This document shows positions 1 to 64,000 of a DNA stretch of 64,000 nucleotides, piece after piece. The notes beneath the pieces are model-generated. The model ran no database searches. It had not been told where the DNA came from and saw nothing but the letters and a program-made list of their open reading frames with translations. The DNA is from Mycolicibacterium sp. BiH015 (GTDB lineage: Bacteria > Actinomycetota > Actinomycetes > Mycobacteriales > Mycobacteriaceae): the NCBI RefSeq assembly GCF_027706845.1, contig NZ_JAQGCZ010000002.1, forward strand, positions 186,001 to 250,000, written 5' to 3'. Each line of letters opens with the position of its first letter. Within the stretch, counting starts at the first letter, position 1. The translations under genes were made by a program, and so were the position numbers.

Positions 1-211
1 GAACACCATCTCGCCGACGGTGGTGCTCACCGAACTGGGACGCAAAGCCTGGGACGGTCCACGGGGCGATGCGCTGAAGAAGTTGATCCCCGTCGGGCGG
101 TTCGCCTATCCGGAGGAGATCGCCGCTGCTGCAGTGTATTTGTCTGCTGACGCATCGGCGATGGTCAACGGTGCCGACCTTCTCATCGACGGGGGCTACA
201 CCATCCGCTGA
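1..211 (+). CDS. SDR family oxidoreductase, C-terminal fragment (5' end outside window)
   Basis: The reading frame is open from base 2 to the TGA at 209-211, so only about the last 69 residues are seen. They match the C-terminal third of classical short-chain dehydrogenases/reductases: an N-T-I-S-P-T start following the cofactor-binding strand, the P-V-G-R-F sequence before an E-E-I-A helix, the V-Y-L-S segment, and the terminal G-A-D-L-L-I-D-G-G-Y motif that closes the SDR fold. The NAD(P) site and the catalytic Ser-Tyr-Lys lie upstream of the window, so substrate and cofactor cannot be judged. It converges on the chelatase gene, with 22 bases between the stop codons. The family call is secure; the exact function is unknown. 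Confidence 0.85.
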   Translation, partial: NTISPTVVLTELGRKAWDGPRGDALKKLIPVGRFAYPEEIAAAAVYLSADASAMVNGADLLIDGGYTIR

Positions 212-233
212 GCCTGACCGTGTAGTCCCGACG

Positions 234-938
234 TCAGGCGGCTGCTCGGTGCGCCCGCGCGGAGTCGAACCGGTCCAGGATGGTCTCGGCGACCTGCCGG
301 TGCGCCCCGAGCGGTGCCGACATCGGAATACGCTGTGCGGAGGCGAATTCGGCGACACGGTCGGTGATGCGCCCGTGCGCGAGGAACCACGGCGCGATGA
401 CCAGCCGGGTGGCGCCGCGGCGTCGCAGCAGATCGGCAGCTTCCGCCAACTTCGGCTGGGGTCCGGTCGCGAAGGCGGCCGTCGCCGTCCAGCGGGTGCT
501 GTGGGTGACTTCGTCGGCGACCGACGCCGTGCGGGCATTCGCGTCTTGGCGCGAGGAACCGACTGCAGTGACAAGCACGCCGACGTGCGGATCCAGCCGC
601 GACACCCCGGCGTGTTCGAGGCGCTGGCGCAGGACATGGATGAGTCGGTCGTCTTCTCCGAGGACCTGGCTCTGCACGACGTCGGCGCCGGACTCCGCGA
701 TCATCGCGGGGATGTCCACGCGTGCGTGATAGGCGTCGGCGAGCAGCAGCGGCACCACGACCGCTCGCCGCTCACCCAGAGACGCCAACACATCGCGCAG
801 ATTCGGAGTGTTCTGCTCGCAGAACGCGATGCGCACATCCAGGCCCGGCCGCAGCGCCCGGACGCAGTCGACGATCGAGCGTGCCGTCGCGGCGGACCGC
901 GGGTCCGCACTGCCGTGCGCCGTGAGGACGAGCGTCAC
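234..938 (-). CDS. sirohydrochlorin ferrochelatase (CbiX/SirB-like)
   Basis: A 234-aa protein of the sirohydrochlorin chelatase family, which inserts Fe2+ (or Co2+) into sirohydrochlorin to give siroheme. It opens with L-V-L-T-A-H-G-S, the metal-binding His strand of the first chelatase half; the second half has L-V-I-A-P-W-F-L-A-H-G, so the two-domain form (about 240 aa) is complete. I chose the GTG at 938-936 because it overlaps the cysH stop in a GTGA, as expected for translational coupling; an ATG at 956 is the alternative and would overlap cysH by 22 bases. It is the third gene of sirA-cysH-chelatase, and siroheme is the cofactor of SirA two genes upstream, so the operon supplies both enzyme and cofactor. 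It corresponds in position to M. tuberculosis Rv2393. Confidence 0.85.
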   Translation of the reverse strand: MTLVLTAHGSADPRSAATARSIVDCVRALRPGLDVRIAFCEQNTPNLRDVLASLGERRAVVVPLLLADAYHARVDIPAMIAESGADVVQSQVLGEDDRLIHVLRQRLEHAGVSRLDPHVGVLVTAVGSSRQDANARTASVADEVTHSTRWTATAAFATGPQPKLAEAADLLRRRGATRLVIAPWFLAHGRITDRVAEFASAQRIPMSAPLGAHRQVAETILDRFDSARAHRAAA

Positions 939-1645
939 GAGGCGTGCAACCCGCATTCCGTCTTGGACTGACCCGCCCAACGACCGCTGCGCGGGTCGGC
1001 GCCCGCGACGGGCTTGTTGGTGCACGGCGCACAGCCGATGGACGGATACCCCTCGTCGACAAGCGGATTCACCAGGATGCCGTTGGCGTCGATGTAATCC
1101 TGCATGTCGTCATCGCTCCACGCCGCCAGCGGGTTGATCTTGACCAGCCCGAAAGCCTTGTCCCAGCTGATCAGCGGCGCGTTGGCGCGAGTGGGTGCCT
1201 CGACTCGGCGGATACCGGTCACCCACGCGCTGTAACCGCGCAGCGCCTTCGACAGCGGCTCTACCTTGCGCAGCCGGCAGCATTCGTTGGCGTTGCGCGC
1301 GAACAGGTTCTTGCCCAGCAGCGCATCCTGCTCTGCGACGGATTGCTCGGGGCGCACGTTGACGACGTTGACGTCGTAGACGGCCTCGACCGCGTCGCGG
1401 GTGCCGATGGTCTCGACGAAGTGATATCCGGTGTCGAGGAAGAGCACGTCCACGCCGGGTCGAACCTTGGCCGCAAGATCGACGAGTACCGCATCCTGCA
1501 TGTTCGACGCCACGATGTAGTCGCCGGGGCCGAAGTTCTCGTCGGTCCAGCGCAGCAGGTCCTGCGCCGTGGCGTTCGGCCCCAGTTCGGCGGCCCCACG
1601 TTCGGCCAGCTGCTGCAAATCGGTGTCACTCATCGTGTCCGTCAT
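935..1645 (-). CDS. cysH: adenylyl-sulfate (APS) reductase CysH
   Basis: A 236-aa thioredoxin-dependent reductase of the assimilatory sulfate pathway, giving sulfite. The PP-loop-like N-terminal half contains D-T-G-Y-H-F, and the arginine-rich substrate segment reads V-T-G-I-R-R. The C-C-R-L-R-K pair and the later C-A-P-C pair are the four cysteines that bind the [4Fe-4S] cluster of APS-type rather than PAPS-type enzymes. The catalytic Cys is in the terminal E-C-G-L-H motif. The start is the ATG at 1645; a GAGGTGA Shine-Dalgarno overlaps the sirA stop codon at the right distance. An ATG four codons in (1633) is the alternative. Downstream it overlaps the chelatase by four bases. Confidence 0.95.
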   Translation of the reverse strand: MTDTMSDTDLQQLAERGAAELGPNATAQDLLRWTDENFGPGDYIVASNMQDAVLVDLAAKVRPGVDVLFLDTGYHFVETIGTRDAVEAVYDVNVVNVRPEQSVAEQDALLGKNLFARNANECCRLRKVEPLSKALRGYSAWVTGIRRVEAPTRANAPLISWDKAFGLVKINPLAAWSDDDMQDYIDANGILVNPLVDEGYPSIGCAPCTNKPVAGADPRSGRWAGQSKTECGLHAS

Positions 1646-1649
1646 GCAC

Positions 1650-3323
1650 TCACCTCAAATCCGCGTCGTCTGCTCGAAGAGCCCACGTAGCGAAACGCTC
1701 ACCCTGCTCGCGTTGTTTCACAAAATTGCGAACAACTCGTTCGATGTAATCACCGAGTTCGGTGGCGAGCACCTTGTGCTGGCGCAGCTTGCGCCCGAAC
1801 CCGCTGTCCAGGCCCAGGCTTCCGCCGAGGTGAACCTGGAACCCCTCCTCGGGACCGTTCCCGTCGTCCACCATCTGGCCCTTGAACCCGATGTCGGCGA
1901 CCTGGATGCGGGCGCACGAGTTGGGGCAGCCGTTGATGTTGATCGTGATCGGCACGTCGAGCTGGGAGTTGATGTCCTCCAGCCGCTTCTCCAACTCGGG
2001 GACGAGCACCTGCGAGCGACTGCGGGTCTCGGCGAAGCTGAGCTTGCAGAATTCGATGCCCGTGCAGGCCATGAGGTTGCGGCGCCAGTGCGACGGAGTT
2101 GACGGTAGCCCGAGGGCGTCCAGTCCTGCACGCAGCTCATCCAACTTGTCGTCCGGGACGTCGAGGATGATCAGCTTCTGGTACGGCGTGAAGCGGATGC
2201 GGTCGCTGCCAGCGGCCTCGGCCAGGTCGGCCACCTTGGTCAAGATGGTGCCCGACACGCGGCCGGCGATGGGCGAGACGCCGACGGCGTTGAGCCCGTT
2301 CTTGAGCTTTTGCACGCCGACGTGGTCGATGGGCCTGGTCACGGGGTCAGGTGCGGGCCCGTCGATGAGCGGCCGCTTCAGGTACTCCGTCTCGAGAACT
2401 TCCCGGAATTTCTCGACACCCCAGTCCTTGATCAGGAACTTCAGCCGTGCCTTCGCACGCAGGCGGCGGTAGCCGTAGTCGCGGAACACGCTGACCACGC
2501 CTTCCCACACGTCGGGTACCTCGTCCAGGGGCACCCACGCGCCGACGCGCTGGCCGAGCATCGGGTTGGTCGACAGACCGCCGCCTACCCAGAGGTCGAA
2601 GCCGGGACCGTGCTCGGGATGGTTCACCCCGATGAACGCGACGTCGTTCACCTCGTGCACGACGTCCTGCAGGCCGGAGATCGCTGTCTTGAACTTGCGC
2701 GGCAGGTTGGAGTACTCCTTCTTGCCGATGTAGCGCTTGACGATCTCGTTGACCGCGGGCGTGCCGTCGATGACCTCGTCGAGAGACTCACCGGCCAGCG
2801 GGGAGTTCAGCACCACGCGGGGGCAGTCGCCGCATGCCTCGGTGGTCTGCAGACCGACCTCGTCGAGGCGGCGCCAGATCTCCGGCATGTTCCTGACGTC
2901 GATCCAGTGGTACTGCACGTTCTGCCGGTCGGAGATGTCGGCGGTGTCCCGGGCAAATTCCGTCGAGATGGCACCGAGGGTGCGCAGGGCGGCAGCGGTC
3001 AGTGCGCCGCCGTCGCTGCGAACCCGCAGCATGAAGTATTCGTCTTCGAGCATGTCGGTGTTCTCGTCACCGGTCCATGTGCCGTCAAAACCGGGCTTCC
3101 GCTGGGTGTAGAGGCCCCACCAGCGGAAACGACCGCGTAGATCACCCTTGTCGATGCTCTCGAAGCCTTGTTTGGCGTAAATGTTCTCGATGCGGGCCCG
3201 CACATTGAGCGGGTTGTCGTCTTTCTTGGATTGCTCGTTGGCGTTGAGCGGCTCGCGGTAGCCGAGCGCCCACTGGCCCTCGCCGCGGGGGCGCTTCACG
3301 GGCTTGTTCTGTGCTGTCGTCAT
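1650..3323 (-). CDS. sirA: ferredoxin-dependent sulfite reductase SirA/NirA
   Basis: A 557-aa siroheme/[4Fe-4S] reductase that performs the six-electron reduction of sulfite to sulfide using ferredoxin. Two ferredoxin-like half domains alternate with two nitrite/sulfite reductase domains. The cofactor cysteines are visible as C-T-G-I-E-F-C near residue 412 and N-G-C-P-N-S-C near residue 456, which together ligate the cluster that is coupled to siroheme. Length and N-terminus match M. tuberculosis NirA (Rv2391). It is the first gene of sirA-cysH-chelatase. The ATG at 3323 follows AGGAG by 7 bases, but that AGGAG lies in a hairpin (3329-3345), and a poly-Cys leader ORF lies further upstream, so cysteine-dependent control is likely. 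Confidence 0.95.
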   Translation of the reverse strand: MTTAQNKPVKRPRGEGQWALGYREPLNANEQSKKDDNPLNVRARIENIYAKQGFESIDKGDLRGRFRWWGLYTQRKPGFDGTWTGDENTDMLEDEYFMLRVRSDGGALTAAALRTLGAISTEFARDTADISDRQNVQYHWIDVRNMPEIWRRLDEVGLQTTEACGDCPRVVLNSPLAGESLDEVIDGTPAVNEIVKRYIGKKEYSNLPRKFKTAISGLQDVVHEVNDVAFIGVNHPEHGPGFDLWVGGGLSTNPMLGQRVGAWVPLDEVPDVWEGVVSVFRDYGYRRLRAKARLKFLIKDWGVEKFREVLETEYLKRPLIDGPAPDPVTRPIDHVGVQKLKNGLNAVGVSPIAGRVSGTILTKVADLAEAAGSDRIRFTPYQKLIILDVPDDKLDELRAGLDALGLPSTPSHWRRNLMACTGIEFCKLSFAETRSRSQVLVPELEKRLEDINSQLDVPITININGCPNSCARIQVADIGFKGQMVDDGNGPEEGFQVHLGGSLGLDSGFGRKLRQHKVLATELGDYIERVVRNFVKQREQGERFATWALRADDADLR

Positions 3324-3328
3324 GGATG

Positions 3329-3345
3329 GGCTCCTGTTCGGAGCC
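3329..3345 (-). promoter_or_regulatory. hairpin sequestering the sirA ribosome binding site
   Basis: On the minus strand GGCTCC-GAACA-GGAGCC forms a perfect 6-bp stem with a 5-base loop. The AGGAG used as Shine-Dalgarno for sirA starts at the last loop base and runs into the 3' arm, seven bases before the sirA ATG. In the folded state the site would be mostly hidden. With the poly-Cys leader ORF 88 bases upstream, this is a plausible translational attenuator. The structure is seen; its role is inferred. Confidence 0.5.
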
Positions 3346-3432
3346 GGCGTTCAGATCGCGCTTCGCACCGGGGGCTGTCCGGCGGGGCAGATCCGGCGGC
3401 CAGCTGGAATGCTGATGGGCAGGGTCTACACG

Positions 3433-3528
3433 CTAGGGAAGACAGCAACAGGTACAGACGCGCTTGAAATCGACATGGCGGCGCGCCACCAGCGAGACCC
3501 GGCGAGGGAAGCTGTGGGCTGCAGTCAC
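3433..3528 (-). CDS. leaderless poly-cysteine leader peptide (uORF) of the sirA operon
   Basis: A 31-codon ORF starting GTG (3528-3526) and ending TAG (3435-3433). Its C-terminus is K-R-V-C-T-C-C-C-L-P, four Cys in five codons directly before the stop region. A -10-like CACAAT ends 7 bases before the GTG, so transcript and ORF probably start at the same base (leaderless). Leaderless poly-cysteine short ORFs that act as cysteine-responsive attenuators ahead of sulfur-assimilation operons have been described in mycobacteria; position and composition match that class. When charged tRNA-Cys is low, ribosomes would pause at the Cys run and change folding of the 109-base leader that contains the sirA hairpin. 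The sequence shows the ORF and context; the regulatory mechanism here is inferred from relatives. Confidence 0.75.
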   Translation of the reverse strand: MTAAHSFPRRVSLVARRHVDFKRVCTCCCLP

Positions 3529-3535
3529 GGATCCG

Positions 3536-3541
3536 ATTGTG
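3536..3541 (-). promoter_or_regulatory. -10 element for leaderless sirA-operon transcript
   Basis: Minus-strand CACAAT followed by seven bases and then the GTG of the poly-Cys ORF, the spacing expected when transcription begins at the start codon. It matches the mycobacterial TANNNT pattern at the second A and the final T only. No clear -35 is visible, which is common for SigA promoters in mycobacteria. Confidence 0.4.
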
Positions 3542-3632
3542 CCACGGACACCCACATCGGCCCTAACCGGCCGAGATTTGCGCTCAGGGTGAGCGAAAGT
3601 CCGCACGGCGTGGCAGCTGGGACACTGGTGGC

Positions 3633-4808
3633 ATGCCTGTCACCGCGGCGCGTGCCGACCTGCCTGCGATGCAGGCGCGTCCGCAGGGGCCGTTCGGCAT
3701 CTATATCCACGTGCCGTTCTGCGCCACGAGATGCGGATACTGCGACTTCAACACCTACACCGCCGGCGAGCTGGGGGGTGCGAACGCGGACGGCTGGCTG
3801 GCCGCGGTGCGGACCGAGCTGCGCCTGGCCGCGGGACGGCTCGGTGCGACTCCTGACGTGCAGACGGTGTTCGTCGGCGGGGGGACACCGTCACTGCTCG
3901 GTGCGGCAGGGCTGACGGCGGTGCTCGACGCGATCCGGGACAACTTCACGCTGGCGCCCGGCGCCGAGGTCACCACCGAATCCAACCCCGAGTCCACATC
4001 GCCGCAATTCTTCGCCGACGTGCGCACCGCGGGGTTCACCCGCATCTCGCTGGGGATGCAGTCCACCGCACCGCACGTCCTGGCCGCCCTGGACCGGGTG
4101 CACTCGCCGGGTCGGGCCCTCGACGCCGCCCGTGAGGCCCGTGCCGAGGGCTTCGACCACGTCAACCTCGATCTGATCTACGGAACGCCGGGGGAGACGG
4201 ACGAGGATCTGTTGCGCTCCGCCGATGCGGCCATCGAGACCGGGGTCGACCACATCTCCGGATATGCGCTCATCGTCGAGGACGGCACCGCGCTCGCGAG
4301 GCGGGTGCGGCGCGGCGAGATCCCCGCCCCCGACGACGACGTGCACGCGCGCCGGTATGAATTGCTCGACGGCCGCCTCACCGACGCCGGGTTCGACTGG
4401 TACGAGGTGTCGAACTGGAGCCGCCCCGGCGGGGAGTGCCGACACAACCTCGGCTACTGGAACGGTGGCCAATGGTGGGGCGCGGGTCCCGGCGCGCACA
4501 GCTATGTCGGCACCACACGCTGGTGGAATGTGAAGCATCCCAACGCTTATGCCGACACGCTCGGCGTGGGTGACTTGCCCGTCGCCGACTTCGAGGAACT
4601 GGACGCCGAGACCGCCCACGTCGAGGACGTCATGCTGCGGGTCCGGCTGCGTATCGGCCTACCGCAGCGACTACTCTCGGATTCCGAACGGCAGCGCACG
4701 TTGCGTTTGGTTGCGGACGGACTCCTGCAGGTGCGCGACGACCGCCTCGTGCTCACCGACCGCGGTCGCCTGCTCGCCGACGCGGTCGTGCGCGACGTGT
4801 TGACCTGA
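3633..4808 (+). CDS. hemW: radical SAM heme chaperone HemW
   Basis: A 391-aa radical SAM protein of the HemN/HemW family. The cluster motif C-A-T-R-C-G-Y-C (CxxxCxxC) is near residue 30, preceded by I-Y-I-H-V-P-F, and the G-G-G-T-P-S SAM-binding motif is near residue 85. The HemN C-terminal winged domain is present. HemW-type proteins bind heme and deliver it to target proteins; the family was long annotated as oxygen-independent coproporphyrinogen III oxidase, but the true HemN usually has one more Cys in the motif and a longer N-terminus, both absent here. Divergent from the sirA operon, as Rv2388c is near Rv2391 in M. tuberculosis. The stop lies 3 bases from that of the convergent oxidoreductase. 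Confidence 0.9.
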   Translation: MPVTAARADLPAMQARPQGPFGIYIHVPFCATRCGYCDFNTYTAGELGGANADGWLAAVRTELRLAAGRLGATPDVQTVFVGGGTPSLLGAAGLTAVLDAIRDNFTLAPGAEVTTESNPESTSPQFFADVRTAGFTRISLGMQSTAPHVLAALDRVHSPGRALDAAREARAEGFDHVNLDLIYGTPGETDEDLLRSADAAIETGVDHISGYALIVEDGTALARRVRRGEIPAPDDDVHARRYELLDGRLTDAGFDWYEVSNWSRPGGECRHNLGYWNGGQWWGAGPGAHSYVGTTRWWNVKHPNAYADTLGVGDLPVADFEELDAETAHVEDVMLRVRLRIGLPQRLLSDSERQRTLRLVADGLLQVRDDRLVLTDRGRLLADAVVRDVLT

Positions 4809-4811
4809 CGG

Positions 4812-5684
4812 TCAGAGAAGTGCCGCGGCGAGCCTGCGCCACTGCTCCCGCGGAAACTCTCGTGGATCGGCGGTGAGTACCTGGACGCAGACATGGTCGG
4901 CGCCAGCATCAAGGTGCTCCTTGACGCGGTTCCTGACGGCGTCCTCGTCGCCCCACGCGATGATCGCGTCGAACACCCGATCGCTCACCGAGGACAGGTC
5001 CTCCTCGGTGAATCCCAGGCGTAGCAGGTTGTTCGCGTAGTTCGGCAGCCCGAGATAGGACCGCAACCAATCGGTGCCGATGGCACGGGCCTCGTCACGG
5101 TCGTCGGTCAGCAACACGGTCTGCTCGGGGAGCAACAGCGGAGCCTCGCCCAGGACATCGCGAGCCTCGCGTGTGTGGTCGGGCGTGGTCAGGTAGGGGT
5201 GGGCGCCGCCGGCCTTCGTCGCCGACAGCTGGAGCATCTTCGGTCCGAGTGCGGCGAGCACCCGGTTCTTGTGCGGCACCGGCTCCGGCGTCGCGTCGAT
5301 CGCGTCGAGGAACTTCTCCGTCGCGGCCAGGGGCTTGCGGTACAGGCCCGGCTCCTTCGAGTCGATCAGCGGTGCGTGGCTGACGCCGATACCGAGTAGG
5401 AAACGTTCGCCGTGGGTTTGGGTCAACGTCGCGTAGCGCGACGCCACGTCGGCGGGCTCGTGCATCCAGAGGTTGAGGATGCCCGTCGCGATGACCGTCT
5501 TCTCGGTGGCCGAAAGAAGGTTCTCGACGGAGTCGAGCACCGGCCCGCCGACGTCGGGGATCCACAGGGCGGTGAAACCGAGCCCGTCGAGTTCCGACGC
5601 GGCTTCGGCCGCTTCCTCCGGATTTCCGTATCGCAGTTGAGAACTCCACAGACCGACACCAGACAGCTCCATACGTCTACTCAT
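4812..5684 (-). CDS. LLM-class F420-dependent oxidoreductase
   Basis: A 290-aa protein of the luciferase-like monooxygenase fold, in the actinobacterial subgroup that uses coenzyme F420 rather than FMN. The N-terminus (G-V-G-L-W-S-S, then L-D-G-L-G-F-T-A-L-W-I-P) is the first beta strand and helix of the TIM barrel, followed by T-G-I-L-N-L-W and the R-F-L-L-G-I-G-V-S-H motif typical of these proteins. An upstream extension of the frame to 5789 exists but lacks family sequence and would overlap the divergent NTF2-like gene; ATG 5684 leaves 36 bases between them (ATG 5672 is also possible). Substrate unknown. Confidence 0.8.
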   Translation of the reverse strand: MSRRMELSGVGLWSSQLRYGNPEEAAEAASELDGLGFTALWIPDVGGPVLDSVENLLSATEKTVIATGILNLWMHEPADVASRYATLTQTHGERFLLGIGVSHAPLIDSKEPGLYRKPLAATEKFLDAIDATPEPVPHKNRVLAALGPKMLQLSATKAGGAHPYLTTPDHTREARDVLGEAPLLLPEQTVLLTDDRDEARAIGTDWLRSYLGLPNYANNLLRLGFTEEDLSSVSDRVFDAIIAWGDEDAVRNRVKEHLDAGADHVCVQVLTADPREFPREQWRRLAAALL

Positions 5685-5720
5685 ACCGTGCCGGTCACCC
5701 GGGGCGCTACGGTCGTGGTC

Positions 5721-6104
5721 ATGGCCTTCGATCCGGGCGCCGTTGCCCGCGCGTTCTCCGAACACCGCTTCGACGACGCTCTCGGTCACCTCGCCAGGGA
5801 TGTGAAGTGGACGATCGTCGGGGGCATGGTTCTGGAGGGCGCCGACGCGGTGCGACGCACATGCCAGGACACCCTGGAAAGTCTGAAGGGCACCTCGGTG
5901 GAGTTCGACCGTCGGGTGATGGCTGAAGGCGCCGGCGTCGTCGCCGTGGACACCGTGGTCCGGTATGTCCGGCCTGACGGGGTGACGGCCGTCGCGAGCT
6001 GTGCCATCTACGAGTTCGCCGGCGAGCAGATCACGACCATCACGTCGTATGCGGTCGAGGTGGATCCCGAGGATCCGGGGGCGCAGCCGCCGCCGCGGAT
6101 GTGA
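5721..6104 (+). CDS. SnoaL/NTF2-like small protein
   Basis: A 127-aa protein with the cone-like SnoaL/NTF2 pattern: an N-terminal helix (V-A-R-A-F-S-E-H-R-F-D-D-A), V-K-W-T-I-V-G-G at the first strand, an E-G-A-D-A-V-R-R helix, and the paired C-terminal strands ending I-T-S-Y-A-V-E-V-D. Proteins of this fold bind or isomerise small hydrophobic substrates; nothing here fixes the ligand. The ATG at 5721 was chosen because the frame upstream of it is antisense to the oxidoreductase gene. It is divergent from that oxidoreductase with 36 bases between them and may share a promoter region. Confidence 0.75.
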   Translation: MAFDPGAVARAFSEHRFDDALGHLARDVKWTIVGGMVLEGADAVRRTCQDTLESLKGTSVEFDRRVMAEGAGVVAVDTVVRYVRPDGVTAVASCAIYEFAGEQITTITSYAVEVDPEDPGAQPPPRM

Positions 6105-6195
6105 CGAACACCGCTCACAGGAAACCCACAGCGCGCGCCGGGTAGCTCACTGTGAGCAAAGTCGTTGTGCCAGGATGTCCGGCATGCCGCGGGTC

Positions 6196-6214
6196 TTAGG
6201 GAAGGCTATCCACA
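6196..6214 (+). promoter_or_regulatory. IdeR (iron) box upstream of the 6-MSAS-type PKS
   Basis: TTAGGGAAGGCTATCCACA matches the 19-bp IdeR consensus TTAGGTTAGSCTAACCTAA at 14 positions, including the full TTAGG half and the central GGCTA. It ends 19 bases before the GTG at 6234. The two boxes between mbtA and mbtB match at 13 of 19 each, so this site is at least as good. It predicts repression of the PKS by IdeR-Fe2+ and expression under iron limitation. Confidence 0.7.
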
Positions 6215-6233
6215 CATCGCCGGCACGGCCGAC

Positions 6234-9200
6234 GTGGGGCTGAACAGCGCCCAGCCCCCCGCTCCGATCGCCATCGTCGGCATCGGCTGCCGTCTGGCGG
6301 GCGACATCACCACACCCGAGGACTTCTTCGCGTTCCTGCTCGACGGCCGAAGCGCTGTCTCGCAGGTGCCGGCTGAGCGCTGGGAGCCCTACCTACAGCG
6401 GGATCCCCGCAACGCCGCAGTCCTGCGGGAGACGACGCCGTGGGGCACGTTCCTCGACGATCTCGCCGGATTCGACGCCGACTTCTTCGGGGTGTCCCCC
6501 CGTGAAGCCGAGCTGATGGACCCGCAGCAGCGCCTGGCGGTGGAAGTGTCGTGGGAGGCCCTCGAGCACGCGGGTATCGCGCCGCGGTCGCTGGCGGGCA
6601 CCGACACCGCCGTGTTGATGGGAGTCAATTCCGACGACTACGGCAAGCTTCTCATGGAGGACCTCGCCGGAATCGAAGCGTGGACGGGCATCGGCACGTC
6701 GCTGTGTGGCGTGGCGAATCGCGTGTCGCATCTGCTCGATCTGCGCGGACCGAGTGTCGCGCTGGACGCCGCGTGTGCGGCCTCGCTCGTCGCGGTGCAT
6801 CAGGCCTGCCAGTTGCTGCGGGACGGTGAGACATCGCTGGCGCTCGCGGGCGGCGTCAGCGCGCTCATCGGCCCCGGCCTGACCCGGGTTCTCGACGTGG
6901 CGGGTGCGACCGCCCCCGACGGGCGCTGCAAGACATTCGACGACGCCGCCGACGGTTACGGGCGCGGCGAGGGTGCGGGCGTGGTCGTGCTCAAGCGGCT
7001 CGACGACGCCCTGCGCGACGGTGACCGGGTGCTGGCCGTGGTGCGCGGCGGAGCCGTCGCACAGGACGGGAGAACAGTGGGCATCATGTCGCCGAACGGC
7101 GACGCCCAGGCCGACCTGTTCCGGCTGGCCTGCCGCGTATCCGGCGTCGATCCATCCAGCGTGGACTACGTCGAGGCGCACGGAACCGGCACGCCCACAG
7201 GCGATCCCGTCGAGGTGAGCGCGCTCTCGGCGGTCTACGGAGCCGGTCGCGGAGATGCGCCCTGCGCCATCGGTTCGGTCAAACCCAACGTCGGGCATCT
7301 CGAGGGCGGCGCCGGGGTGGTCGGGCTCATCAAGGCGACCCTGGCGTTGCATCACGAGATGCTGCCGCCCACGGCCGGGGTGAAAAACCTGACCACGGCG
7401 GTCGATTGGCCCAGCAGTGGCCTGCGTGTGCCCACGGACACGGAAGCCTGGCCGCGCGGTGGAACACCGCGCCGGGCCGCGGTGTGCAGCTACGGTTACG
7501 GCGGCACCATCGCCCACGTCCTTCTCGAGGAGGCGCCGGCCCCGGCAGAGATCCGAACGTCCTCTACACCAATATCTTTCATCCCGCTCTCGGCGCGCTC
7601 GGAGTCCCGGCTCACCGCGCAGGCCACGGCGTTGGCCGCCCGGATGCGTGCCACGGAGGTCGCCGTCGGCGACGTCGCCGCCACGATGTGGACCCGCCGA
7701 TCGCAGGAATCCGTACGGGCGGCGGTAATCACCGATGGTCTTCCCACTGCGCAGGCCAGGGCCGCCGCCCTCGGTGCGCTTGAAGCGATGGCCGCACAGG
7801 TCCGCGATCCCCGCGTCGTGACGGGAACCGTCATGCCCGGCGCAGAAAACGGTGCGGTGTGGGTCTTTTCAGGGCACGGCTCGCATTGGGCCGGCATGGG
7901 CCGCGAGCTGTTGGCGACAGAGCCTGTCTTTGCGGCAACGATCGACGAGGTCGACGCGGTGTTCGTCAGGGAGCTGGGATTTTCCGCCCGCGCGTCCCTG
8001 ACCGCCGAGGATCTGGGCGGCACCGACCAGGTGCAGGCCCTCACCTTCGCGATGCAGGTCGGTCTCGCAGCGGTGCTCAAAGCCCGCGGAGTGACCCCCG
8101 CCGCGGTGATCGGCCACTCCGTCGGTGAGGTCGCGGCATGCGTGGTGGCGGGCGTGTTCGACCTGACTCATGGAGCGGCCGTGGCGTGTTACCGGGCCAG
8201 GGGTTTCCGGTCCGTCATGGGCGACGGCGCAATGGCACTGGTGCGGCTGCCGTTCGACGAAGCGGATCGGCGGCTGGCGGGCCGTACCGACGTCGTCGCC
8301 GCCATCAGCGCGTCGAGCTATTCCACTGTGGTCTCGGGCACTGTCGCCGCCGTCGATGAGATCGTCGACCGGTGGAGTGCCGACGACATCACAGTGCGCC
8401 GAGTGAATACCGATGTGGCGTTCCACAGTCCCGCGATGGACGGGCTCACCGAGGAATTGGCGCGGCTGGTGGGTCGACTCCCGCATCCGGGGCGCGCGCG
8501 TGTGCCGCTCTACACGACCGCGCTGGAGGATCCGCGCTCGGACATGTCACGGGGCCCCGGGTACTGGGTGGCGAACTTGAGGGGCCGGGTGCGGTTCGCC
8601 GAGGCAGTCGAGGCCGCGTCCGAGGACGGGCACCGCTTGTTCCTTGAGGTGTCGGCGCACCCCGTCGTTTCCCACTCGATCGTCGAGACATTGCTCGGGC
8701 TGCCTGTCGACGCGCATGCCGTGGTGCCCGTGCTGCGACGCGACCAGCCGGAGCGGCGCTCGATAGGAGCCGCCGTCGCCGCGCTCTACTGCCACGGGGC
8801 CCCCGTGGCGCACGGCCTGACCACGAGAACCCGATGGGCCGCTGATCTGCCGGGAACGCAGTGGCAGCACCGCCGGTTCTGGCGCACCCCTGCACCGCCG
8901 CCCGGGACCCGGGCGCTGCACGACCCGGCGACCAACACGCTTCTCGGCGGTGCGCTCGACGTGACCGGGGAGGTGCCTGCCCGAATCTGGCAGACCAGGC
9001 TGGAGATGGACAACCGTCCCTATCCCGGTGACCATCCGGTGCAGCAGACCGAAATCGTGCCTGCAGCAGTGCTTCTCAACACATTCTTGAAGGCCGCGGG
9101 GTCAGGGCTGACCGATGTGCGGTTGCGCACCCCGGTTCCGCCCGGCCGTCCCCGCGACATCCAGGTCGTCCTGCAGGACCGCTCGCTGCGCATATCGTCG

Positions 9201-11411
9201 CGGCTCACCGCCATCGACGGAGCGGACGCCAACGCCGACCTGCCCGGCGGCTGGCTCACCCATTGCAGTGCCGTCGCCGCGATCGACGAGGACTTCTGCG
9301 GCGACTTTGTGGGCGAGTTCGACGACGCGACGGGCAGCGGTGCCGACGACGCCTGGGCTCGGTGCGCCGAGCAACTGCCGCCCAGCCACGTGATCGATAC
9401 CCTTGCCGGCGTCGGCGTAGCTGCGATGGGCTTCGGCTGGCAGGTGCTCGAATTGCGCCGCGGTGACGGCGAATTACTGGCGCGCGTGGCGGCGGAAGCC
9501 GACGGGTCGACGCCGACGACGTGGGCAGGTCTGCTCGATGCGGCGACGTCGGCCGCGTCCACCGTCTTCGACGGCCCCCCGCGGTTGCGGATGCCCGCCA
9601 GGATCGACCGCGTGCACGTCTGCGGCGAGCCCCCAGCGGTGGCGGTGTTGCACATCCGTCGTCGAGGTGGCGCGACCGCCGACGTGTCGATCGCCGACGA
9701 ATCCGGCGCAGGCCGCGCCACCATCACAGCGATGGCCTTCGAGGAACTGGAGAACCCCGGCGGGAGCGATTTGTCCCGGATGTTGCACCACGTCGCGTGG
9801 TACGAGACGCCGGTGGATGCCGGTGACGGTCCGGCCTCGGTAGTCCTGGTCGGTGGCGCCGACGACGACATCGCCTCTGTGCACAATGATCTCACCGTCG
9901 CTGGGGTGCCGACTCGCCTCTGCACCGGTGTGGAGCAATTGCCGGACGCACTGGATCGGGACTGTGTGGTGCTGCTCCTCCCTCGCGCCGACGATTCGGC
10001 GGCGATCTGTGCCGAGCAGGTGCTAAACACTCTCAAAGGCCTGCACGACAAACGATCTCAGGCCAGGCTGTGGGTGTTGACGCGTCGTGTCCACGAGGGC
10101 ACCAACCTGGTGCACGCGCCGCTGTGGGGAATGGCCCGTGTGACCGCCGCCGAACATCCGCAGCTGTGGGGCGGAGTGATCGATCTCGCCGACGATCCGG
10201 TTCCCGCGGGTGTCCTGGCTTCGATGCACGGTCACGGCGTCGTCGTGGTTCGCGACGGCGCGGTGTTGACTGCGCGATTGACGAACGCGCGCCCCGCAAC
10301 CGGTGCGCCGATGACATGCACCCCGGGCGGCACGTATGTGATCACCGGCGGAACCGGCGCGCTGGGACTCAGGATCGCGCACCGCCTCGCCGATCTCGGC
10401 GCGCGACGTCTGGTGCTGCTGTCGCGGTCCGGCATACCCCACCGCGACCAATGGTCCGCCGACCACCAGACCGACGCGATACGTGCGGTTTCGGCATTGG
10501 AGGAACGCGGTGTCACCGTGCACGTTGCGGCCGTGGACATCGGTGCGCCCGATGCGGGCGATCGGCTGCGTGCGGTGCTGCGGGACATGCCCGCTGTCCG
10601 CGGTGTGGTGCACGCGGCCGGGGTGGAAGCCGGTGCGTTGCTGCTGAGCACGTCGGCTGACGACCTGAGGACCGCGATGCGCCCGAAGGTCGAGGGCACG
10701 CTCACCCTGCACGAGATGTTCCCGCCGGAGCAACTGGACTGGATGATCCTGTTCTCCTCCTGTGGTTACCTCGCGGGCTTTCCGGGGCAGGGCGCCTATG
10801 CGTGCGCCAACGCGTTCCTGGACGCGGTTGCGCGCCACCGCCGCGGTCTCGGGGACCGCACGGTCGCGGTCGCGTGGACCGCATGGCGAGGCCTCGGAAT
10901 GGGATCGACGTCGGAGTTCGTCGCCGCTCAACTCGAAGCGCTCGGCATGGGAACGGTGGGCGCCGACGACGCACTGCGGGCCCTGGACTCGGCGATGCGC
11001 GGCGATGAACCGAATGTTGTTGTGCTACCCCTTCTTCCAGAGGCCTCGGCCGTGCCGATGTTCGCCGACGTTGCGCCATCGCCAGATTCGGCGTCAGGTC
11101 ATGTCGAGTCCCTGGCGGGGCCTGGCGACGACGACCTCGACGAATGGGTGGCGCGGCAGGTCATTGAGGCAGTCGCCGCCGAACTCGGGCTCGTCACCGA
11201 CGACGTCGATCCGCGGGTTCCGTTGGTCGAGACCGGTGTCGACTCGATCATGACCGTTGCGTTGCGGCGGGCACTGGAGAAGCGGACCGGGCTGGTGTTG
11301 CCGCCCACGCTGTTGTGGGAGCACCCGACGGCTGAGGCCGTCACCGACCGCATCCTGGAACTCCTGACTCCGCAGCGCGAAGCCGCAGGCCACAAAGCCG
11401 AGGTCTCCTGA
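6234..11411 (+). CDS. iterative type I PKS of the 6-methylsalicylic acid synthase type (KS-AT-DH/TH-KR-ACP)
   Basis: A 1725-aa single-module PKS. KS at about 10-430 (active Cys181 in D-A-A-C-A, His in E-A-H-G-T-G-T and in N-V-G-H). AT at about 540-830, opening V-F-S-G-H-G-S-H-W-A-G-M-G, with Ser629 in G-H-S-V-G and V-A-F-H where malonyl-specific AT has HAFH. A dehydratase-like domain with His934 in D-H-P-V-Q-Q-T-E-I-V-P-A-A (Gly of HxxxGxxxxP replaced by Gln). KR from about 1360 (G-G-T-G-A-L-G). ACP Ser1671. Architecture, length (family about 1750 aa) and the S-G-H-G and T-E-I-V-P-A-A signatures match fungal 6-MSAS and bacterial ChlB1/NcsB-type enzymes, which build 6-methylsalicylate or related aromatic acids from acetyl- and malonyl-CoA. 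There is no thioesterase; in fungal 6-MSAS the DH-like domain releases the product. The start is GTG 6234 because the IdeR box lies just upstream. Product identity is inferred. Confidence 0.85.
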   Translation: MGLNSAQPPAPIAIVGIGCRLAGDITTPEDFFAFLLDGRSAVSQVPAERWEPYLQRDPRNAAVLRETTPWGTFLDDLAGFDADFFGVSPREAELMDPQQRLAVEVSWEALEHAGIAPRSLAGTDTAVLMGVNSDDYGKLLMEDLAGIEAWTGIGTSLCGVANRVSHLLDLRGPSVALDAACAASLVAVHQACQLLRDGETSLALAGGVSALIGPGLTRVLDVAGATAPDGRCKTFDDAADGYGRGEGAGVVVLKRLDDALRDGDRVLAVVRGGAVAQDGRTVGIMSPNGDAQADLFRLACRVSGVDPSSVDYVEAHGTGTPTGDPVEVSALSAVYGAGRGDAPCAIGSVKPNVGHLEGGAGVVGLIKATLALHHEMLPPTAGVKNLTTAVDWPSSGLRVPTDTEAWPRGGTPRRAAVCSYGYGGTIAHVLLEEAPAPAEIRTSSTPISFIPLSARSESRLTAQATALAARMRATEVAVGDVAATMWTRRSQESVRAAVITDGLPTAQARAAALGALEAMAAQVRDPRVVTGTVMPGAENGAVWVFSGHGSHWAGMGRELLATEPVFAATIDEVDAVFVRELGFSARASLTAEDLGGTDQVQALTFAMQVGLAAVLKARGVTPAAVIGHSVGEVAACVVAGVFDLTHGAAVACYRARGFRSVMGDGAMALVRLPFDEADRRLAGRTDVVAAISASSYSTVVSGTVAAVDEIVDRWSADDITVRRVNTDVAFHSPAMDGLTEELARLVGRLPHPGRARVPLYTTALEDPRSDMSRGPGYWVANLRGRVRFAEAVEAASEDGHRLFLEVSAHPVVSHSIVETLLGLPVDAHAVVPVLRRDQPERRSIGAAVAALYCHGAPVAHGLTTRTRWAADLPGTQWQHRRFWRTPAPPPGTRALHDPATNTLLGGALDVTGEVPARIWQTRLEMDNRPYPGDHPVQQTEIVPAAVLLNTFLKAAGSGLTDVRLRTPVPPGRPRDIQVVLQDRSLRISSRLTAIDGADANADLPGGWLTHCSAVAAIDEDFCGDFVGEFDDATGSGADDAWARCAEQLPPSHVIDTLAGVGVAAMGFGWQVLELRRGDGELLARVAAEADGSTPTTWAGLLDAATSAASTVFDGPPRLRMPARIDRVHVCGEPPAVAVLHIRRRGGATADVSIADESGAGRATITAMAFEELENPGGSDLSRMLHHVAWYETPVDAGDGPASVVLVGGADDDIASVHNDLTVAGVPTRLCTGVEQLPDALDRDCVVLLLPRADDSAAICAEQVLNTLKGLHDKRSQARLWVLTRRVHEGTNLVHAPLWGMARVTAAEHPQLWGGVIDLADDPVPAGVLASMHGHGVVVVRDGAVLTARLTNARPATGAPMTCTPGGTYVITGGTGALGLRIAHRLADLGARRLVLLSRSGIPHRDQWSADHQTDAIRAVSALEERGVTVHVAAVDIGAPDAGDRLRAVLRDMPAVRGVVHAAGVEAGALLLSTSADDLRTAMRPKVEGTLTLHEMFPPEQLDWMILFSSCGYLAGFPGQGAYACANAFLDAVARHRRGLGDRTVAVAWTAWRGLGMGSTSEFVAAQLEALGMGTVGADDALRALDSAMRGDEPNVVVLPLLPEASAVPMFADVAPSPDSASGHVESLAGPGDDDLDEWVARQVIEAVAAELGLVTDDVDPRVPLVETGVDSIMTVALRRALEKRTGLVLPPTLLWEHPTAEAVTDRILELLTPQREAAGHKAEVS

Positions 11412-11412
11412 C

Positions 11413-11436
11413 CGTCGCCGGATGGGTTTGGCGACG
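11413..11436 (+). terminator. possible hairpin terminator after the PKS
   Basis: CGTCGCC and GGCGACG form a 7-bp perfect stem around a 10-base loop directly after the PKS stop. There is no U tract, as is usual for mycobacterial terminators. It also immediately precedes the direct-repeat operator of the next gene. Weak evidence. Confidence 0.3.
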
Positions 11437-11458
11437 TCAAGAATCCTTCAAGGATCCG
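11437..11458 (+). promoter_or_regulatory. tandem 11-bp direct repeats, candidate SARP operator 1
   Basis: TCAAGAATCCT followed directly by TCAAGGATCCG: two heptamer-type TCAAGRA repeats with exactly 11-bp spacing, the arrangement SARP-family regulators bind. The same pair occurs at 15833-15854 ahead of the other secreted-protein gene, and the flanks are also conserved (TGAGTC after the repeats, then TTCCA and TCAT). It lies 76 bases before the ATG at 11535. The regulator encoded at 13125-14267 is the obvious candidate ligand. Confidence 0.65.
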
Positions 11459-11534
11459 ATGAGTCGGTTCTTCCACTCTGCTCATAACACCCGCACCGAT
11501 GGGGAGGCGGGGACAGAGCTGGAGGAGCCAGAGC

Positions 11535-13028
11535 ATGAATCTCACCAACTTCGCCCGAGCCGCGCTCGTGGCCGGCGCCGTCACCGGCGCGTCCCTCGGG
11601 ATGGCCGGCAATGCCGCTGCCACCACCGTTTCGCACGCCGCGGCGCCCGTGTCATCGATCGCTGCGCCGAGCACTTTCGCGCCGGCACCCGTCACCGCGC
11701 TGGGATCCTGGCGGGGTAAAAAGGACGACGACGGTGGCGACTCGGGCGGCGACGTCGGTGGCGACTCGGGCGGCGACGTCGGTGGCGGCGACGACTACTC
11801 GTCGGCCGTCGACGACGCGGGTCCCGACTACGACACCGGTGCCGACTACGCCGAAGTGCCTGACGACCCTGCACCCGCCGAGGAATCCCCTGACGTCGTC
11901 GATGCGCCCGACGATCAGCCGCCAGCGCCGGAGAGCGACGCTCCGGACACCGACTCGAGCCCAGAAGCGCCCGAGGCGCCCCAGAGCCCGGAAGCCCCGC
12001 AGGCGCCTGAGGCTCCGGAGACGCCCGAAGCTCCGGAAGTGCCCGAAGCCCCGCAGGCGACCGAGGAGCCCGAGGCGCCGGAAGCGCCTGAGGCCCCGCA
12101 GGCCCCCGAGACGCCCGAAGCCCCGCAAGCCCCTGAAGCTCCGCCGGCCCCGGAAGCGCTCGCGCCGCCGCAAGCGCCGGAAGCGCCGGAAGCCCCGCAG
12201 GCTCCGGAAACGCCGGACACCCCCGACAGCCCGCCGGTGAACGCCGACCCGACGACGGCCACACCGCAGGACATCGACTCCATGCGCACCAGCATCATGA
12301 GCAGCTTCTCGGGGAGCTCCTCCTGGAGCTCACAGGTGTCCGCCTGGAACTCGTCCTGGCTCAGCTACAACACGTACGGCCTTCCGGTTCTGTTCAACTC
12401 CTACGCCGCGCCAATGGAGGTCTTCTACACCTACGGCGGCGCTACCCGGACGGTCACCATCCCGCCCCAACAGCGCGTCGTGCTGCCGGCGACCACGCCG
12501 GGCCGCTACGGCTTCACCTCCGTGGTGCGCACCCCGCAGGGAGGCGTCAGCCACGTATCGGTCGGCAGCTTCACAGCCGGCGGTGGTGGCGGGCATCCTG
12601 CTCCGACGCAGGGCGCGTCCGCTCCGCAACCGCAGCGCAACGTGTGGGTCCAACTGAACTACTCGACGGGCACCTCACAACCGTTCCGCGTCGGATCCTT
12701 GACCGATCTCGGTGAAGACTCCGCGGTCGGCGCTCACCGGGTGCTCATCGACGGCTCGGTGTCGGCGTGGGGTGAATGGTCCAAGAACCCTGACGGCTCA
12801 GCGCAATTCGAGGTCTCCAAGACCGATCAGTTGCCGGGCCTGACCGCCCCGTCCGAGGCGCCGCTGCCCGGCTACGACGTCTCGCTCGTCTCCAAGGAGT
12901 CGTCGGCCACCACCGGTGTCACGCAAGTCCTGCCCTGGGTCGCACTCGCGGCGGGTGCCCTGGGGCTCGGTTCGGCCGGAGGTGCCCTGCTGATGGGGCG
13001 CCGCCGCCGAGCCGAAGGCAGCCAGTAG
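11535..13028 (+). CDS. secreted, membrane-anchored Pro/Glu/Ala-repeat protein
   Basis: A 497-aa exported protein of unknown function. Residues 1-30 are a signal peptide ending near G-N-A-A-A. A Gly/Asp segment (G-G-D-S-G-G-D-V repeats) follows, then about 90 residues of P-E-A-P-E/Q-A repeats (nucleotides about 11960-12220) that should be extended and proline-stiff, probably a cell-wall-spanning stalk. A folded region rich in Ser/Trp/Tyr and beta strands follows from about residue 240. The C-terminus has a hydrophobic helix (L-P-W-V-A-L-A-A-G-A) and then G-R-R-R-R, a membrane anchor resembling a sortase tail without LPXTG. GGAGGAG lies 8 bases before ATG 11535. Its promoter carries the SARP-type direct repeats shared with the C39-like gene, which ties it to the downstream kinase/regulator pair. 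Confidence 0.8.
   Translation: MNLTNFARAALVAGAVTGASLGMAGNAAATTVSHAAAPVSSIAAPSTFAPAPVTALGSWRGKKDDDGGDSGGDVGGDSGGDVGGGDDYSSAVDDAGPDYDTGADYAEVPDDPAPAEESPDVVDAPDDQPPAPESDAPDTDSSPEAPEAPQSPEAPQAPEAPETPEAPEVPEAPQATEEPEAPEAPEAPQAPETPEAPQAPEAPPAPEALAPPQAPEAPEAPQAPETPDTPDSPPVNADPTTATPQDIDSMRTSIMSSFSGSSSWSSQVSAWNSSWLSYNTYGLPVLFNSYAAPMEVFYTYGGATRTVTIPPQQRVVLPATTPGRYGFTSVVRTPQGGVSHVSVGSFTAGGGGGHPAPTQGASAPQPQRNVWVQLNYSTGTSQPFRVGSLTDLGEDSAVGAHRVLIDGSVSAWGEWSKNPDGSAQFEVSKTDQLPGLTAPSEAPLPGYDVSLVSKESSATTGVTQVLPWVALAAGALGLGSAGGALLMGRRRRAEGSQ
11736..11783 (+). repeat. two perfect 24-bp in-frame tandem repeats
   Basis: The 24-bp unit starting GGCGACTCGGGC occurs twice without change inside the secreted protein gene, encoding G-D-S-G-G-D-V-G twice. 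Exact nucleotide identity suggests a recent duplication and possible length variation between strains. Confidence 0.8.
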
Positions 13029-13042
13029 CAGGGCTGCCGGAG

Positions 13043-13075
13043 CCGGGGGCGTGGGCGCACAGCCCACGCCCCCGG
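13043..13075 (+). terminator. strong hairpin terminator
   Basis: CCGGGGGCGTGGGC and its exact reverse complement form a 14-bp GC stem around a 5-base GCACA loop, 15 bases after the secreted-protein stop and before the SARP-FHA gene. There is no U tract, consistent with mycobacterial intrinsic terminators. It should separate the two transcripts. Confidence 0.75.
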
Positions 13076-13124
13076 TCTTCGTTCACAATTGACCCGGCGA
13101 GCGGTGCGAGAGAAAGGGAGCGTC

Positions 13125-14267
13125 ATGGCCGAACGTGCTCTGGGCTTCGGTGTCCTCGGCCCGCTGCAGATGACGACCGGGGGAGTCGAGGTCCCGGTCG
13201 GCACACCCAAGCTGCGCGCAGTCCTGGCGATGCTCGTGATCAACCGCAACCGCGCGGTAGCCGTGGACTCGCTGATCGACGCGGTATGGCAGGAGGTGCC
13301 GCCCCCGGGGGCACGCGCCAGCCTGCATTCCTACGTGTCCAATCTTCGCAAACTCGTCGGCAACACCGGGGCAGACCCACAGACGACCTTGGCAAGCGCT
13401 CCGCCGGGGTACCGCCTCACCCTCCCCGATCAACAGTGCGATCTGGGGCGGTACACCGCCCAGAAGGCCGCGGGGGTGCACGCCGCCGCGGCAGGCGATT
13501 TCGAGAAGGCCAGCGCACACCTGGCTGCGGCGCTGGCGGAGTGGCGCGGACCGGTTCTGGAGGACCTGCGGGGGTTCACATTCGCCGAGCAGTTCGCGAC
13601 CGCACTCCAGGAGGACCGCCTCGTCGCCGCCACCGCACGAGCCGAGGCCGAACTGGCCTGCGGGCGCGCCGCCACGATCACCGGGGAGCTGGAGGCGCTG
13701 GCCGCCGAAAACCCGTACCGCGAACCGCTGTGGGCGCAGCTGATCAGCGCCTATTACCTCGGCGAGCGGCAATCGGAAGCGCTGTCCGCCTACCAGCGGC
13801 TCAAGACGGCCCTCGCCGACGAACTGGGCATCGACCCGGGACCGACGTTGCGTGACCTGCACGACAGGATCCTGCGCCAGCAACCCCTGGACGTGAAGCA
13901 GGCGGCCAGACAGACGGCGGTGGGTGCCAAGACCGTCCTCGACCAACGCACCCTGATCGACGGTGGGAACTCCTCGGCGTGGCTCGTGGATCCGACCGGC
14001 CATCGTCACCTGCTCACCTCCGTCGCCACCCGCATCGGCAGAGCACCGGACAACGAGATCGTCATCGACGATCCGAAGGTCAGCCGCACGCACGCGGCGA
14101 TCATCGACACAGGCACCGGCTACGCCGTGACGGACCTGCGCTCGGCCAACGGCATAGAGCTGGGAGACACGCGAGTGCAGGGTAGCGCCCCGTTGACCGG
14201 CGGGGACCGGTTCCGAATTTGCGGGCACGTCTTCACCTTCGAATTCGGTGGTACGCCCGTACCGTAG
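13125..14267 (+). CDS. EmbR-like transcriptional regulator (SARP winged helix + BTAD + FHA)
   Basis: A 380-aa regulator. Residues 1-95 form an OmpR-type winged helix of the SARP family (F-G-V-L-G-P-L start; S-L-H-S-Y-V-S-N-L-R-K-L recognition region). Residues 98-245 form the bacterial transcriptional activation domain ending A-L-S-A-Y-Q-R-L. Residues about 295-375 form an FHA domain with R-I-G-R, the phosphothreonine-binding S-R-T-H and S-A-N-G-I. This is the domain order of M. tuberculosis EmbR, which is phosphorylated by PknH and read through its FHA domain. Here a transmembrane kinase lies 44 bases downstream, so a kinase-regulator pair is likely. ATG 13125 has an AAAGGGA upstream; in-frame extension to 13089 is less likely. 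Candidate targets are the two TCAAG direct-repeat promoters. Confidence 0.85.
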   Translation: MAERALGFGVLGPLQMTTGGVEVPVGTPKLRAVLAMLVINRNRAVAVDSLIDAVWQEVPPPGARASLHSYVSNLRKLVGNTGADPQTTLASAPPGYRLTLPDQQCDLGRYTAQKAAGVHAAAAGDFEKASAHLAAALAEWRGPVLEDLRGFTFAEQFATALQEDRLVAATARAEAELACGRAATITGELEALAAENPYREPLWAQLISAYYLGERQSEALSAYQRLKTALADELGIDPGPTLRDLHDRILRQQPLDVKQAARQTAVGAKTVLDQRTLIDGGNSSAWLVDPTGHRHLLTSVATRIGRAPDNEIVIDDPKVSRTHAAIIDTGTGYAVTDLRSANGIELGDTRVQGSAPLTGGDRFRICGHVFTFEFGGTPVP

Positions 14268-14311
14268 GGGCGACGCGGCCTCTCGGTGGTCGCAACCGAC
14301 GAGAGGCGGCT

Positions 14312-15817
14312 ATGGACGACGCCCCGCACAACATGCGGGTCGGCACCCGGCTGGGTCCGTACCAGATCAACCGACTCATCGGCCGAGGCGGCATGGGCGA
14401 GGTGTACGAGGCGGATGACACCGTCAAGGGCCGCACAGTGGCATTGAAGCTGCTGCCCGAATCCCTGTCGCACGACCCGGCTTTCCGTGAGCGGCTCCAG
14501 CGCGAGGCACGCGCCGCGGGCAGGTTGCAGGAACCGCATGTGGTGCCCATTCACGACTACGGCGAGATCGACGGCCATCTGTTCGTCGACATGCGGCTGA
14601 TCGACGGGACCGACCTGCGCAGCGTCCTCGCCGCGGAGGGCCCGTTGGCGCCGGCTCGAGCGGTGTCGATCATCCGTCAAGTGGCAGCGGCGTTGGACGC
14701 CGCGCACGCTGCGGGCATTACGCATCGCGATGTGAAGCCCGAGAACATTCTCATCACCCCTGATGATTTCGCCTATCTCGTCGATTTCGGCATCGCGAGT
14801 GCGAGCAGCGACAAGACGCTGACCGAAATGGGCGCAGCCATAGGAACTTACGCGTACATGGCGCCCGAACGGTTCAGCGCCAGGCCGGTTGATCACAGGG
14901 CGGACGTATACGCGCTGGCCTGCGTGCTGCACCAGACCTTGACGGGCACTCAACCCTATGTCGCCGACAGCATCAGCATGATGATCACCGCCCATCTGGT
15001 CGATCCGCCGCCACGTCCGAGCCAGGTGCGCCCTGATCTGGCCCAGGCGTTCGACTCGGTTGTCGCGGCGGGGATGGCCAAGCGTCCCGAAGAGCGGTTC
15101 GAGAGCGCGGGTGCGCTGGCACGGGCGGCGCAGGCGGCGCTCGGCTCTTCAGATCAGCCCGCAGCACCCGCTCCGTTGACAGGGGCCGTGCCATCGGCGG
15201 CGCCGCGGGAGACACAGCGGCGAGGTCGGCGCCGGCCACTGCTCGTCTCGGGCGCCGTGGCCGCTGTTGTGCTGCTCACCGCGGGAGGCGTCGCCGCGTG
15301 GGCGACGCTGCGCTCGTCGGATTCGGCGTCGGCGATGTCGTCGACGCTGACGTTGACACGGACCGTCACGAACACGCCCCGGGTACCGATGAGCACCACG
15401 CGCGCATTCACGCCCGCCGAACGCCAGCTCATGACACTGGTGCCCGATCCTGCCGCATGCGTGCCGAATCGCAAGTGGGACAATGCTATTGCGGCATTCG
15501 ACTGCAAACCCACCGAGAGCGGCGATGGCCACGAGCGCGCATTCTTCGCTCTCTACAGCGATGTCGACCGGCTCCAGGAGGACTTCACGTCCGTCATCGG
15601 AGACGACGAACTCACCGCATGTCCGGGAACGGATGGTTCGCCGACCAACTGGGACTTCAACAGCGGCGACCCCGATGAGTCCGAGGGGATGCTGGCGTGC
15701 GGCGAATTCGACGGCAGAGCCGACATCGTCTGGACGAAGACGTCGGATCTGCTGCTCGGCACGGGGCAGGGCAACAATCTCGACACCCTCTACAAGTGGT
15801 GGGCCGGCATTGCCTGA
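14312..15817 (+). CDS. transmembrane Ser/Thr protein kinase (PknH-like arrangement)
   Basis: A 501-aa receptor kinase. The kinase domain (residues about 15-275) is intact: G-R-G-G-M-G at 24-29, Lys46, H-R-D at 138-140, D-F-G at 158-160 and G-T-Y-A-Y-M-A-P-E closing the activation loop, with Thr residues for autophosphorylation. A Pro/Arg-rich juxtamembrane linker leads to one TM helix at about 309-333. The extracellular domain of about 165 residues has four Cys (likely two disulfides) and many Trp/Asp residues; I do not recognise it as a PASTA or NHL sensor. GAGAGG precedes ATG 14312. It is co-oriented and probably co-transcribed with the FHA-SARP gene, its likely substrate. Confidence 0.9.
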   Translation: MDDAPHNMRVGTRLGPYQINRLIGRGGMGEVYEADDTVKGRTVALKLLPESLSHDPAFRERLQREARAAGRLQEPHVVPIHDYGEIDGHLFVDMRLIDGTDLRSVLAAEGPLAPARAVSIIRQVAAALDAAHAAGITHRDVKPENILITPDDFAYLVDFGIASASSDKTLTEMGAAIGTYAYMAPERFSARPVDHRADVYALACVLHQTLTGTQPYVADSISMMITAHLVDPPPRPSQVRPDLAQAFDSVVAAGMAKRPEERFESAGALARAAQAALGSSDQPAAPAPLTGAVPSAAPRETQRRGRRRPLLVSGAVAAVVLLTAGGVAAWATLRSSDSASAMSSTLTLTRTVTNTPRVPMSTTRAFTPAERQLMTLVPDPAACVPNRKWDNAIAAFDCKPTESGDGHERAFFALYSDVDRLQEDFTSVIGDDELTACPGTDGSPTNWDFNSGDPDESEGMLACGEFDGRADIVWTKTSDLLLGTGQGNNLDTLYKWWAGIA

Positions 15818-15832
15818 CTGTTCCCAACGTTC

Positions 15833-15854
15833 TCAAGGATTCGTCAAGAATCCG
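15833..15854 (+). promoter_or_regulatory. tandem 11-bp direct repeats, candidate SARP operator 2
   Basis: TCAAGGATTCG followed directly by TCAAGAATCCG, the same two-repeat 11-bp element as at 11437-11458 with three changes in 22 bases. The conserved TGAGTC, TTCCA and TCAT blocks follow at similar distances. It lies 67 bases before the ATG at 15922 and only 16 bases after the kinase stop, so the downstream gene has its own promoter. Confidence 0.65.
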
Positions 15855-15921
15855 CTGAGTCACCCGTTCCATGCTCTCTGTCATCCGGCGCACCGGCGCC
15901 GCAATCAGAGAAGGGCCGCAG

Positions 15922-16605
15922 ATGAAGAACTTCCGCCTCACCGTCAGGGCCGTCGCCGTCACGGCACTGTTGTCCGCAGCCGTCACCGGCCTCGGCGGCG
16001 GCATTGCCAACGCCGCCGAGAACAGTCACGGCCATTACGGCGATCCGGATCAGGCCAGCCAGTACTGGGTTCGGCAGACCCTCGACGACTGCTCGCTCAT
16101 GGCGACGGCCGACGTGGTGGGGCAGCTCACCGGCAACCAACCCTCCGAGGAGGAGATCGTCGGTTTGGCGGGCGCGACGCCGAGCGCGCACCACGAAGGT
16201 GTGGTCTATCTGCCGCCGTCGAATCCCGACGACTCGGACTCGGGCAACGGCACCGACTCGCGGGACCTGCCGATCTTGTTGGCGCACTACGGCATCGGAG
16301 CGGTTTACACCGACGATGACGTCGCCGATGCGACGAATGTGCCGACGGGAATGGACGCATTGGAGCGGGTGCTTGGCGCAGGCAAGAAGGTCATCGCGGG
16401 GGTGAACGCCGAGACGATCTGGGACGAGGACGGCGATCGCACCATCGGCGATCACGACCTGGTCGTCACCGGAATCGACACCGGAGCAGGCGTGGTGCAC
16501 CTCAACGACAGCGGGACCGACGACGGCGCCGACGAGCAGGTGCCGATGCCGGTCTTCGAGGCCGCCTGGGCCACCAGCGGCCACGACATGGTGATCACGA
16601 ACTGA
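15922..16605 (+). CDS. secreted C39-like cysteine peptidase family protein
   Basis: A 227-aa exported protein: a signal peptide of about 31 residues (ending G-G-I-A-N-A) and then a papain-like Peptidase_C39-type domain. The candidate catalytic set is Cys57 in D-D-C-S-L-M-A-T, His178 in G-D-H-D-L-V-V-T-G and Asn195/Asp196 in L-N-D-S-G, the order expected of the family. Gln49/Gln52 a few residues before the Cys could form the oxyanion hole. Whether it cleaves peptides or only binds them cannot be told. ATG 15922 was chosen for the signal peptide and a GAAGGG upstream. Its promoter carries SARP-type repeats; it is the second secreted output of the kinase/regulator cassette. Tail-to-tail with mbtA, 9 bases apart. 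Confidence 0.75.
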   Translation: MKNFRLTVRAVAVTALLSAAVTGLGGGIANAAENSHGHYGDPDQASQYWVRQTLDDCSLMATADVVGQLTGNQPSEEEIVGLAGATPSAHHEGVVYLPPSNPDDSDSGNGTDSRDLPILLAHYGIGAVYTDDDVADATNVPTGMDALERVLGAGKKVIAGVNAETIWDEDGDRTIGDHDLVVTGIDTGAGVVHLNDSGTDDGADEQVPMPVFEAAWATSGHDMVITN

Positions 16606-16614
16606 GCCGCCGGA

Positions 16615-18309
16615 TCACCGGGCGCTGAGAAGCGCCACTAACTGTTTCTTGTCGACCTTGCCCACCGCGGTGGTGGGCAAGGCCGACACCGGGACGAGGA
16701 CGTCGGGTCGTGCATGCGTGGACGCACCACGCTCGTCCAGGAACGCGTTCAGTTCGGCCAACGTGACCGGCTTGCCCGAGAAAACCACTGCGGCACAGAT
16801 CTTCTCGCCGAGGTACTCGTCGGGAAGGGCGACCGCGGCCGCGGCGTAGACGGCCGGATGGGTGTGCAGGTGGTCTTCGAGGTCTGTTGCCGATACGGTT
16901 TCCCCGCCGCGGTGGATGACGTCTTTGATGCGGCCCACCACCTCGACGTAGCCGGCCCTCGGACCGTCGGCGAAGATGCGAACCCGGTCGCCGGTGCGGT
17001 AGAAGCCGTCCGGCGAGAATGACCGCGCGTTCGCCTCGTCGGCCCGGTAGTAGCCGTTGAGCGTGTAAGGCCCCCGTACCAACAGTTCGCCCTCTTCACC
17101 GGGTGGCACCTCGTCGCCGTTGTCGTCGACGACCCGCATCTGGTCGTGTGGCGACATCGGCCTGCCCTGCGTGTGCACCACCACGTCCACGGGGTCGCCG
17201 GGACGGGTGAAGTTCAGCATCCCCTCGGCCATCCCGAAGATCTGCGACATGCCCGGCGTGAGCCGATCGAGGATGAAGCGCGCCTCTTGCGGGCTCATCC
17301 GGGATCCGCCGACCTGAACGTAGCGCAGTGAGGTGGGCAGCACCGGCTCCCACTCGCACGCTTGAGCCCACACCTTGGCCAGCGCATTGACCAGGCCGGT
17401 GACGGTGATCGCGTACCTGTCGATGAGTGCGAACGCGTTCTCCGGGCTGGGGTCGGCGGTGAACACGGTGGTGGCGCCGACGGTCATCGACCCCAGCAGC
17501 CCCGGGCAGGCCAGTGGAAAGTTGTGTCCGGCGGGCAACGCCACCAGGTAGGCGTCCTCCCCGGTCATGTCGCAGGCCTGTGCGCAGGCGACTGCGTTGT
17601 AGAGGTAGTCGTTGTGGGTGCGGGGGATCAGCTTGGGCAGGCCCGTGGTGCCACCGGAGACCAGCAGCAGTGCGGGCAGGGCCGGGTCGACGGCGGCACG
17701 TTCGACCGGAGGGCCGTCATACGTGGCGATCGAGGACCAGGGCAGAAACGGCCCGCAATCTCCGTCGACGATCACGTGGCGCAGCGATGCGTGCTCGCCG
17801 ACGAGGTCGGTGGCCATCTCGCGGTAGTCGAAACCGGCGGCCTGGTCGGGCACGATGAGTGCGACCGCGCCGCTGACCTCGGCGAAATGTCCCAGTTCGG
17901 CGGTCCGGTGTCCGGGAAGGCACATGACGGGAACGGCTCCGGCGCGCAGCAGACCGAACAGGGCGACCGCGAACTGACACGAGTTCGGCAGCTGCAGCAG
18001 CACTCGGTCACCGGCAGCGATGCCGAGGTGCGCGAGTCCGGCCGCGGCGCGGTCGGCCAGCGCGTTCAGTTCCGCAAACGTGTATGAGCGCGCGTGGTCG
18101 ACGATCGCCGGTTTGGAAGGCCAGGCCGCCGCCGCGTCGGTCAGGATCGAGTCGAGCGCCCGGTCGGCCCAGTAGCCTGCCCGTCGATACTCCTGGACTC
18201 GGTGGTCGGGGAAGGGGACGAATCCGCGCGCCAGGTCCGGACGGTCTGGTCCTCGGTCCGGTCCGCGCTGATGGTTATCGCCGCGATAGGGCAGGAATCC
18301 GGTGCTCAT
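16615..18309 (-). CDS. mbtA: aryl acid AMP ligase MbtA (salicylate- or 6-methylsalicylate-AMP ligase)
   Basis: A 564-aa stand-alone adenylation enzyme of the DhbE/EntE/MbtA class: it activates an aryl acid as AMP ester and transfers it to the aryl carrier domain of MbtB. Visible core motifs are S-G-G-T-T-G-L-P-K (P loop), F-G-M-A-E-G, Y-R-T-G-D and the C-terminal catalytic Lys in V-G-K-V-D-K-K. The N-terminus G-F-V-P-F-P is typical of the class. It is divergent from mbtB across two IdeR boxes, as in M. tuberculosis. mbtI is absent nearby and a 6-MSAS-type PKS lies upstream, so its natural substrate here may be 6-methylsalicylate; pocket residues cannot be judged without a structure. Confidence 0.93.
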   Translation of the reverse strand: MSTGFLPYRGDNHQRGPDRGPDRPDLARGFVPFPDHRVQEYRRAGYWADRALDSILTDAAAAWPSKPAIVDHARSYTFAELNALADRAAAGLAHLGIAAGDRVLLQLPNSCQFAVALFGLLRAGAVPVMCLPGHRTAELGHFAEVSGAVALIVPDQAAGFDYREMATDLVGEHASLRHVIVDGDCGPFLPWSSIATYDGPPVERAAVDPALPALLLVSGGTTGLPKLIPRTHNDYLYNAVACAQACDMTGEDAYLVALPAGHNFPLACPGLLGSMTVGATTVFTADPSPENAFALIDRYAITVTGLVNALAKVWAQACEWEPVLPTSLRYVQVGGSRMSPQEARFILDRLTPGMSQIFGMAEGMLNFTRPGDPVDVVVHTQGRPMSPHDQMRVVDDNGDEVPPGEEGELLVRGPYTLNGYYRADEANARSFSPDGFYRTGDRVRIFADGPRAGYVEVVGRIKDVIHRGGETVSATDLEDHLHTHPAVYAAAAVALPDEYLGEKICAAVVFSGKPVTLAELNAFLDERGASTHARPDVLVPVSALPTTAVGKVDKKQLVALLSAR

Positions 18310-18353
18310 CAGTCAATTCGCCGCTCTGGGTAGGAGTTCTCGGTGACCCGAAT

Positions 18354-18372
18354 ATAGGGTAGCCTCCTCAAA
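18354..18372. promoter_or_regulatory. IdeR box 1 between mbtA and mbtB
   Basis: ATAGGGTAGCCTCCTCAAA matches 13 of 19 positions of the IdeR consensus, with the TAGG..TAGCCT core. One base separates it from box 2. In M. tuberculosis the mbtA-mbtB intergenic region likewise carries two iron boxes that repress both directions with iron. This one is 45 bases from the mbtA start. Confidence 0.75.
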
Positions 18373-18373
18373 G

Positions 18374-18392
18374 TTAGGGCAGCCTGCACTTA
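18374..18392. promoter_or_regulatory. IdeR box 2 between mbtA and mbtB
   Basis: TTAGGGCAGCCTGCACTTA matches 13 of 19 consensus positions and is followed by TTAATTC, a possible -10 region for mbtB. Box and promoter would overlap, fitting simple repression by IdeR-Fe2+. Confidence 0.75.
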
Positions 18393-18417
18393 ATTCTGTA
18401 GCCCGTCGAGGAGGTTG

Positions 18418-21400
18418 GTGAGTTTGGCGCCGACGACTGCACAGTCGGTCCGCGACGAGGTTGCTGAGCTTCTCGGTGTGAGCGCGGACGAACTCGATCC
18501 GCAGGCCGATCTCATCGCCTCGGGCCTGGACTCGATCCGGATGATGTCGTTGTCGGGGCGGTGGCGCAGACAGGGTATCGACGTCGGCTTCGCGGCGCTG
18601 GCTGCAAACCCCACGGTGTCGGCGTGGACCGACCTCGTGGCCGGCAGCGCCGCCCCGGCTCCCGCCCAGGTCCCCCCGTCCTCGGTCGCGGAGACCGAGG
18701 AGGAGACGTTCCCCCTCGCGCCGATCCAGCACGCCCTCTGGGTCGGTCGCAACGACGATCAACAGCTCGGCGGCGTGGCGGCCCACCTCTACATCGAACT
18801 CGACGGCGAAGGGGTGGATCCTGCCCGGCTGCAGACCGCCGCGACCGCACTCGCCGCGCGGCACCCCATGCTGCGGGTCGACATCCTGCCGGACGGCACC
18901 CAACGGATCAGCGACCGCGGACTGCCCGTCACGGTTTACGACCTGCGTGACCGCGATCCCCAAGACGCCCAGGCGCGGCTCGACGAGATCCGCGACGACA
19001 AGTCGCATCAGATCATGCACGGCGAGGTTCTGCAGATCTCGCTGTCACTGCTGCCACAAGGCCGGACCCGCCTGCACGTCGACTTGGACATGCAGGCCGC
19101 CGACGCGGTGAGCTACCGCAACTTCATGTCCGACCTGGCCGAATTCTACAGCGGCGGAACGCTTCCCGACCTCGCCTATACATACCGTGAGTACCGGGCG
19201 GCGCTGACCGAAGCGGTGTCGGAAACCGAAGAGGATCGGCAGTGGTGGGCCGAACGAATCCCCACCCTTCCCGAAGGCCCTGCGCTACCCCTGGTTCCGC
19301 GCTCAGAACAGGCCGACCCGCGGCGAGGCACCCGACGTGTCCACGTCTTCGACGTCGCCACCCGTGACGCTCTCTTCGCCGCGGCGCATCGACGCGGCAT
19401 CACACCAGCGATGGCGGTGGTCGCGTCCTACGCCGGCACCTTGGCGCGCTGGTCGACCAGCCGCCGATTCCTGCTGAACCTGCCGATGTTCGGACGCGAG
19501 CAGTTCCACCCCGATGTCGACAAGCTCGTCGGGGACTTCACCTCGTCGCTGATGCTTGATGTCGACCTCACTGAGGCCCACACCCCGATCTCTCGCGCAC
19601 GCGTCCTGCAGGACACCCTGCACGCCACCGCGCGCCACTCCAGCTATTCGGGACTTTCGGTGCTGCGGGATCTGACCCGCCACCACGGCACACCGGTCCT
19701 GGCGCCGATCGTCTACACCAGCGCGCTGGGGCTCGGGGACCTCTTTGCGGGCAAGGTCACCGAGTTCTTCGGCCGTCCGGTCTGGACCATCTCGCAGGGC
19801 CCCCAAGTACTGCTCGACGCGCAGGCCACACCGGTGGCCGAGGGACTCATGATCAACTGGGACACCCGGGAGGACGCGTTCCGGCCCGGTGTCGCCGACG
19901 CGATGTTCGCCTATCACATCGCCGAGCTCGAGCGCCTCGCCACTGACGAATCGTCCTGGGAGGCGGTGGATCTGTGTGCCGTCACGCCGGAGCAGGCGGC
20001 GGCCCGCGACGCCGCCCGTGCCGTTGTCGGGGCCCCCGCGGCGCCCAGTGGCGATGCACTGCACGACGGCTTCTTCCGCCGTGCCCGAACGCACCCCGAC
20101 GCACCAGCGGTGTTCAGCACCGCCGGTGACCTGTCCTACGGAGAACTCAGGCAGCAGGTGCTGGCAGCGGCGGCCGGCCTGGACGTCGCCGGTGTCCGCC
20201 GGGGCGATGCCGTCGCGGTGATGGGGCCGAAGAACGTCGAACAGATCATCGCGCTACTGGCGATCTCGGCGGTCGGCGCGGTGTACGTGCCGGTCGGTGT
20301 GGACCACCCGGTGGAACGGGCTTCCCGGATGCTCGCCAACAGCCGGGCGCGGATGGCGCTGGTCTGCGGCGACCAACCTCCGACGACAATGCCCGCTCTG
20401 ACCGTCGCCGAGGCGATCAGGGTCGGCAGCCGAGCGAATGGACTCGTCCGTCCCGCAGTGGATTCCGCTGAGCTGGGCTACATCCTGTTCACCTCGGGCT
20501 CGACCGGTGAGCCCAAGGGCGTCGAGATGGCACACGACGCCGCCATGAACACTGTCGAGTTCATCAACGGGCACTTCGCAATCGGCCCGCAGGACCGCTG
20601 TCTGGCGCTGTCGACCCTCGAATGCGACCTGTCGATCCTCGACATCTTCGGCATGTTGCGCGCCGGCGGATCGATCGTCGTCGTCGACGAAGAGCGTCGC
20701 CGCGATCCTGACGAGTGGGCTCGGCTCATCGAACGGCATCGTGTCACCGTGCTGCACTTCATGCCGGGGTGGCTCGAGATGCTCGCAGCGGTCGACGGGG
20801 ACCTCTCGTCGGTGCGCGTGGTGCCCACCGGCGGCGACTGGGTGCGCCCCGAGCTGGTGCGCGCGCTGCGAAAGCGCGCTCCGCACATGCGGTTCGCCGG
20901 CCTCGGCGGCGCCACTGAGACCGCCACCCACAACACCGTCTGTGAGGTCGGCGAGCTCCCGGCGGACTGGACGTCGGTACCGCTTGGTGTACCGCTGCCG
21001 AACAACGTGTGCCGGGTCGTCGGCGCAGACGGACAGGACTGCCCCGACTGGGTTCCCGGCGAACTGTGGGTCAGCGGCCGTGGCGTGGCGCGGGGCTACT
21101 GTGCCAGGCCAGACCTCACGGAGCAACGCTTCGTCCGGCACGACGGCAGGACGTGGTACCGCACCGGCGATCTGGTCCGGTACCGGACCGGCGGCGTCAT
21201 CGAGTTCGTCGGGCGCGCCGATCACCGCGTCAAGATCAGCGGCTACCGCGTCGAACTGGGCGATGTCGAGGCCGCACTGCGCGGACTGCCCGGGGTCGAC
21301 TCTGCCGTAGCTGCCGTGGTGCCCGCCGACAGCGGTCGCGATGTGCTCGCCGCAGTGGTCAGCGCCGATACCGGCGCGGCTGGGCTGGAATCCGGAAAGA

Positions 21401-21888
21401 TCGCCGCCGCGATGGCCGGACTTGTTGCACCGCACATGGTTCCGCAGATCATCGTGACCACCGACGACATTCCCTACACGGTCGGCGGCAAGATCGACCG
21501 GGTCGCGGTCTCATCCCTGCTTGCCGACGCCGACGTCCTCACCGGAGTCGGCTACCGTGCTCCTGCCACGCCGCTGGAGGCCGCGCTGTGCGCGATCGTG
21601 GGATCCGTGCTCGATCGCGACCGGATCGGAGCCGACGACGACTTCTTCGCCGTCGGTGGAGACTCCGTGCTGGCGACTCAGGTCGTCGCTCGATTACGGA
21701 CCTGGCTGGACATTCCCGCAGCGGCGGTCGCCGACATCTTCGGCACCCGCACGGTGGCAGCGCTCGCTGCCCGGCTCACCGCGAACGAGGCGTCCAGCGC
21801 CAGGCTGAACGAGGTTGCCGAGCTCTTCCTGGAGGTCTCGGGCATGGACGGCGCAGAGGTTGCCTCCGCGCTGGAAACCATGCCATGA
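18418..21888 (+). CDS. mbtB: mycobactin NRPS MbtB (ArCP-Cy-A-PCP, no thioesterase)
   Basis: About 1156 aa. An aryl carrier domain (Ser39 in G-L-D-S-I) accepts the aryl acid from MbtA. A heterocyclisation domain (about 95-520) carries D-M-Q-A-A-D, the DxxxxD motif that replaces HHxxxDG and makes the oxazoline. An adenylation domain for Ser/Thr (about 540-1030) has F-T-S-G-S-T-G-E-P-K-G. The terminal PCP has Ser1083 in G-G-D-S. M. tuberculosis MbtB is about 1414 aa with a terminal thioesterase; here the TE is the separate next gene, coupled by ATGA. Start: a GAGGAGG ends at 18414; GTG 18418 is very close to it, and TTG 18424 has better spacing, so the protein may begin two codons later. It is the first gene of the IdeR-controlled mbtB-H operon. 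Confidence 0.92.
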   Translation: MSLAPTTAQSVRDEVAELLGVSADELDPQADLIASGLDSIRMMSLSGRWRRQGIDVGFAALAANPTVSAWTDLVAGSAAPAPAQVPPSSVAETEEETFPLAPIQHALWVGRNDDQQLGGVAAHLYIELDGEGVDPARLQTAATALAARHPMLRVDILPDGTQRISDRGLPVTVYDLRDRDPQDAQARLDEIRDDKSHQIMHGEVLQISLSLLPQGRTRLHVDLDMQAADAVSYRNFMSDLAEFYSGGTLPDLAYTYREYRAALTEAVSETEEDRQWWAERIPTLPEGPALPLVPRSEQADPRRGTRRVHVFDVATRDALFAAAHRRGITPAMAVVASYAGTLARWSTSRRFLLNLPMFGREQFHPDVDKLVGDFTSSLMLDVDLTEAHTPISRARVLQDTLHATARHSSYSGLSVLRDLTRHHGTPVLAPIVYTSALGLGDLFAGKVTEFFGRPVWTISQGPQVLLDAQATPVAEGLMINWDTREDAFRPGVADAMFAYHIAELERLATDESSWEAVDLCAVTPEQAAARDAARAVVGAPAAPSGDALHDGFFRRARTHPDAPAVFSTAGDLSYGELRQQVLAAAAGLDVAGVRRGDAVAVMGPKNVEQIIALLAISAVGAVYVPVGVDHPVERASRMLANSRARMALVCGDQPPTTMPALTVAEAIRVGSRANGLVRPAVDSAELGYILFTSGSTGEPKGVEMAHDAAMNTVEFINGHFAIGPQDRCLALSTLECDLSILDIFGMLRAGGSIVVVDEERRRDPDEWARLIERHRVTVLHFMPGWLEMLAAVDGDLSSVRVVPTGGDWVRPELVRALRKRAPHMRFAGLGGATETATHNTVCEVGELPADWTSVPLGVPLPNNVCRVVGADGQDCPDWVPGELWVSGRGVARGYCARPDLTEQRFVRHDGRTWYRTGDLVRYRTGGVIEFVGRADHRVKISGYRVELGDVEAALRGLPGVDSAVAAVVPADSGRDVLAAVVSADTGAAGLESGKIAAAMAGLVAPHMVPQIIVTTDDIPYTVGGKIDRVAVSSLLADADVLTGVGYRAPATPLEAALCAIVGSVLDRDRIGADDDFFAVGGDSVLATQVVARLRTWLDIPAAAVADIFGTRTVAALAARLTANEASSARLNEVAELFLEVSGMDGAEVASALETMP

Positions 21889-22628
21889 CCGGCGTGCCGA
21901 CCCACCTCGACATTCCCTCGTGGATCAAGCGATTCCCGGGTGAGGGTGCCTCGCCGACCATCGTTTTTCCTCATGCCGGTGGTGCGGCCGCTGCGTACCG
22001 TAACTTCGCCACCGCGTTGGCCGCCAAGGGTGTGGACACCTTCGTCGCCCAGTATCCGCAGCGTGGTGAAAGGCTCAAGGACCCCGCTCCGGACACCGTG
22101 CCTGAACTGGCCGCCGAGATGCTGGCAGCCGTCGACTGGACGCAACTGGGGCCGCTGCGGCTGTTCGGCCACTGCATGGGTGCGCTCGTCGGTTTCGAGT
22201 TCGCGCGACTGGCCGCCGAACGAGGGATCGCCGTCCGTGAGCTGTGGGCGTCGGCCAGCCAGGCGCCGTCGACCGTGGCGGACTCCCGGCCCGCACCGAC
22301 CACCGATCGTGAACTCCTCGCTGACATCGTCGACATGGGTGGCACCGATGCGCGCCTGCTCGACGACGAGGACTTCCTCGACTTGCTGCTGCCCGCGGTG
22401 CGCGCCGACTACCGCGCCTTCAACCGGTACACCTGCGAGCGCGGCGTGCGCATCGGTGCCGACATTCATGCCATCGGCGGCGCCGCTGACCACCGGGTCG
22501 ATCAAAATTCGCTGCGCCAGTGGCAGTTCCACACCGACGGCGTGTTCACCTTCACCCAGTTCGACGGCGGCCACTTCTACATCGACGACCATCTCGACGA
22601 CGTCGCCGAACTGGTGAGTTGCACATGA
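21885..22628 (+). CDS. stand-alone type II thioesterase of the mycobactin operon
   Basis: A 247-aa alpha/beta hydrolase of the type II thioesterase family (F-P-H-A-G-G-A, Y-P-Q-R-G-E-R-L, P-L-R-L-F-G-H near 90-96, D-G-G-H-F-Y-I at the end). It occupies the place of the thioesterase domain fused to MbtB in M. tuberculosis, overlapping mbtB by ATGA and mbtC by ATGA. These enzymes clear misprimed carrier domains. The nucleophile elbow reads G-H-C-M-G, so Cys97 stands where the usual Ser is; His230 is present. Ser is the rule in type II TEs, though Cys variants are known in related hydrolases. Confidence 0.88.
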   Translation: MTGVPTHLDIPSWIKRFPGEGASPTIVFPHAGGAAAAYRNFATALAAKGVDTFVAQYPQRGERLKDPAPDTVPELAAEMLAAVDWTQLGPLRLFGHCMGALVGFEFARLAAERGIAVRELWASASQAPSTVADSRPAPTTDRELLADIVDMGGTDARLLDDEDFLDLLLPAVRADYRAFNRYTCERGVRIGADIHAIGGAADHRVDQNSLRQWQFHTDGVFTFTQFDGGHFYIDDHLDDVAELVSCT

Positions 22629-23983
22629 ACGATGAGGTGGCTTCCCCCGTCGCTCCGCTGCGCTCCGCTCGCCCTGAGGACCCCGTCGTCATCGTCGGTA
22701 TGGCCATCGAAGCGCCCGGTGGGGTGGAGAACACCCACGACTACTGGGCCCTGCTGCGCGAACAACGCGAAGCCCTCACACCGTTTCCCGACGATCGCGG
22801 CTGGTCGCTGCGGACCATCCTCGACGGATCACGCCGCGAAGGATTCAAGCGCATCCACAACCTGGGTGGATTCCTCTCCAGTGCAGGCGCATTCGACCCC
22901 GAGTTCTTCGGCATCTCCCGCCGCGAGGCCATCGCGATGGACCCCCAGCAGCGGGTGGCGTTGCGGGTGAGTTGGCGGGCGCTGGAGAGCGCGGGGATCA
23001 ACCCGGACGATCTGGCCGGGCACGACACCGGTTGCTACATCGGAGCCTCCGATATGCGATACGGCCCTGAGATGGACCAGTTCTCGCACCACAGCGGGCA
23101 TCTGATCACGGGCACGTCCCTAGGTGTCATCTCCGGGCGCATCGCCTACACGCTCGGTTTGGCCGGCCCCGCCATGACCATCGACACCTCGTGTTCGTCG
23201 GCGCTGTCGGCGCTCCACGTCGCCGTTCAGGCACTCCGGGCGGGGGACTGTGATCTCGCGCTGGCAGGTGGGGTGTGCGTGATGGGCTCGCCCGGATACT
23301 TCGTCGAGTTCTCCAAACAACACGCGCTGTCCGACGACGGGCACTGCCGTCCCTACAGCGCCCACGCCAGCGGCACCGTATGGGCCGAGGGCGCCGGAAT
23401 GTTCGTGCTGCAACGCAAGTCCGCTGCGCAGCGGGACCGCCGGACCATCCTCGCCGAGATCCTCGCCAGCTGTGCGAATTCCGACGGCAGGTCGGTCGGG
23501 CTCACCGCGCCCAGCGGCGAAGCGCAGACCCGGCTCTTCGCGCGGGCCATCGCCACCGCGGAGGTCGACATCGCCGATGTCGGCATGGTCGAGGGCCACG
23601 GTACCGGCACCCGCCTCGGTGATCGCACCGAACTCGGCTCTCTGGCAGCCACATACGGATCGGGCGCACCCGGCAGCGGGCCGCTGCTCGGCTCCGTCAA
23701 ATCCAACGTCGGCCATGCGCAGGCCGCCGCAGGTGCGCTCGGCTTGGCCAAAGTGCTCCTGGCCGCCGAGCATGCGGCCGTACCCGCCACCTTGCACGTC
23801 GATGAGCGCAGTCCTGAAATCGACTGGGAGGAAAGCGGGCTGCGGCTGGCCACTACATTGACGCCCTGGCCGGCAGCCCGGGGTGTGCGGCTGGGCGCGG
23901 TGTCGGCTTTCGGGATGAGTGGGACGAACACCCATGTCGTGGTCGCTGTGCCGCAGGCAGCGGGACAGAGCGAGGCTGCTTGA
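22625..23983 (+). CDS. mbtC: mycobactin ketosynthase MbtC
   Basis: A 452-aa stand-alone type I ketosynthase domain. Active Cys190 is in D-T-S-C-S-S-A, the catalytic His residues in E-G-H-G-T-G-T (usual E-A-H-G-T-G-T, one Ala-to-Gly change) and K-S-N-V-G-H-A. With MbtD it forms one split PKS module that extends the growing chain with a malonate-derived unit, giving the beta-hydroxy acid of mycobactin. It overlaps the thioesterase (ATGA) and mbtD (TGATG). Length agrees with M. tuberculosis MbtC (about 444 aa). Confidence 0.93.
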   Translation: MNDEVASPVAPLRSARPEDPVVIVGMAIEAPGGVENTHDYWALLREQREALTPFPDDRGWSLRTILDGSRREGFKRIHNLGGFLSSAGAFDPEFFGISRREAIAMDPQQRVALRVSWRALESAGINPDDLAGHDTGCYIGASDMRYGPEMDQFSHHSGHLITGTSLGVISGRIAYTLGLAGPAMTIDTSCSSALSALHVAVQALRAGDCDLALAGGVCVMGSPGYFVEFSKQHALSDDGHCRPYSAHASGTVWAEGAGMFVLQRKSAAQRDRRTILAEILASCANSDGRSVGLTAPSGEAQTRLFARAIATAEVDIADVGMVEGHGTGTRLGDRTELGSLAATYGSGAPGSGPLLGSVKSNVGHAQAAAGALGLAKVLLAAEHAAVPATLHVDERSPEIDWEESGLRLATTLTPWPAARGVRLGAVSAFGMSGTNTHVVVAVPQAAGQSEAA

Positions 23984-26904
23984 TGTCGCCTGGCGCACTG
24001 CCCGACGGGAGGGTGGCGATCCCGCTGAGTTCCCACGCGGACGACCTCGTCGCCGAGGACGCTCGGGCGATACTGCAATTCCACCAGCGGACGAATTGCA
24101 CACCGGACCGCATCGCCACCCACATGGTCACCACCCGGCGGATTCGCCGCCACCGCGCGGTCGTGCGGGCACATGACGGTGACGAGCTCGCAGAAGCCCT
24201 CCGCGCGGTCGCGGACGGCCGGGAACATCAACTCGTCGCACGGTCCTCGCGCCGAACCACCGGTCGAACCGCCTTCGTGTTCGCGGGCCAGGGAAGCCAG
24301 TGGCCGTCGATGGGCGCCGAGTCCTACGACCGGCTGCCGTCATACCGCGCCGAGGCGGACCGGCTCGACGCGGCCTTCTCCGCAGCCGGCTTACCTTCAC
24401 CCCTGCGTTTCCTGACCGCAGCCGCCGACCCGCTGTCTGTATCCCAGTTCGAGCTTCAGAGTTCGCAATTCGTGCACTCCGTCGCGCTGGCCGCGGTGTG
24501 GCGCGGCTACGGCGTCCTGCCCGATCTGACCATCGGCCACAGCCTCGGAGAGATCGCGGCGGCCTACGTGGCGGGGACCATCACCCTCGTCGACGCGATC
24601 GCAGTCCTCGCGGCGCGTTCCCACGCGATCGAGAGCATTCCCGGGGACCACGGCGTCGCGGTGCTCGGCCTCGACCAGGACCAGGCCGACGAGATCATTG
24701 CGGACACCCACGGATGGCTGGAACTGTCAGGTGTCAACGCATCGGCGACAGTCGCGGTGTCGGGGGAGCGGACAGCGGTCGAGGCACTCGTGGCAGGTGT
24801 TCGTGCCCGCGGCCAGTTCGCACGGCAGCTCGCGATGAGTTTCCCCGCGCACACGACAGCGATGGAAGCCCAGCGCGAAAGCTTCGTCGCCGCGTTGCCC
24901 GCCTCGATGTTCGCCGACTCGCCGGTGCAGTTCATCGGGTCCGCCACCGGATCGGTCGTCGACCCCGGCACCCCGTTCGGCGACTACTGGTATGCGAACC
25001 TGCGCAACCCGATCCGGTTCGACCGAGCCGTGCAGAGCGCTATCCGGGCCCACGCCGACACCTATGTCGAGATGTCGGCTCACCCCTCCCTGCTGATCGC
25101 GATCGAAGACGGTCTCGAGCGCGCCGGAGTCGGCGAAGCTGCCGTCCTGCTCGGATCGGGTCATCGTGACCGGCCGGTCACCGAAACCCTCGCCGAGAAC
25201 ATCGCAGCCGCCGCGGCGGCCGATCCGGCCTACCGGTGGGCCGACCTGCTCTCCGGCGACGCCGTACCGCTGCGCGGGTTCCCGGGGGCCCCGATGCGGG
25301 CCGAGCACCTGTGGGCCTCGGCCGAACCGCTGCCGTCCATGGCCGGCATCACCGTGACGGCCGAAGCCTGGCGTGCGCGAAACCGGAAATCGCGAATCCT
25401 GCCGAGAACCGTCGCTGTCGTCGGGATGTCCACGACGGCAACGCGTGTCGAGGACCTTCGCGACGCCGTGACGCGACACGCGGGCGCGACCCTGACTTCC
25501 GCGGCCGACGCCGAGCTCGTGATCGCCGTCGCCCCTGCATCCGAACAGTCCGCTGTCGTGGCGGCGATCGGGGCGCTGGCGCGCGGCATCGACGACGGGA
25601 TGCTCGACTACGCGGGCTCGCTGGGCCCTCGCTGCCGCGACGTGTGGTTGCTGACCGCGGGCGCAGAGCAGGTTCTCGCGAACGACCCCGTGGCCGACTT
25701 CGCGCAGGCCGCGCTGGCCGCGATGCACCGCAGCATCGGGTTCGAACATCCCGACCAGAGTTTCCACCACCTGGATCTGCCGGCCGCACCGTCGGCTGCC
25801 CATCTCGAGGCGGCGCTCGACGTCATGCTCTGCGAGGCGGGAGAATTGGCGCTGCGCGGCGGTGGCGAACTCTACGCTCGCGCCCTCGGAGACGACGCAC
25901 CGGCGGCGCCTCCATGGCCGCTGGATTCTGGTGTCCTCGACAACGTCGTCATCACCGGAGGGTCCGGAGCCATCGGACTGAGCTACGCCCGGTACCTCGC
26001 CGCGCACGGGGCGAAACGGATGGTGCTGCTGAGCCGCGGCGGTGTGGACCCGTCCAGTCTCGCCGGCCTCGCAGCCGAGATCGTCGCGCCCGCCTGTGAC
26101 ATCAGCGATCGCGCCCAGCTTGCGACAGCGGCTTCCCTGCACGCCGATGGTGAGGCGACGTTGATCGTGCACGCGGCCGGTACGGCCCGTTTCGCCAACC
26201 GCGCAGACGTCGTCGGCGCAGACGTGATCGACACGGCCGCAGGCAAGATCGCAGGGCTCGAGGCGCTGACCGATATCTGGCCGATACGGCACGACGCGCG
26301 AATCCTGTTGTGCTCGTCGGTGACCGGCGTCTGGGGTGGCAAGGGGGTGGCCGCGTACGCCGCGGCCAACCGCATGCTCGACGTGATGGCGAGCCGGCTG
26401 CGCGCAGCGGGCAGAAACTGCACCGCCGTGCGCTGGGGGTTGTGGCAGGGCAGCGGAATCGTCGATGCGGCCGAGATCGCACGCGTCGAACGTGCCGGCC
26501 TCCGTCAGATGAACCCCGAGGCCGCGATCGAAACCAGCCTGCACGACTATTCGGCCGATCCGCTTGTGCTGTCGGCGGACCCGGACAGGATCCGGATGTT
26601 CTTCGGGGGCGACGAGAACGTCACCGCCGTCGAATCCCCGCCGACCGGCTCCGACCAGCAGATGGACCCATCCGCTGCCGTGCGCAGCCAGCTCGCCGCC
26701 GTTCTCGACGTCGACGCCGCCGCTCTGGATCTGCATGCGTCACTGTTCGACCTCGGCGTGGACTCCCTGCTCGCGCTGGATCTTCGCAAGCGACTCAAGC
26801 GGTTGACAGGACGGACCGTCCCGCTGGCTTCGCTGCTCGGCGGAATCACCGGCACAGACCTGATCGCCGATCTATCAGAGAAAGTGGATGCTTCGAGTGA
26901 CTGA
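23983..26904 (+). CDS. mbtD: mycobactin PKS MbtD (AT-KR-ACP)
   Basis: A 973-aa partner of MbtC. After an N-terminal linker, the AT domain begins V-F-A-G-Q-G-S-Q-W, with Ser187 in G-H-S-L-G-E and F-P-A-H at the substrate-selectivity site (neither the HAFH malonyl nor the YASH methylmalonyl form). The KR has [10 protein letters not shown] and a C-S-S-V-T-G...A-Y-A-A-A-N active region, so the product is reduced to a hydroxyl. The ACP Ser928 is in G-V-D-S. There is no DH or ER, consistent with the beta-hydroxy acyl unit. It overlaps mbtE by 17 bases. Confidence 0.93.
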
Positions 26905-29900
26905 CATCGACATGGGCGCCCAGCTCGACGAGCAGCGGCTCGAACTTCTGCGTCGCAAGATGCGCGAACGTGGACTCAGCGCCGCCGCGGGCGACACTGC
27001 CGCCGACGCCCCTGTCCCGCTGACCGAGGGCCAGCTGCGGATGTGGTTCGTCCACGCCGCTGATCCCAGTGGCGCGCTACTCAACATCAGCCTGTCGTAC
27101 CGGATCATCGGCGACGTCGATGTCGCACGACTCCGCGATGCGGTGAACGCCGTCGCGCGACGGCACCGCATTCTGCGCACCACCTACCGCGTCGACGACG
27201 CCGAGTCCGGTTTTCCGATACCTGTTGTACATCCCGATCTGGTGCCGGGATGGGCCGAGCACGACCTGTCGGAGCTCTCCGAGCGCTCCCGTGAGCTCCG
27301 GCTCCAGGTCCTGGCACAGCGCGAGTTCGCCAAGCCGTTCCATCTCGGCGCGGAATCCCCGTTGCGTATCACCGTGATCCGGACCGCAGCCGACGAGCTC
27401 GTGATGCTGCTGGTCGCACACCACATCGCCTGGGACGACGGCTCGTGGGAGGTGTTTTTCAGCGACCTCACCCGCGCCTACACCGGTGAAACGCTCACGC
27501 CCGCTCCCCGTCCTTCGGCGCCGCCGTCGTTGACGGATGACGAGGACGTCGCCTACTGGCGCACAGTGATGGCGGATCCGCCGGAGCCGCTGGAGCTTCC
27601 CGGGCCCACCGGGTCGGCGATCCCGACGAGCTGGCGCTCGCAACGCACCGTGGCGCACCTGGGTCCCGAGGTCGCCGAGCGGGTCATCGCGGCTGCCGAC
27701 GGCGCCGGGGCCACGCCGTATGCGGTCATGCTCGCGGTCTTCGGTGTTCTCGTACACCGCTACAGCCACGTCGACGACTTCCTGGTGGCGACACCGGTGC
27801 TCAACCGCACCGGTCACGACGAGGACGTCATCGGCTACTTCGGCAACACGGTCGCGATGCGGCTGCGGCCGAAGTCGGGGATGACGTTCCGCGACATGCT
27901 TCATCAGACCAGGGACACCGTGCTCGGCGCCTTCGCCCACCAGCGGGTGGGACTCGACCGGATGGTCCGCGAACTCAACCCGGACCGCCGCCACGGCGCG
28001 GAACGGATGACGCGTGCCAGCTTCGGGTTCCGTGGCCCGGACCGGTTCGGCTTCACCCCGCCCGGGGTGACCTGCGAGAGGGCAGAGCTGCGTTCACATC
28101 TGACGCACCTGCCGCTGGGCGTGATGGTCGAGTTCGACGCCTCGGGAATCGACGTCGAACTCGAGTACCTCGTCGAGATCATCGAACCGGGCCTGGCCGC
28201 GCAGCTCATCGATCACTACACCGTGTTGTTGAACAGCGCACTCGATCATCCCGACACACCGCTGAGCGCATTGCAGCTGATGAGTCCCGAGGACAGCGCA
28301 TGGCTGCGCCAGGTGTCCCACGGCCCCGAATTCCGGACGCCGGCAACGACGATCAGTGATCTGGTGCAGGCCCAGGTGGAACGCACCCCCGACAGCACGG
28401 CCGTGGTGTACGAGGGACGGCATTACACCTACCGGGAGATCAACGAGGCTGCCAACCGCGTGGCGCACTGGTTGATCGGCCAAGGCATCGGCGCCGAGGA
28501 TCGCGTGGCGGTGCTCCTCGACAAATCGCCCGAACTGGTCGTGACCGCGCTGGGCGTGCTGAAAGCCGGTGCGGTGTACCTTCCGGTCGACCCCACCTAT
28601 CCGCAGGACCGTCTCGACTTCATCCTCGGCGACTGCGACGCGAAAATGATTGTGCGCCAGTCACCGACCGACATCGACGGCTACCGCAACGACAACCCCA
28701 CCGACAGCGACCGCGTGCGTCCGCTACGGCCCGACAACACCGCCTACCTGATCTACACCTCGGGTTCCACCGGGCTGCCGAAGGGCGTACCGGTGCCGCA
28801 TCGTCCCGTCTCGGAATACTTCGTCTGGTTCAAGCAGGACTACCAGGTGGACGCCGGCGACCGTCTGCTGCAGGTCGCCTCGCCCAGCTTCGACGTGTCG
28901 ATCGCCGAGGTGTTCGGCACGCTGGCATGCGGCGCGCGTCTGGTGATCCATCGACCAGACGGTCTCAACGACATCGGCTACCTCACAGACCTGCTACGCG
29001 ACGAAGGCATCACAGCAATGCATTTCGTGCCGTCGCTGCTCGGCCTGTTCCTGTCGCTACCCGGGGTCAACCAGTGGCGGACGCTGCAGCGGGTGCCCAT
29101 CGGCGGCGAAGCGCTGCCGGGCGAGGTGGCCGACAAGTTCCACGCCACCTTCGACGCGCTGCTGCACAATTTCTACGGGCCCACCGAGACCGTCATCAAC
29201 GCAACCCGATTCAAGGTCGAGGGGCGTCAGGGCACCCGAATCGTGCCCATCGGCAAGCCCAAGATCAACACGCAGATCCACATCCTCGACGACGCCCTGC
29301 AGCCGGTGCCCGTCGGCTCGATCGGTGAGATCTACATCGGTGGAACCCATGTGGCGAACGGCTACCACCGCAGGCCCGGACTGACCGCCGAGCGTTTCGT
29401 GGCAGATCCGTTCACTCCCGGCGCGCGCATGTACCGCTCGGGTGACCTCGCCCGCCGCAATGCCGACGGTGACGTCGAGTTCGTCGGGCGTGCCGACGAA
29501 CAGGTCAAGATCCGCGGTTTCCGGATCGAGCTCGGTGACGTGGCTGCCGCAATCACCGTCGACCCCAGTGTCGGACAGGCGGTCGTCGTGGTCAGCGATC
29601 TGCCGCCGCTCGGCAAGAGCCTGGTCGCCTACCTCACACCGGCCGACGGCGCGGTCGTCGACGTCGATCGGATCAGGGCTCGTGTCGCCGCGGCGCTACC
29701 GGACTACATGACCCCCGCCGCGTACGTCGTCGTCGACGCCATCCCGATCACCGCCCACGGCAAGATCGACCGCGCCGCGCTTCCCGAGCCGGAAGTTCAA
29801 GCCGTCACCGAGTTCCGACAACCGGCCGCCGGCACCGAGCAGCAGTTGGCGGTAATGTTCGCCGAGCTGCTCGGCGCCGATCGGGTGGGTGCCGACGACT

Positions 29901-31993
29901 CGTTCTTCGACCTCGGGGGTCATTCGCTGCTGGCGACGAAGCTCGTCGCCGAACTGCGTGCGCGGTTTGGCGTCGAGCTCGGAGTCCGCGACATCTTCGA
30001 GAACGCCACCGTCGTGCGGCTCGCCGCGCATCTCGACACGATCGCCGTCGGCGACAGCGTCAACGCGAGGCCCCGTCTGGTGGCCACCCCACTCGACGGT
30101 CCCGCGCCGCTGTCGTCGTCGCAGCTTCGGTCGTGGTTCGGTTACCGCATCGAGGGCCGCAGCCCGATCAACAACATCCCGTTCGCCGCGCGCCTGTCGG
30201 GACGGTGCGATGTCGACGCCTTCGTCGCGGCGATCCGCGATGTCGTCGAACGCCATGCCATTCTCCGGACCACCTACCGCGAAATCGACGGAGTGCCCTA
30301 TCAGATCGTCCATCCCGCGGCCGATGTGGCGGTACGGCGCGCCCGCGGTGACGGCGAGGAATGGTTACACGCCGAGCTCGACCGCGAGCGCAAGCACACC
30401 TTCGATCTCGAAGAGGACTGGCCGATCCGCGCCGCGGTGTTCGGGGTAGGCGACGAGCATGTGCTCTCGGTGGTCATCCATCACATCGCGGGCGATCACT
30501 GGTCAGGAGGTGTGCTGTTCACCGACCTGGTGACGGCGTACCGGGCCAGGAAGCAGGGCGACCGCCCCGGGTGGGCACCACTTCCGGTGCAGTACACCGA
30601 CTACGGCGCGTGGCAGGCCCGGCTGCTCGGCGACGAAGCGGGGATCGCCGGACCTCAGCGCGAGTACTGGGTTCGCCAGCTCGACGGCGCACCCGTGGAA
30701 GCGGGCCTGCCCCTCGACTTCCCCCGGCCGCGGCTGCCGAGCGGCAGGGGCGACGCCGTCGAGTTCACCATCGACGAAGCGACCCGAGACAAGTTGGCCG
30801 CGCTGTGCCGTGAACTCGGCATCACCGAGTTCATGCTGCTGCAGGCCGCGGTCGCCGTAGTGCTCCACAAGGCCGGGGGTGGATCAGACGTCCCGCTCGG
30901 CACGCCGGTGGCGGGGCGCTCCGAAGCCGAACTCGAACAGCTCGTCGGCTTCTTCGTCAACTTCGTCGTGCTGCGCAACGACCTCAGCGGCAACCCGACC
31001 CTGCGTGAGGTGCTCAGCCGTGCCCGCGCCATGGCGCTGTCGGCCTACTCGAACCAGGACGTGCCGTTCGAACAGATCGTGGAAGCCGTCAATCCGCCAC
31101 GCACACTGGCGCGCAATCCGCTGTTCCAGGTCGTCGTCCACGTCCGCGAACAGCTGCCGCAGTCCCAGATGATCGATGCCGACACCCGGTTCACCGTGCT
31201 GGAGCCGACATTCGACATCGCACAGGCCGACCTGTCGCTGAATTTCCTCGCCAGCGAAATCGGCTACCGCGGCTACCTGATCTACCGGCCGGAGCTCTAC
31301 ACCCGGCAGACAATCGAGCGTCTGGCCGGCTGGCTCGGCCGAGTCGTGACGGCGTTCGCCGAGAACCCCGACCGCACACTGCGCGACGTCGACATCGCGT
31401 CACCGGGTGAGAAGCAGCGGATCACCGAGGACTGGAGCAGGGGTGCCCAGGTGCACGTGCTTGACGGCGAGCAGCTTCCGGCACCGGTGGGTGTGTTCGG
31501 TGATCTCTACCTCGGGGGCGGACCGTTCGCAGGGGTCGAGCTCTACCGCACCGGTGACCGCGCCAGGTGGGGTGACGACGGGCGGTTGGAGATCGTGGCG
31601 GGTCGCTCCGTCGTCGTCGAGACGGCGCCGGAGCCGGTCGAGTTCGAGCCGCCGCGCACGGACACCGAGCGGGCGCTGGCGGTGTTGCTCACCGATCTCC
31701 TCGGTGCCCAGGACGTGGGGCGGCACGACGATTTCTTCGAACTGGGCGGCGACAGCGTGCTCGCCGTGCAGCTGGCTGCGCGGGCCCATGACGTCGGAAT
31801 GGAGCTGACCGCTCGGATGGTTTTCGAGCATCCCGAGGTCGCCGCCCTGGCAACCGCGGTCGACTCCGGTGCAGGAGCCGGTGAGCAACGTGCGGACGTC
31901 CACCACGCGCCGATGTCGGCCTCGGGACTGTCCGAAGACGAGCTTGCCGCCTTGACCGAGTCGTGGAGCAACATGCGGGACGCCGTCCGATGA
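26888..31993 (+). CDS. mbtE: mycobactin NRPS MbtE (C-A-PCP-C-remnant A-PCP)
   Basis: 1701 aa, the size of M. tuberculosis MbtE. C domain 1 (about 35-470, H-H-I-A-W-D-D), a complete A domain (about 480-990, [12 protein letters not shown]), PCP1 with Ser1013, C domain 2 (about 1070-1500) with H-H-I-A-G-D-H (Gly of HHxxxDG replaced by His), then about 70 residues resembling only the C-terminal end of an A domain ([15 protein letters not shown]), then PCP2 with Ser1623. It is expected to load N6-hydroxylysine and form the ester with the beta-hydroxy acid. Start ATG 26888 overlaps mbtD; GTG 26897 in the same frame is possible. Confidence 0.93.
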
Positions 31994-32003
31994 AGGCTGC
32001 TCC

Positions 32004-35000
32004 GTGACCCGAGCACAACCCAGGGCCGACAAGGCGGCCATCGAGGACGTCATGGCGCTGAGCCCGCTGCAGCAGGGCCTGTTCTCGATGGCGACGCTGA
32101 CCGATGACCGCGATTCGGTCGACCCGTACGTCATCGCCATGGCGGCCGACGCGGTCGGCACGATCAATGTCGACCTGTTGCGCGAGTGCGCTGCGCTGCT
32201 GCTGGTACGGCACGCCAACCTGCGCGCCAGTTTCATCCAGGGCAACCTGAGCCGAGCCGTGCAAGTGGTGCCCGCGCACGTCGAGCTTCCGTGGCGTCAT
32301 GTCGCCGCCGGCTCAGACGAGGAGCTTCGTGACATCGAGAAGAACGAGCGCACAACGTCGTTCGACCTTTCTCGGGGCCCCGTCATCCGGTTTCTGCTCA
32401 TCGAGGCGCCGCAGCGATGGCGCTTCATCGTCACCGCCCACCACATCCTGATCGACGGTTGGTCACTGCCGCTGTTCATGGGCGAGCTGCTGACCCTGTA
32501 CCGCGCACAGGGCGACACCGCAGCGCTGCCCGAACCGCCGCGGCCCTATCGCGACTACATCGGCTGGCTGGCCGGTGTCGACCATGAGGTGAGCCGCGAG
32601 AAGTGGCGCAACCACCTGGCCGGTGTGCAGGCCCCGACACTGCTGACCCCGGCTCTGACCGCGACGACGCCCACCGGCCGCCCGCAGCTGACCGAGGTGA
32701 AGCTCGACGCGAACGCCACCCGTGCACTCGCCGAGTCCGCCAGGAGCCGCGGCGTCACCGTCAACACGCTGATCCAGATGGCATGGGCCAACCTGCTTTC
32801 GGTGCTCACCGACCGGCGGGACGTGACGTTCGGCGTGACCGTTTCGGGCCGGCCCGCGGAACTGGCCGGTGTCGAACGGATGGTCGGCCTGTTCATCAAC
32901 ACGGTGCCCCTGCGGGTGCGCCTCGACCCCATCCTGACCGTCCGCGAGCAGTGTCTGAGGCTGCAGCGGGAGGCCGCGATCCTGCGCGACCACTGCTACC
33001 TCGGCCACTCGGAATTGCGCGCGCTCGCCGGCGTCGGCGAACTGTTCGACACCCTGCTGGTGTACGAGAACTTTCCGCCGGGCGGACTCGTCGGCCAGAC
33101 CGAATTCGAGGCCGGCGGTGCGGTCTTCACGCCGTCGGCCCTGGAGAGCCTGTCGCACTTCCCGGTCACGATCGCCGCACACCTCGCCAATGACGAGCTG
33201 ACGGTCTTCGTCGAGGTGATCGACGGTGCGCTGGGACAGCTGCGACCCGACGAGTTGGGCAGGCGTGTGCTGCACGTCGCACAGCGTCTGATCGGTTGCT
33301 GGGACGGGCCACTGCGCGACGTCGGCGTCCTTCTGTCTGCAGAAGCTGCGACACCGAGCGCCCGAGTGGCAGAGTCGCCGTCCGCCAACGGGATTCACAC
33401 CCGGTTCACCGAGATCGCGGGCAGCAGGCTCGGTTCGGTGGCACTGACCTGGGGTACCGGCGGTAGCGTCGGTTCCCTGACCTATCGCGAACTCGACGAG
33501 GCCGCCGACCGTGTGGCATCCGCGTTGCTCGGCGCCGGTGTGACGGCAGAGACCCCTGTTGCCGTGATGCTGCGGCGCGGACCGGATTACGTCGTCGCGA
33601 TGTTCGGTGTCCTCAAAGCTGGCGCCGTGGTCGTGCCGCTGGACCCGACTATGCCCACGGAGCGGATCAGCGACATCCTGGACCAGTCGGGGGCGCGTGT
33701 GCTGATCGACGACGCGTATCTGGCGTCGCCTCCCGTCGAGACGCCGTCGAGCTATCGCCCTGTCGATGTCCTTCCCGAGCAGGCCGCCTACATCGTGTTC
33801 ACCTCGGGCACCACGGGCAGGCCCAAGGGTGTGATCGGAACCCATGGTGCGGTGCTGGCCTACGCCGAAGACCATGCCGCCCACGTCCTGCGTCCCGCCT
33901 CGGCGAACATCGGGCGCCCGTTGCGCGTCGGCCACGCCTGGTCCTTCACGTTCGACGCCGCCTGGCAACCACTGGCCGCGCTGCTCGACGGCCACTGCGT
34001 GCACATCGTCGGCGACGAATCGCAGCGCGATGCAGAGTCTTTGGTACATCAGATCGGCCGCTTCGGGATCGATCTGCTCGATACCACGCCGTCGATGTTC
34101 GCCCAGTTGTACGACGTCGGACTGCTGACGACCGTCCCGCTTGCCGTGCTGGCACTGGGCGGCGAGGCGGTGAGCGCGTCGACGTGGCAGCTGATCGGTG
34201 ACGAATGCGCCCGCACCGGGATGTCTGCGTTCAACTGCTACGGGCCCACGGAGACCACGGTGGAGGCGGTGGTGGCGCCCATCGACGGCTATTCGCGTCC
34301 CTCGATCGGCGAGCCGACGCAGACCACGCGCGCCTACGTGCTCGACGCCTGGCTGCGTCCGGTGCCGGACGGTGTGACGGGGGAGCTCTATCTGTCCGGG
34401 GGTCAGCTCACGCGCGGTTACCTCAACCGTCCCGCCGAGACGGCGCAGCGTTTCGTCGCCGACCCCTTCGTGGCCGGGGAGCGGATGTACCGCACCGGCG
34501 ACGTGGTCCGACGCGGCGCCGACGGCGGACTGCAGTTCCTGGGCCGCGCCGACGACCAGGTCAAGATCCGCGGATTCCGCGTCGAGCCGGGCGAGATCGC
34601 CGCGGTGCTGTGCGCGCATCCCAATGTCGCCGATGCGCATGTGTCCGTCGAGCAACGGGATCGACACGCCCGGCTGACGGCCTATGTCGCCGGTGGGGCG
34701 CACCCACCCGAGACGGCAGAACTGCGTTCTCTGATGGCGAAGCGGTTGCCGCACTACATGGTTCCGCAACGGATCGTGATCGTGACCGAGCTGCCCCTGA
34801 CCCCGCACGGGAAGGTCGACGACGCCGCGCTGGCCGCAGTGGCCCTCGACGGCCCGCCGTCGGTCGCCCCCGAGACTCCCACGGAAACAGCATTGGTCGA
34901 CCTCTTGACCGAGGTGCTCGACGGCGAGCAGGTCGGCGTGACCACAGACTTCCTGGAGATGGGACTGGACAGCATCGTGGCGTTGACGCTGGTGCAGGCC

Positions 35001-36491
35001 GCCCGCCGCCGCGGCCTGGCGATGCGCGCCCGTCTCATGTTGGAGTGCAACAATATTCGAGAGCTCGCCACTGCCATCGACGCCGGCGATCGTGATCTGA
35101 TGCCGGCTCCGGTGTCTGCCGAGCGCTTCGGGGAGGTCGCGCCCGCCCCGATCATGGCGTGGATGTACGAGTGTGGACGCTTCCGCCGCTTCACCCAGAA
35201 CGTGCTGATCGCGTTGCCCTCAGGCATCACCGAGCGGCGCCTCGAGCAGGTCCTGCAGGGGCTGCTGGACCGCCACGACATGCTGCGCTCGACACTTGAC
35301 GGCCGCCGGCTGAGCACCCGGGCACCCGGCGCAGTGTCGGTGCGCGACGTGCTCGTGACCGTCGACGCGTCCCCTTACGATGCCATACCGGCCGAAGCGG
35401 TTGCTGCGCTTGACCGTATCGACCCCCGCGCAGGATCGATGGTGCAGGCGGTGTGGTTCCGGCAGGGCCCGCCGGTGCTCATGCTGTGCGTGCACCATCT
35501 AGCCACCGATGTGGTGTCGTGGTACATCATCCTCGGTGCCCTGGCCGAGATCGACCGCGAGATCGCGGCGGGACGCACCCCGGATACGGTGGGCGAGTAC
35601 ACCACCTTCCGGCAGTGGACAGCCATGCTGCACGAGCGAAGCCGATCCGACGAGGTCGCCGCCCAGGCTGACTACTGGGCTGAGACGCTCGCTGCGCCGG
35701 ACCCGTTGCTGGGCTGCCGTCTCCCCGATCCGCAGCGCGACACGTGGGCGTCACTGGCGCTGACCGACGTCGTCACCGACCCGGTCACCACCCGCGAGAT
35801 CCTGGACCGCCTCGACGGTGCGGGATTCGAGATGCGCGACTTCCTGCTCGCCGCATTGTCATTGACGTTGGCCTCCTGGCGGATCGAACGCGGGCAGCCG
35901 GCCCACCACGGTGCGCTCGTCGCCCTCGAAGGCCACGGCCGCGAGGACACACTCTTCGACGACGTCGACACGTCGGCGACCGTCGGGTGGTTCACCTCGG
36001 TGTATCCCGTGCGGCTGGGCGCGGGGGAGGGGGCAGTACACGTCAGCGCCGTCGGACGCGATCCCGCCGCAGCGCGCACGTTGATGCGGGCCGTCGCCGA
36101 TCAGGTTGCGGCCGTGCCCAATCGGGGTCTCGACTACGGGCTGCTGCGCTACACGCGCTCCGACTCGCGGCTGGCCCATCTGCCGCACCCGCAGGTCGAG
36201 TTCAACTACATCGGTCGCCACGATCTGCGTGGCGACGGCGCCGCCGCGCAGTGGTCGCTGATCACCGATGGCGAGCTCAACGCCCATATGCCCGCGGCGG
36301 CCGAGCCCAATCTGCCGCTGCGGTACACGTTCGACGTCATCTCCGTTGTCGCCGGCGGTGACGGCACCTCCGACGGGCCTTACCTGCGGACCAGCTGGCG
36401 GTGGAGCCCTCAGCTGTCGACCGCGGACGAGGTGAACCGGCTCACTGACCTCTGGCGTCAAGCCGTCGTCGTCCTGGGAGAAGCGCTATGA
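32004..36491 (+). CDS. mbtF: mycobactin NRPS MbtF (C-A-PCP-terminal E/C-type domain)
   Basis: 1495 aa. The C domain has H-H-I-L-I-D-G-W-S. The A domain ([23 protein letters not shown]) should load the second lysine. The PCP has Ser990 in G-L-D-S-I. The terminal domain of about 470 residues belongs to the condensation/epimerisation superfamily (H-H-L-A-T-D-V-V-S, later F-N-Y-I-G-R as in E domains) and probably ends assembly by releasing the cyclic hydroxylysine (caprolactam). No thioesterase domain follows. GTG 32004 is 10 bases after the mbtE stop; the stop overlaps mbtG by ATGA. Confidence 0.93.
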
Positions 36492-37810
36492 CACCGGCTA
36501 CCGCAGCAAAAAGGTCCACACCCACTCTCGCGGTGGTCGGCGCCGGACCCAAGGCGATCGCCGTGGCCGCCAAGGCCGCCGAACTTCGCCGGATGGGTGT
36601 CGGCGTGCCCGACGTGGTGGCCGTCGAACGCAGCACCGTCGGTGCCAACTGGCAGGCGGTCGGGGGCTGGACCGACGGTCAGCACCGGCTGGGCACCAGC
36701 CCGGAGAAAGACGTCGGATTCCCGTACCGTTCTTCGTTGGTTCCGCGCCGCAACGCCGAATTGGACGAGCGGATGATGCGTCACAGCTGGCAGTCCTACC
36801 TGATCGCCAGCGCGCAGTTCGCCGAATGGATCGACCGCGGCCGCCCGTCGCCGACGCACTGGGGCTGGAGCCGATATCTGCGCTGGGTCGCCGACAACGT
36901 CGGCATGACGGTCATCCACGGTGAGGTGCTCCGGATCTCCGTCGACGAGCACCGTTGGGCGCTGGCCACCCCGCAGCAGACCGTCCATGCCGACGGCGTC
37001 ATGATCACCGGACCGGGGCAGGCGCAACGCTCGATCCTTCCGCACGATCCGCGGGTGATGTCGATAGCTCAGTTCTGGGAGCGCGCGGCCCGTCCCGACC
37101 TCATCGTGGCCGAACGTGTCGCCGTGATCGGAGGCGGTGAGACCGCCGCGTCGATGCTCAACGAGCTGTTCCGTCACCGGGTTTCGACGATCACCGTCAT
37201 CTCCCCGTCGGTGACCCTGTTCACCAGGGGCGAGAGCTTCTTCGAGAACGCACTGTTCTCCGATCCGACGGACTGGTCGAGCCTGACGGTGGCCGAGCGT
37301 CGGGATGCGCTGGGGCGCACGGATCGAGGCGTCTTCTCGGCCCGTGTGCAGGATGCGCTGCTCGCCGACGACCGCATCCGCCATCTCCGCGGCCGCGTGG
37401 CCCACGCGGTGGCTCGGGATCAGCGAATCCGGTTGACGCTCAACTCCAATCGCGGCGGCGAGGCGCTGGAGACAGTGCACGGGTTCGACCTGGTCATCGA
37501 CGGCTCCGGGGCGGATGCGATGTGGTTCGAGCCTCTGTTCAGCCAGGACGCCCGTGACCTGATCGAACTGGCGCTGCGTGCGCCGCTGACCGGCGACTCA
37601 CTTCAGGAGTCGATCGGCCACGACCTGTCCGTCGACGGGCTCACACCGAAGTTGTTCCTGCCCGGCCTGTCCGGCCTCATGCAAGGGCCGGGCTTCCCGA
37701 ATCTGAGCTGTTTGGGCCTGCTGTCCGACCGGGTGCTGGGAGCCCGGTACCAGGGGGACGCCGGCGACCGGTTGACAAGGAGAAGCGATGAGCACCAACC
37801 CGTTCGATGA
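36488..37810 (+). CDS. mbtG: L-lysine N6-monooxygenase MbtG
   Basis: A 440-aa flavin-dependent N-hydroxylase. FAD motif V-V-G-A-G-P-K-A at the N-terminus, NADPH motif [12 protein letters not shown] near residue 215, and the C-terminal F-L-P-G-L-S-G-L segment of the IucD/PvdA/MbtG class. It makes the hydroxamate oxygens that chelate iron. The first glycine motif ends with Lys (G-P-K-A), typical of MbtG. It overlaps mbtF by ATGA and mbtH by 23 bases. Confidence 0.95.
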
Positions 37811-37997
37811 CGAAGACGGCACCTTCTTTGTGCTGAGCAACGACGAACAGCAGTACAGCCTCTGGCCGGCTTTCGCCGACATCCCGGCCGGGTGGCGGGT
37901 GGTGTTCGGCGAGAGCACGCGCAGCGACTGCCTCGCCCACGTCGAGCAGAACTGGACCGACATGCGCCCACGGAGCCTGCGCGAAGCAATGTCTTGA
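37788..37997 (+). CDS. mbtH: MbtH, NRPS adenylation-domain chaperone
   Basis: A 69-aa protein with the family signature: N-P-F-D-D-E-D-G near the start, [12 protein letters not shown], the invariant Trp residues (S-L-W-P, G-W-R, N-W-T-D-M-R-P). MbtH proteins bind and activate NRPS adenylation domains, here those of MbtB, MbtE or MbtF. AAGGAG lies upstream of ATG 37788 inside the end of mbtG. It is the last gene of the mbtB-H operon. Confidence 0.96.
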
Positions 37998-38018
37998 CGG
38001 CCTGACCCGGGCTCTGTC

Positions 38019-38339
38019 TCACCCTCGGCCGGCGAAGCCGGCAGGCTCGTCCATGTCGAACACCCTGGCGTGCAGAACCGTCCTGTTACGCAGCGCCGCG
38101 CGCACGGCGCGGTGTAGGCCGTCTTCGAGGTAGACGTTCCCGCGCCACTTCACCGCGTGGGGAAACAGGTCGCCGTAGAAGGTGGAGTCTTCGGAGAGCA
38201 GCCGGTCGAGGGCCAGCACGGTGGTCGTCATCACCAGCTCGTCGAGGCGGATCTGGCGGGGTGGGATCTGTGCCCACTGCCGATGCGACAGGCCGTGGTC
38301 AGGGTAGGGTCTGCCGTCGCGAACCCCTTTGAAGATCAT
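38019..38339 (-). CDS. conserved mycobacterial protein, Rv2375-like
   Basis: A 106-aa soluble protein, no signal peptide or TM helix. It corresponds by position and orientation to Rv2375, divergent from hrcA. The sequence (D-G-R-P-Y-P-D-H-G-L-S, then R-Q-I-R-L-D-E-L, Y-L-E-D-G-L-H-R-A-V-R-A-A-L) resembles small ParB-like/type II toxin-antitoxin-associated proteins only loosely; I do not assign a function. ATG 38339 was chosen over the longer frame to 38372 because the extra residues look like untranslated sequence. Tail-to-tail with mbtH. Confidence 0.7.
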   Translation of the reverse strand: MIFKGVRDGRPYPDHGLSHRQWAQIPPRQIRLDELVMTTTVLALDRLLSEDSTFYGDLFPHAVKWRGNVYLEDGLHRAVRAALRNRTVLHARVFDMDEPAGFAGRG

Positions 38340-38432
38340 CGACTGCGCCTTCGCTGCCCGTTGCCCTCGCAAGAATTTGGTTAGGTCCGTTAGATTAACC
38401 CGCGCGCGCCGAGCACGCTGCGTTCGTCACCG

Positions 38433-38438
38433 TAAAAT
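38433..38438 (+). promoter_or_regulatory. hrcA: -10 element of the hrcA-dnaJ2-rsmE operon
   Basis: TAAAAT, a near-ideal -10, lies 39 bases before the hrcA ATG. No convincing CIRCE element (TTAGCACTC-N9-GAGTGCTAA) is present here, so hrcA is probably not autoregulated from this site. Confidence 0.5.
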
Positions 38439-38477
38439 GAACGCAACCGGGACCGGTCTACTTCAGGTGGGTGAACA

Positions 38478-39512
38478 ATGGGCAGCGCGGACGAACGTCG
38501 ATTCGAGGTACTTCGTGCCATCGTCGCCGATTTCGTCGCCACCAAGGAACCGATCGGGTCCAAGTCCTTGGTGGAGCGTCACAATCTCGGCGTCTCCAGC
38601 GCGACGGTGCGCAACGACATGGCGGTTTTGGAGGCCGAGGGTTACATCACGCAGCCGCACACCAGCTCCGGTCGCGTGCCCACCGAGAAGGGCTACCGCG
38701 AGTTCGTCGACCGTCTCGACGACGTGAAACCGATGTCGGGCGCCGAGCGCCGCGCCATCTTGTCGTTCCTGGAGTCCGGCGTCGACCTCGACGACGTCCT
38801 GCGCCGCGCGGTGCGGCTGCTCGCACAGCTGACCCGGCAGGTGGCCGTCGTCCAGTACCCGACGCTGTCCACCTCGACTGTGCGCCGGCTCGAGGTGGTG
38901 GCGCTGACGCCCGCTCGGCTCCTGCTGGTGGTGATCACCGACTCGGGGCGGGTGGACCAGCGCATCGTCGAACTGGGGGACAGTATCGACGAGGCTCAAT
39001 TGGGTCAGTTGCGCGACCTGCTGGGGCAGGCGCTCGAGGGCAAGCCATTGACGGCCGCCTCGATCGCAGTGTCGGACCTGGCGTCGCATCTCAACGGTCA
39101 GGGTGGACTGGCCGACGCGGTCGGCCGATCAGCAACGGTGCTGGTCGAGACATTGGTCGAGCACACCGAAGAGCGGTTGCTGCTGGGTGGCACCGCGAAC
39201 CTGACGCGGAACACCGCCGACTTCGGCGGGTCACTGCGGTCGGTGCTCGAGGCGCTGGAGGAGCAGGTCGTGGTGCTGCGCCTGCTGGCCAAACAGCAGG
39301 AGGCGGGCAAGGTGACCGTAAGGATCGGTCGTCACGAAACCGAGGCCGAGCAGATGGCGGGGACGTCGGTGGTCAGCACCGCGTACGGCAGCTCGGGCAA
39401 GGTGTTCGGGGGCATGGGCGTGTTGGGTCCCACACGGATGGACTATCCGGGAACTATCGCCAACGTCGCCGCGGTTGCTCTCTATATTGGCGAAGTCTTA
39501 GGTAACCGCTGA
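38478..39512 (+). CDS. hrcA: heat-shock repressor HrcA
   Basis: A 344-aa repressor that binds CIRCE operators at groEL-type genes. The winged-helix N-terminus contains [10 protein letters not shown] recognition helix and [12 protein letters not shown] wing, and the GAF-like dimer domain follows. The terminal [11 protein letters not shown] is the conserved HrcA end. AGGTGGGTGA precedes the ATG. It is followed after 51 bases by dnaJ2, as in all mycobacteria. Confidence 0.96.
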
Positions 39513-39563
39513 TCTGGCGCCCCTAAGGGTTTGAACGGATCGGACGGGTGGGAAAGGTTGAGC

Positions 39564-40712
39564 GTGGCACGCGACTATTACGGGCTGCTCGGAGTGAGCA
39601 AGGGCGCAAGCGATTCGGAGATCAAACGTGCCTACCGCAAGCTCGCCCGCGAGCTGCATCCTGACGTCAACCCCGACGAGGGTGCGCAGGCACGGTTCCA
39701 GGAGATCAGCGCCGCCTACGAGGTGCTCAGCGATCCGGAGAAGCGCCGCATCGTCGACCTCGGCGGCGATCCCCTGGAATCCGCGGGCGCAGGCGCCGGC
39801 GGGTTCTCCGGATTCGGCGGTCTCGGAGATGTCTTCGAAGCATTCTTCGGCGGCGGCACCTCGTCGCGCGGTCCTGTCGGCCGTGTCCGCCCCGGATCGG
39901 ATTCGCTGCTGCGCATGCGGCTCGATCTCGAGGAATGCGCGACCGGCGTGACCAAGCAGGTCACCGTCGACACCGCGGTGCTCTGCGACCTGTGCCACGG
40001 CAAGGGCACCCACGGTAATTCGACACCCGAGACCTGCGACACGTGTGGCGGGCGCGGTGAGGTTCAGACGGTGCAACGGTCGCTGCTCGGTCAGGTGATG
40101 ACGTCACGGCCGTGCCCTGTCTGCGGCGGCGTCGGCGAGGTCATCCCGAACCCCTGTAACCGCTGCGCCGGCGACGGCAGGGTGCGGGCGCGGCGCGAGA
40201 TCAGCGTCAAGATCCCGGCAGGGGTGGGCGACGGCATGCGGGTGCGGCTGGCCGCGCAGGGTGAGGTCGGGCCCGGCGGCGGACCGGCGGGCGACCTGTA
40301 CGTGGAGGTTCACGAGAAGCCCCACCCGGTTTTCCTGCGCGAGGGTGACGATCTGCACTGCACGGTCTCGGTGCCGATGGTCGACGCCGCCCTGGGAACC
40401 ACCGTGTCGGTGGATGCGATCCTCGACGGACCCATCGACATCACGATCGGTGCCGGCACGCAGCCGGGCTCGGTCACCACTCTGCGCGGGCACGGGATGC
40501 CCCACCTGCGCTCCGGCGTGCGCGGCGACCTGCACGCCCACATCGACGTCGTCGTGCCGTCCCGCCTCGACCATGAAGACATCGAGCTGCTGCGCACCTT
40601 GAAAGAGCGCAGCCGCGACACCGCCGAGGTGCGCAGCGCCCAGGGCAGCGGCGCCGCCTCACACGGCGGCGGCATCTTCTCGAGGCTGCGCGAGACGTTC
40701 ACCGGGCGCTAG
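39564..40712 (+). CDS. dnaJ2: chaperone DnaJ (DnaJ2)
   Basis: A 382-aa type I DnaJ: J domain (residues 1-68) with the H-P-D loop, Gly/Phe-rich region (F-S-G-F-G-G-L), four CxxCxGxG-type zinc repeats ([32 protein letters not shown]) and the C-terminal substrate domains. GTG 39564 gives the family N-terminus [18 protein letters not shown] lies upstream. Its TAG overlaps the GTG start of rsmE by one base. Confidence 0.96.
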
Positions 40713-41452
40713 TGCGCAGTCTCTTCTACGTCGACGCCGTTCCGGCAGCCGGTCAGGTCGTCGTCGTCGATGGCGAAGAGGGGCACCACGCGGCGACGGT
40801 GTGCCGCACCCGCTCCGGCGAGCATCTCGATCTCTCCGACGGTGCCGGCATCGTCGCTCACTGCATCGTCGAGGACGTCGCCAAGGGCCGGCTGACTGCC
40901 CGCGTTCAAGACCGTCGATCGGTCGACCCACCCGTCCCGACCGTCACCATCGTGCAGGCGTTGCCGAAGTCGGACCGCTCAGAGCTCGCAATCGAACTGG
41001 CCACCGAGGCAGGCGCAGACGCGTTCGTCGCGTGGCAGGCCTCGCGTTGCGTAGCCCGCTGGGACGGCGCCGCGAAAGTGGAGAAGGGACTGCGCCGCTG
41101 GGCCGCGGTCGCACGCTCAGCCGCCCGTCAGTCGCGTAGGCCCTACGTCCCTGGTGTCGACGGTGTCGTCTCCACGCGCGATCTGGCCGAGTCGGCGCGC
41201 TCTGCGGCCCCCGGTTCCGCGCTGGTGCTGCACGAGTCGGCGACCCGGCCGCTGCCCGAAGCGATCCCGGCCGACCCGGTGGCGCTGACACTGATCGTCG
41301 GCCCTGAGGGCGGCATCTCCGACGACGAACTGGCCACGCTGACCGAGGCCGGCGCGGTGGCGGTGCGGCTCGGCCCGTCGGTGCTGCGCACGTCGACCGC
41401 GGCCGCGGTGGCACTCGGCGCGCTCGGGGCTCTCACGCCTCGGTGGCGCTGA
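40712..41452 (+). CDS. rsmE: 16S rRNA (uracil1498-N3)-methyltransferase RsmE
   Basis: A 246-aa SPOUT methyltransferase. An N-terminal PUA-like part ([14 protein letters not shown]) is followed by the trefoil-knot domain with L-I-V-G-P-E-G-G and the terminal [12 protein letters not shown] motif that binds SAM. It methylates U1498 of 16S rRNA. It is the third gene of hrcA-dnaJ2-rsmE, matching Rv2372c. Start GTG 40712. Confidence 0.93.
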
Positions 41453-41516
41453 CCGGACGCGAGGCGCAGGACCCCTGTGCACACCCCCCGGGGGTAGCAG
41501 CCCGCCGCCAATTTAG

Positions 41517-41535
41517 ATAGGTTAGCCTTCCCTCT
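41517..41535 (+). promoter_or_regulatory. IdeR box upstream of mmpS-mmpL
   Basis: ATAGGTTAGCCTTCCCTCT matches 14 of 19 consensus positions, including eleven in a row (TAGGTTAGCCT). TAGGTT inside it fits TANNNT, so box and -10 may overlap. It lies 66 bases before the mmpS start. It predicts that the exporter is induced with the mbt genes under iron limitation. Confidence 0.75.
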
Positions 41536-41601
41536 GACCGCAGAAGCTCGCGGGCCGACCAGTCTTGAAGCCAATCTGAAGGACTCCCGATTCTCACCCG
41601 T

Positions 41602-42021
41602 GTGACCCGTGCCTGGATACCTCTGGTCCTGGTGCTCGTTCTGGTCGTCGGGGGCTTCGCAGTCTGGCGGATCCGCAACATCTTCGGCTCCCACGAGTTA
41701 CCGACCTACGCCGGAAGCATGTCCGAGGACTCCAACAGAACCGATCCCAAGCGCGTGCGCTACGAGGTCTTCGGCAACCCGGGCGCCACCGCCGACATCA
41801 ACTACATCGACGCCGAGGGTGACCCCAACCAGGTCGTCGGAGCGGCTTTGCCGTGGACCGTCGAGGTCGAGACCACCTCGCCGGCGATGGTGGGAAACGT
41901 TGTGGCACAAGGTGACGGCGACTTCATCGGGTGCCGGATCTCCGCGGACGACGTGGTGAAGGACGAACGCACCGCCTACAACTACACGGCCTACGTCTAC
42001 TGCTTCACGAAGTCCGCATGA
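41602..42021 (+). CDS. MmpS family membrane accessory protein (siderophore export)
   Basis: A 139-aa protein with one N-terminal TM helix ([14 protein letters not shown]) and a periplasmic beta-rich MmpS domain: R-Y-E-V-F-G, I-N-Y-I-D, W-T-V-E-V, and the Cys pair (G-C-R-I, Y-C-F) that forms the conserved disulfide. MmpS4/MmpS5 work with MmpL4/MmpL5 to export mycobactin and carboxymycobactin. Coupled to mmpL by ATGA. GTG 41602 lacks a clear Shine-Dalgarno. Confidence 0.88.
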
Positions 42022-44900
42022 AACTGTCCGCCACGCCACGCACATCCCTGCGGGAACCCACCTTTCCCGCGCGGGTGATCCGTCGGCTGGCTGTGCCGAT
42101 CATCCTGATGTGGGTTCTGCTGGTCGTCGCCCTCAACCTGCTGGTGCCCCAGCTCGAGGTCGTCGCCGCGCAGAACGCCGTCTCGATGAGCCCGAGCAAC
42201 GCGCCTTCGATGCAGGCGATGGCGGACATGGGTCGGCTGTTCGGCGAATCCGAATCCGACTCGATAGCACTCATCGTGCTGGAGAGCGCCGAGCCCCTCG
42301 GCGACGACGCGCACGCCTACTACGACCAGCTCATCGACAAGCTCGAAGCCGACCCGGACCACATCCGCAACATCCAGGACACCTGGGGCGACCCACTCAC
42401 CCAGGCGGCGGCACAGAGCTCCGACGGCCGGGCGGCCTACGTCACGCTCTATCTCGCCGGAAACATGGGCGAGACGGAATCCAACGAGTCCGTGGCAGCC
42501 GTCCGTGACATCGTCGACGGTCTCCCGCCCCCACCGGGTGTGCAGGTCCACGTCACCGGACCCGCTGCGCTGACGGCCGACGTGAACATCGCCGGCGAGA
42601 GCAGCATGGCGCTGATCCTGATGGTCACGTTCGTGGTCATCATCGTGCTTCTGCTGTTCTTCTACCGGTCCATCACCACCGTGGTCCTGCTGCTGGTCAT
42701 GGTCGGCGTCCAGATGTCGATCGCCCGCGGCGCCGTCGCTGCGCTGGGCCACTTCCAGGTGATCGGGCTGTCGACGTTCGCCACCAATCTGCTGGTGTCC
42801 CTGGCCGTCGCCGCCGGCACCGACTACGCGATCTTCCTGGTAGGCCGCTACCAGGAGGCGCGCGCCTCCGGGGCGACCCACGAAGAGGCCTACTACGAGA
42901 TGTTCCACGGCACGGCGCACGTCGTGCTCGGCTCCGGTCTGACGATCGCGGGCGCCATGTTCTGCCTGTCGTTCACCCGGATGCCCTACTTCCAGAGCAT
43001 GGGGGTTCCCTGCGCGGTCGGCATCATCGCCGGCGTGGTGGTCGCGCTGACCCTCGGTCCCGCGATCGTCACCGTCGGCAGCCGGTTCGGGTTACTGGAA
43101 CCCAAGCGCGCCATGCGGATTCGGGCCTGGCGCCGAATCGGCATGATGGTCGTGCGCTGGCCCGGCCCCATTCTCGTGGCATCCCTGGCCCTGGCCCTGA
43201 TCGGCCTTGCTGCGCTCCCCGGCTACCAGACCAGCTACGACGACACCCGCTACATCCCGGAATCCATTCCGGCGAACGCCGGTCTGAAGGCGGCCACCGA
43301 ACACTTCTCGCTGTCCCGCATGAGTCCGGAAGTCCTGCTCGTGGAAGCCGACCGCGATCTACGCAACCCGTCGGACTTCCTGATCCTCGACCGGCTCGCC
43401 AAGAGGGTGTTCGGCGTCGAGGGCGTCGCCCGGGTCCAGGCACCGAGCAGGCCCGACGGCGCCCCCATCGCGAACACGTCGATCCCGTTCCTGATCAGCA
43501 TGCAGGGCGTCGGCCAGCAGCAGAACATGAAGCTGATGAAAGACCGCATCGCCGACATGCGGACCCAGGCTGACGACATTCAGAAAACCATCGACACGAT
43601 GAAGACGATGTACGCGCTGATGTCGAAGTTCTCGACGATCACCACCGACATGATCGACGACATGACCGACATGCGCGACACCGTCCACCAGATCCGCGAC
43701 ATGGTCGCCAACTTCGATGACCAGTTCCGGCCGATCCGCAACTACTTCTACTGGGAACCCCACTGCTACAACATCCCGCTGTGCTGGTCGTTCCGTTCCC
43801 TGTTCGACTCGATGGACGGCATCAGCGTCATGACCGAGACGTTCGACAAAGCCGTGGCGAACATGGACGAGATGAAGACGCTGCTGCCGCAGATGCTCGC
43901 CACGTTCCCGCCGATGATCGAGACCATGGAGAGCATGCGTCAGATGATGCTGACGACGTATGCCACCATGGGCGGCTTCTACGACCAGATGGACGAGCTG
44001 ACCCGCAACTCGACCGACATGGGCAAGGCGTTCGACGAAGCCAAGAACGACGATTCGTTCTACCTGCCGCCCGAAGTCTTCGACAATCCCGACTTCAAGC
44101 GGGCGATGGAGAGCTTCTTCTCACCCGACGGCAAGACGGTGCGCATGCTCGTCGCACACCGAGGCAACCCGACCACCGAAGACGCTCTGCAGCGGGTCGA
44201 ACCCATCAAGATCGCGGCGATCGAGGCATTGAAGGGCACGCCCCTGGAGAACGCGAAAATCCAGCTGGGCGGCACCGCGGCCACCTTCAAGGACATGTCC
44301 GACGGGTCGCGCTACGACCTGCTGATCGCGGTGATCTCGGCGCTGTGCCTGGTGCTGATGATCATGCTCGTGCTGACGCGCAGCCTGGTCGCCGCGCTGG
44401 TCATCGTCGGCACCGTGACGCTGTCGCTGGGCGCCTCGTTCGGGATCTCGATCCTCATCTGGCAACACATCGTCGGTATCGAGCTGCACTGGATGGTTCT
44501 CGCGCTGTCGATCATCGCGCTGATCGCGGTGGGGTCGGATTACAACCTCCTGTTGGTGTCCCGGTTCAAAGAGGAGATTCCGGCCGGAATCAAGACGGGA
44601 ATCATCCGTTCGATCGGCGGGACCGGCAGCGTGGTCACCGTCGCCGGCGTCGTGTTCGCGCTCACGATGGCATCGATGGTGGTCAGCGACCTGCGCGTGA
44701 TGGCCCAGGTCGGCACGACGATCGGGCTGGGCCTGTTGTTCGACACGTTCGTCGTCCGGGCGTTCATGATGCCGGCGATCGCGACGTTGCTCGGACGCTG
44801 GTTCTGGTGGCCGCTGGTGGTGCGATCGCGTCCGCTTCGCCCGCGGCCGCCGCAGCAGGAAACGACCGAGTCGACGCAGCCGATCCCGTCCACTCGGTGA
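42018..44900 (+). CDS. MmpL family RND transporter (MmpL4/5-like siderophore exporter)
   Basis: A 960-aa proton-driven transporter with twelve predicted TM helices in the 1+5+1+5 RND pattern and two periplasmic loops. The proton-relay Asp-Tyr pairs G-T-D-Y and G-S-D-Y are present in TM4 and TM10. The second loop (about residues 500-690) carries a long Met/Thr/Asp-rich coiled coil ([10 protein letters not shown] and following) plus two Cys, a feature of the MmpL4/MmpL5 branch rather than of lipid transporters such as MmpL3. With the IdeR box and nearby mbt genes this points to export of mycobactin. In M. tuberculosis mmpL4 and mmpL5 lie elsewhere. Confidence 0.9.
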
Positions 44901-44943
44901 CCGAAGCACGGCAATCTGGTTGGGGCGTTGCAGTCGTGCGGGC

Positions 44944-44949
44944 TAAACT
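44944..44949 (+). promoter_or_regulatory. -10 element for the phoH-ybeY-hlyC-cdd-era operon
   Basis: TAAACT in the 108-base gap after mmpL, with TTGGGG 18 bases upstream as a weak -35. It would start a transcript with a leader of about 55-60 bases before the phoH GTG. Confidence 0.4.
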
Positions 44950-45008
44950 GGGTTTTTGATGGCAGGCCCCCTCGGGACGGAACCCAGAAAGCAGGCAGAA
45001 AACCACAC

Positions 45009-46052
45009 GTGGCGCCCCGCGAAAATGCAGACCAGAACGCATCTGGTTCTCAGGTCCGCACCAGCATCACAGTTCCGCCCCAGTACGTCATGGGTCTTCT
45101 GGGATCTTCTGACGAGAATCTGCGGGCGCTGGAACGTCTGCTGACCGCCGACATCCACGCCCGCGGCAACGCGATCACCATCTCCGGTGAGCCCGCCGAC
45201 GTCGCCCTGGCCGAGCGGGCCGTCTCAGAGCTGATCGAGATCGTCGCCAGCGGACAGCAGCTGACCGCGGACGCGGTGCGCCACAGCGTGGCGATGCTGG
45301 CCGGCACCGTCGAAGAGTCGCCCGCCGAGGTGCTCACACTCGACATCTTGTCGCGCCGCGGAAAGACGATCCGGCCCAAGACGCTCAACCAGAAGCGATA
45401 TGTGGACGCCATCGATGCCCATACCATCGTGTTCGGGATCGGACCCGCCGGAACCGGAAAGACCTATCTGGCGATGGCCAAGGCCGTCAACGCCCTGCAG
45501 ACCAAGCAGGTCAACCGGATCATCCTGACCCGCCCCGCGGTGGAAGCCGGTGAGCGCCTTGGGTTTCTACCCGGCACTCTGAGCGAGAAGATCGACCCGT
45601 ACCTGCGGCCGCTCTACGACGCACTGCACGACATGATGGATCCCGAGCTGATCCCGAAGCTGATGAGCGCCAACGTGATCGAGGTTGCGCCGCTGGCGTA
45701 CATGCGTGGCCGTTCGCTCAATGACGCATTCATCATTCTCGACGAGGCGCAGAACACGACCGGCGAGCAGATGAAGATGTTCCTCACCCGGCTGGGTTTC
45801 GGTTCGAAAATGGTTGTGACAGGCGATGTTACGCAGGTCGACCTGCCCGGAGGGGCCCCGTCCGGGCTGAACACGGCGATGCGGGTGCTCGGCGACGTCG
45901 ACGACATCCACTTCGCCGAACTCACCAGCGCCGACGTCGTGCGCCATCGCCTCGTCGGTGAGATCGTCGATGCCTACGCCAAATACGAGGAGCCGACGCT
46001 GATGAACCGCGCACAGCGGCGTGCGTCCGGTCCCGGTCGTCCACGGCGGTAA
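45009..46052 (+). CDS. phoH: PhoH-like ATPase (PhoH1)
   Basis: A 347-aa ATPase. An N-terminal KH-like region ([14 protein letters not shown]) is followed by the PhoH domain with Walker [17 protein letters not shown], and Walker B I-I-L-D-E-A-Q-N. PhoH proteins coupled to YbeY are linked to rRNA maturation and RNA handling. GTG 45009 gives a length near that of M. tuberculosis PhoH1 (352 aa). It is followed by ybeY after 13 bases. Confidence 0.92.
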
Positions 46053-46065
46053 CAGGACTGAACAT

Positions 46066-46620
46066 ATGAGTATTGAGGTGTCCAACGAATCGGGCATCGA
46101 CGTTTCCGAATCCGAACTCGTCAGCGTCGCCCGTTTCGTCATCCGCAAGATGGACGTCAACCCCGCCGCGGAATTGTCGATGGTACTGCTCGACACCGCG
46201 GCGATGGCCGATCTGCACATGCGCTGGATGGACCTGCCGGGCCCGACCGATGTCATGAGCTTCCCGATGGACGAACTGGAGCCCGGCGGCCGTCCGGATG
46301 CTCCCGAGCCCGGACCGTCGATGCTGGGCGACATCGTGCTGTGCCCGGAGTTCGCCGCAAAGCAGGCCGCCGACGCCGGCCACACTCTCGGTCAGGAGTT
46401 GGCGCTGCTCACCGTGCACGGTGTTCTTCACCTGCTGGGCTACGACCACGCCGAACCTGACGAGGAAAAAGAGATGTTCGCGCTGCAACGCCAGCTGCTC
46501 GAGGAGTGGGTGGCCGACCAGGTCGAGGCGTACCACCTCGACCGGCAGACCGAGAAGGACCGTCGATTGCTGGACAGGTCGCGCAACTTCGAAGATTTCA
46601 ACGACGGCGACACTCGGTGA
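46066..46620 (+). CDS. ybeY: endoribonuclease YbeY
   Basis: A 184-aa metal-dependent endoribonuclease of 16S rRNA 3' maturation. The zinc motif is [18 protein letters not shown] and L-G-D-I-V-L-C-P are also family-typical. Residues after about 150 are an acidic/basic tail often seen in actinobacteria. It overlaps the next gene by GTGA. Confidence 0.95.
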
Positions 46621-47915
46621 CCAACGTCGGGCAACTCATCAGTGCGGTTCTGTTGGTGGTCTTCGGTGGTCTGTTCGCCGCCACCGACGCCGCGCTGAGC
46701 ACCGTGTCCATCGCTCGTGTCGAGGAACTCGTCCGCGAGGAACGGCCCGGCGCAACCCGGCTGGTCCGCGTGATGCTGGACCGTCCGCGCTACATCAACC
46801 TGATCGTGTTGCTGCGCATCGCCTGCGAGGTCAGCGCGACGGTGCTGATGGCGGCCTACCTCGACGACTACCTCGGCGTCAGCAGGGGTCTGATGGCCGC
46901 CGCAGGCATCATGACGGTCGTCAGCTTCGTGGTGGTCGGTGTCGGGCCCAGGACCCTCGGAAGGCAGAACGCCTATCAGATCGCTTTGGTGACAGCGCTT
47001 CCGCTGCAAGCCATCTCGGTGGTCCTCACCCCGATCAGCCGGTTGCTCGTGCTGATCGGCAATGCCTTGACCCCGGGCCGCGGTTTCCGCAACGGACCGT
47101 TCGCCTCCGAGATCGAGCTGCGCGAAGTGGTGGACCTGGCCCAGCAGCGCGGGGTGGTCGCCGACGACGAACGGCGGATGATCCAGTCGGTGTTCGAGCT
47201 GGGTGACACGCCGGCCCGGGAGGTCATGGTTCCGCGCACCGAGATGGTGTGGATCGAGAGCACGAAGTCCGCCGGGCAGGCGACGTCACTGGCGGTTCGC
47301 AGCGGCCACTCCCGGATCCCGGTGATCGGAGAGAACGTCGACGACGTCATCGGTGTGGTGTATCTCAAGGACCTCGTTCAGAGGACGTACTACTCCAACG
47401 ACGGCGGCCGCAGCACCTCGGTGACGGACGTGATGCGCGAGGCCGTCTTCGTGCCCGACTCCAAGCCGTTGGATGCGCTGCTGCGCGACATGCAGCGCGA
47501 CCGTGTGCACATGGTGCTGCTGGTCGACGAATACGGCGCCATCGCGGGCCTTGTCACGATCGAGGACGTCCTCGAGGAGATCGTCGGCGAGATCGCCGAC
47601 GAATATGACACCGACGAGGTGGCGCCGATCGAGGATCTCGGGGAGTCGACCTATCGGGTGTCGGCACGGCTGCCGATCGAAGACCTCAGCGAGCTCTACG
47701 ACATCGAGTTCGACGAGGACCTCGACGTCGACACCGTCGGCGGCCTGATGGCGCTGGAGCTGGGGCGCGTGCCGCTGCCCGGGGCGCAGGTGCAGTGGGA
47801 CGGTCTGCTGCTGCGTGCCGAGGGTGGGCCTGACCCGAGGGGCCGGGTCAGGGTCGGCACCGTACTGGTCACGCCTGTCGAACGGGACGACGAGGACGCG
47901 GAGGAACAGGGATGA
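46617..47915 (+). CDS. HlyC/CorC family CBS-domain transporter
   Basis: A 432-aa protein: a DUF21/CNNM membrane domain of four TM segments (residues about 1-180), two CBS domains (about 200-320; E-V-M-V-P-R-T-E linker, [15 protein letters not shown]) and a C-terminal CorC_HlyC domain. Family members act in Mg2+/divalent cation efflux. GTG 46617 is coupled to ybeY. Equivalent to Rv2366c. Confidence 0.9.
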
Positions 47916-48238
47916 GCGAGTCGAAGTCGTTGAACGATGAGGACGCCAAACTGGTGGTGCTCGCTCGCGGTGCCATGGGCCGAGCCGAGGCAGGCAGCGG
48001 CGCCGCGGTGCGGGACCTGGACGGCCGCACGTACGCCGGTGCGCCGGTCACGCTCGACGCCTTGACCCTGACCGCACTGCAGGCGGCTGTCGCGGCCGCG
48101 GTGTCCAGCGGAGCCGCCGGCCTGGAAGCAGCCGTGCTCGTCGGTGGATCGGCCGACGATGCGGGTATCGCGGCGGTGCGGGAGCTGTCGGCGGACGCAG
48201 CCGTGATCGTCACCGATCGTGCCGGCAACGTGTCGTGA
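47912..48238 (+). CDS. small protein between hlyC and era, cytidine-deaminase-like (Rv2365c-like)
   Basis: A 108-aa, Ala-rich protein. The pattern [10 protein letters not shown] followed by [14 protein letters not shown] and [14 protein letters not shown] recalls the cytidine deaminase fold, but the zinc ligands (H/C-A-E and P-C-x-x-C) are absent, so a deaminase activity is unlikely. It is coupled on both sides (ATGA with hlyC, GTGA with era) and conserved in position in mycobacteria, implying a link to Era or ribosome assembly. Confidence 0.75.
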
Positions 48239-49143
48239 CCGAGCAGGCCGAATTCCGTTCCGGCTTCGTCTGTTTCGTCGGCAGGCCGAACACCGGAAAA
48301 TCCACGCTGACCAACGCTCTGGTGGGCACGAAGGTCGCGATCACGTCGAACCGGCCGCAGACCACCCGACATACGATCCGCGGCATCGTTCACCGCGAGG
48401 ACTTTCAGATCGTCCTCGTCGACACTCCGGGGCTGCATCGGCCCCGCACGCTGCTGGGCCAGCGGCTCAACGAGCTGGTGAAGGACACCTACTCCGAGGT
48501 GGACGTCATCGGGATGTGCATCCCCGCAGACGAGAAGATCGGGCCGGGTGACCGCTGGATCTACGAGCAGATCCGCGCCGTGGCGCCGAGGACCACGCTG
48601 ATCGCCATCGTCACCAAGATCGACAAGGTGTCCAAGGACCGGGTGGGCGAGCAGTTGCTCGCGGTCAGCGAGCTCGTCGGGCCCGACACCGACATCGTCC
48701 CCGTCTCGGCGACGTCGAACACCCAACTCGACGTGCTCGTCGACGTCCTCGTCTCGAAGCTGCCGCCGGGTCCGGCGTTCTACCCCGACGGTGAACTCAC
48801 CGACGAACCCGAAGAAGTCCTGATGGCCGAGCTGATCCGGGAAGCGGCCCTCGAAGGTGTGCGCGACGAGCTCCCCCACTCGCTGGCGGTGGTGATCGAC
48901 GAGGTGGAGCAGCGTGAAGGGCGCGACGACCTGATCGACGTGCATGCCATCCTCTACGTCGAGCGCGACTCGCAGAAGGGCATCGTGATCGGCAAGGGCG
49001 GTGCCCGCCTGCGCGAGGTCGGCACCGCGGCACGCACGCAGATCGAGAAGCTGCTCGGCACCAAGGTGTATCTCGACCTGCGGGTGAAGATCGCCAAGAA
49101 CTGGCAGCGAGATCCCAAACAGCTGGGACGGCTCGGCTTTTAA
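48235..49143 (+). CDS. era: GTPase Era
   Basis: A 302-aa Ras-like GTPase of 30S subunit assembly: G1 G-R-P-N-T-G-K-S-T, G2 region T-T-R-H-T-I-R-G, G3 D-T-P-G, G4 T-K-I-D, then a C-terminal KH domain with G-I-V-I-G-K-G-G that binds the 3' end of 16S rRNA. Last gene of the phoH-era operon. Confidence 0.96.
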   Translation: MTEQAEFRSGFVCFVGRPNTGKSTLTNALVGTKVAITSNRPQTTRHTIRGIVHREDFQIVLVDTPGLHRPRTLLGQRLNELVKDTYSEVDVIGMCIPADEKIGPGDRWIYEQIRAVAPRTTLIAIVTKIDKVSKDRVGEQLLAVSELVGPDTDIVPVSATSNTQLDVLVDVLVSKLPPGPAFYPDGELTDEPEEVLMAELIREAALEGVRDELPHSLAVVIDEVEQREGRDDLIDVHAILYVERDSQKGIVIGKGGARLREVGTAARTQIEKLLGTKVYLDLRVKIAKNWQRDPKQLGRLGF

Positions 49144-49167
49144 GTCACTCGCACCCGACGCTGGCGT

Positions 49168-49173
49168 TAATAT
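49168..49173 (+). promoter_or_regulatory. -10 element for the cyclase/ATPase gene
   Basis: TAATAT, in an AT-rich TTAATATT unlike the surrounding GC-rich DNA, lies 37 bases before the ATG at 49211. No good -35 seen. Confidence 0.5.
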
Positions 49174-49210
49174 TGCGCGACAGGCGCGTAGTCGGGTTCC
49201 GGGGGTGCGC

Positions 49211-52200
49211 ATGACAGCGTGTGGGTCCTGTGGCACCGTGCTGGCCGAAACCGCCAAGTTCTGCAATGAGTGCGGGACACCCACGGCGGTCCGTGACAGT
49301 ACGGCCAAGTACAAACAGGTCACCGTGCTGTTCGCCGATGTGGTGCGGTCCATGGACCTTGCGGCCGCGGTGGACATCGAACGCCTGCGAGCGATCATGG
49401 TCGATCTGTTCCAGCGCTGCACCGCGGTGGTGCAGCGTTACGGTGGGCTGGTCGAGTACAACGGCGACGGCGTAATGGCGTTGTTCGGTGCTCCAATAGC
49501 ATTGGAAGACCATGCATTTCGCGGCTGTCTCGCGGCACTGGCGTTGCAGGAGGAAGCCGGGCGGTTGGCTGCCGAGGTGCAACGCGACGACGGCGTCACA
49601 CTGCAACTGCGGGTAGGGCTGAATTCGGGCCGGGTGATCACCGGCGAAATCGGCTCGGCGGCAATGGGATATCGCGCCACCGGGCTGACCGTCGGAATGG
49701 CGCAGCGGCTCGAATCGGTCGCTCCGCCGGGCGGTGTGATGTTGTCGGAGTCCACCGCTCGATTGGTCGAACATCGCGCCGTACTGGCGGAGCCGGAGTG
49801 GCTGCGCGTCAAGGGGGCCGCCGAACCGGTGTGTGCACGAAGGCTCGTGACCGTCCGCTCACATGGTGATGTGGCCGGGCGGGCCGACGGAAGCCTGGTG
49901 GGTCGTCGGTGGGAGATGGCGGCTCTTGAGGCGATGATGGAGCGCGCGGTCGGCGGGCGTGGTGCCGTCGTGAACGTCATCGGACCGCCGGGAATCGGAA
50001 AATCCCGCATTGCCAGGGAGGTTGCGACGCTGGCGGCGGCGCGCGGGCTCAGCGTCGTGTGGGCTTTCTGCGAATCCCACGCGCAGGATCTCTCGTTCGG
50101 TGTGATCACCGCACTGCTACGGGCGGCACTCGGCGTGACCGACACCGATGACCGCGAAGCGGCCCGCACGAATGTTCAGAGGCAATTCCCGGATGCCGAC
50201 CCACAGGATCTGTTGCTGCTCAACGACTTCTTGGGCATCGCCGATCCCGCCGCGCCGCTGCCGCAGATCGATGCCGATGCCCGGCGACGGCGCGTGACCG
50301 CGTTGGTCAATACGTTGTCGTTGTCGCGGAAGGAACCTGCGCTGTTCATCGTGGAAGATGCACACTGGATCGACGCGGTCAGTGCATCGATGCTGAGCGA
50401 TTTCCTCGCCGTCCTTCCGCGCACACCGTCGATGGTCCTGGTCACGTCGCGTCCCGATCATGGCGGCCCACCGACCTGGGTGTCAGGCACCCAAACGGTG
50501 GCGCTCGCCCCCCTTGGGGACTCCGACACCGAGCACCTTCTGGACGATCTGATGGGAACAGATTCCTCGGTGGGCGACCTGGCGTCGGTGATCTCCCACC
50601 ATGCCGCGGGGAACCCGTTCTTCGCCGAAGAGATGGTCCGGGAACTGGTGCAGCGCGGCGTTTTGCAGGGCACCCGTGGCGACTACACGTGTCAGGTGGA
50701 CGCCGCCGAGGTCAGCGTCCCGGTCTCGGTGTACGCGGCGATCGAGGCCCGGATCGACCGACTGAGCGCAGCGGCGAGACAGACGTTGAGCGGTGCGTCG
50801 GTGATCGGTGCTCGGTTCAGCGCCGAATCGCTCGCCGCGCTGGGGTTTGAGGTGACGCTCGACGAACTCCTCGACACCGACCTGATCGATCAGGTGCGCT
50901 TCGCCCCGTCCGCCGAGTATGCGTTCCACCATCCGCTGATCCGCGCGGTGGCCTATGAGTCTCAACTCAAATCCGATCGCGCTCGGTGGCATCGACGTGT
51001 GGCGGACGCGATACAGAAGCGTGACCCCGACGCGGCGGACGAGAATGCCGCGCTGATCGCCGAGCATTTGGAGGACGCGGGCGAGGCACTCGCCGCGTAC
51101 AGCTGGCACATGCGCGCTGCAGGTTGGTCGGCGAGCCGCGACCCCGCGGCCGCGAGACTGAGCTGGAAACGCGCTTATCGCATTGCGGCGGAGCTGCCCG
51201 CCGACGATCCTGCTCATCTGCCGATGCAGATCGCCCCCGCCACCATGCTGTGCGCTACCGACTGGCGGGACGCGCACGTGACCAGCCACTTCGAGGAACT
51301 GAGGGCGCTGTGCCAGGCGGCGGGCGACAAAGTGTCGCTCGCCATCGGAATGTCGGGGCTGGCAACCGAACTGCTCTACGCCGGGCGCACGCGTGAAGGT
51401 TCTGCACTGGCATCAGAGCAGATGGCGCTCCTGGAATCAATCGGCGATTCCGACCTCACGATCGGGTTGGCGATGCTCGCCTTTCTCAATTGGTTCGATA
51501 CCGGTGAGTGCCACAAGATCCTGCCGCTGGCTCAACTCGTCATCGAGCTGGCCGACGGTGACCCTGCCAAGGGAGCAGGCTTGAGCTTGGGGTCGCCTCT
51601 CGCAGCATGCCTGGCGTGGCGTGGATTTGGCCGCTGGTGGCTGGGCCATCTCGACTGGCGAGCAGACCTCGAGGAGGCCGTCGCGATGGCTCGCGCCAGC
51701 GACCAGGAAACCCTGGCGGCGGTCGTTTCATGGACCTACAGCGGCCCTATCCAGTACGGGGTGCGGCGAGCCGACGACGCCGCGGTACGGCTGATCGAAG
51801 ATGCCGTGAAGAATTCCCACGGCTCCAGTAACGCGGCGGTGGCCATCGTCGTCTACACGCTGGGGACCGCGCTCTTCATCCGGGGAGGCCCGGGCGACCG
51901 CGATCGCGCACTCGACGCCATGCACCAGGTGCGCGACCTGTGCGTCAGCGAGCGTGCGCCGTTCCTGGTTCCGGTCATCGACATGTGGTTCGCGAAGCAC
52001 AGGGCCGAATGCGGCGACCTCGATGGCGCGATAACGGCGATGCGAAGCGCCGTGGACAGCCTGCTCCGAGCGGACAGAATGGGCTTCGGGCTCTGGAGCG
52101 CATGCGTTCTGGTCGAGACGCTGTTGGTTCGCGGCCGCCGGACCGATATTCAGGACGCGGAGGGATTGATCGCCGGCTTGAGTGCCCGGCAGGTCGACGA

Positions 52201-52360
52201 CGGCCGAGGCATATTCGAAGTCTGGCTGTTGCGGCTGCGTGCCCTGCTTGCTCGCACCCGCGGAAACGACTCCGAACATCGGGAAATGTCGCTCAAGTAC
52301 CGGGCCGCGGCTGAGAAATACGGTTACGAGGGGCACATTGGTCAAGCGCCGACGGTGTGA
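49211..52360 (+). CDS. class III adenylate/guanylate cyclase with AAA ATPase and TPR regions
   Basis: A 1049-aa signalling protein. Residues 1-30 form a zinc ribbon (C-G-S-C-G ... C-N-E-C-G). About 35-200 is a class III cyclase domain: metal Asp residues in L-F-A-D-V-V and N-G-D-G-V-M-A-L-F, and R-V-G-L-N-S-G substrate region. About 230-550 is a STAND/AAA ATPase with Walker A G-P-P-G-I-G-K-S and Walker B L-F-I-V-E-D-A-H-W. The rest is helical TPR-like repeat. No DNA-binding domain is present, unlike the LuxR-fused relatives. The family is expanded in mycobacteria; the ligand is unknown. ATG 49211 or GTG 49205. Its end overlaps the convergent AT-like gene by 19 bases. It opens an island inserted between era and amiA2. 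Confidence 0.85.
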   Translation: MTACGSCGTVLAETAKFCNECGTPTAVRDSTAKYKQVTVLFADVVRSMDLAAAVDIERLRAIMVDLFQRCTAVVQRYGGLVEYNGDGVMALFGAPIALEDHAFRGCLAALALQEEAGRLAAEVQRDDGVTLQLRVGLNSGRVITGEIGSAAMGYRATGLTVGMAQRLESVAPPGGVMLSESTARLVEHRAVLAEPEWLRVKGAAEPVCARRLVTVRSHGDVAGRADGSLVGRRWEMAALEAMMERAVGGRGAVVNVIGPPGIGKSRIAREVATLAAARGLSVVWAFCESHAQDLSFGVITALLRAALGVTDTDDREAARTNVQRQFPDADPQDLLLLNDFLGIADPAAPLPQIDADARRRRVTALVNTLSLSRKEPALFIVEDAHWIDAVSASMLSDFLAVLPRTPSMVLVTSRPDHGGPPTWVSGTQTVALAPLGDSDTEHLLDDLMGTDSSVGDLASVISHHAAGNPFFAEEMVRELVQRGVLQGTRGDYTCQVDAAEVSVPVSVYAAIEARIDRLSAAARQTLSGASVIGARFSAESLAALGFEVTLDELLDTDLIDQVRFAPSAEYAFHHPLIRAVAYESQLKSDRARWHRRVADAIQKRDPDAADENAALIAEHLEDAGEALAAYSWHMRAAGWSASRDPAAARLSWKRAYRIAAELPADDPAHLPMQIAPATMLCATDWRDAHVTSHFEELRALCQAAGDKVSLAIGMSGLATELLYAGRTREGSALASEQMALLESIGDSDLTIGLAMLAFLNWFDTGECHKILPLAQLVIELADGDPAKGAGLSLGSPLAACLAWRGFGRWWLGHLDWRADLEEAVAMARASDQETLAAVVSWTYSGPIQYGVRRADDAAVRLIEDAVKNSHGSSNAAVAIVVYTLGTALFIRGGPGDRDRALDAMHQVRDLCVSERAPFLVPVIDMWFAKHRAECGDLDGAITAMRSAVDSLLRADRMGFGLWSACVLVETLLVRGRRTDIQDAEGLIAGLSARQVDDGRGIFEVWLLRLRALLARTRGNDSEHREMSLKYRAAAEKYGYEGHIGQAPTV

Positions 52361-53139
52361 TCTCCCAGCGATCGAAGAATGTCGGCGGTGAGCTCGGGAT
52401 GGGGATTGGACTCGACGAACATGCGGTATCCGTGCTCGGATGCCCAGCGGACGGCATGCCCGAACAGGGTGGGATGGCCCAGGTTGGCAGACCAATAGTC
52501 GGCGTCGAGTATCGAGGTGTCCAATGCAGCACCGGTCACTGTCGAAATGAACGCGACCTCGGCGGTGCGCGGCCGCAGACCGCAGAGCTGTTCGCGCAGA
52601 GTTCTTGCCCAGGTGTCGCCGTGCTCGGCTGCCGCGCACGACGAATCGAGGGCCTCGATCGCGCTGAGGGCTCGGCTGCGGAGCACGACCACCTTCGCCG
52701 CGTCGGGGAGCGACAGCGCGCCCGCGACATACGCGGCGGCCGCCTCGCCCAGGTTGTCACCGAGCACGGCGTCCGGTCGCATGCCCAGCGCCTGCCACTG
52801 CTTGGCCAGCGACACCGTGATCGCGAACAACACCGGCTGCGCGACATCGATACCCGAGGGTTCCACTTCGCTGTTCAACACGTCGAGTAGGGACCAGCCG
52901 ACGAGCTCCGCGAAAACCAAGTCGCAACAATGGATGTGATCGGCGAACAACGGCGCTGCGTGCATCATTTCGACAGCGTCGTGCCTGCACCGGAGCCCCC
53001 GATCGGGGAAGACGAAGACTGTCTTGCCTGTCGGGACCGAGCTGTCGTTCAGCCGCCATCGAATGTGCGGATCCAGCATGATCGTGGTGCTGATCCAGCT
53101 GATGCCGGGCACGCGTCCGGTGTTTACCGCATCGATCAC
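52342..53139 (-). CDS. stand-alone PKS acyltransferase-like protein lacking catalytic residues
   Basis: A 265-aa protein clearly derived from a type I PKS AT domain: F-V-F-P-D-R-G start, V-A-Q-P-V-L-F-A-I-T-V-S-L-A, E-A-A-A-A-Y-V-A-G-A-L-S-L, V-A-F-I-S-T-V-T-G-A, D-A-D-Y-W-S-A-N-L and F-V-E-S-N-P-H-P. The nucleophile motif GHSxGE reads G-D-N-L-G-E, so Asn129 stands at the Ser position and Asp128 at the His. The ferredoxin-like subdomain of roughly 70 residues with the second catalytic His (HAFH/YASH region) is missing between about 155 and 180. It cannot be a normal acyltransferase. The frame is intact, and GTG 53139 overlaps the upstream small gene by GTGA, so it looks like a kept, repurposed protein rather than a decaying gene. 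Confidence 0.8.
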   Translation of the reverse strand: MIDAVNTGRVPGISWISTTIMLDPHIRWRLNDSSVPTGKTVFVFPDRGLRCRHDAVEMMHAAPLFADHIHCCDLVFAELVGWSLLDVLNSEVEPSGIDVAQPVLFAITVSLAKQWQALGMRPDAVLGDNLGEAAAAYVAGALSLPDAAKVVVLRSRALSAIEALDSSCAAAEHGDTWARTLREQLCGLRPRTAEVAFISTVTGAALDTSILDADYWSANLGHPTLFGHAVRWASEHGYRMFVESNPHPELTADILRSLGDHTVGA

Positions 53140-53423
53140 AGCCGGTGCATCTCCCGCTGCATCGCCGCATCCTCCAAAAACTCGGAGCGGCGGGGTGGGT
53201 AGTGTCGCGGCCTCGGCGTCGGCGCGTCAGAGGTTCGGATAAGCACCCCGACGATGCGCGCGAGGATGCTCCTGCGCGGTAGCCCGACAGCTGCCGCCGT
53301 GGCCATCTTCACCTGTTGCGTGGTGATGAGGACCAACGGCTGATGTGCGTGCGCGTTCTCATGTGGTGATTGAGCGGCGTCAGCCTGCGCTTGCTCCGGC
53401 GTCGTCGTCACGAGCTTGGACAT
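53136..53423 (-). CDS. small unknown protein coupled to the AT-like gene
   Basis: A 95-aa protein with no recognised domain. ATG 53423 follows GAGGGGG. The N-terminal 45 residues are polar (Thr/Gln/Ala/His), the middle contains K-M-A-T-A-A-A-V-G-L and I-L-A-R-I-V-G-V-L-I as short hydrophobic helices, and the C-terminus is basic and Pro-rich (P-R-H-Y-P-P-R-R). The GTGA overlap with the AT-like gene suggests the two products act together. Two 18-bp dyads lie upstream. Confidence 0.6.
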   Translation of the reverse strand: MSKLVTTTPEQAQADAAQSPHENAHAHQPLVLITTQQVKMATAAAVGLPRRSILARIVGVLIRTSDAPTPRPRHYPPRRSEFLEDAAMQREMHRL

Positions 53424-53481
53424 CGGTACCCCCTCAGGCGTAGTGACCGTCCGATCGTCGCCTGCGGGGCGTGCGTCAACA

Positions 53482-53499
53482 GCAGTAGTCCGCCACTGC
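53482..53499. promoter_or_regulatory. 18-bp dyad, copy 1 (imperfect)
   Basis: GCAGTAGTCCGCCACTGC: 7-base arms match at six positions. It shares 14 of 18 bases with the perfect dyad 69 bp away. It lies 58 bases upstream of the small gene start on the minus strand. Candidate operator for a dimeric regulator such as the adjacent LuxR-type protein. Confidence 0.45.
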
Positions 53500-53550
53500 A
53501 ATTGAGGGCCGACAGATCTTCAGTAGCGTCTCGGCGAGTTCGTGCGCAGT

Positions 53551-53568
53551 GCAGTAGCCGACTACTGC
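53551..53568. promoter_or_regulatory. 18-bp dyad, copy 2 (perfect arms)
   Basis: GCAGTAG-CCGA-CTACTGC, perfect 7-bp arms with a 4-base centre. It could also fold as a hairpin, but the repeated related copy nearer the gene favours an operator pair. Confidence 0.45.
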
Positions 53569-53761
53569 GTCGGTTCGGGACCGGATGGGCGACGATTCTC
53601 GGTACCGCGTTGGATGCGGAACCCAGCGCACGCCGTGCCGATCGTCAAATGTCGAGCCGCGGAGCCGGTCAGGTCAAGACGTCGAGGTGGGGGAGGCCGT
53701 CACGACGACCGGCGAATCTGCGGGTCGCCTGATCGGTGCGGCGTTCGCGCTGGGCGGTGGG

Positions 53762-56380
53762 TCAGCGGGGCGGCTTGCGTGTCCGCCGCGACAGCAGCGC
53801 GGCAAGTTCCTCGCGGGTGGTGGTTCCCGTCTTCGACATTGCGCGGTAGATGTGACTTTCGACCGTACGCACCGAAAGCGTCAGGCGCTCGGCGACAGCC
53901 CGGTTCTGCAATCCCTCGCCGATCAGCATGACGATCTCGTACTCGCGTTCGGTGAGCGGCAGATCCTCGCTGGCCAAACGGAGCGCCGGGGTGTCCGCGC
54001 CGCACTGCTGCGCCAGGGCTTGAGCACGCGTCGAGCAAGTCAGCGCAGATCCTCGTCTGTTGCGGCGGCGGTGACTGAGAGCCGCCTGGGCAGCCGCGTC
54101 GATGGCGGCGACGATGTCACCCGCACCTTCGAATTCCACTGACAGCGCGGCCAGTTCGGCGGCATCGTCATCGCGCAGAGCCGCGGCGAAGCGCGAGGCC
54201 AAACCCACTCGTGGGCCTTCGACGAGCACTTCGAGCTCCCGCAACCTGTCCGAACGGGTTCGATCACCGAACTGGACCGCCGTCTGAAGGCAAAGCACCT
54301 CCGCGGCGAAACGACCGACCGTACTTGACCTTTCGGCAGCCTCATGCAGGATGTCGATCGCCTCACTGACGGCGCCCTGACAGGCAACCACCCAAGCTCG
54401 GGCGAGACTGTGCTCGTGGTCGAGCGATCGGAACGGTCGCTTCATCCCGTCGAGCGTCGTCAGGGCCGACACCGCCTCGTCGGTGCGGCCACACATGGCC
54501 AGCGCCATCACCTGCGGTATGAGATAGCGGTGACCCCACCCTAGAGAGTGGTTGGCGCACAGCGCGTTCACGGACGCTTCCAGCGATGCGCACGCGTGGC
54601 GCAGGTCGCCGGCGCCCAGCGCGGCCCGCCCCGCCACCGCCGGGCCCAGCAGCTGCGCCGTCCCGGGAAGGGTCATGGCCTGTGCGAGGACCTGTTCGGC
54701 GACATCCACGGCGTCGTCGAGTCGGCCGGCCAGCCACAGGGCACTGACGTGTGAGTCGGCGATGTTGAACCGCATGTGAGGGGCGTCCAGAGAGCGTGTC
54801 GCCGCGAAGTATCCGGCTTCGGCCTTCTTCACCGCCGCATCCGTGCGTCCGGATTCGGCGTCGATCGTCGTCAGCACCCAGGCGAGCTCTGCACCGACGA
54901 CGGGGGGCATGTGCTCGAGTTCGAGATCTGATGCCGCCTGCAGTGCGGCATCGGGTTGGTCCATCGCGAACCAGTAGACGGTGAGGAAGGCGTCGATATA
55001 TCCGCGACACCCGGGTTCGAGGACGGCCACATCGTCAATCACCTGCTTTGCGCCCGTCGGATCGCCGAGCGCCCACAGCAGATTGCTGGCCCGCAGGAAT
55101 GCCAGCCTGGCTCGCTCGCAGTCGGTCAGCCGCGCGGTGTCGATCGCGGCAAGGGCGGCGTCAGCTTCGCGTCCGCGTCCGAGCCACGAAAGTGCATGAG
55201 CGCGCAGGAAATCGGCTTCGAGTCCGGCGCCGAATCGGCTCGCTGCGCCGGCGAGGCGCTCGGCGAGCGTGAGGTCCGCGAGCCACACGGCGCCATGTGC
55301 TGCCCGTGTCAGCAGGTCGGTGTCAGGGTCCAGATCGGAGTCCAAGGTCAGCGACGCGCGACGCACCAGGACGTGGATGTCGCCGCCGGTGCCCGACGAG
55401 GTGAGCGCGGTGGCGACCTGCCCGCGCAGTCGTCGAAGTGTGGTGGCCGGTGCCCGCTTCCGGCGTACCTCGCTGTAGAGGGGATGCGCATTGCGTACAT
55501 CCACGCCCGTCGTGGTGGTGTGCAGCGATATGAGTCCACGAATCTCGGCTTCTTCGATTGCCTCTGGATCGGCGATTTGGCGCAGCGTCGCCAACTCGAT
55601 CGGTTCTCCCACCGCCAACACATCGACGACATGGCCGACCGGAGCCGGCAGCGAGCCGATGCGGGATTGGACGAGTTCGACCAGTCCCGGCGGTATGACC
55701 GGGTCACCGGTCCACCGCCACCTGCCGTTGACGTTTTCGAAGTGCCCGTCGGCGAGCACCTGCTCCACGATCGTTCGGAGATAGAGGATGTTGCCGAGTG
55801 TCAGAGACCAAAGTCGTTGCACTGCATCGGCATCCACCGGTGCACCGAGCGTCTTCGACAGCAGCACCGAGGTATCGGCCAGCGGCAGCGGTTTCAGATC
55901 GATCCGGTCGAGCTGGCCGGTCCGCCAGATTTCCTGCACCGCAGTCGGAATCGGCTCGCGGTCGGGGACGGTGAGTATGACTTTGGCCGCGGAGCGCTGA
56001 ACGATCTGTTGGACGACGAACGTCGACAGGTCGTCGAGCAGGTGCGCGTCGTCGACGCCGAGGACGACCGGGTCGTTCGCCGGCGACGCGGTCAGCGAAT
56101 CGATGACTCCGCGCAACAGGTGTACCGGCTCGGTGACGCCCGGCGGCGCCCATGCGGCGAAGGCACCGAGCGGGATGGCCCGCGCCGACGATGTGCCGAC
56201 CACCAGGTGGGCGTGGCATCCGCGAGAAGCAGCTGCGGACAGTACCGCTCGCGCGATCCGGCTCTTGCCGATCCCCGCCGAGCCGAAGACGACGACGCCG
56301 TCGGCATCCGGCGCCGACAGCGCGGCTTCGACAGCTCGCAGCTCCCCGGAGCGACCAATTAACGGCCACGACAATCGCAC
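53762..56380 (-). CDS. LAL-type LuxR family transcriptional regulator
   Basis: An 872-aa large ATP-binding LuxR regulator. N-terminal STAND ATPase with L-I-G-R-S-G-E-L, Walker A F-G-S-A-G-I-G-K-S and Walker B V-V-L-G-V-D-D-A-H, a helical TPR-like middle, and a C-terminal LuxR helix-turn-helix (residues about 805-860: L-T-E-R-E-Y-E-I-V, then L-S-V-R-T-V-E-S-H-I-Y-R). The start is GTG 56380; no better start is visible. Such proteins sense unknown ligands and activate nearby genes; the AT-like operon 338 bp downstream, with its paired dyads, is the nearest candidate target. Confidence 0.88.
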   Translation of the reverse strand: MRLSWPLIGRSGELRAVEAALSAPDADGVVVFGSAGIGKSRIARAVLSAAASRGCHAHLVVGTSSARAIPLGAFAAWAPPGVTEPVHLLRGVIDSLTASPANDPVVLGVDDAHLLDDLSTFVVQQIVQRSAAKVILTVPDREPIPTAVQEIWRTGQLDRIDLKPLPLADTSVLLSKTLGAPVDADAVQRLWSLTLGNILYLRTIVEQVLADGHFENVNGRWRWTGDPVIPPGLVELVQSRIGSLPAPVGHVVDVLAVGEPIELATLRQIADPEAIEEAEIRGLISLHTTTTGVDVRNAHPLYSEVRRKRAPATTLRRLRGQVATALTSSGTGGDIHVLVRRASLTLDSDLDPDTDLLTRAAHGAVWLADLTLAERLAGAASRFGAGLEADFLRAHALSWLGRGREADAALAAIDTARLTDCERARLAFLRASNLLWALGDPTGAKQVIDDVAVLEPGCRGYIDAFLTVYWFAMDQPDAALQAASDLELEHMPPVVGAELAWVLTTIDAESGRTDAAVKKAEAGYFAATRSLDAPHMRFNIADSHVSALWLAGRLDDAVDVAEQVLAQAMTLPGTAQLLGPAVAGRAALGAGDLRHACASLEASVNALCANHSLGWGHRYLIPQVMALAMCGRTDEAVSALTTLDGMKRPFRSLDHEHSLARAWVVACQGAVSEAIDILHEAAERSSTVGRFAAEVLCLQTAVQFGDRTRSDRLRELEVLVEGPRVGLASRFAAALRDDDAAELAALSVEFEGAGDIVAAIDAAAQAALSHRRRNRRGSALTCSTRAQALAQQCGADTPALRLASEDLPLTEREYEIVMLIGEGLQNRAVAERLTLSVRTVESHIYRAMSKTGTTTREELAALLSRRTRKPPR

Positions 56381-56446
56381 GCCATGAGCCTAAGAGCGCC
56401 ACAGCTGCGACGCGCGGCATTTTCGCGAGGTCTGTGAACGCGTCGG

Positions 56447-56932
56447 CTACCCCGGCTGGCCGTAGACCGCGACCACCACGGAGCGGTCCAGGCTGTTCTC
56501 CGACCAGACGCCGATCTGCGTGTTGGCGCAGTTCGACATGATCGCCATGTAATCCGGGCGGTAGTACCAGCGGTTCATGATCTCGATGCCGCTGATGGCC
56601 AGCGCAGGATTGATGGCGACGGTTTCGGCGACCTTACCGACGAACCCGGCGCGGTTGGCCCGGTCCTGCACTGTCGAGCCGTCCGAGCCGATGTCGCCGT
56701 CGAGGGCCCGGTTGTTCAGCAGGTCCCTGGTATGCCATTCGGCGGCCAGTTGAAGCTGCGGGTTGATCTTCAGGTCGGTCTTGCAGTCGGCTTGATGCTG
56801 GATCGTGTAGACGTTCACGGCGACGCTCTCGTTGAGCCGCCGGTTGTCGGCCTGGGCTGAGGGCATGCCTGCGACCGTGGCGCCCACGAGCGCCACCGCG
56901 GGCAGGCCATGCACGATCTTGCTGACGGTCAC
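56447..56932 (-). CDS. secreted CAP-domain protein
   Basis: A 161-aa exported protein. GTG 56932 gives a signal peptide (S-K-I-V-H-G-L-P-A-V-A-L-V-G-A) with cleavage after S-A-Q-A. The mature part is a CAP/SCP-like fold: L-A-A-E-W-H-T-R-D, G-F-V-G-K-V-A-E-T-V-A, and W-Y-Y-R-P-D-Y in the region of the CAP signature, with two Cys likely paired. Mycobacteria carry several such small CAP proteins of unknown role. It lies 10 bases after amiA2 on the same strand, so the two are probably co-transcribed. Confidence 0.75.
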   Translation of the reverse strand: MTVSKIVHGLPAVALVGATVAGMPSAQADNRRLNESVAVNVYTIQHQADCKTDLKINPQLQLAAEWHTRDLLNNRALDGDIGSDGSTVQDRANRAGFVGKVAETVAINPALAISGIEIMNRWYYRPDYMAIMSNCANTQIGVWSENSLDRSVVVAVYGQPG

Positions 56933-56942
56933 AGGCGGGAGA

Positions 56943-58484
56943 TTACGCGACCTGACCGGCCAGTGAGCCCGGAGCTGCCATATCGGCACTCGCTTTCGTG
57001 CGTGCATCGGACACCGTGGGATCGGGAACTGTCGGGGGTTGAGGCGCCCACCAGTTCTCCGGCTGACGCATCGCCCAGCCGTTGAGCGCTTCGAGCGCCG
57101 CGGCCAGCGACACCAGAAGCGGTTCGCTGTTGGCAGGACCCATCAGCTGCACCCCGATCGGTAGACCATCCGAGGTGAACCCTGCAGGGACGTTGATCGA
57201 CGGCCATCCCACAAGATTCCACGGCCACGTCACCGGGCACGCCTGGATCATCATCCGGTCGGTGGCGAGACCGCCGAGCTGGTCGAAGGCGTGCACCTTC
57301 GGCGGCGGCAGCGCGGTGGTCGGCGCCAGAACCACGTCGGCCAGGTTGAAGATCCAGCCGATGCGCTGCTGGGTCGCGGCTTCGTGGGCGCGCGCCTTGC
57401 GCAGCGTGTTCTGCGACAGCAGCCATCCCATCCGGGCGTTGGATCTGGTCCGCTTGTCCCAGGTAACCCCGCGGCCGAGCCGATCCATCCATTCCGGGAT
57501 GCCCGCGGTCGAGCGGGCCAGGAAGTTCCACGACATCCGCAGGTTGTATTCCGGGTCGGCCGTGACGATGGAGTGGCCGAGCTGGGAGAGCTGGTCTGCG
57601 ACGTTCTCGAGCGCTGTCCGGATCTCGGGGTGCAGGCGGGCTCGGAAACCGGTGAACGGGAACTTCGTGGACATCGCGATGCGCAGCGGCCCCGGCGCGC
57701 GCGACACATAGTCGGAGACCTGCACCGGCGGCGGCGTGTGGAGGTCGCCGGGCGTGTTGCCCGACGCGGCGTCGAGCACCAGCGCCGCATCGGAGACCGT
57801 GCGAGCGAGCACGCCGTTGACGGTGATGCCGTTGAACGCCTCGGGTAGCGGCCACGTGGAGATCCGTCCGCGCTGCGGTTTGATACCCACCAGGTGCGTC
57901 CAGGCCGCGGGGATCCGCACGCTTCCTGCCCCGTCGGAGCCGATCGCGGCGGGGACGAGCCCGGCGGCCACCGCCGCGGCACTGCCGCCCGAGGAGCCGC
58001 CGGGGGTGTGTTCACGTGACCACGGATTGCGGGTGTGGCCGAACGCGGGCCCGCTCGTGAACGGCCACTGACCGAGCTCACAGGTGTTGGTCTTGCCGAC
58101 GATCACCGCTCCGGCGGCACGCAACCTGCGCACCACCTCGGCATCGGTGTCGGCGGCGGGAACCTCGCCGGCCGCGCCGAACCGGGTGGGCACTCCGGCG
58201 ACGTCGACGTCGTCCTTCACTGCGATCGGAATTCCCAGTAGCGGCTTTTTGGACAGGTCGGTGCCGGCGCCGCGGAGGCGGTCGGCCTCGGCCGCGTCGG
58301 CGAGAGCCTGCTCGGTGAACACCACCCGGAACGCGTTGAGGGTGGGCTGGCTGGCCTCGATGGCCTCCAGCGACCGGCGTACCAGGTCGACGGATGTGGC
58401 ATTGCCACTGGCGAGCTGAAACAACTGGTTGCCCACGGTGGGCAATCGGGCGGGGGAACGGCGGGGAGGGGGAGAGTCGACCAT
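56943..58484 (-). CDS. amiA2: amidase (AmiA2-like, amidase signature family)
   Basis: A 513-aa amidase-signature enzyme. Catalytic Lys in V-K-D-D-V-D-V-A-G, cis-Ser and nucleophile in the G-G-S-S-G-G-S and G-S-D-G-A-G-S-V-R-I-P glycine/serine motifs. Members hydrolyse amides of varied acids; substrate unknown. Position beside recO matches Rv2363. ATG 58484 used; GTG 58487 lies directly before it. Divergent from recO across 63 bases. Confidence 0.9.
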   Translation of the reverse strand: MVDSPPPRRSPARLPTVGNQLFQLASGNATSVDLVRRSLEAIEASQPTLNAFRVVFTEQALADAAEADRLRGAGTDLSKKPLLGIPIAVKDDVDVAGVPTRFGAAGEVPAADTDAEVVRRLRAAGAVIVGKTNTCELGQWPFTSGPAFGHTRNPWSREHTPGGSSGGSAAAVAAGLVPAAIGSDGAGSVRIPAAWTHLVGIKPQRGRISTWPLPEAFNGITVNGVLARTVSDAALVLDAASGNTPGDLHTPPPVQVSDYVSRAPGPLRIAMSTKFPFTGFRARLHPEIRTALENVADQLSQLGHSIVTADPEYNLRMSWNFLARSTAGIPEWMDRLGRGVTWDKRTRSNARMGWLLSQNTLRKARAHEAATQQRIGWIFNLADVVLAPTTALPPPKVHAFDQLGGLATDRMMIQACPVTWPWNLVGWPSINVPAGFTSDGLPIGVQLMGPANSEPLLVSLAAALEALNGWAMRQPENWWAPQPPTVPDPTVSDARTKASADMAAPGSLAGQVA

Positions 58485-58547
58485 CACTTACGAGAATATC
58501 GGCGCTGCGGACCGGAAAACGTCCCCCGGCAGTGGGAGACTGGCCGG

Positions 58548-59378
58548 ATGCGTCTGTACCGGGACCGGGCGGTGGTGCTGCGGCAGCACAAGCTCGGTGA
58601 AGCCGACCGGATCGTGAGTCTTCTGACTCGCGATCACGGCTTGGTGCGCGCGGTGGCCAAGGGTGTGCGGCGCACCCGCAGCAAGTTCGGTGCGCGGCTG
58701 GAACCGTTCGCGCACATCGACGTTCAGCTCCATCCCGGACGCAATCTGGACATCGTCACCCAGGTGCAGGCCATCGATGCGTTCGCTTCCGACATCGTCA
58801 GCGACTACGGCCGCTATACCAGTGCCTGCGCGATGCTGGAGACCGCGGAACGCCTCGCGGGCGAGGAGCGCGCACCGGCACCCGCGTTGCACAAGCTCAC
58901 TGTCGCGGCGCTGCGCGCCGTGGCCGACGGCACCCGGCCGCGCGAGCTCATCCTCGACGCGTACCTGCTGCGGGCCATGGGCGTCGCGGGCTGGGCGCCT
59001 GCGCTGACAGAGTGTGCACGGTGCGCTGCCCCGGGGCCGCACCGGGCGTTTCACGTCGCCGCGGGGGGAAGTGTGTGCGTGCACTGCAGGCCGTCCGGGT
59101 CGGCAACTCCGCCGCAGGGTGTGCTGGACCTGATGGCCGCGCTCTATGAGGGTGACTGGGAGCACGCCGAGCTCTCGATCGCGTCGCATCGCAGTCAGGC
59201 AAGCGGGTTGGTGGCCGCGCATCTGCAATGGCATCTGGAACGGCAGCTGCGCACTCTGCCGCTCGTCGAACGGGTGGCGCACGTGCCCGGCATATCCATC
59301 AGGCAGGATGTTGCGCATGGCAACGGCACGGACTGGGCGGCGGAAGGGAAGCTACCCACAGCTGCCTCCGGCGCCTGA
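58548..59378 (+). CDS. recO: DNA repair protein RecO
   Basis: A 276-aa recombination mediator. N-terminal OB fold ([19 protein letters not shown]), helical C-terminal part with zinc-binding C-A-R-C and C-V-H-C. With RecR it loads RecA on SSB-coated gaps. It overlaps uppS by 62 bases. Confidence 0.95.
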
Positions 59379-60207
59379 CGACTATCCCACCTTCCCGGAC
59401 AAGTCGACCTGGCCGGTGATCTTCCCCGAGATTCCCGCCGGCACCAACGGGAGGTTTGCCCGCCCCCCTCAGCACACGTCCAAGGAAGCTGCGCCCCAGA
59501 TCCCTGCCGACCAGGTGCCCCACCACGTCGCAGTGGTGATGGACGGCAACGGCCGCTGGGCCACCCAGCGCGGGCTCGGTCGCACCGAAGGTCACAAGAT
59601 GGGCGAGGCGGTGCTGATCGACATCACCTGCGGCGCCATCGAGATCGGCATCAAACACCTCACCGTCTATGCCTTCTCGACGGAGAACTGGAAGCGCAGC
59701 ACCGAGGAGGTGCGGTTTCTGATGGGATTCAACCGCGAGGTGGTGCGTCGCCGCCGCGAGAATCTCAACGACATGGGCGTTCGGATGCGCTGGGTCGGTT
59801 CGCGTCCGCGCATGTGGAGCAGCGTCATCAAGGAATTCGACATCGCCGAGCAGATGACCGTCGACAACGACGTCATCACCATCAACTACTGCGTGAACTA
59901 CGGTGGCCGCACCGAGATCGTCGAGGCGGCACGTGAACTGGCCCAGGAAGCGGTCGACGGCAAGATCAAGCCCGGGCGGATCAGCGAAGCGCAATTCGCC
60001 AAGCACCTGCATCGAGCCGACATTCCCGATGTCGATTTGTTCATCAGGACATCGGGGGAGCAGCGGGCGAGCAACTTCCTGCTGTGGCAGGCGGCATACG
60101 CCGAATACGTCTTCCAGGACAAGCTCTGGCCGGACTACGACCGCCGCGACCTGTGGGCCGCCTGTGAGGAATACGTCCACCGCAACCGGCGCTTCGGCAG
60201 AGCCTAG
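59317..60207 (+). CDS. uppS: long-chain (decaprenyl/undecaprenyl) diphosphate synthase UppS
   Basis: A 296-aa cis-prenyltransferase, the length of M. tuberculosis Rv2361c, which makes decaprenyl diphosphate for arabinogalactan and peptidoglycan carriers. Motifs: V-M-D-G-N-G-R-W-A (catalytic Asp and P loop), [11 protein letters not shown], and [11 protein letters not shown]. The first 70 residues are a mycobacterial extension. ATG 59317 lies within recO. Confidence 0.95.
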
Positions 60208-60215
60208 GGGTCTTG

Positions 60216-60632
60216 ATGGACCTGGCGGAGCGGCTCGCCGTGGTGCTCACGGACATCTTGCCCGTGACCCGGGAGGACGACGGGGCGTTGACGGTGCAGC
60301 ACGAGGCGACGTTCGCGTCCCTACGCGTGGTGACCATCGCCGAGGACCTCGACCTGGTGTCGCTGACCCAGGTATTGGCGTGGGACCTGCCGCTGGACAG
60401 CAAGATTCGCGCCGAGGTGGCCAAACACGCCCAGGACACCCTGCTGGGGACGGTGTCGCTCGTGGAGAAGATCGGCGCGACCACGAAAGGATCGGGACGT
60501 CCGAAGAAGGCCGGTGACGTGTTGCTGCGCTACAACTTTCCGGCAGCCGGCCTCACCGACGATGCCCTCCGGACGCTGGTGCTGATGGTGCTGGCCACGG
60601 GAGCCGATGTGCGGCGCGCGCTGACCGCCTAG
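60216..60632 (+). CDS. conserved mycobacterial protein, Rv2360c-like
   Basis: A 138-aa soluble protein without signal or TM. Alternating strands and helices (V-V-L-T-D-I-L-P-V, A-T-F-A-S-L-R-V-V-T-I, L-V-S-L-T-Q-V-L-A-W-D) resemble the YbjN/T3SS-chaperone-like fold, but this is only a shape impression. It lies 8 bases after uppS and is probably co-transcribed with recO-uppS. Confidence 0.75.
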   Translation: MDLAERLAVVLTDILPVTREDDGALTVQHEATFASLRVVTIAEDLDLVSLTQVLAWDLPLDSKIRAEVAKHAQDTLLGTVSLVEKIGATTKGSGRPKKAGDVLLRYNFPAAGLTDDALRTLVLMVLATGADVRRALTA

Positions 60633-60642
60633 GGTCGAGATC

Positions 60643-60834
60643 ATGCGTATTGCGGTGATCATCGTTGGCGTCGTTGTCGCGCTCTTCGGTCTGTTGTTCG
60701 CGCTTCAGGGTTTCGGCGCGGTGCAGGGCAGTCCGATGAGCAGCACCACCACGTGGTCGGTCCTCGGCCCCCTGATCGCGATCGCCGGGATCGCCGTGGC
60801 CGTCGCGGGCTCGCGAATGGGGCGCAGACGGTAG
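60643..60834 (+). CDS. small membrane protein, two TM helices
   Basis: A 63-aa protein consisting of two hydrophobic helices (I-A-V-I-I-V-G-V-V-V-A-L-F-G and L-G-P-L-I-A-I-A-G-I-A-V-A-V) with a short Gly/Ser/Thr loop and a basic R-M-G-R-R-R tail that should stay in the cytoplasm. ATG 60643 is 10 bases after the previous stop. Function unknown; tail-to-tail with the antiporter gene. Confidence 0.7.
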   Translation: MRIAVIIVGVVVALFGLLFALQGFGAVQGSPMSSTTTWSVLGPLIAIAGIAVAVAGSRMGRRR

Positions 60835-60836
60835 CT

Positions 60837-62501
60837 TCACATCGGCGGCGCGGCTATGCCGTCGTCACCGCCGGCGGTGAGCAGGTCGTGGAGGGCTTCC
60901 GACGTCGTATGGGCGGCAGTCGAGAATGGTTCGAGGACAATGTCGACGCCCGTCGTCCTGAGTTGTTCCGCATCATGTCGGGTGTGCGCAGTCAGGGCGA
61001 CCGCGCCGGCAAACGTGCGCTCGCGAAGCCCCTGCAGCAGAGCGAGGTTTGTCTGCAGAGCTGGTATCGCGCTGATGACGTACTTGGCCCGGTCCAGCGG
61101 AAGGGCGTCCAGCAGCGCCAAATCTTCCGCGCTGCCGAAGGTCGTTTCAACCCCCTTCCGACGATGCGTATCCACCCCGTGAGGATCGAAGTCGACGCCG
61201 AGGACTCGATGACCTGCGCTGGTCAACCGCTCGGCGAGATGACTGCCGAAACGCCCCAAACCGAAGATGATCACGTCGAAATCGTCCTCTCGTCCAGAAT
61301 CGTGCCGGTCGCCCCGGTGTCTTCGCTCAAGGATCGACAACCACGGTCCGGACCACTGGTACAGCTTGTGCGAATACGTCGTCATGTATGTCGATACGGC
61401 TATCGTGATCAATCCGACGATGGTGATCAGGCTTGCAGTCGCGTTGTCGAGATGGCCGAGGGTCATGCCGAGCGCAACGAGGATCAGTGAGAACTCGGAG
61501 ATCTGGGCGAGCGGGACGCCGACGAAAAAGCTGACGCGAATCGGATAGCGCATCAGCGACATGATCGCGACGACGATGAACGGCTTGGCCACCAGGACGA
61601 AGATCGACAGAACCGCTGCCGCCGCAAGCTGGTTGCCCGCCTCGTCGAAATCGAGCCTCGCGCCGAGGTCGAGGAAGAAGAACAACAACAAGAAGTCGCG
61701 CAGGCTGACCAGGCGCGCTCCGAGCGCGTCACGAAACTCGGTGCTCGCCAGGGACACTCCCGCGAGGAAGGCGCCGACCTCGGAACTGAACCCGAGCCAC
61801 TCGCTCAACGATGCGATCGACACGGCATAGGCCACACCGAAGAGCACGAGCAATTCCTGAGATCGTGCGACTTGCGGCAACAGCCAGGGCAGGACTGAGC
61901 GCATCAGAGCCCAGACGCCTACGAGCAGTGCAAGGCCTTTGAGCGCCACGGTCACGATGCCCGCTCCCAGGGCGACGTCTCCGCCGTCGTGGCCGGATGC
62001 TGTCAGCGCGATCATCACCAGCACGACGGCGATGTCCTGGACGATGAGGATCCCCAGAGTGATCCGTCCGTGCAGCTGGTCCATCTCACGCTTGTCGGAC
62101 AACAGCTTCACGATGATGATCGTCGATGAAAAGGTGACTGCCACGGCAACATAGAACGCCGCTTCACTGCTCATTCCGAGTGTGATGGCAATCAGATAGC
62201 CGAGGACGGAGGTGAGCAGCATCTGGCCGACGCCGGTGATCATCGCTACAGGCCCGACGCTGCGGATCATGTGCAGATCCAGGCGCATCCCGACGAGGAA
62301 CAGCAGGATGGCCAGACCGAGTCTGGCCAGTAGTTGTGTGGTGGTGTCCGCTGACACCCATCCGACGCCAACCGGGCCGACGACGATGCCGACCACAATG
62401 AACGCCACGATCAGCGGCTGCCGAAGCCTGGTGGCCACCAGCCCCGCCGCGGTGGCGAGAGCGAGGATGATCGCAATGGTCGGAAACGGGTGAAGATCCA
62501 T
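60837..62501 (-). CDS. CPA2 family cation:proton antiporter with RCK/TrkA-N domain (KefB/C-like)
   Basis: A 554-aa protein. Residues 1-385 form about twelve TM helices of the Na+/H+ exchanger fold, with G-I-L-I-V-Q-D-I-A-V and F-L-D-L-G-A-R-L-D typical of KefB/KefC. Residues about 405-520 form a cytosolic TrkA-N/RCK domain with I-I-F-G-L-G-R-F-G, binding a nucleotide. It likely exchanges K+ or Na+ for H+. No KefF/KefG partner is nearby. Divergent from the microprotein-Usp operon across 357 bp. Confidence 0.9.
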   Translation of the reverse strand: MDLHPFPTIAIILALATAAGLVATRLRQPLIVAFIVVGIVVGPVGVGWVSADTTTQLLARLGLAILLFLVGMRLDLHMIRSVGPVAMITGVGQMLLTSVLGYLIAITLGMSSEAAFYVAVAVTFSSTIIIVKLLSDKREMDQLHGRITLGILIVQDIAVVLVMIALTASGHDGGDVALGAGIVTVALKGLALLVGVWALMRSVLPWLLPQVARSQELLVLFGVAYAVSIASLSEWLGFSSEVGAFLAGVSLASTEFRDALGARLVSLRDFLLLFFFLDLGARLDFDEAGNQLAAAAVLSIFVLVAKPFIVVAIMSLMRYPIRVSFFVGVPLAQISEFSLILVALGMTLGHLDNATASLITIVGLITIAVSTYMTTYSHKLYQWSGPWLSILERRHRGDRHDSGREDDFDVIIFGLGRFGSHLAERLTSAGHRVLGVDFDPHGVDTHRRKGVETTFGSAEDLALLDALPLDRAKYVISAIPALQTNLALLQGLRERTFAGAVALTAHTRHDAEQLRTTGVDIVLEPFSTAAHTTSEALHDLLTAGGDDGIAAPPM

Positions 62502-62667
62502 ATCCGCTGTCGGATCAATCGGGCCGGACGACTACCGGAACTCGCATCGCCAGTGAATCATCGACGCTGACAACACATCTCCCGAAATCGGCGGCGGTTC
62601 CATCGCTTACATCCTCGTGTCGTTGCGACTTGTCTCTGATGACAGTAAGGGCGGCCCTCGCGGTCAT

Positions 62668-62687
62668 CCAGGGGCCTTCGTCCCGGG
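62668..62687. promoter_or_regulatory. DosR-like box, distal copy
   Basis: The core AGGGGCCTTCGTCCCGG matches 12 of 20 positions of the DosR consensus TTSGGGACTWWAGTCCCSAA, with both GGG and GTCCC halves kept. Weaker than the proximal copy, but DosR sites often come in pairs. Confidence 0.4.
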
Positions 62688-62781
62688 TCAGAACGTCAGC
62701 AGAGGACCTCCGGCCCTATCGCGGGTGTACGTGTGAGGAGTCCGATCCGGCAGTCGGAGTCGACGCCGCGAATCCCGTGAG

Positions 62782-62801
62782 GTCGGGACCAACGGCCCTG
62801 A
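62782..62801. promoter_or_regulatory. DosR-like box, proximal copy
   Basis: GTCGGGACCAACGGCCCTGA keeps GGGAC, the central AA, and GGCCC, the form seen in many natural DosR sites (GGGACYNNNGGCCC). It lies about 20 bases before a possible -10 and 57 bases before the microprotein ATG. Universal stress proteins are common DosR targets in mycobacteria. Confidence 0.6.
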
Positions 62802-62858
62802 TGCGTTCGCGCGTAGCGCCATAGTGTCGTGGCCAGGTTCCCGTCAAGGAGGTGCGCT

Positions 62859-62951
62859 ATGGACTGGCCGACCGCTGCCGTACTCATCGCGGCAATTTTC
62901 GCGATGATGGCGATCGTGAGTACCTATATCGCGTCACGGTTCTCGAAATGA
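62859..62951 (+). CDS. 30-aa single-TM microprotein coupled to the universal stress protein
   Basis: ATG 62859 is preceded by AAGGAGG with ideal spacing (6 bases), the strongest Shine-Dalgarno seen in the window. The product is 30 residues: M-D-W-P, a hydrophobic helix of about 20 residues (A-A-V-L-I-A-A-I-F-A-M-M-A-I-V) and a basic end R-F-S-K, so one TM helix with the C-terminus probably cytosolic. Its TGA overlaps the ATG of the Usp gene in ATGA. Size hides it from ordinary annotation. Function unknown; it may anchor or regulate the Usp at the membrane, or serve as a coupling leader. Confidence 0.7.
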   Translation: MDWPTAAVLIAAIFAMMAIVSTYIASRFSK

Positions 62952-63835
62952 CCACAGGGCGCGCGCCTTCCGGGATCGTCGTCGGTGTGGACGGTTCGCA
63001 GGAGGCCGGTGCGGCCGTGCGTTGGGCCGCCCGGGAGGCGCACCTGCACGGCCTGCCCATCACCCTGATGCACGCGGTCAGGCGCCCGATCGTCACGTGG
63101 CCCCTCGCACCGTCGGACCACATCGCGATCGAGGGCGAATTGCAGAATGCCGAGGATGCGCTGAAACACGCCCGTCAGGCGGCCTTGGCGATCGCGGACC
63201 AGGGGCAACCGCTTGACGTTCACATCGAGATTCCGCGATCGGGCGCGGTCGAGGCACTGGTGGATGCGTCCAAGGACGCACATATGGTGGTCGTGGGCAG
63301 CCGCGGGATGGGACGCATCGGCCGACTGCTGCTCGGGTCGGTCAGCTCTGGTCTGATCCACCATGCGCGCTGTCCCGTCACCGTGGTGCGCAGCAGGATG
63401 GGGGAGTTGCCCGACGACGGCGCCCCGATCCTGCTCGGCGTCGACGGTTCGCCGGTCTCGGAGGCCGCGACCGCGCTGGCGTTCGAGGAGGCCTCTCGGC
63501 GCGGTGTGGACTTGATGGCGCTACACGCATGGAGTGACGTGGGTGGGTTGCCGCTGCAGGGCGAGGAGTGGCGTACGCGCAAGCAGCAGGCCGAGGAGAT
63601 CCTCGCCGAACGCCTCGCCGGCTGGCAGGAGCGATACCCCGATGTGAAGATTCGCCGTCAGTTGGAATTCGACGAGCCGGCCCGTCAGCTCGTGGACCGC
63701 TCCGGCACCGCCCAACTCGTCGTGGTGGGCAGCCACGGCCGCGGCGGGTTCTCCGGCATGTTGCTCGGATCGGTCAGTTCCGCTGTCGTCCAATCCGTCG
63801 ACATTCCGGTGACGGTGGTGCGGCCGCGCGGCTAA
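62948..63835 (+). CDS. tandem universal stress protein (two UspA domains)
   Basis: A 295-aa protein with two Usp domains (about 10-145 and 155-290). Each has the ATP-binding loop G-2x-G-9x-G-S: G-S-R-G-M-G-R-I-G...G-S-V-S and G-S-H-G-R-G-G-F...G-S-V-S, and each starts with V-V-G-V-D-G-S or L-L-G-V-D-G-S. Such tandem ATP-binding Usp proteins are numerous in the hypoxia (DosR) regulon. ATG 62948 is chosen because it gives the Usp start and the ATGA overlap with the microprotein. Its TAA overlaps the zur stop by two bases. Confidence 0.92.
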   Translation: MTTGRAPSGIVVGVDGSQEAGAAVRWAAREAHLHGLPITLMHAVRRPIVTWPLAPSDHIAIEGELQNAEDALKHARQAALAIADQGQPLDVHIEIPRSGAVEALVDASKDAHMVVVGSRGMGRIGRLLLGSVSSGLIHHARCPVTVVRSRMGELPDDGAPILLGVDGSPVSEAATALAFEEASRRGVDLMALHAWSDVGGLPLQGEEWRTRKQQAEEILAERLAGWQERYPDVKIRRQLEFDEPARQLVDRSGTAQLVVVGSHGRGGFSGMLLGSVSSAVVQSVDIPVTVVRPRG

Positions 63836-64000
63836 TTGCCCGAGGCTGCGACGGAGCAGTTGCGGCAGACCCCGAATATTTCGATGGTGTGGTGGATATC
63901 GGAGTATCCGTGGGCTTTGGCGACTTCGGACGCCCAGTTCTCGACGTGGTCACCCTGGATCTCTACGGTCGAGCCGCATATCCGGCAGACAAGGTGATGG
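63832..64000 (-). CDS. zur: zinc uptake regulator Zur (FurB), C-terminal fragment (5' end outside window)
   Basis: The last 55 codons, read on the minus strand from the window edge to the TAG at 63834-63832. They start H-H-L-V-C-R-I-C-G and end I-F-G-V-C-R-N-C-S: the two C-x-x-C pairs of the structural zinc site of Fur-family repressors, joined by a dimerisation helix containing G-Y-S-D-I-H-H-T-I-E. The position after the recO-uppS block matches Rv2359 (zur). The DNA-binding part lies beyond the window. Confidence 0.9.
   Translation of the reverse strand, partial: HHLVCRICGSTVEIQGDHVENWASEVAKAHGYSDIHHTIEIFGVCRNCSVAASGN

Follow-up and report, generated by a model that had tools for sequence, protein, structure and literature searches.

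A 6-methylsalicylate-synthase-type polyketide synthase at the mycobactin locus of Mycolicibacterium sp. BiH015 as the likely substitute for MbtI

The window analysed here, a 64 kb stretch of the Mycolicibacterium sp. BiH015 genome, carries a mycobactin locus in which mbtA to mbtG are all present. The aryl-acid AMP ligase gene mbtA (16615–18309) lies on the minus strand, and the plus strand holds mbtB (18415–21888; carrier, condensation-type, adenylation and carrier domains), the ketosynthase gene mbtC (22520–23983), mbtD (23980–26904), the NRPS genes mbtE (26888–31993) and mbtF (32004–36491), and mbtG (36488–37810), which encodes a lysine/ornithine N-oxygenase domain. Only mbtD passed an equivalog cut-off (NF037940); the others were recognised by domains and gene order, and mbtB, mbtC, mbtE, mbtF and mbtG were named by position. 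Facing mbtA is a plus-strand gene for an iterative type I polyketide synthase of the 6-methylsalicylate synthase type (hereafter MSAS), and mbtA ends 5.2 kb downstream of it, in agreement with the roughly 5 kb given by the sequence-only reading, with other genes filling the interval. The open reading frame spans 6165–11411 from a TTG (1748 aa), while the GTG at 6234, the putative start codon, gives 1725 aa (6234–11411) and leaves an upstream operator-like box in place. Further upstream lies a hemW-like radical SAM gene (3633–4808, plus strand), which gene-order comparison revealed as a common neighbour on the mbtI or MSAS side.

The open reading frame and the Pfam domain order (ketoacyl synthase, acyltransferase, weak dehydratase, KR, PP-binding) agreed with the earlier description of a 1725-aa KS-AT-DH-KR-ACP enzyme. 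Numbered from the GTG, the KS domain (6264–7382) has Cys181, His316 and His355 together with the cavity residues Tyr242 and Tyr422; the AT domain (7857–8753) has GHSVGE and VAFH motifs of the malonyl type; the DH/TH region (8973–9761) has His934 and Asp1102; the KR domain (10329–10889) retains Lys1485, Ser1509, Tyr1522 and Asn1526, all intact; and the ACP domain (11157–11354) has Ser1671, all on the plus strand. This order on a single chain of about 1700–1800 aa is that of 6-MSAS-type enzymes, although the DH match was weak (PF21089 reached 27.4 bits, with the cut-off at 27; PF14765 stayed below its own). The two KS tyrosines were placed by motif at FabF 229 and 400. In all 118 aligned mycobacterial MSAS sequences, the catalytic residues of KS, AT, DH/TH, KR and ACP and both tyrosines were identical. 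According to PMC2661021, two cavity-blocking tyrosines mark the small cavity of MSAS.

A different small aromatic acid, orsellinic or naphthoic acid, could be the product used as the siderophore cap, as enzymes that make orsellinate or naphthoate belong to the family (PMC2636887 and PMC4256081), those for naphthoate may have an identical domain layout, and one NCBI orthologue record is named 5-methyl-1-naphthoate synthase. Orsellinic acid synthases are recognised by an absent or inactive KR, whereas the KR residues are intact here and in every one of the 118 sequences, and the tyrosine pair points to a short chain. Known mycobactins bear only H or CH3 on the ring, and we regard another acid as very unlikely.

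In a tree limited to sequences not named as characterised enzymes, the mycobacterial MSAS sequences formed one clade beside actinobacterial relatives. Among these relatives, the protein of Streptomyces sp. Tue6028, the polyketomycin producer, is 48% identical to MSAS and has the same active-site residues, and an AMP-ligase gene follows its own gene. ChlB1, PokM1 and other bacterial 6-MSAS enzymes are likewise single-chain KS-AT-DH-KR-ACP proteins, but enzymes of the ChlB1/PokM1 type serve antibiotics, unlike the MSAS of the mycobactin locus. Among the loci compared, L232 has a KSIII-like gene on its 5′ side, whereas none of the KSIII-type genes of the present genome lies within the 64-kb window. 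In chlorothricin biosynthesis, 6-methylsalicylic acid is moved by a KSIII-like enzyme (PMC9573744). Because no gene for such a transferase was found in the window, the DH/TH domain is the likely agent that would free the acid from MSAS.

An IdeR-like operator, TTAGGGAAGGCTATCCACA, lies 5′ of MSAS at 6196–6214 (plus strand) and matches 14 of the 19 positions of the IdeR consensus, as the earlier reading had reported. Since the whole window holds two 14/19 and three 13/19 sites, a lone 14/19 match is modest evidence only, and the case for this box is carried by its conservation in relatives. Among the loci where MSAS converges on mbtA, 80 of 81 had their own IdeR-type box (at least 12/19) near the MSAS start, while in the co-directional loci, where MSAS follows mbtA, no such box was present (0/28), none scoring above 11/19. 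A pattern built from the boxes of the MSAS family, a partly circular measure, matched the window once against 0.01 expected. Two further sites (18354–18372 and 18374–18392, each 13/19) lie in the divergent region between mbtA and mbtB. Membership of the IdeR regulon was judged by a box near the start that is conserved in relatives, and on this ground MSAS is a predicted member.

The absence of mbtI near the synthase extended to the whole genome: neither the window nor the remainder gave a match over the salicylate-synthase cut-off (TIGR03494), a model with hits above cut-off in 210 of the 396 congeners and one of 14 controls (E. coli). Three chorismate-binding domain proteins were found, all below this cut-off; they look like TrpE, PabB and EntC/MenF, and the EntC/MenF-like gene adjoins a phosphoglycerate-mutase-like gene. 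No PchB-type lyase scored over cut-off in the genome, which is a weak test because the same model was over cut-off in 0 of the 14 controls.

MSAS was found in 125 of the 396 Mycobacterium genomes sampled, usually beside mycobactin genes, a count that could be slightly low because four candidates were scored per genome. A hit was counted if its identity across the DH-to-KR region reached 52%, and weaker ones (about 35%) were excluded as other PKSs. Of 315 genomes with mbtA, 105 had MSAS only, 189 had mbtI only, 20 had both and one, 88% complete, had neither; MSAS never occurred without mbtA (0/125). In 112 of 120 loci, the retrieved stretch also contained mbtA. The near-exclusive occurrence of MSAS and mbtI gave a Fisher p of 1e-24, a value that overstates independence because MSAS is passed on jointly with the MbtA subclass. 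Nineteen of the 20 genomes with both genes belong to the M. fortuitum group and M. triplex relatives, and in these 20 mbtI lies either beside or apart from MSAS; three further genomes of the M. fortuitum group keep MSAS and lack mbtI. M. phlei and M. thermoresistibile are sources of 6-methylsalicyl mycobactin, and M. fortuitum of a mixture; all three have named MSAS orthologues among public protein records. An M. aurum orthologue did not appear by name among the matches listed (80 of 103 loci, and 120 each of 534, 656 and 480 proteins). The earlier attribution of the route to rapid growers was too narrow, since MSAS also occurs in M. triplex, M. florentinum, M. stomatepiae and Mycolicibacter species.

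The MbtA of the window (Asn308, Ser336, Ile357, Met364) belongs to a subclass linked to MSAS. MbtA scores were split by a gap, with 124 genomes above it, all with MSAS, and 26 listed below it, all with mbtI and without MSAS. When 113 sequences from MSAS genomes were aligned with 22 from mbtI-only genomes, the two sets separated with support 1.0; position 308 was Asn in 113/113 and Pro in 22/22, and position 357 was Ile in 111 of 113 and Val in 22 of 22, respectively. Pro also occupies the Asn308 position in the solved structure of M. smegmatis MbtA, 5kei. These residues could be lineage marks. The pocket was read from the alignment and from active-site residues listed in a docking paper (PMC10745912).

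With no mbtI in the genome, a near-exclusive distribution, a matching MbtA subclass and a conserved box, the proposal that the PKS replaces MbtI was strengthened, and MSAS very probably makes 6-methylsalicylic acid that MbtA would activate as the mycobactin cap. MSAS would join one acetyl and three malonyl units iteratively, with a single keto reduction by the intact KR followed by cyclisation, and the MSAS-linked MbtA would form the acyl-AMP and load the first carrier of MbtB. When iron is plentiful, IdeR would keep MSAS off. In convergent loci it would act at the gene's own box; in co-directional ones, where the two genes look like an operon, repression would run through the mbtA promoter.

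The acid might instead serve another metabolite, with mycobactin salicylate coming from an unrecognised source. Both genes are kept in 20 genomes, and some 5 kb of other genes separate MSAS from mbtA in this window. However, the 105 genomes with mbtA and MSAS that lack mbtI, the negative lyase search and the shared IdeR-type box argue otherwise, as does gene order: of the 81 convergent loci, 54 had the two stops at most 300 nt apart, and MSAS abutted mbtA in all 28 co-directional loci (spacing −19 to 186 nt). We consider this explanation very unlikely too, slightly less probable still than that of another acid. Least credible of all, and extremely unlikely, is that MSAS is simply carried along with one kind of mbt locus, the co-occurrence being due to shared ancestry alone. 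The MSAS-linked MbtAs do form one clade, and on the MbtA tree the association comes down to essentially a single split, but the catalytic residues are retained throughout, the box is kept or lost in step with gene order, and the three M. fortuitum group genomes lack mbtI and not MSAS.

Returning to MSAS as the source of the cap, the mycobactin of MSAS-only genomes is likely capped by a polyketide rather than a shikimate-pathway acid, because mbtI is missing from 105 of the 125 genomes with MSAS. In the mbtI-type locus, mbtA and mbtB adjoin as here, but salicylate comes from chorismate via MbtI and MbtA is of the Pro type, in place of MSAS and the Asn308 MbtA. hemW lay on the mbtI side in the seven stretches that held hemW, mbtI and mbtA, and its gap to MSAS was below 330 nt in 29 loci. 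Nor does mbtI always occupy a place next to mbtA, because mbtA was outside the stretch in 12 of 20 mbtI-only loci fetched (about 126–129 kb off in two). We consider it probable that mycobactin synthesis takes two forms across the genus, one drawing on the shikimate pathway (MbtI and a Pro-type MbtA) and the other on a polyketide route (MSAS and an Asn-type MbtA). On this reading, MSAS would have moved together with its partner MbtA, mbtI would then have been lost repeatedly, and the M. fortuitum group and M. triplex relatives would be living intermediates feeding both routes into one Asn-type MbtA.

The name 6-methylsalicylic acid synthase is already in databases, and searches of open-licence papers found no link from it to mycobactin. 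The 6-methylsalicylate reaction was reportedly demonstrated in M. phlei about half a century ago; MSAS is a candidate gene for it and, at 125 of 396 genomes, no oddity. The closest parallel is the cahuitamycin pathway of Streptomyces gandocaensis (CahI, cah MSAS, CahJ), where PMC4757757 attributes cahuitamycin C to a 6-MSAS and proposes that an MbtI homologue and 6-MSAS feed one siderophore via one AMP ligase. In that pathway the 6-MSAS gene is unlinked, at a distance of at least about 50 kb, and CahI is present as well, whereas in the window MSAS sits in the mbtA locus behind an IdeR-like box, and mbtI is gone in 105 of the 125 MSAS genomes. Both MbtI and MbtA are under study as drug targets (PMC10745912); if the polyketide route is real, inhibitors of MbtI would not reach species that rely on MSAS alone, and species with both genes would bypass them. 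Knowing the MbtA subclass would be a simple way to read the predicted cap from sequence, and the subclass would provide a natural experiment on how an aryl-AMP ligase accommodates a 6-methyl group.

The longest reading of the MSAS gene (predicted 6-methylsalicylate-synthase-type iterative PKS) in the window spans positions 6165–11411 on the plus strand; when read from the GTG at 6234, it encodes 1725 aa and the IdeR-like box at 6196–6214 remains upstream. The sequence-only reading had proposed that this IdeR-boxed PKS replaces MbtI, the usual salicylate synthase, as the acid source for mycobactin, and the position that it gave for the synthase was borne out by the ORF and its Pfam domains (KS, AT, KR and carrier, with a weakly matching dehydratase region between AT and KR). 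The mbtA-G locus comes after MSAS and is headed by the aryl-acid AMP ligase gene mbtA (16615–18309, minus strand), followed by the MbtB to MbtG genes, named from domains and order. The genes between MSAS and mbtA (11499–15817) include an ORF without a Pfam match (11499–13028) and a Ser/Thr kinase gene (14219–15817), which among the fetched loci L041–L160 recur only in two M. iranicum loci (L041 and L042).

The window (G000:C2:186001–250000) belongs to a genome of 6.72 Mb in 69 contigs, estimated to be 100% complete. Chorismate-binding domains were found at three places in this genome, and the genome-wide salicylate-synthase model scored the same three places with none over the cut-off, extending the absence of mbtI beyond the window. 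Judged by sequence and neighbours, the three enzymes resemble TrpE, PabB and an isochorismate synthase of the EntC/MenF type. The isochorismate-pyruvate-lyase model gave no match over its cut-off in the source genome, and the same was true of all 14 control genomes, which makes the negative result weak.

The catalytic residues of all domains were identical in 118/118 mycobacterial MSAS proteins, as were Tyr242 and Tyr422, which we take, by motif mapping, to be FabF positions 229 and 400. In PMC2661021, the tyrosines at these FabF positions are described as blocking the cavity, which is small in MSAS-type KS domains. Because the KR is intact, 6-methylsalicylate is favoured over orsellinate as the predicted product. 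Full-length orthologues (68–70% identical) with all the listed residues are recorded under the names M. phlei, M. thermoresistibile and M. fortuitum. A 6-methylsalicyl group is present in mycobactin P of M. phlei and mycobactin H of M. thermoresistibile, and mycobactin F is of mixed type. Many MSAS orthologues are named 6-methylsalicylic acid synthase by JGI and a few by NCBI. Other public records are named PpsA or 5-methyl-1-naphthoate synthase (P0021, P0030, P0036 and P0055), and these names are likely misannotations.

The survey of which mycobacteria have the PKS, mbtI or both, suggested by the sequence-only reading, was carried out on 396 Mycobacterium genomes, a sample of a larger group. 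With the DH-to-KR stretch of the window synthase as the query, 193 genomes matched at E ≤ 1e-10; MSAS was counted at ≥52% identity, the remaining listed matches being about 35% identical, and was thus present in 125 genomes. The mbtI gene was over the model cut-off in 210 genomes. Both genes were found in 20 genomes, MSAS only in 105, mbtI only in 190 and neither in 81 (odds ratio 0.08, Fisher p 1e-24, uncorrected for relatedness). Among the 315 genomes with mbtA at E ≤ 1e-120, the corresponding numbers were 20, 105, 189 and 1; as only G355, which is 88% complete, had neither gene, 314/315 mbtA genomes have at least one aryl-acid source. None of the 125 MSAS genomes and a single mbtI genome (G256) lacked mbtA. 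Of the 81 mbtA-less genomes, 53 are ≥90% complete and ≤5% contaminated (361 less 308), so incompleteness cannot account for every one, and some of these lineages may be without mycobactin or use another scheme. At the thresholds applied, 80 genomes lacked mbtA, mbtI and MSAS alike.

Fifteen of the 20 both-gene genomes formed one clade, the M. fortuitum group, including M. septicum, M. peregrinum and M. porcinum; M. senegalense had the same layout. Four others were M. triplex and relatives, including florentinum and stomatepiae, and the last was G076. MSAS-only genomes included M. vaccae, M. austroafricanum, M. chubuense, M. iranicum (the nearest to the window), M. neoaurum, M. elephantis, M. 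frederiksbergense, Mycolicibacter algericus and Mycolicibacter longobardus. The scan of named genomes covered the best 80 of 103 relatives. On the MSAS tree, mbtI presence changed at least five times. It was missing at three M. fortuitum-group tips (G119, G124 and G339; loci L122, L125 and L107), where some nodes were weakly supported; these genomes keep MSAS, with hemW directly adjoining it.

For 120 of the other 124 MSAS genes, surrounding stretches of up to 20 kb were fetched, and 112 of these stretches contained mbtA; of the remaining eight, six were cut by a contig end and two had mbtA farther off or on another contig. Two arrangements were seen in the 109 loci that had a full-length MSAS together with mbtA: in 81, MSAS was convergent on mbtA (stops ≤300 nt apart in 54), and in 28 it followed mbtA in the same direction with a spacing of −19 to 186 nt. 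In 85/120 stretches hemW preceded MSAS on the same strand, and in 29 of these it was no more than 330 nt away. Among 20 fetched mbtI-only loci, mbtA was outside the stretch in 12, and all seven that contained hemW, mbtI and mbtA had mbtI in the middle. The locus is split in the mbtI-only genomes G337 and G131, with about 126–129 kb from mbtI to mbtA. The order in the M. fortuitum group was hemW, mbtI, MSAS, mbtA, with mbtI beside MSAS at 15 loci; in the five whose positions were examined, mbtI lay about 260–280 nt before MSAS on the same strand. M. triplex and relatives (L085, L100, L104 and L114) differ from this group in that a long distance separates mbtI from the MSAS-mbtA locus.

The IdeR consensus was scanned from about 250 bp before to 60 bp after the MSAS start in 117 loci with full-length MSAS. 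The best match was 13–15/19 in 78 of the 81 convergent loci (12 in two, 10 in one) and 9–11/19 in all 28 co-directional loci; the eight loci without mbtA in view reached 13–15/19. Simulated 250-bp sequences, slightly under the scanned length, reached ≥12/19 in 3/400 cases. The box is kept in convergent loci and absent in co-directional ones; MSAS thus has a predicted IdeR-type box of its own in the arrangement that calls for a separate promoter, but not when it sits behind mbtA. In the window, the mbtA-mbtB gap holds two adjacent IdeR-like sites (13/19 each).

When MbtAs were scored against that of the window, 124 genomes reached ≥882.8 bits and all had MSAS; below the score gap (≤817.7 bits), the 26 among the matches listed all had mbtI and none had MSAS. 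The sole MSAS genome outside the high-scoring set was G076, an mbtI genome in which MSAS is fragmentary and the match to MSAS-type MbtA only partial (G076:C8:36058–37406 and 40164–41054). When 113 MbtAs of MSAS genomes were aligned with 22 of mbtI-only genomes, the two groups split with a support of 1.0, and 16 positions distinguished them at the threshold used, one in a gapped stretch. Asn308 (113/113) and Ser336 (113/113) of MSAS genomes corresponded to Pro (22/22) and Ala (20, with Ser in 2) in mbtI-only genomes, and Ile357 and Met364 (111/113 each) to Val and Leu (22/22 each). These four of the 16 positions were at or adjacent to residues named in PMC10745912 for a docking model of M. tuberculosis MbtA, whose numbering is five lower than that of the window MbtA. 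Ser336 is not diagnostic, because M. tuberculosis also has Ser there by that numbering. All 19 aligned MbtAs of both-gene genomes had Asn308 and Ile357. These residues may be adaptations or lineage marks.

Taken together, these results support replacement of MbtI by a 6-MSAS-type PKS, with a reach wider than one window. The enzyme type, the siderophore and the chemistry are already known. According to PMC4757757, a Streptomyces siderophore is fed by an MbtI homologue and, as proposed there, an unlinked 6-MSAS. Within the open-licence PMC literature, as far as it was covered, we found no tie of mycobacterial MSAS to mycobactin and did not find an earlier description of the gene link, the genus-wide mbtI replacement, the placement-dependent IdeR-type box or the MbtA subclass.

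In the KS tree, mycobacterial MSAS (32 sequences used) formed one clade beside actinobacterial relatives. Relatives outside Mycobacterium came from Actinophytocola, Streptomyces, Amycolatopsis and Rhizohabitans; in 11 of 12 the protein was mostly readable and 44–50% identical, and ten of these 11 carried every listed residue, the other being without the KS part. The Streptomyces locus has a KSIII-like transferase, but the window MSAS locus has no counterpart, since all five KSIII-type matches of the genome lie outside the window. An AMP-ligase gene, 41–43% like MbtA, lay just downstream of the MSAS relative in 11/12 non-Mycobacterium loci (among L226–L240), so the pairing of synthase and ligase may predate its mycobactin role.
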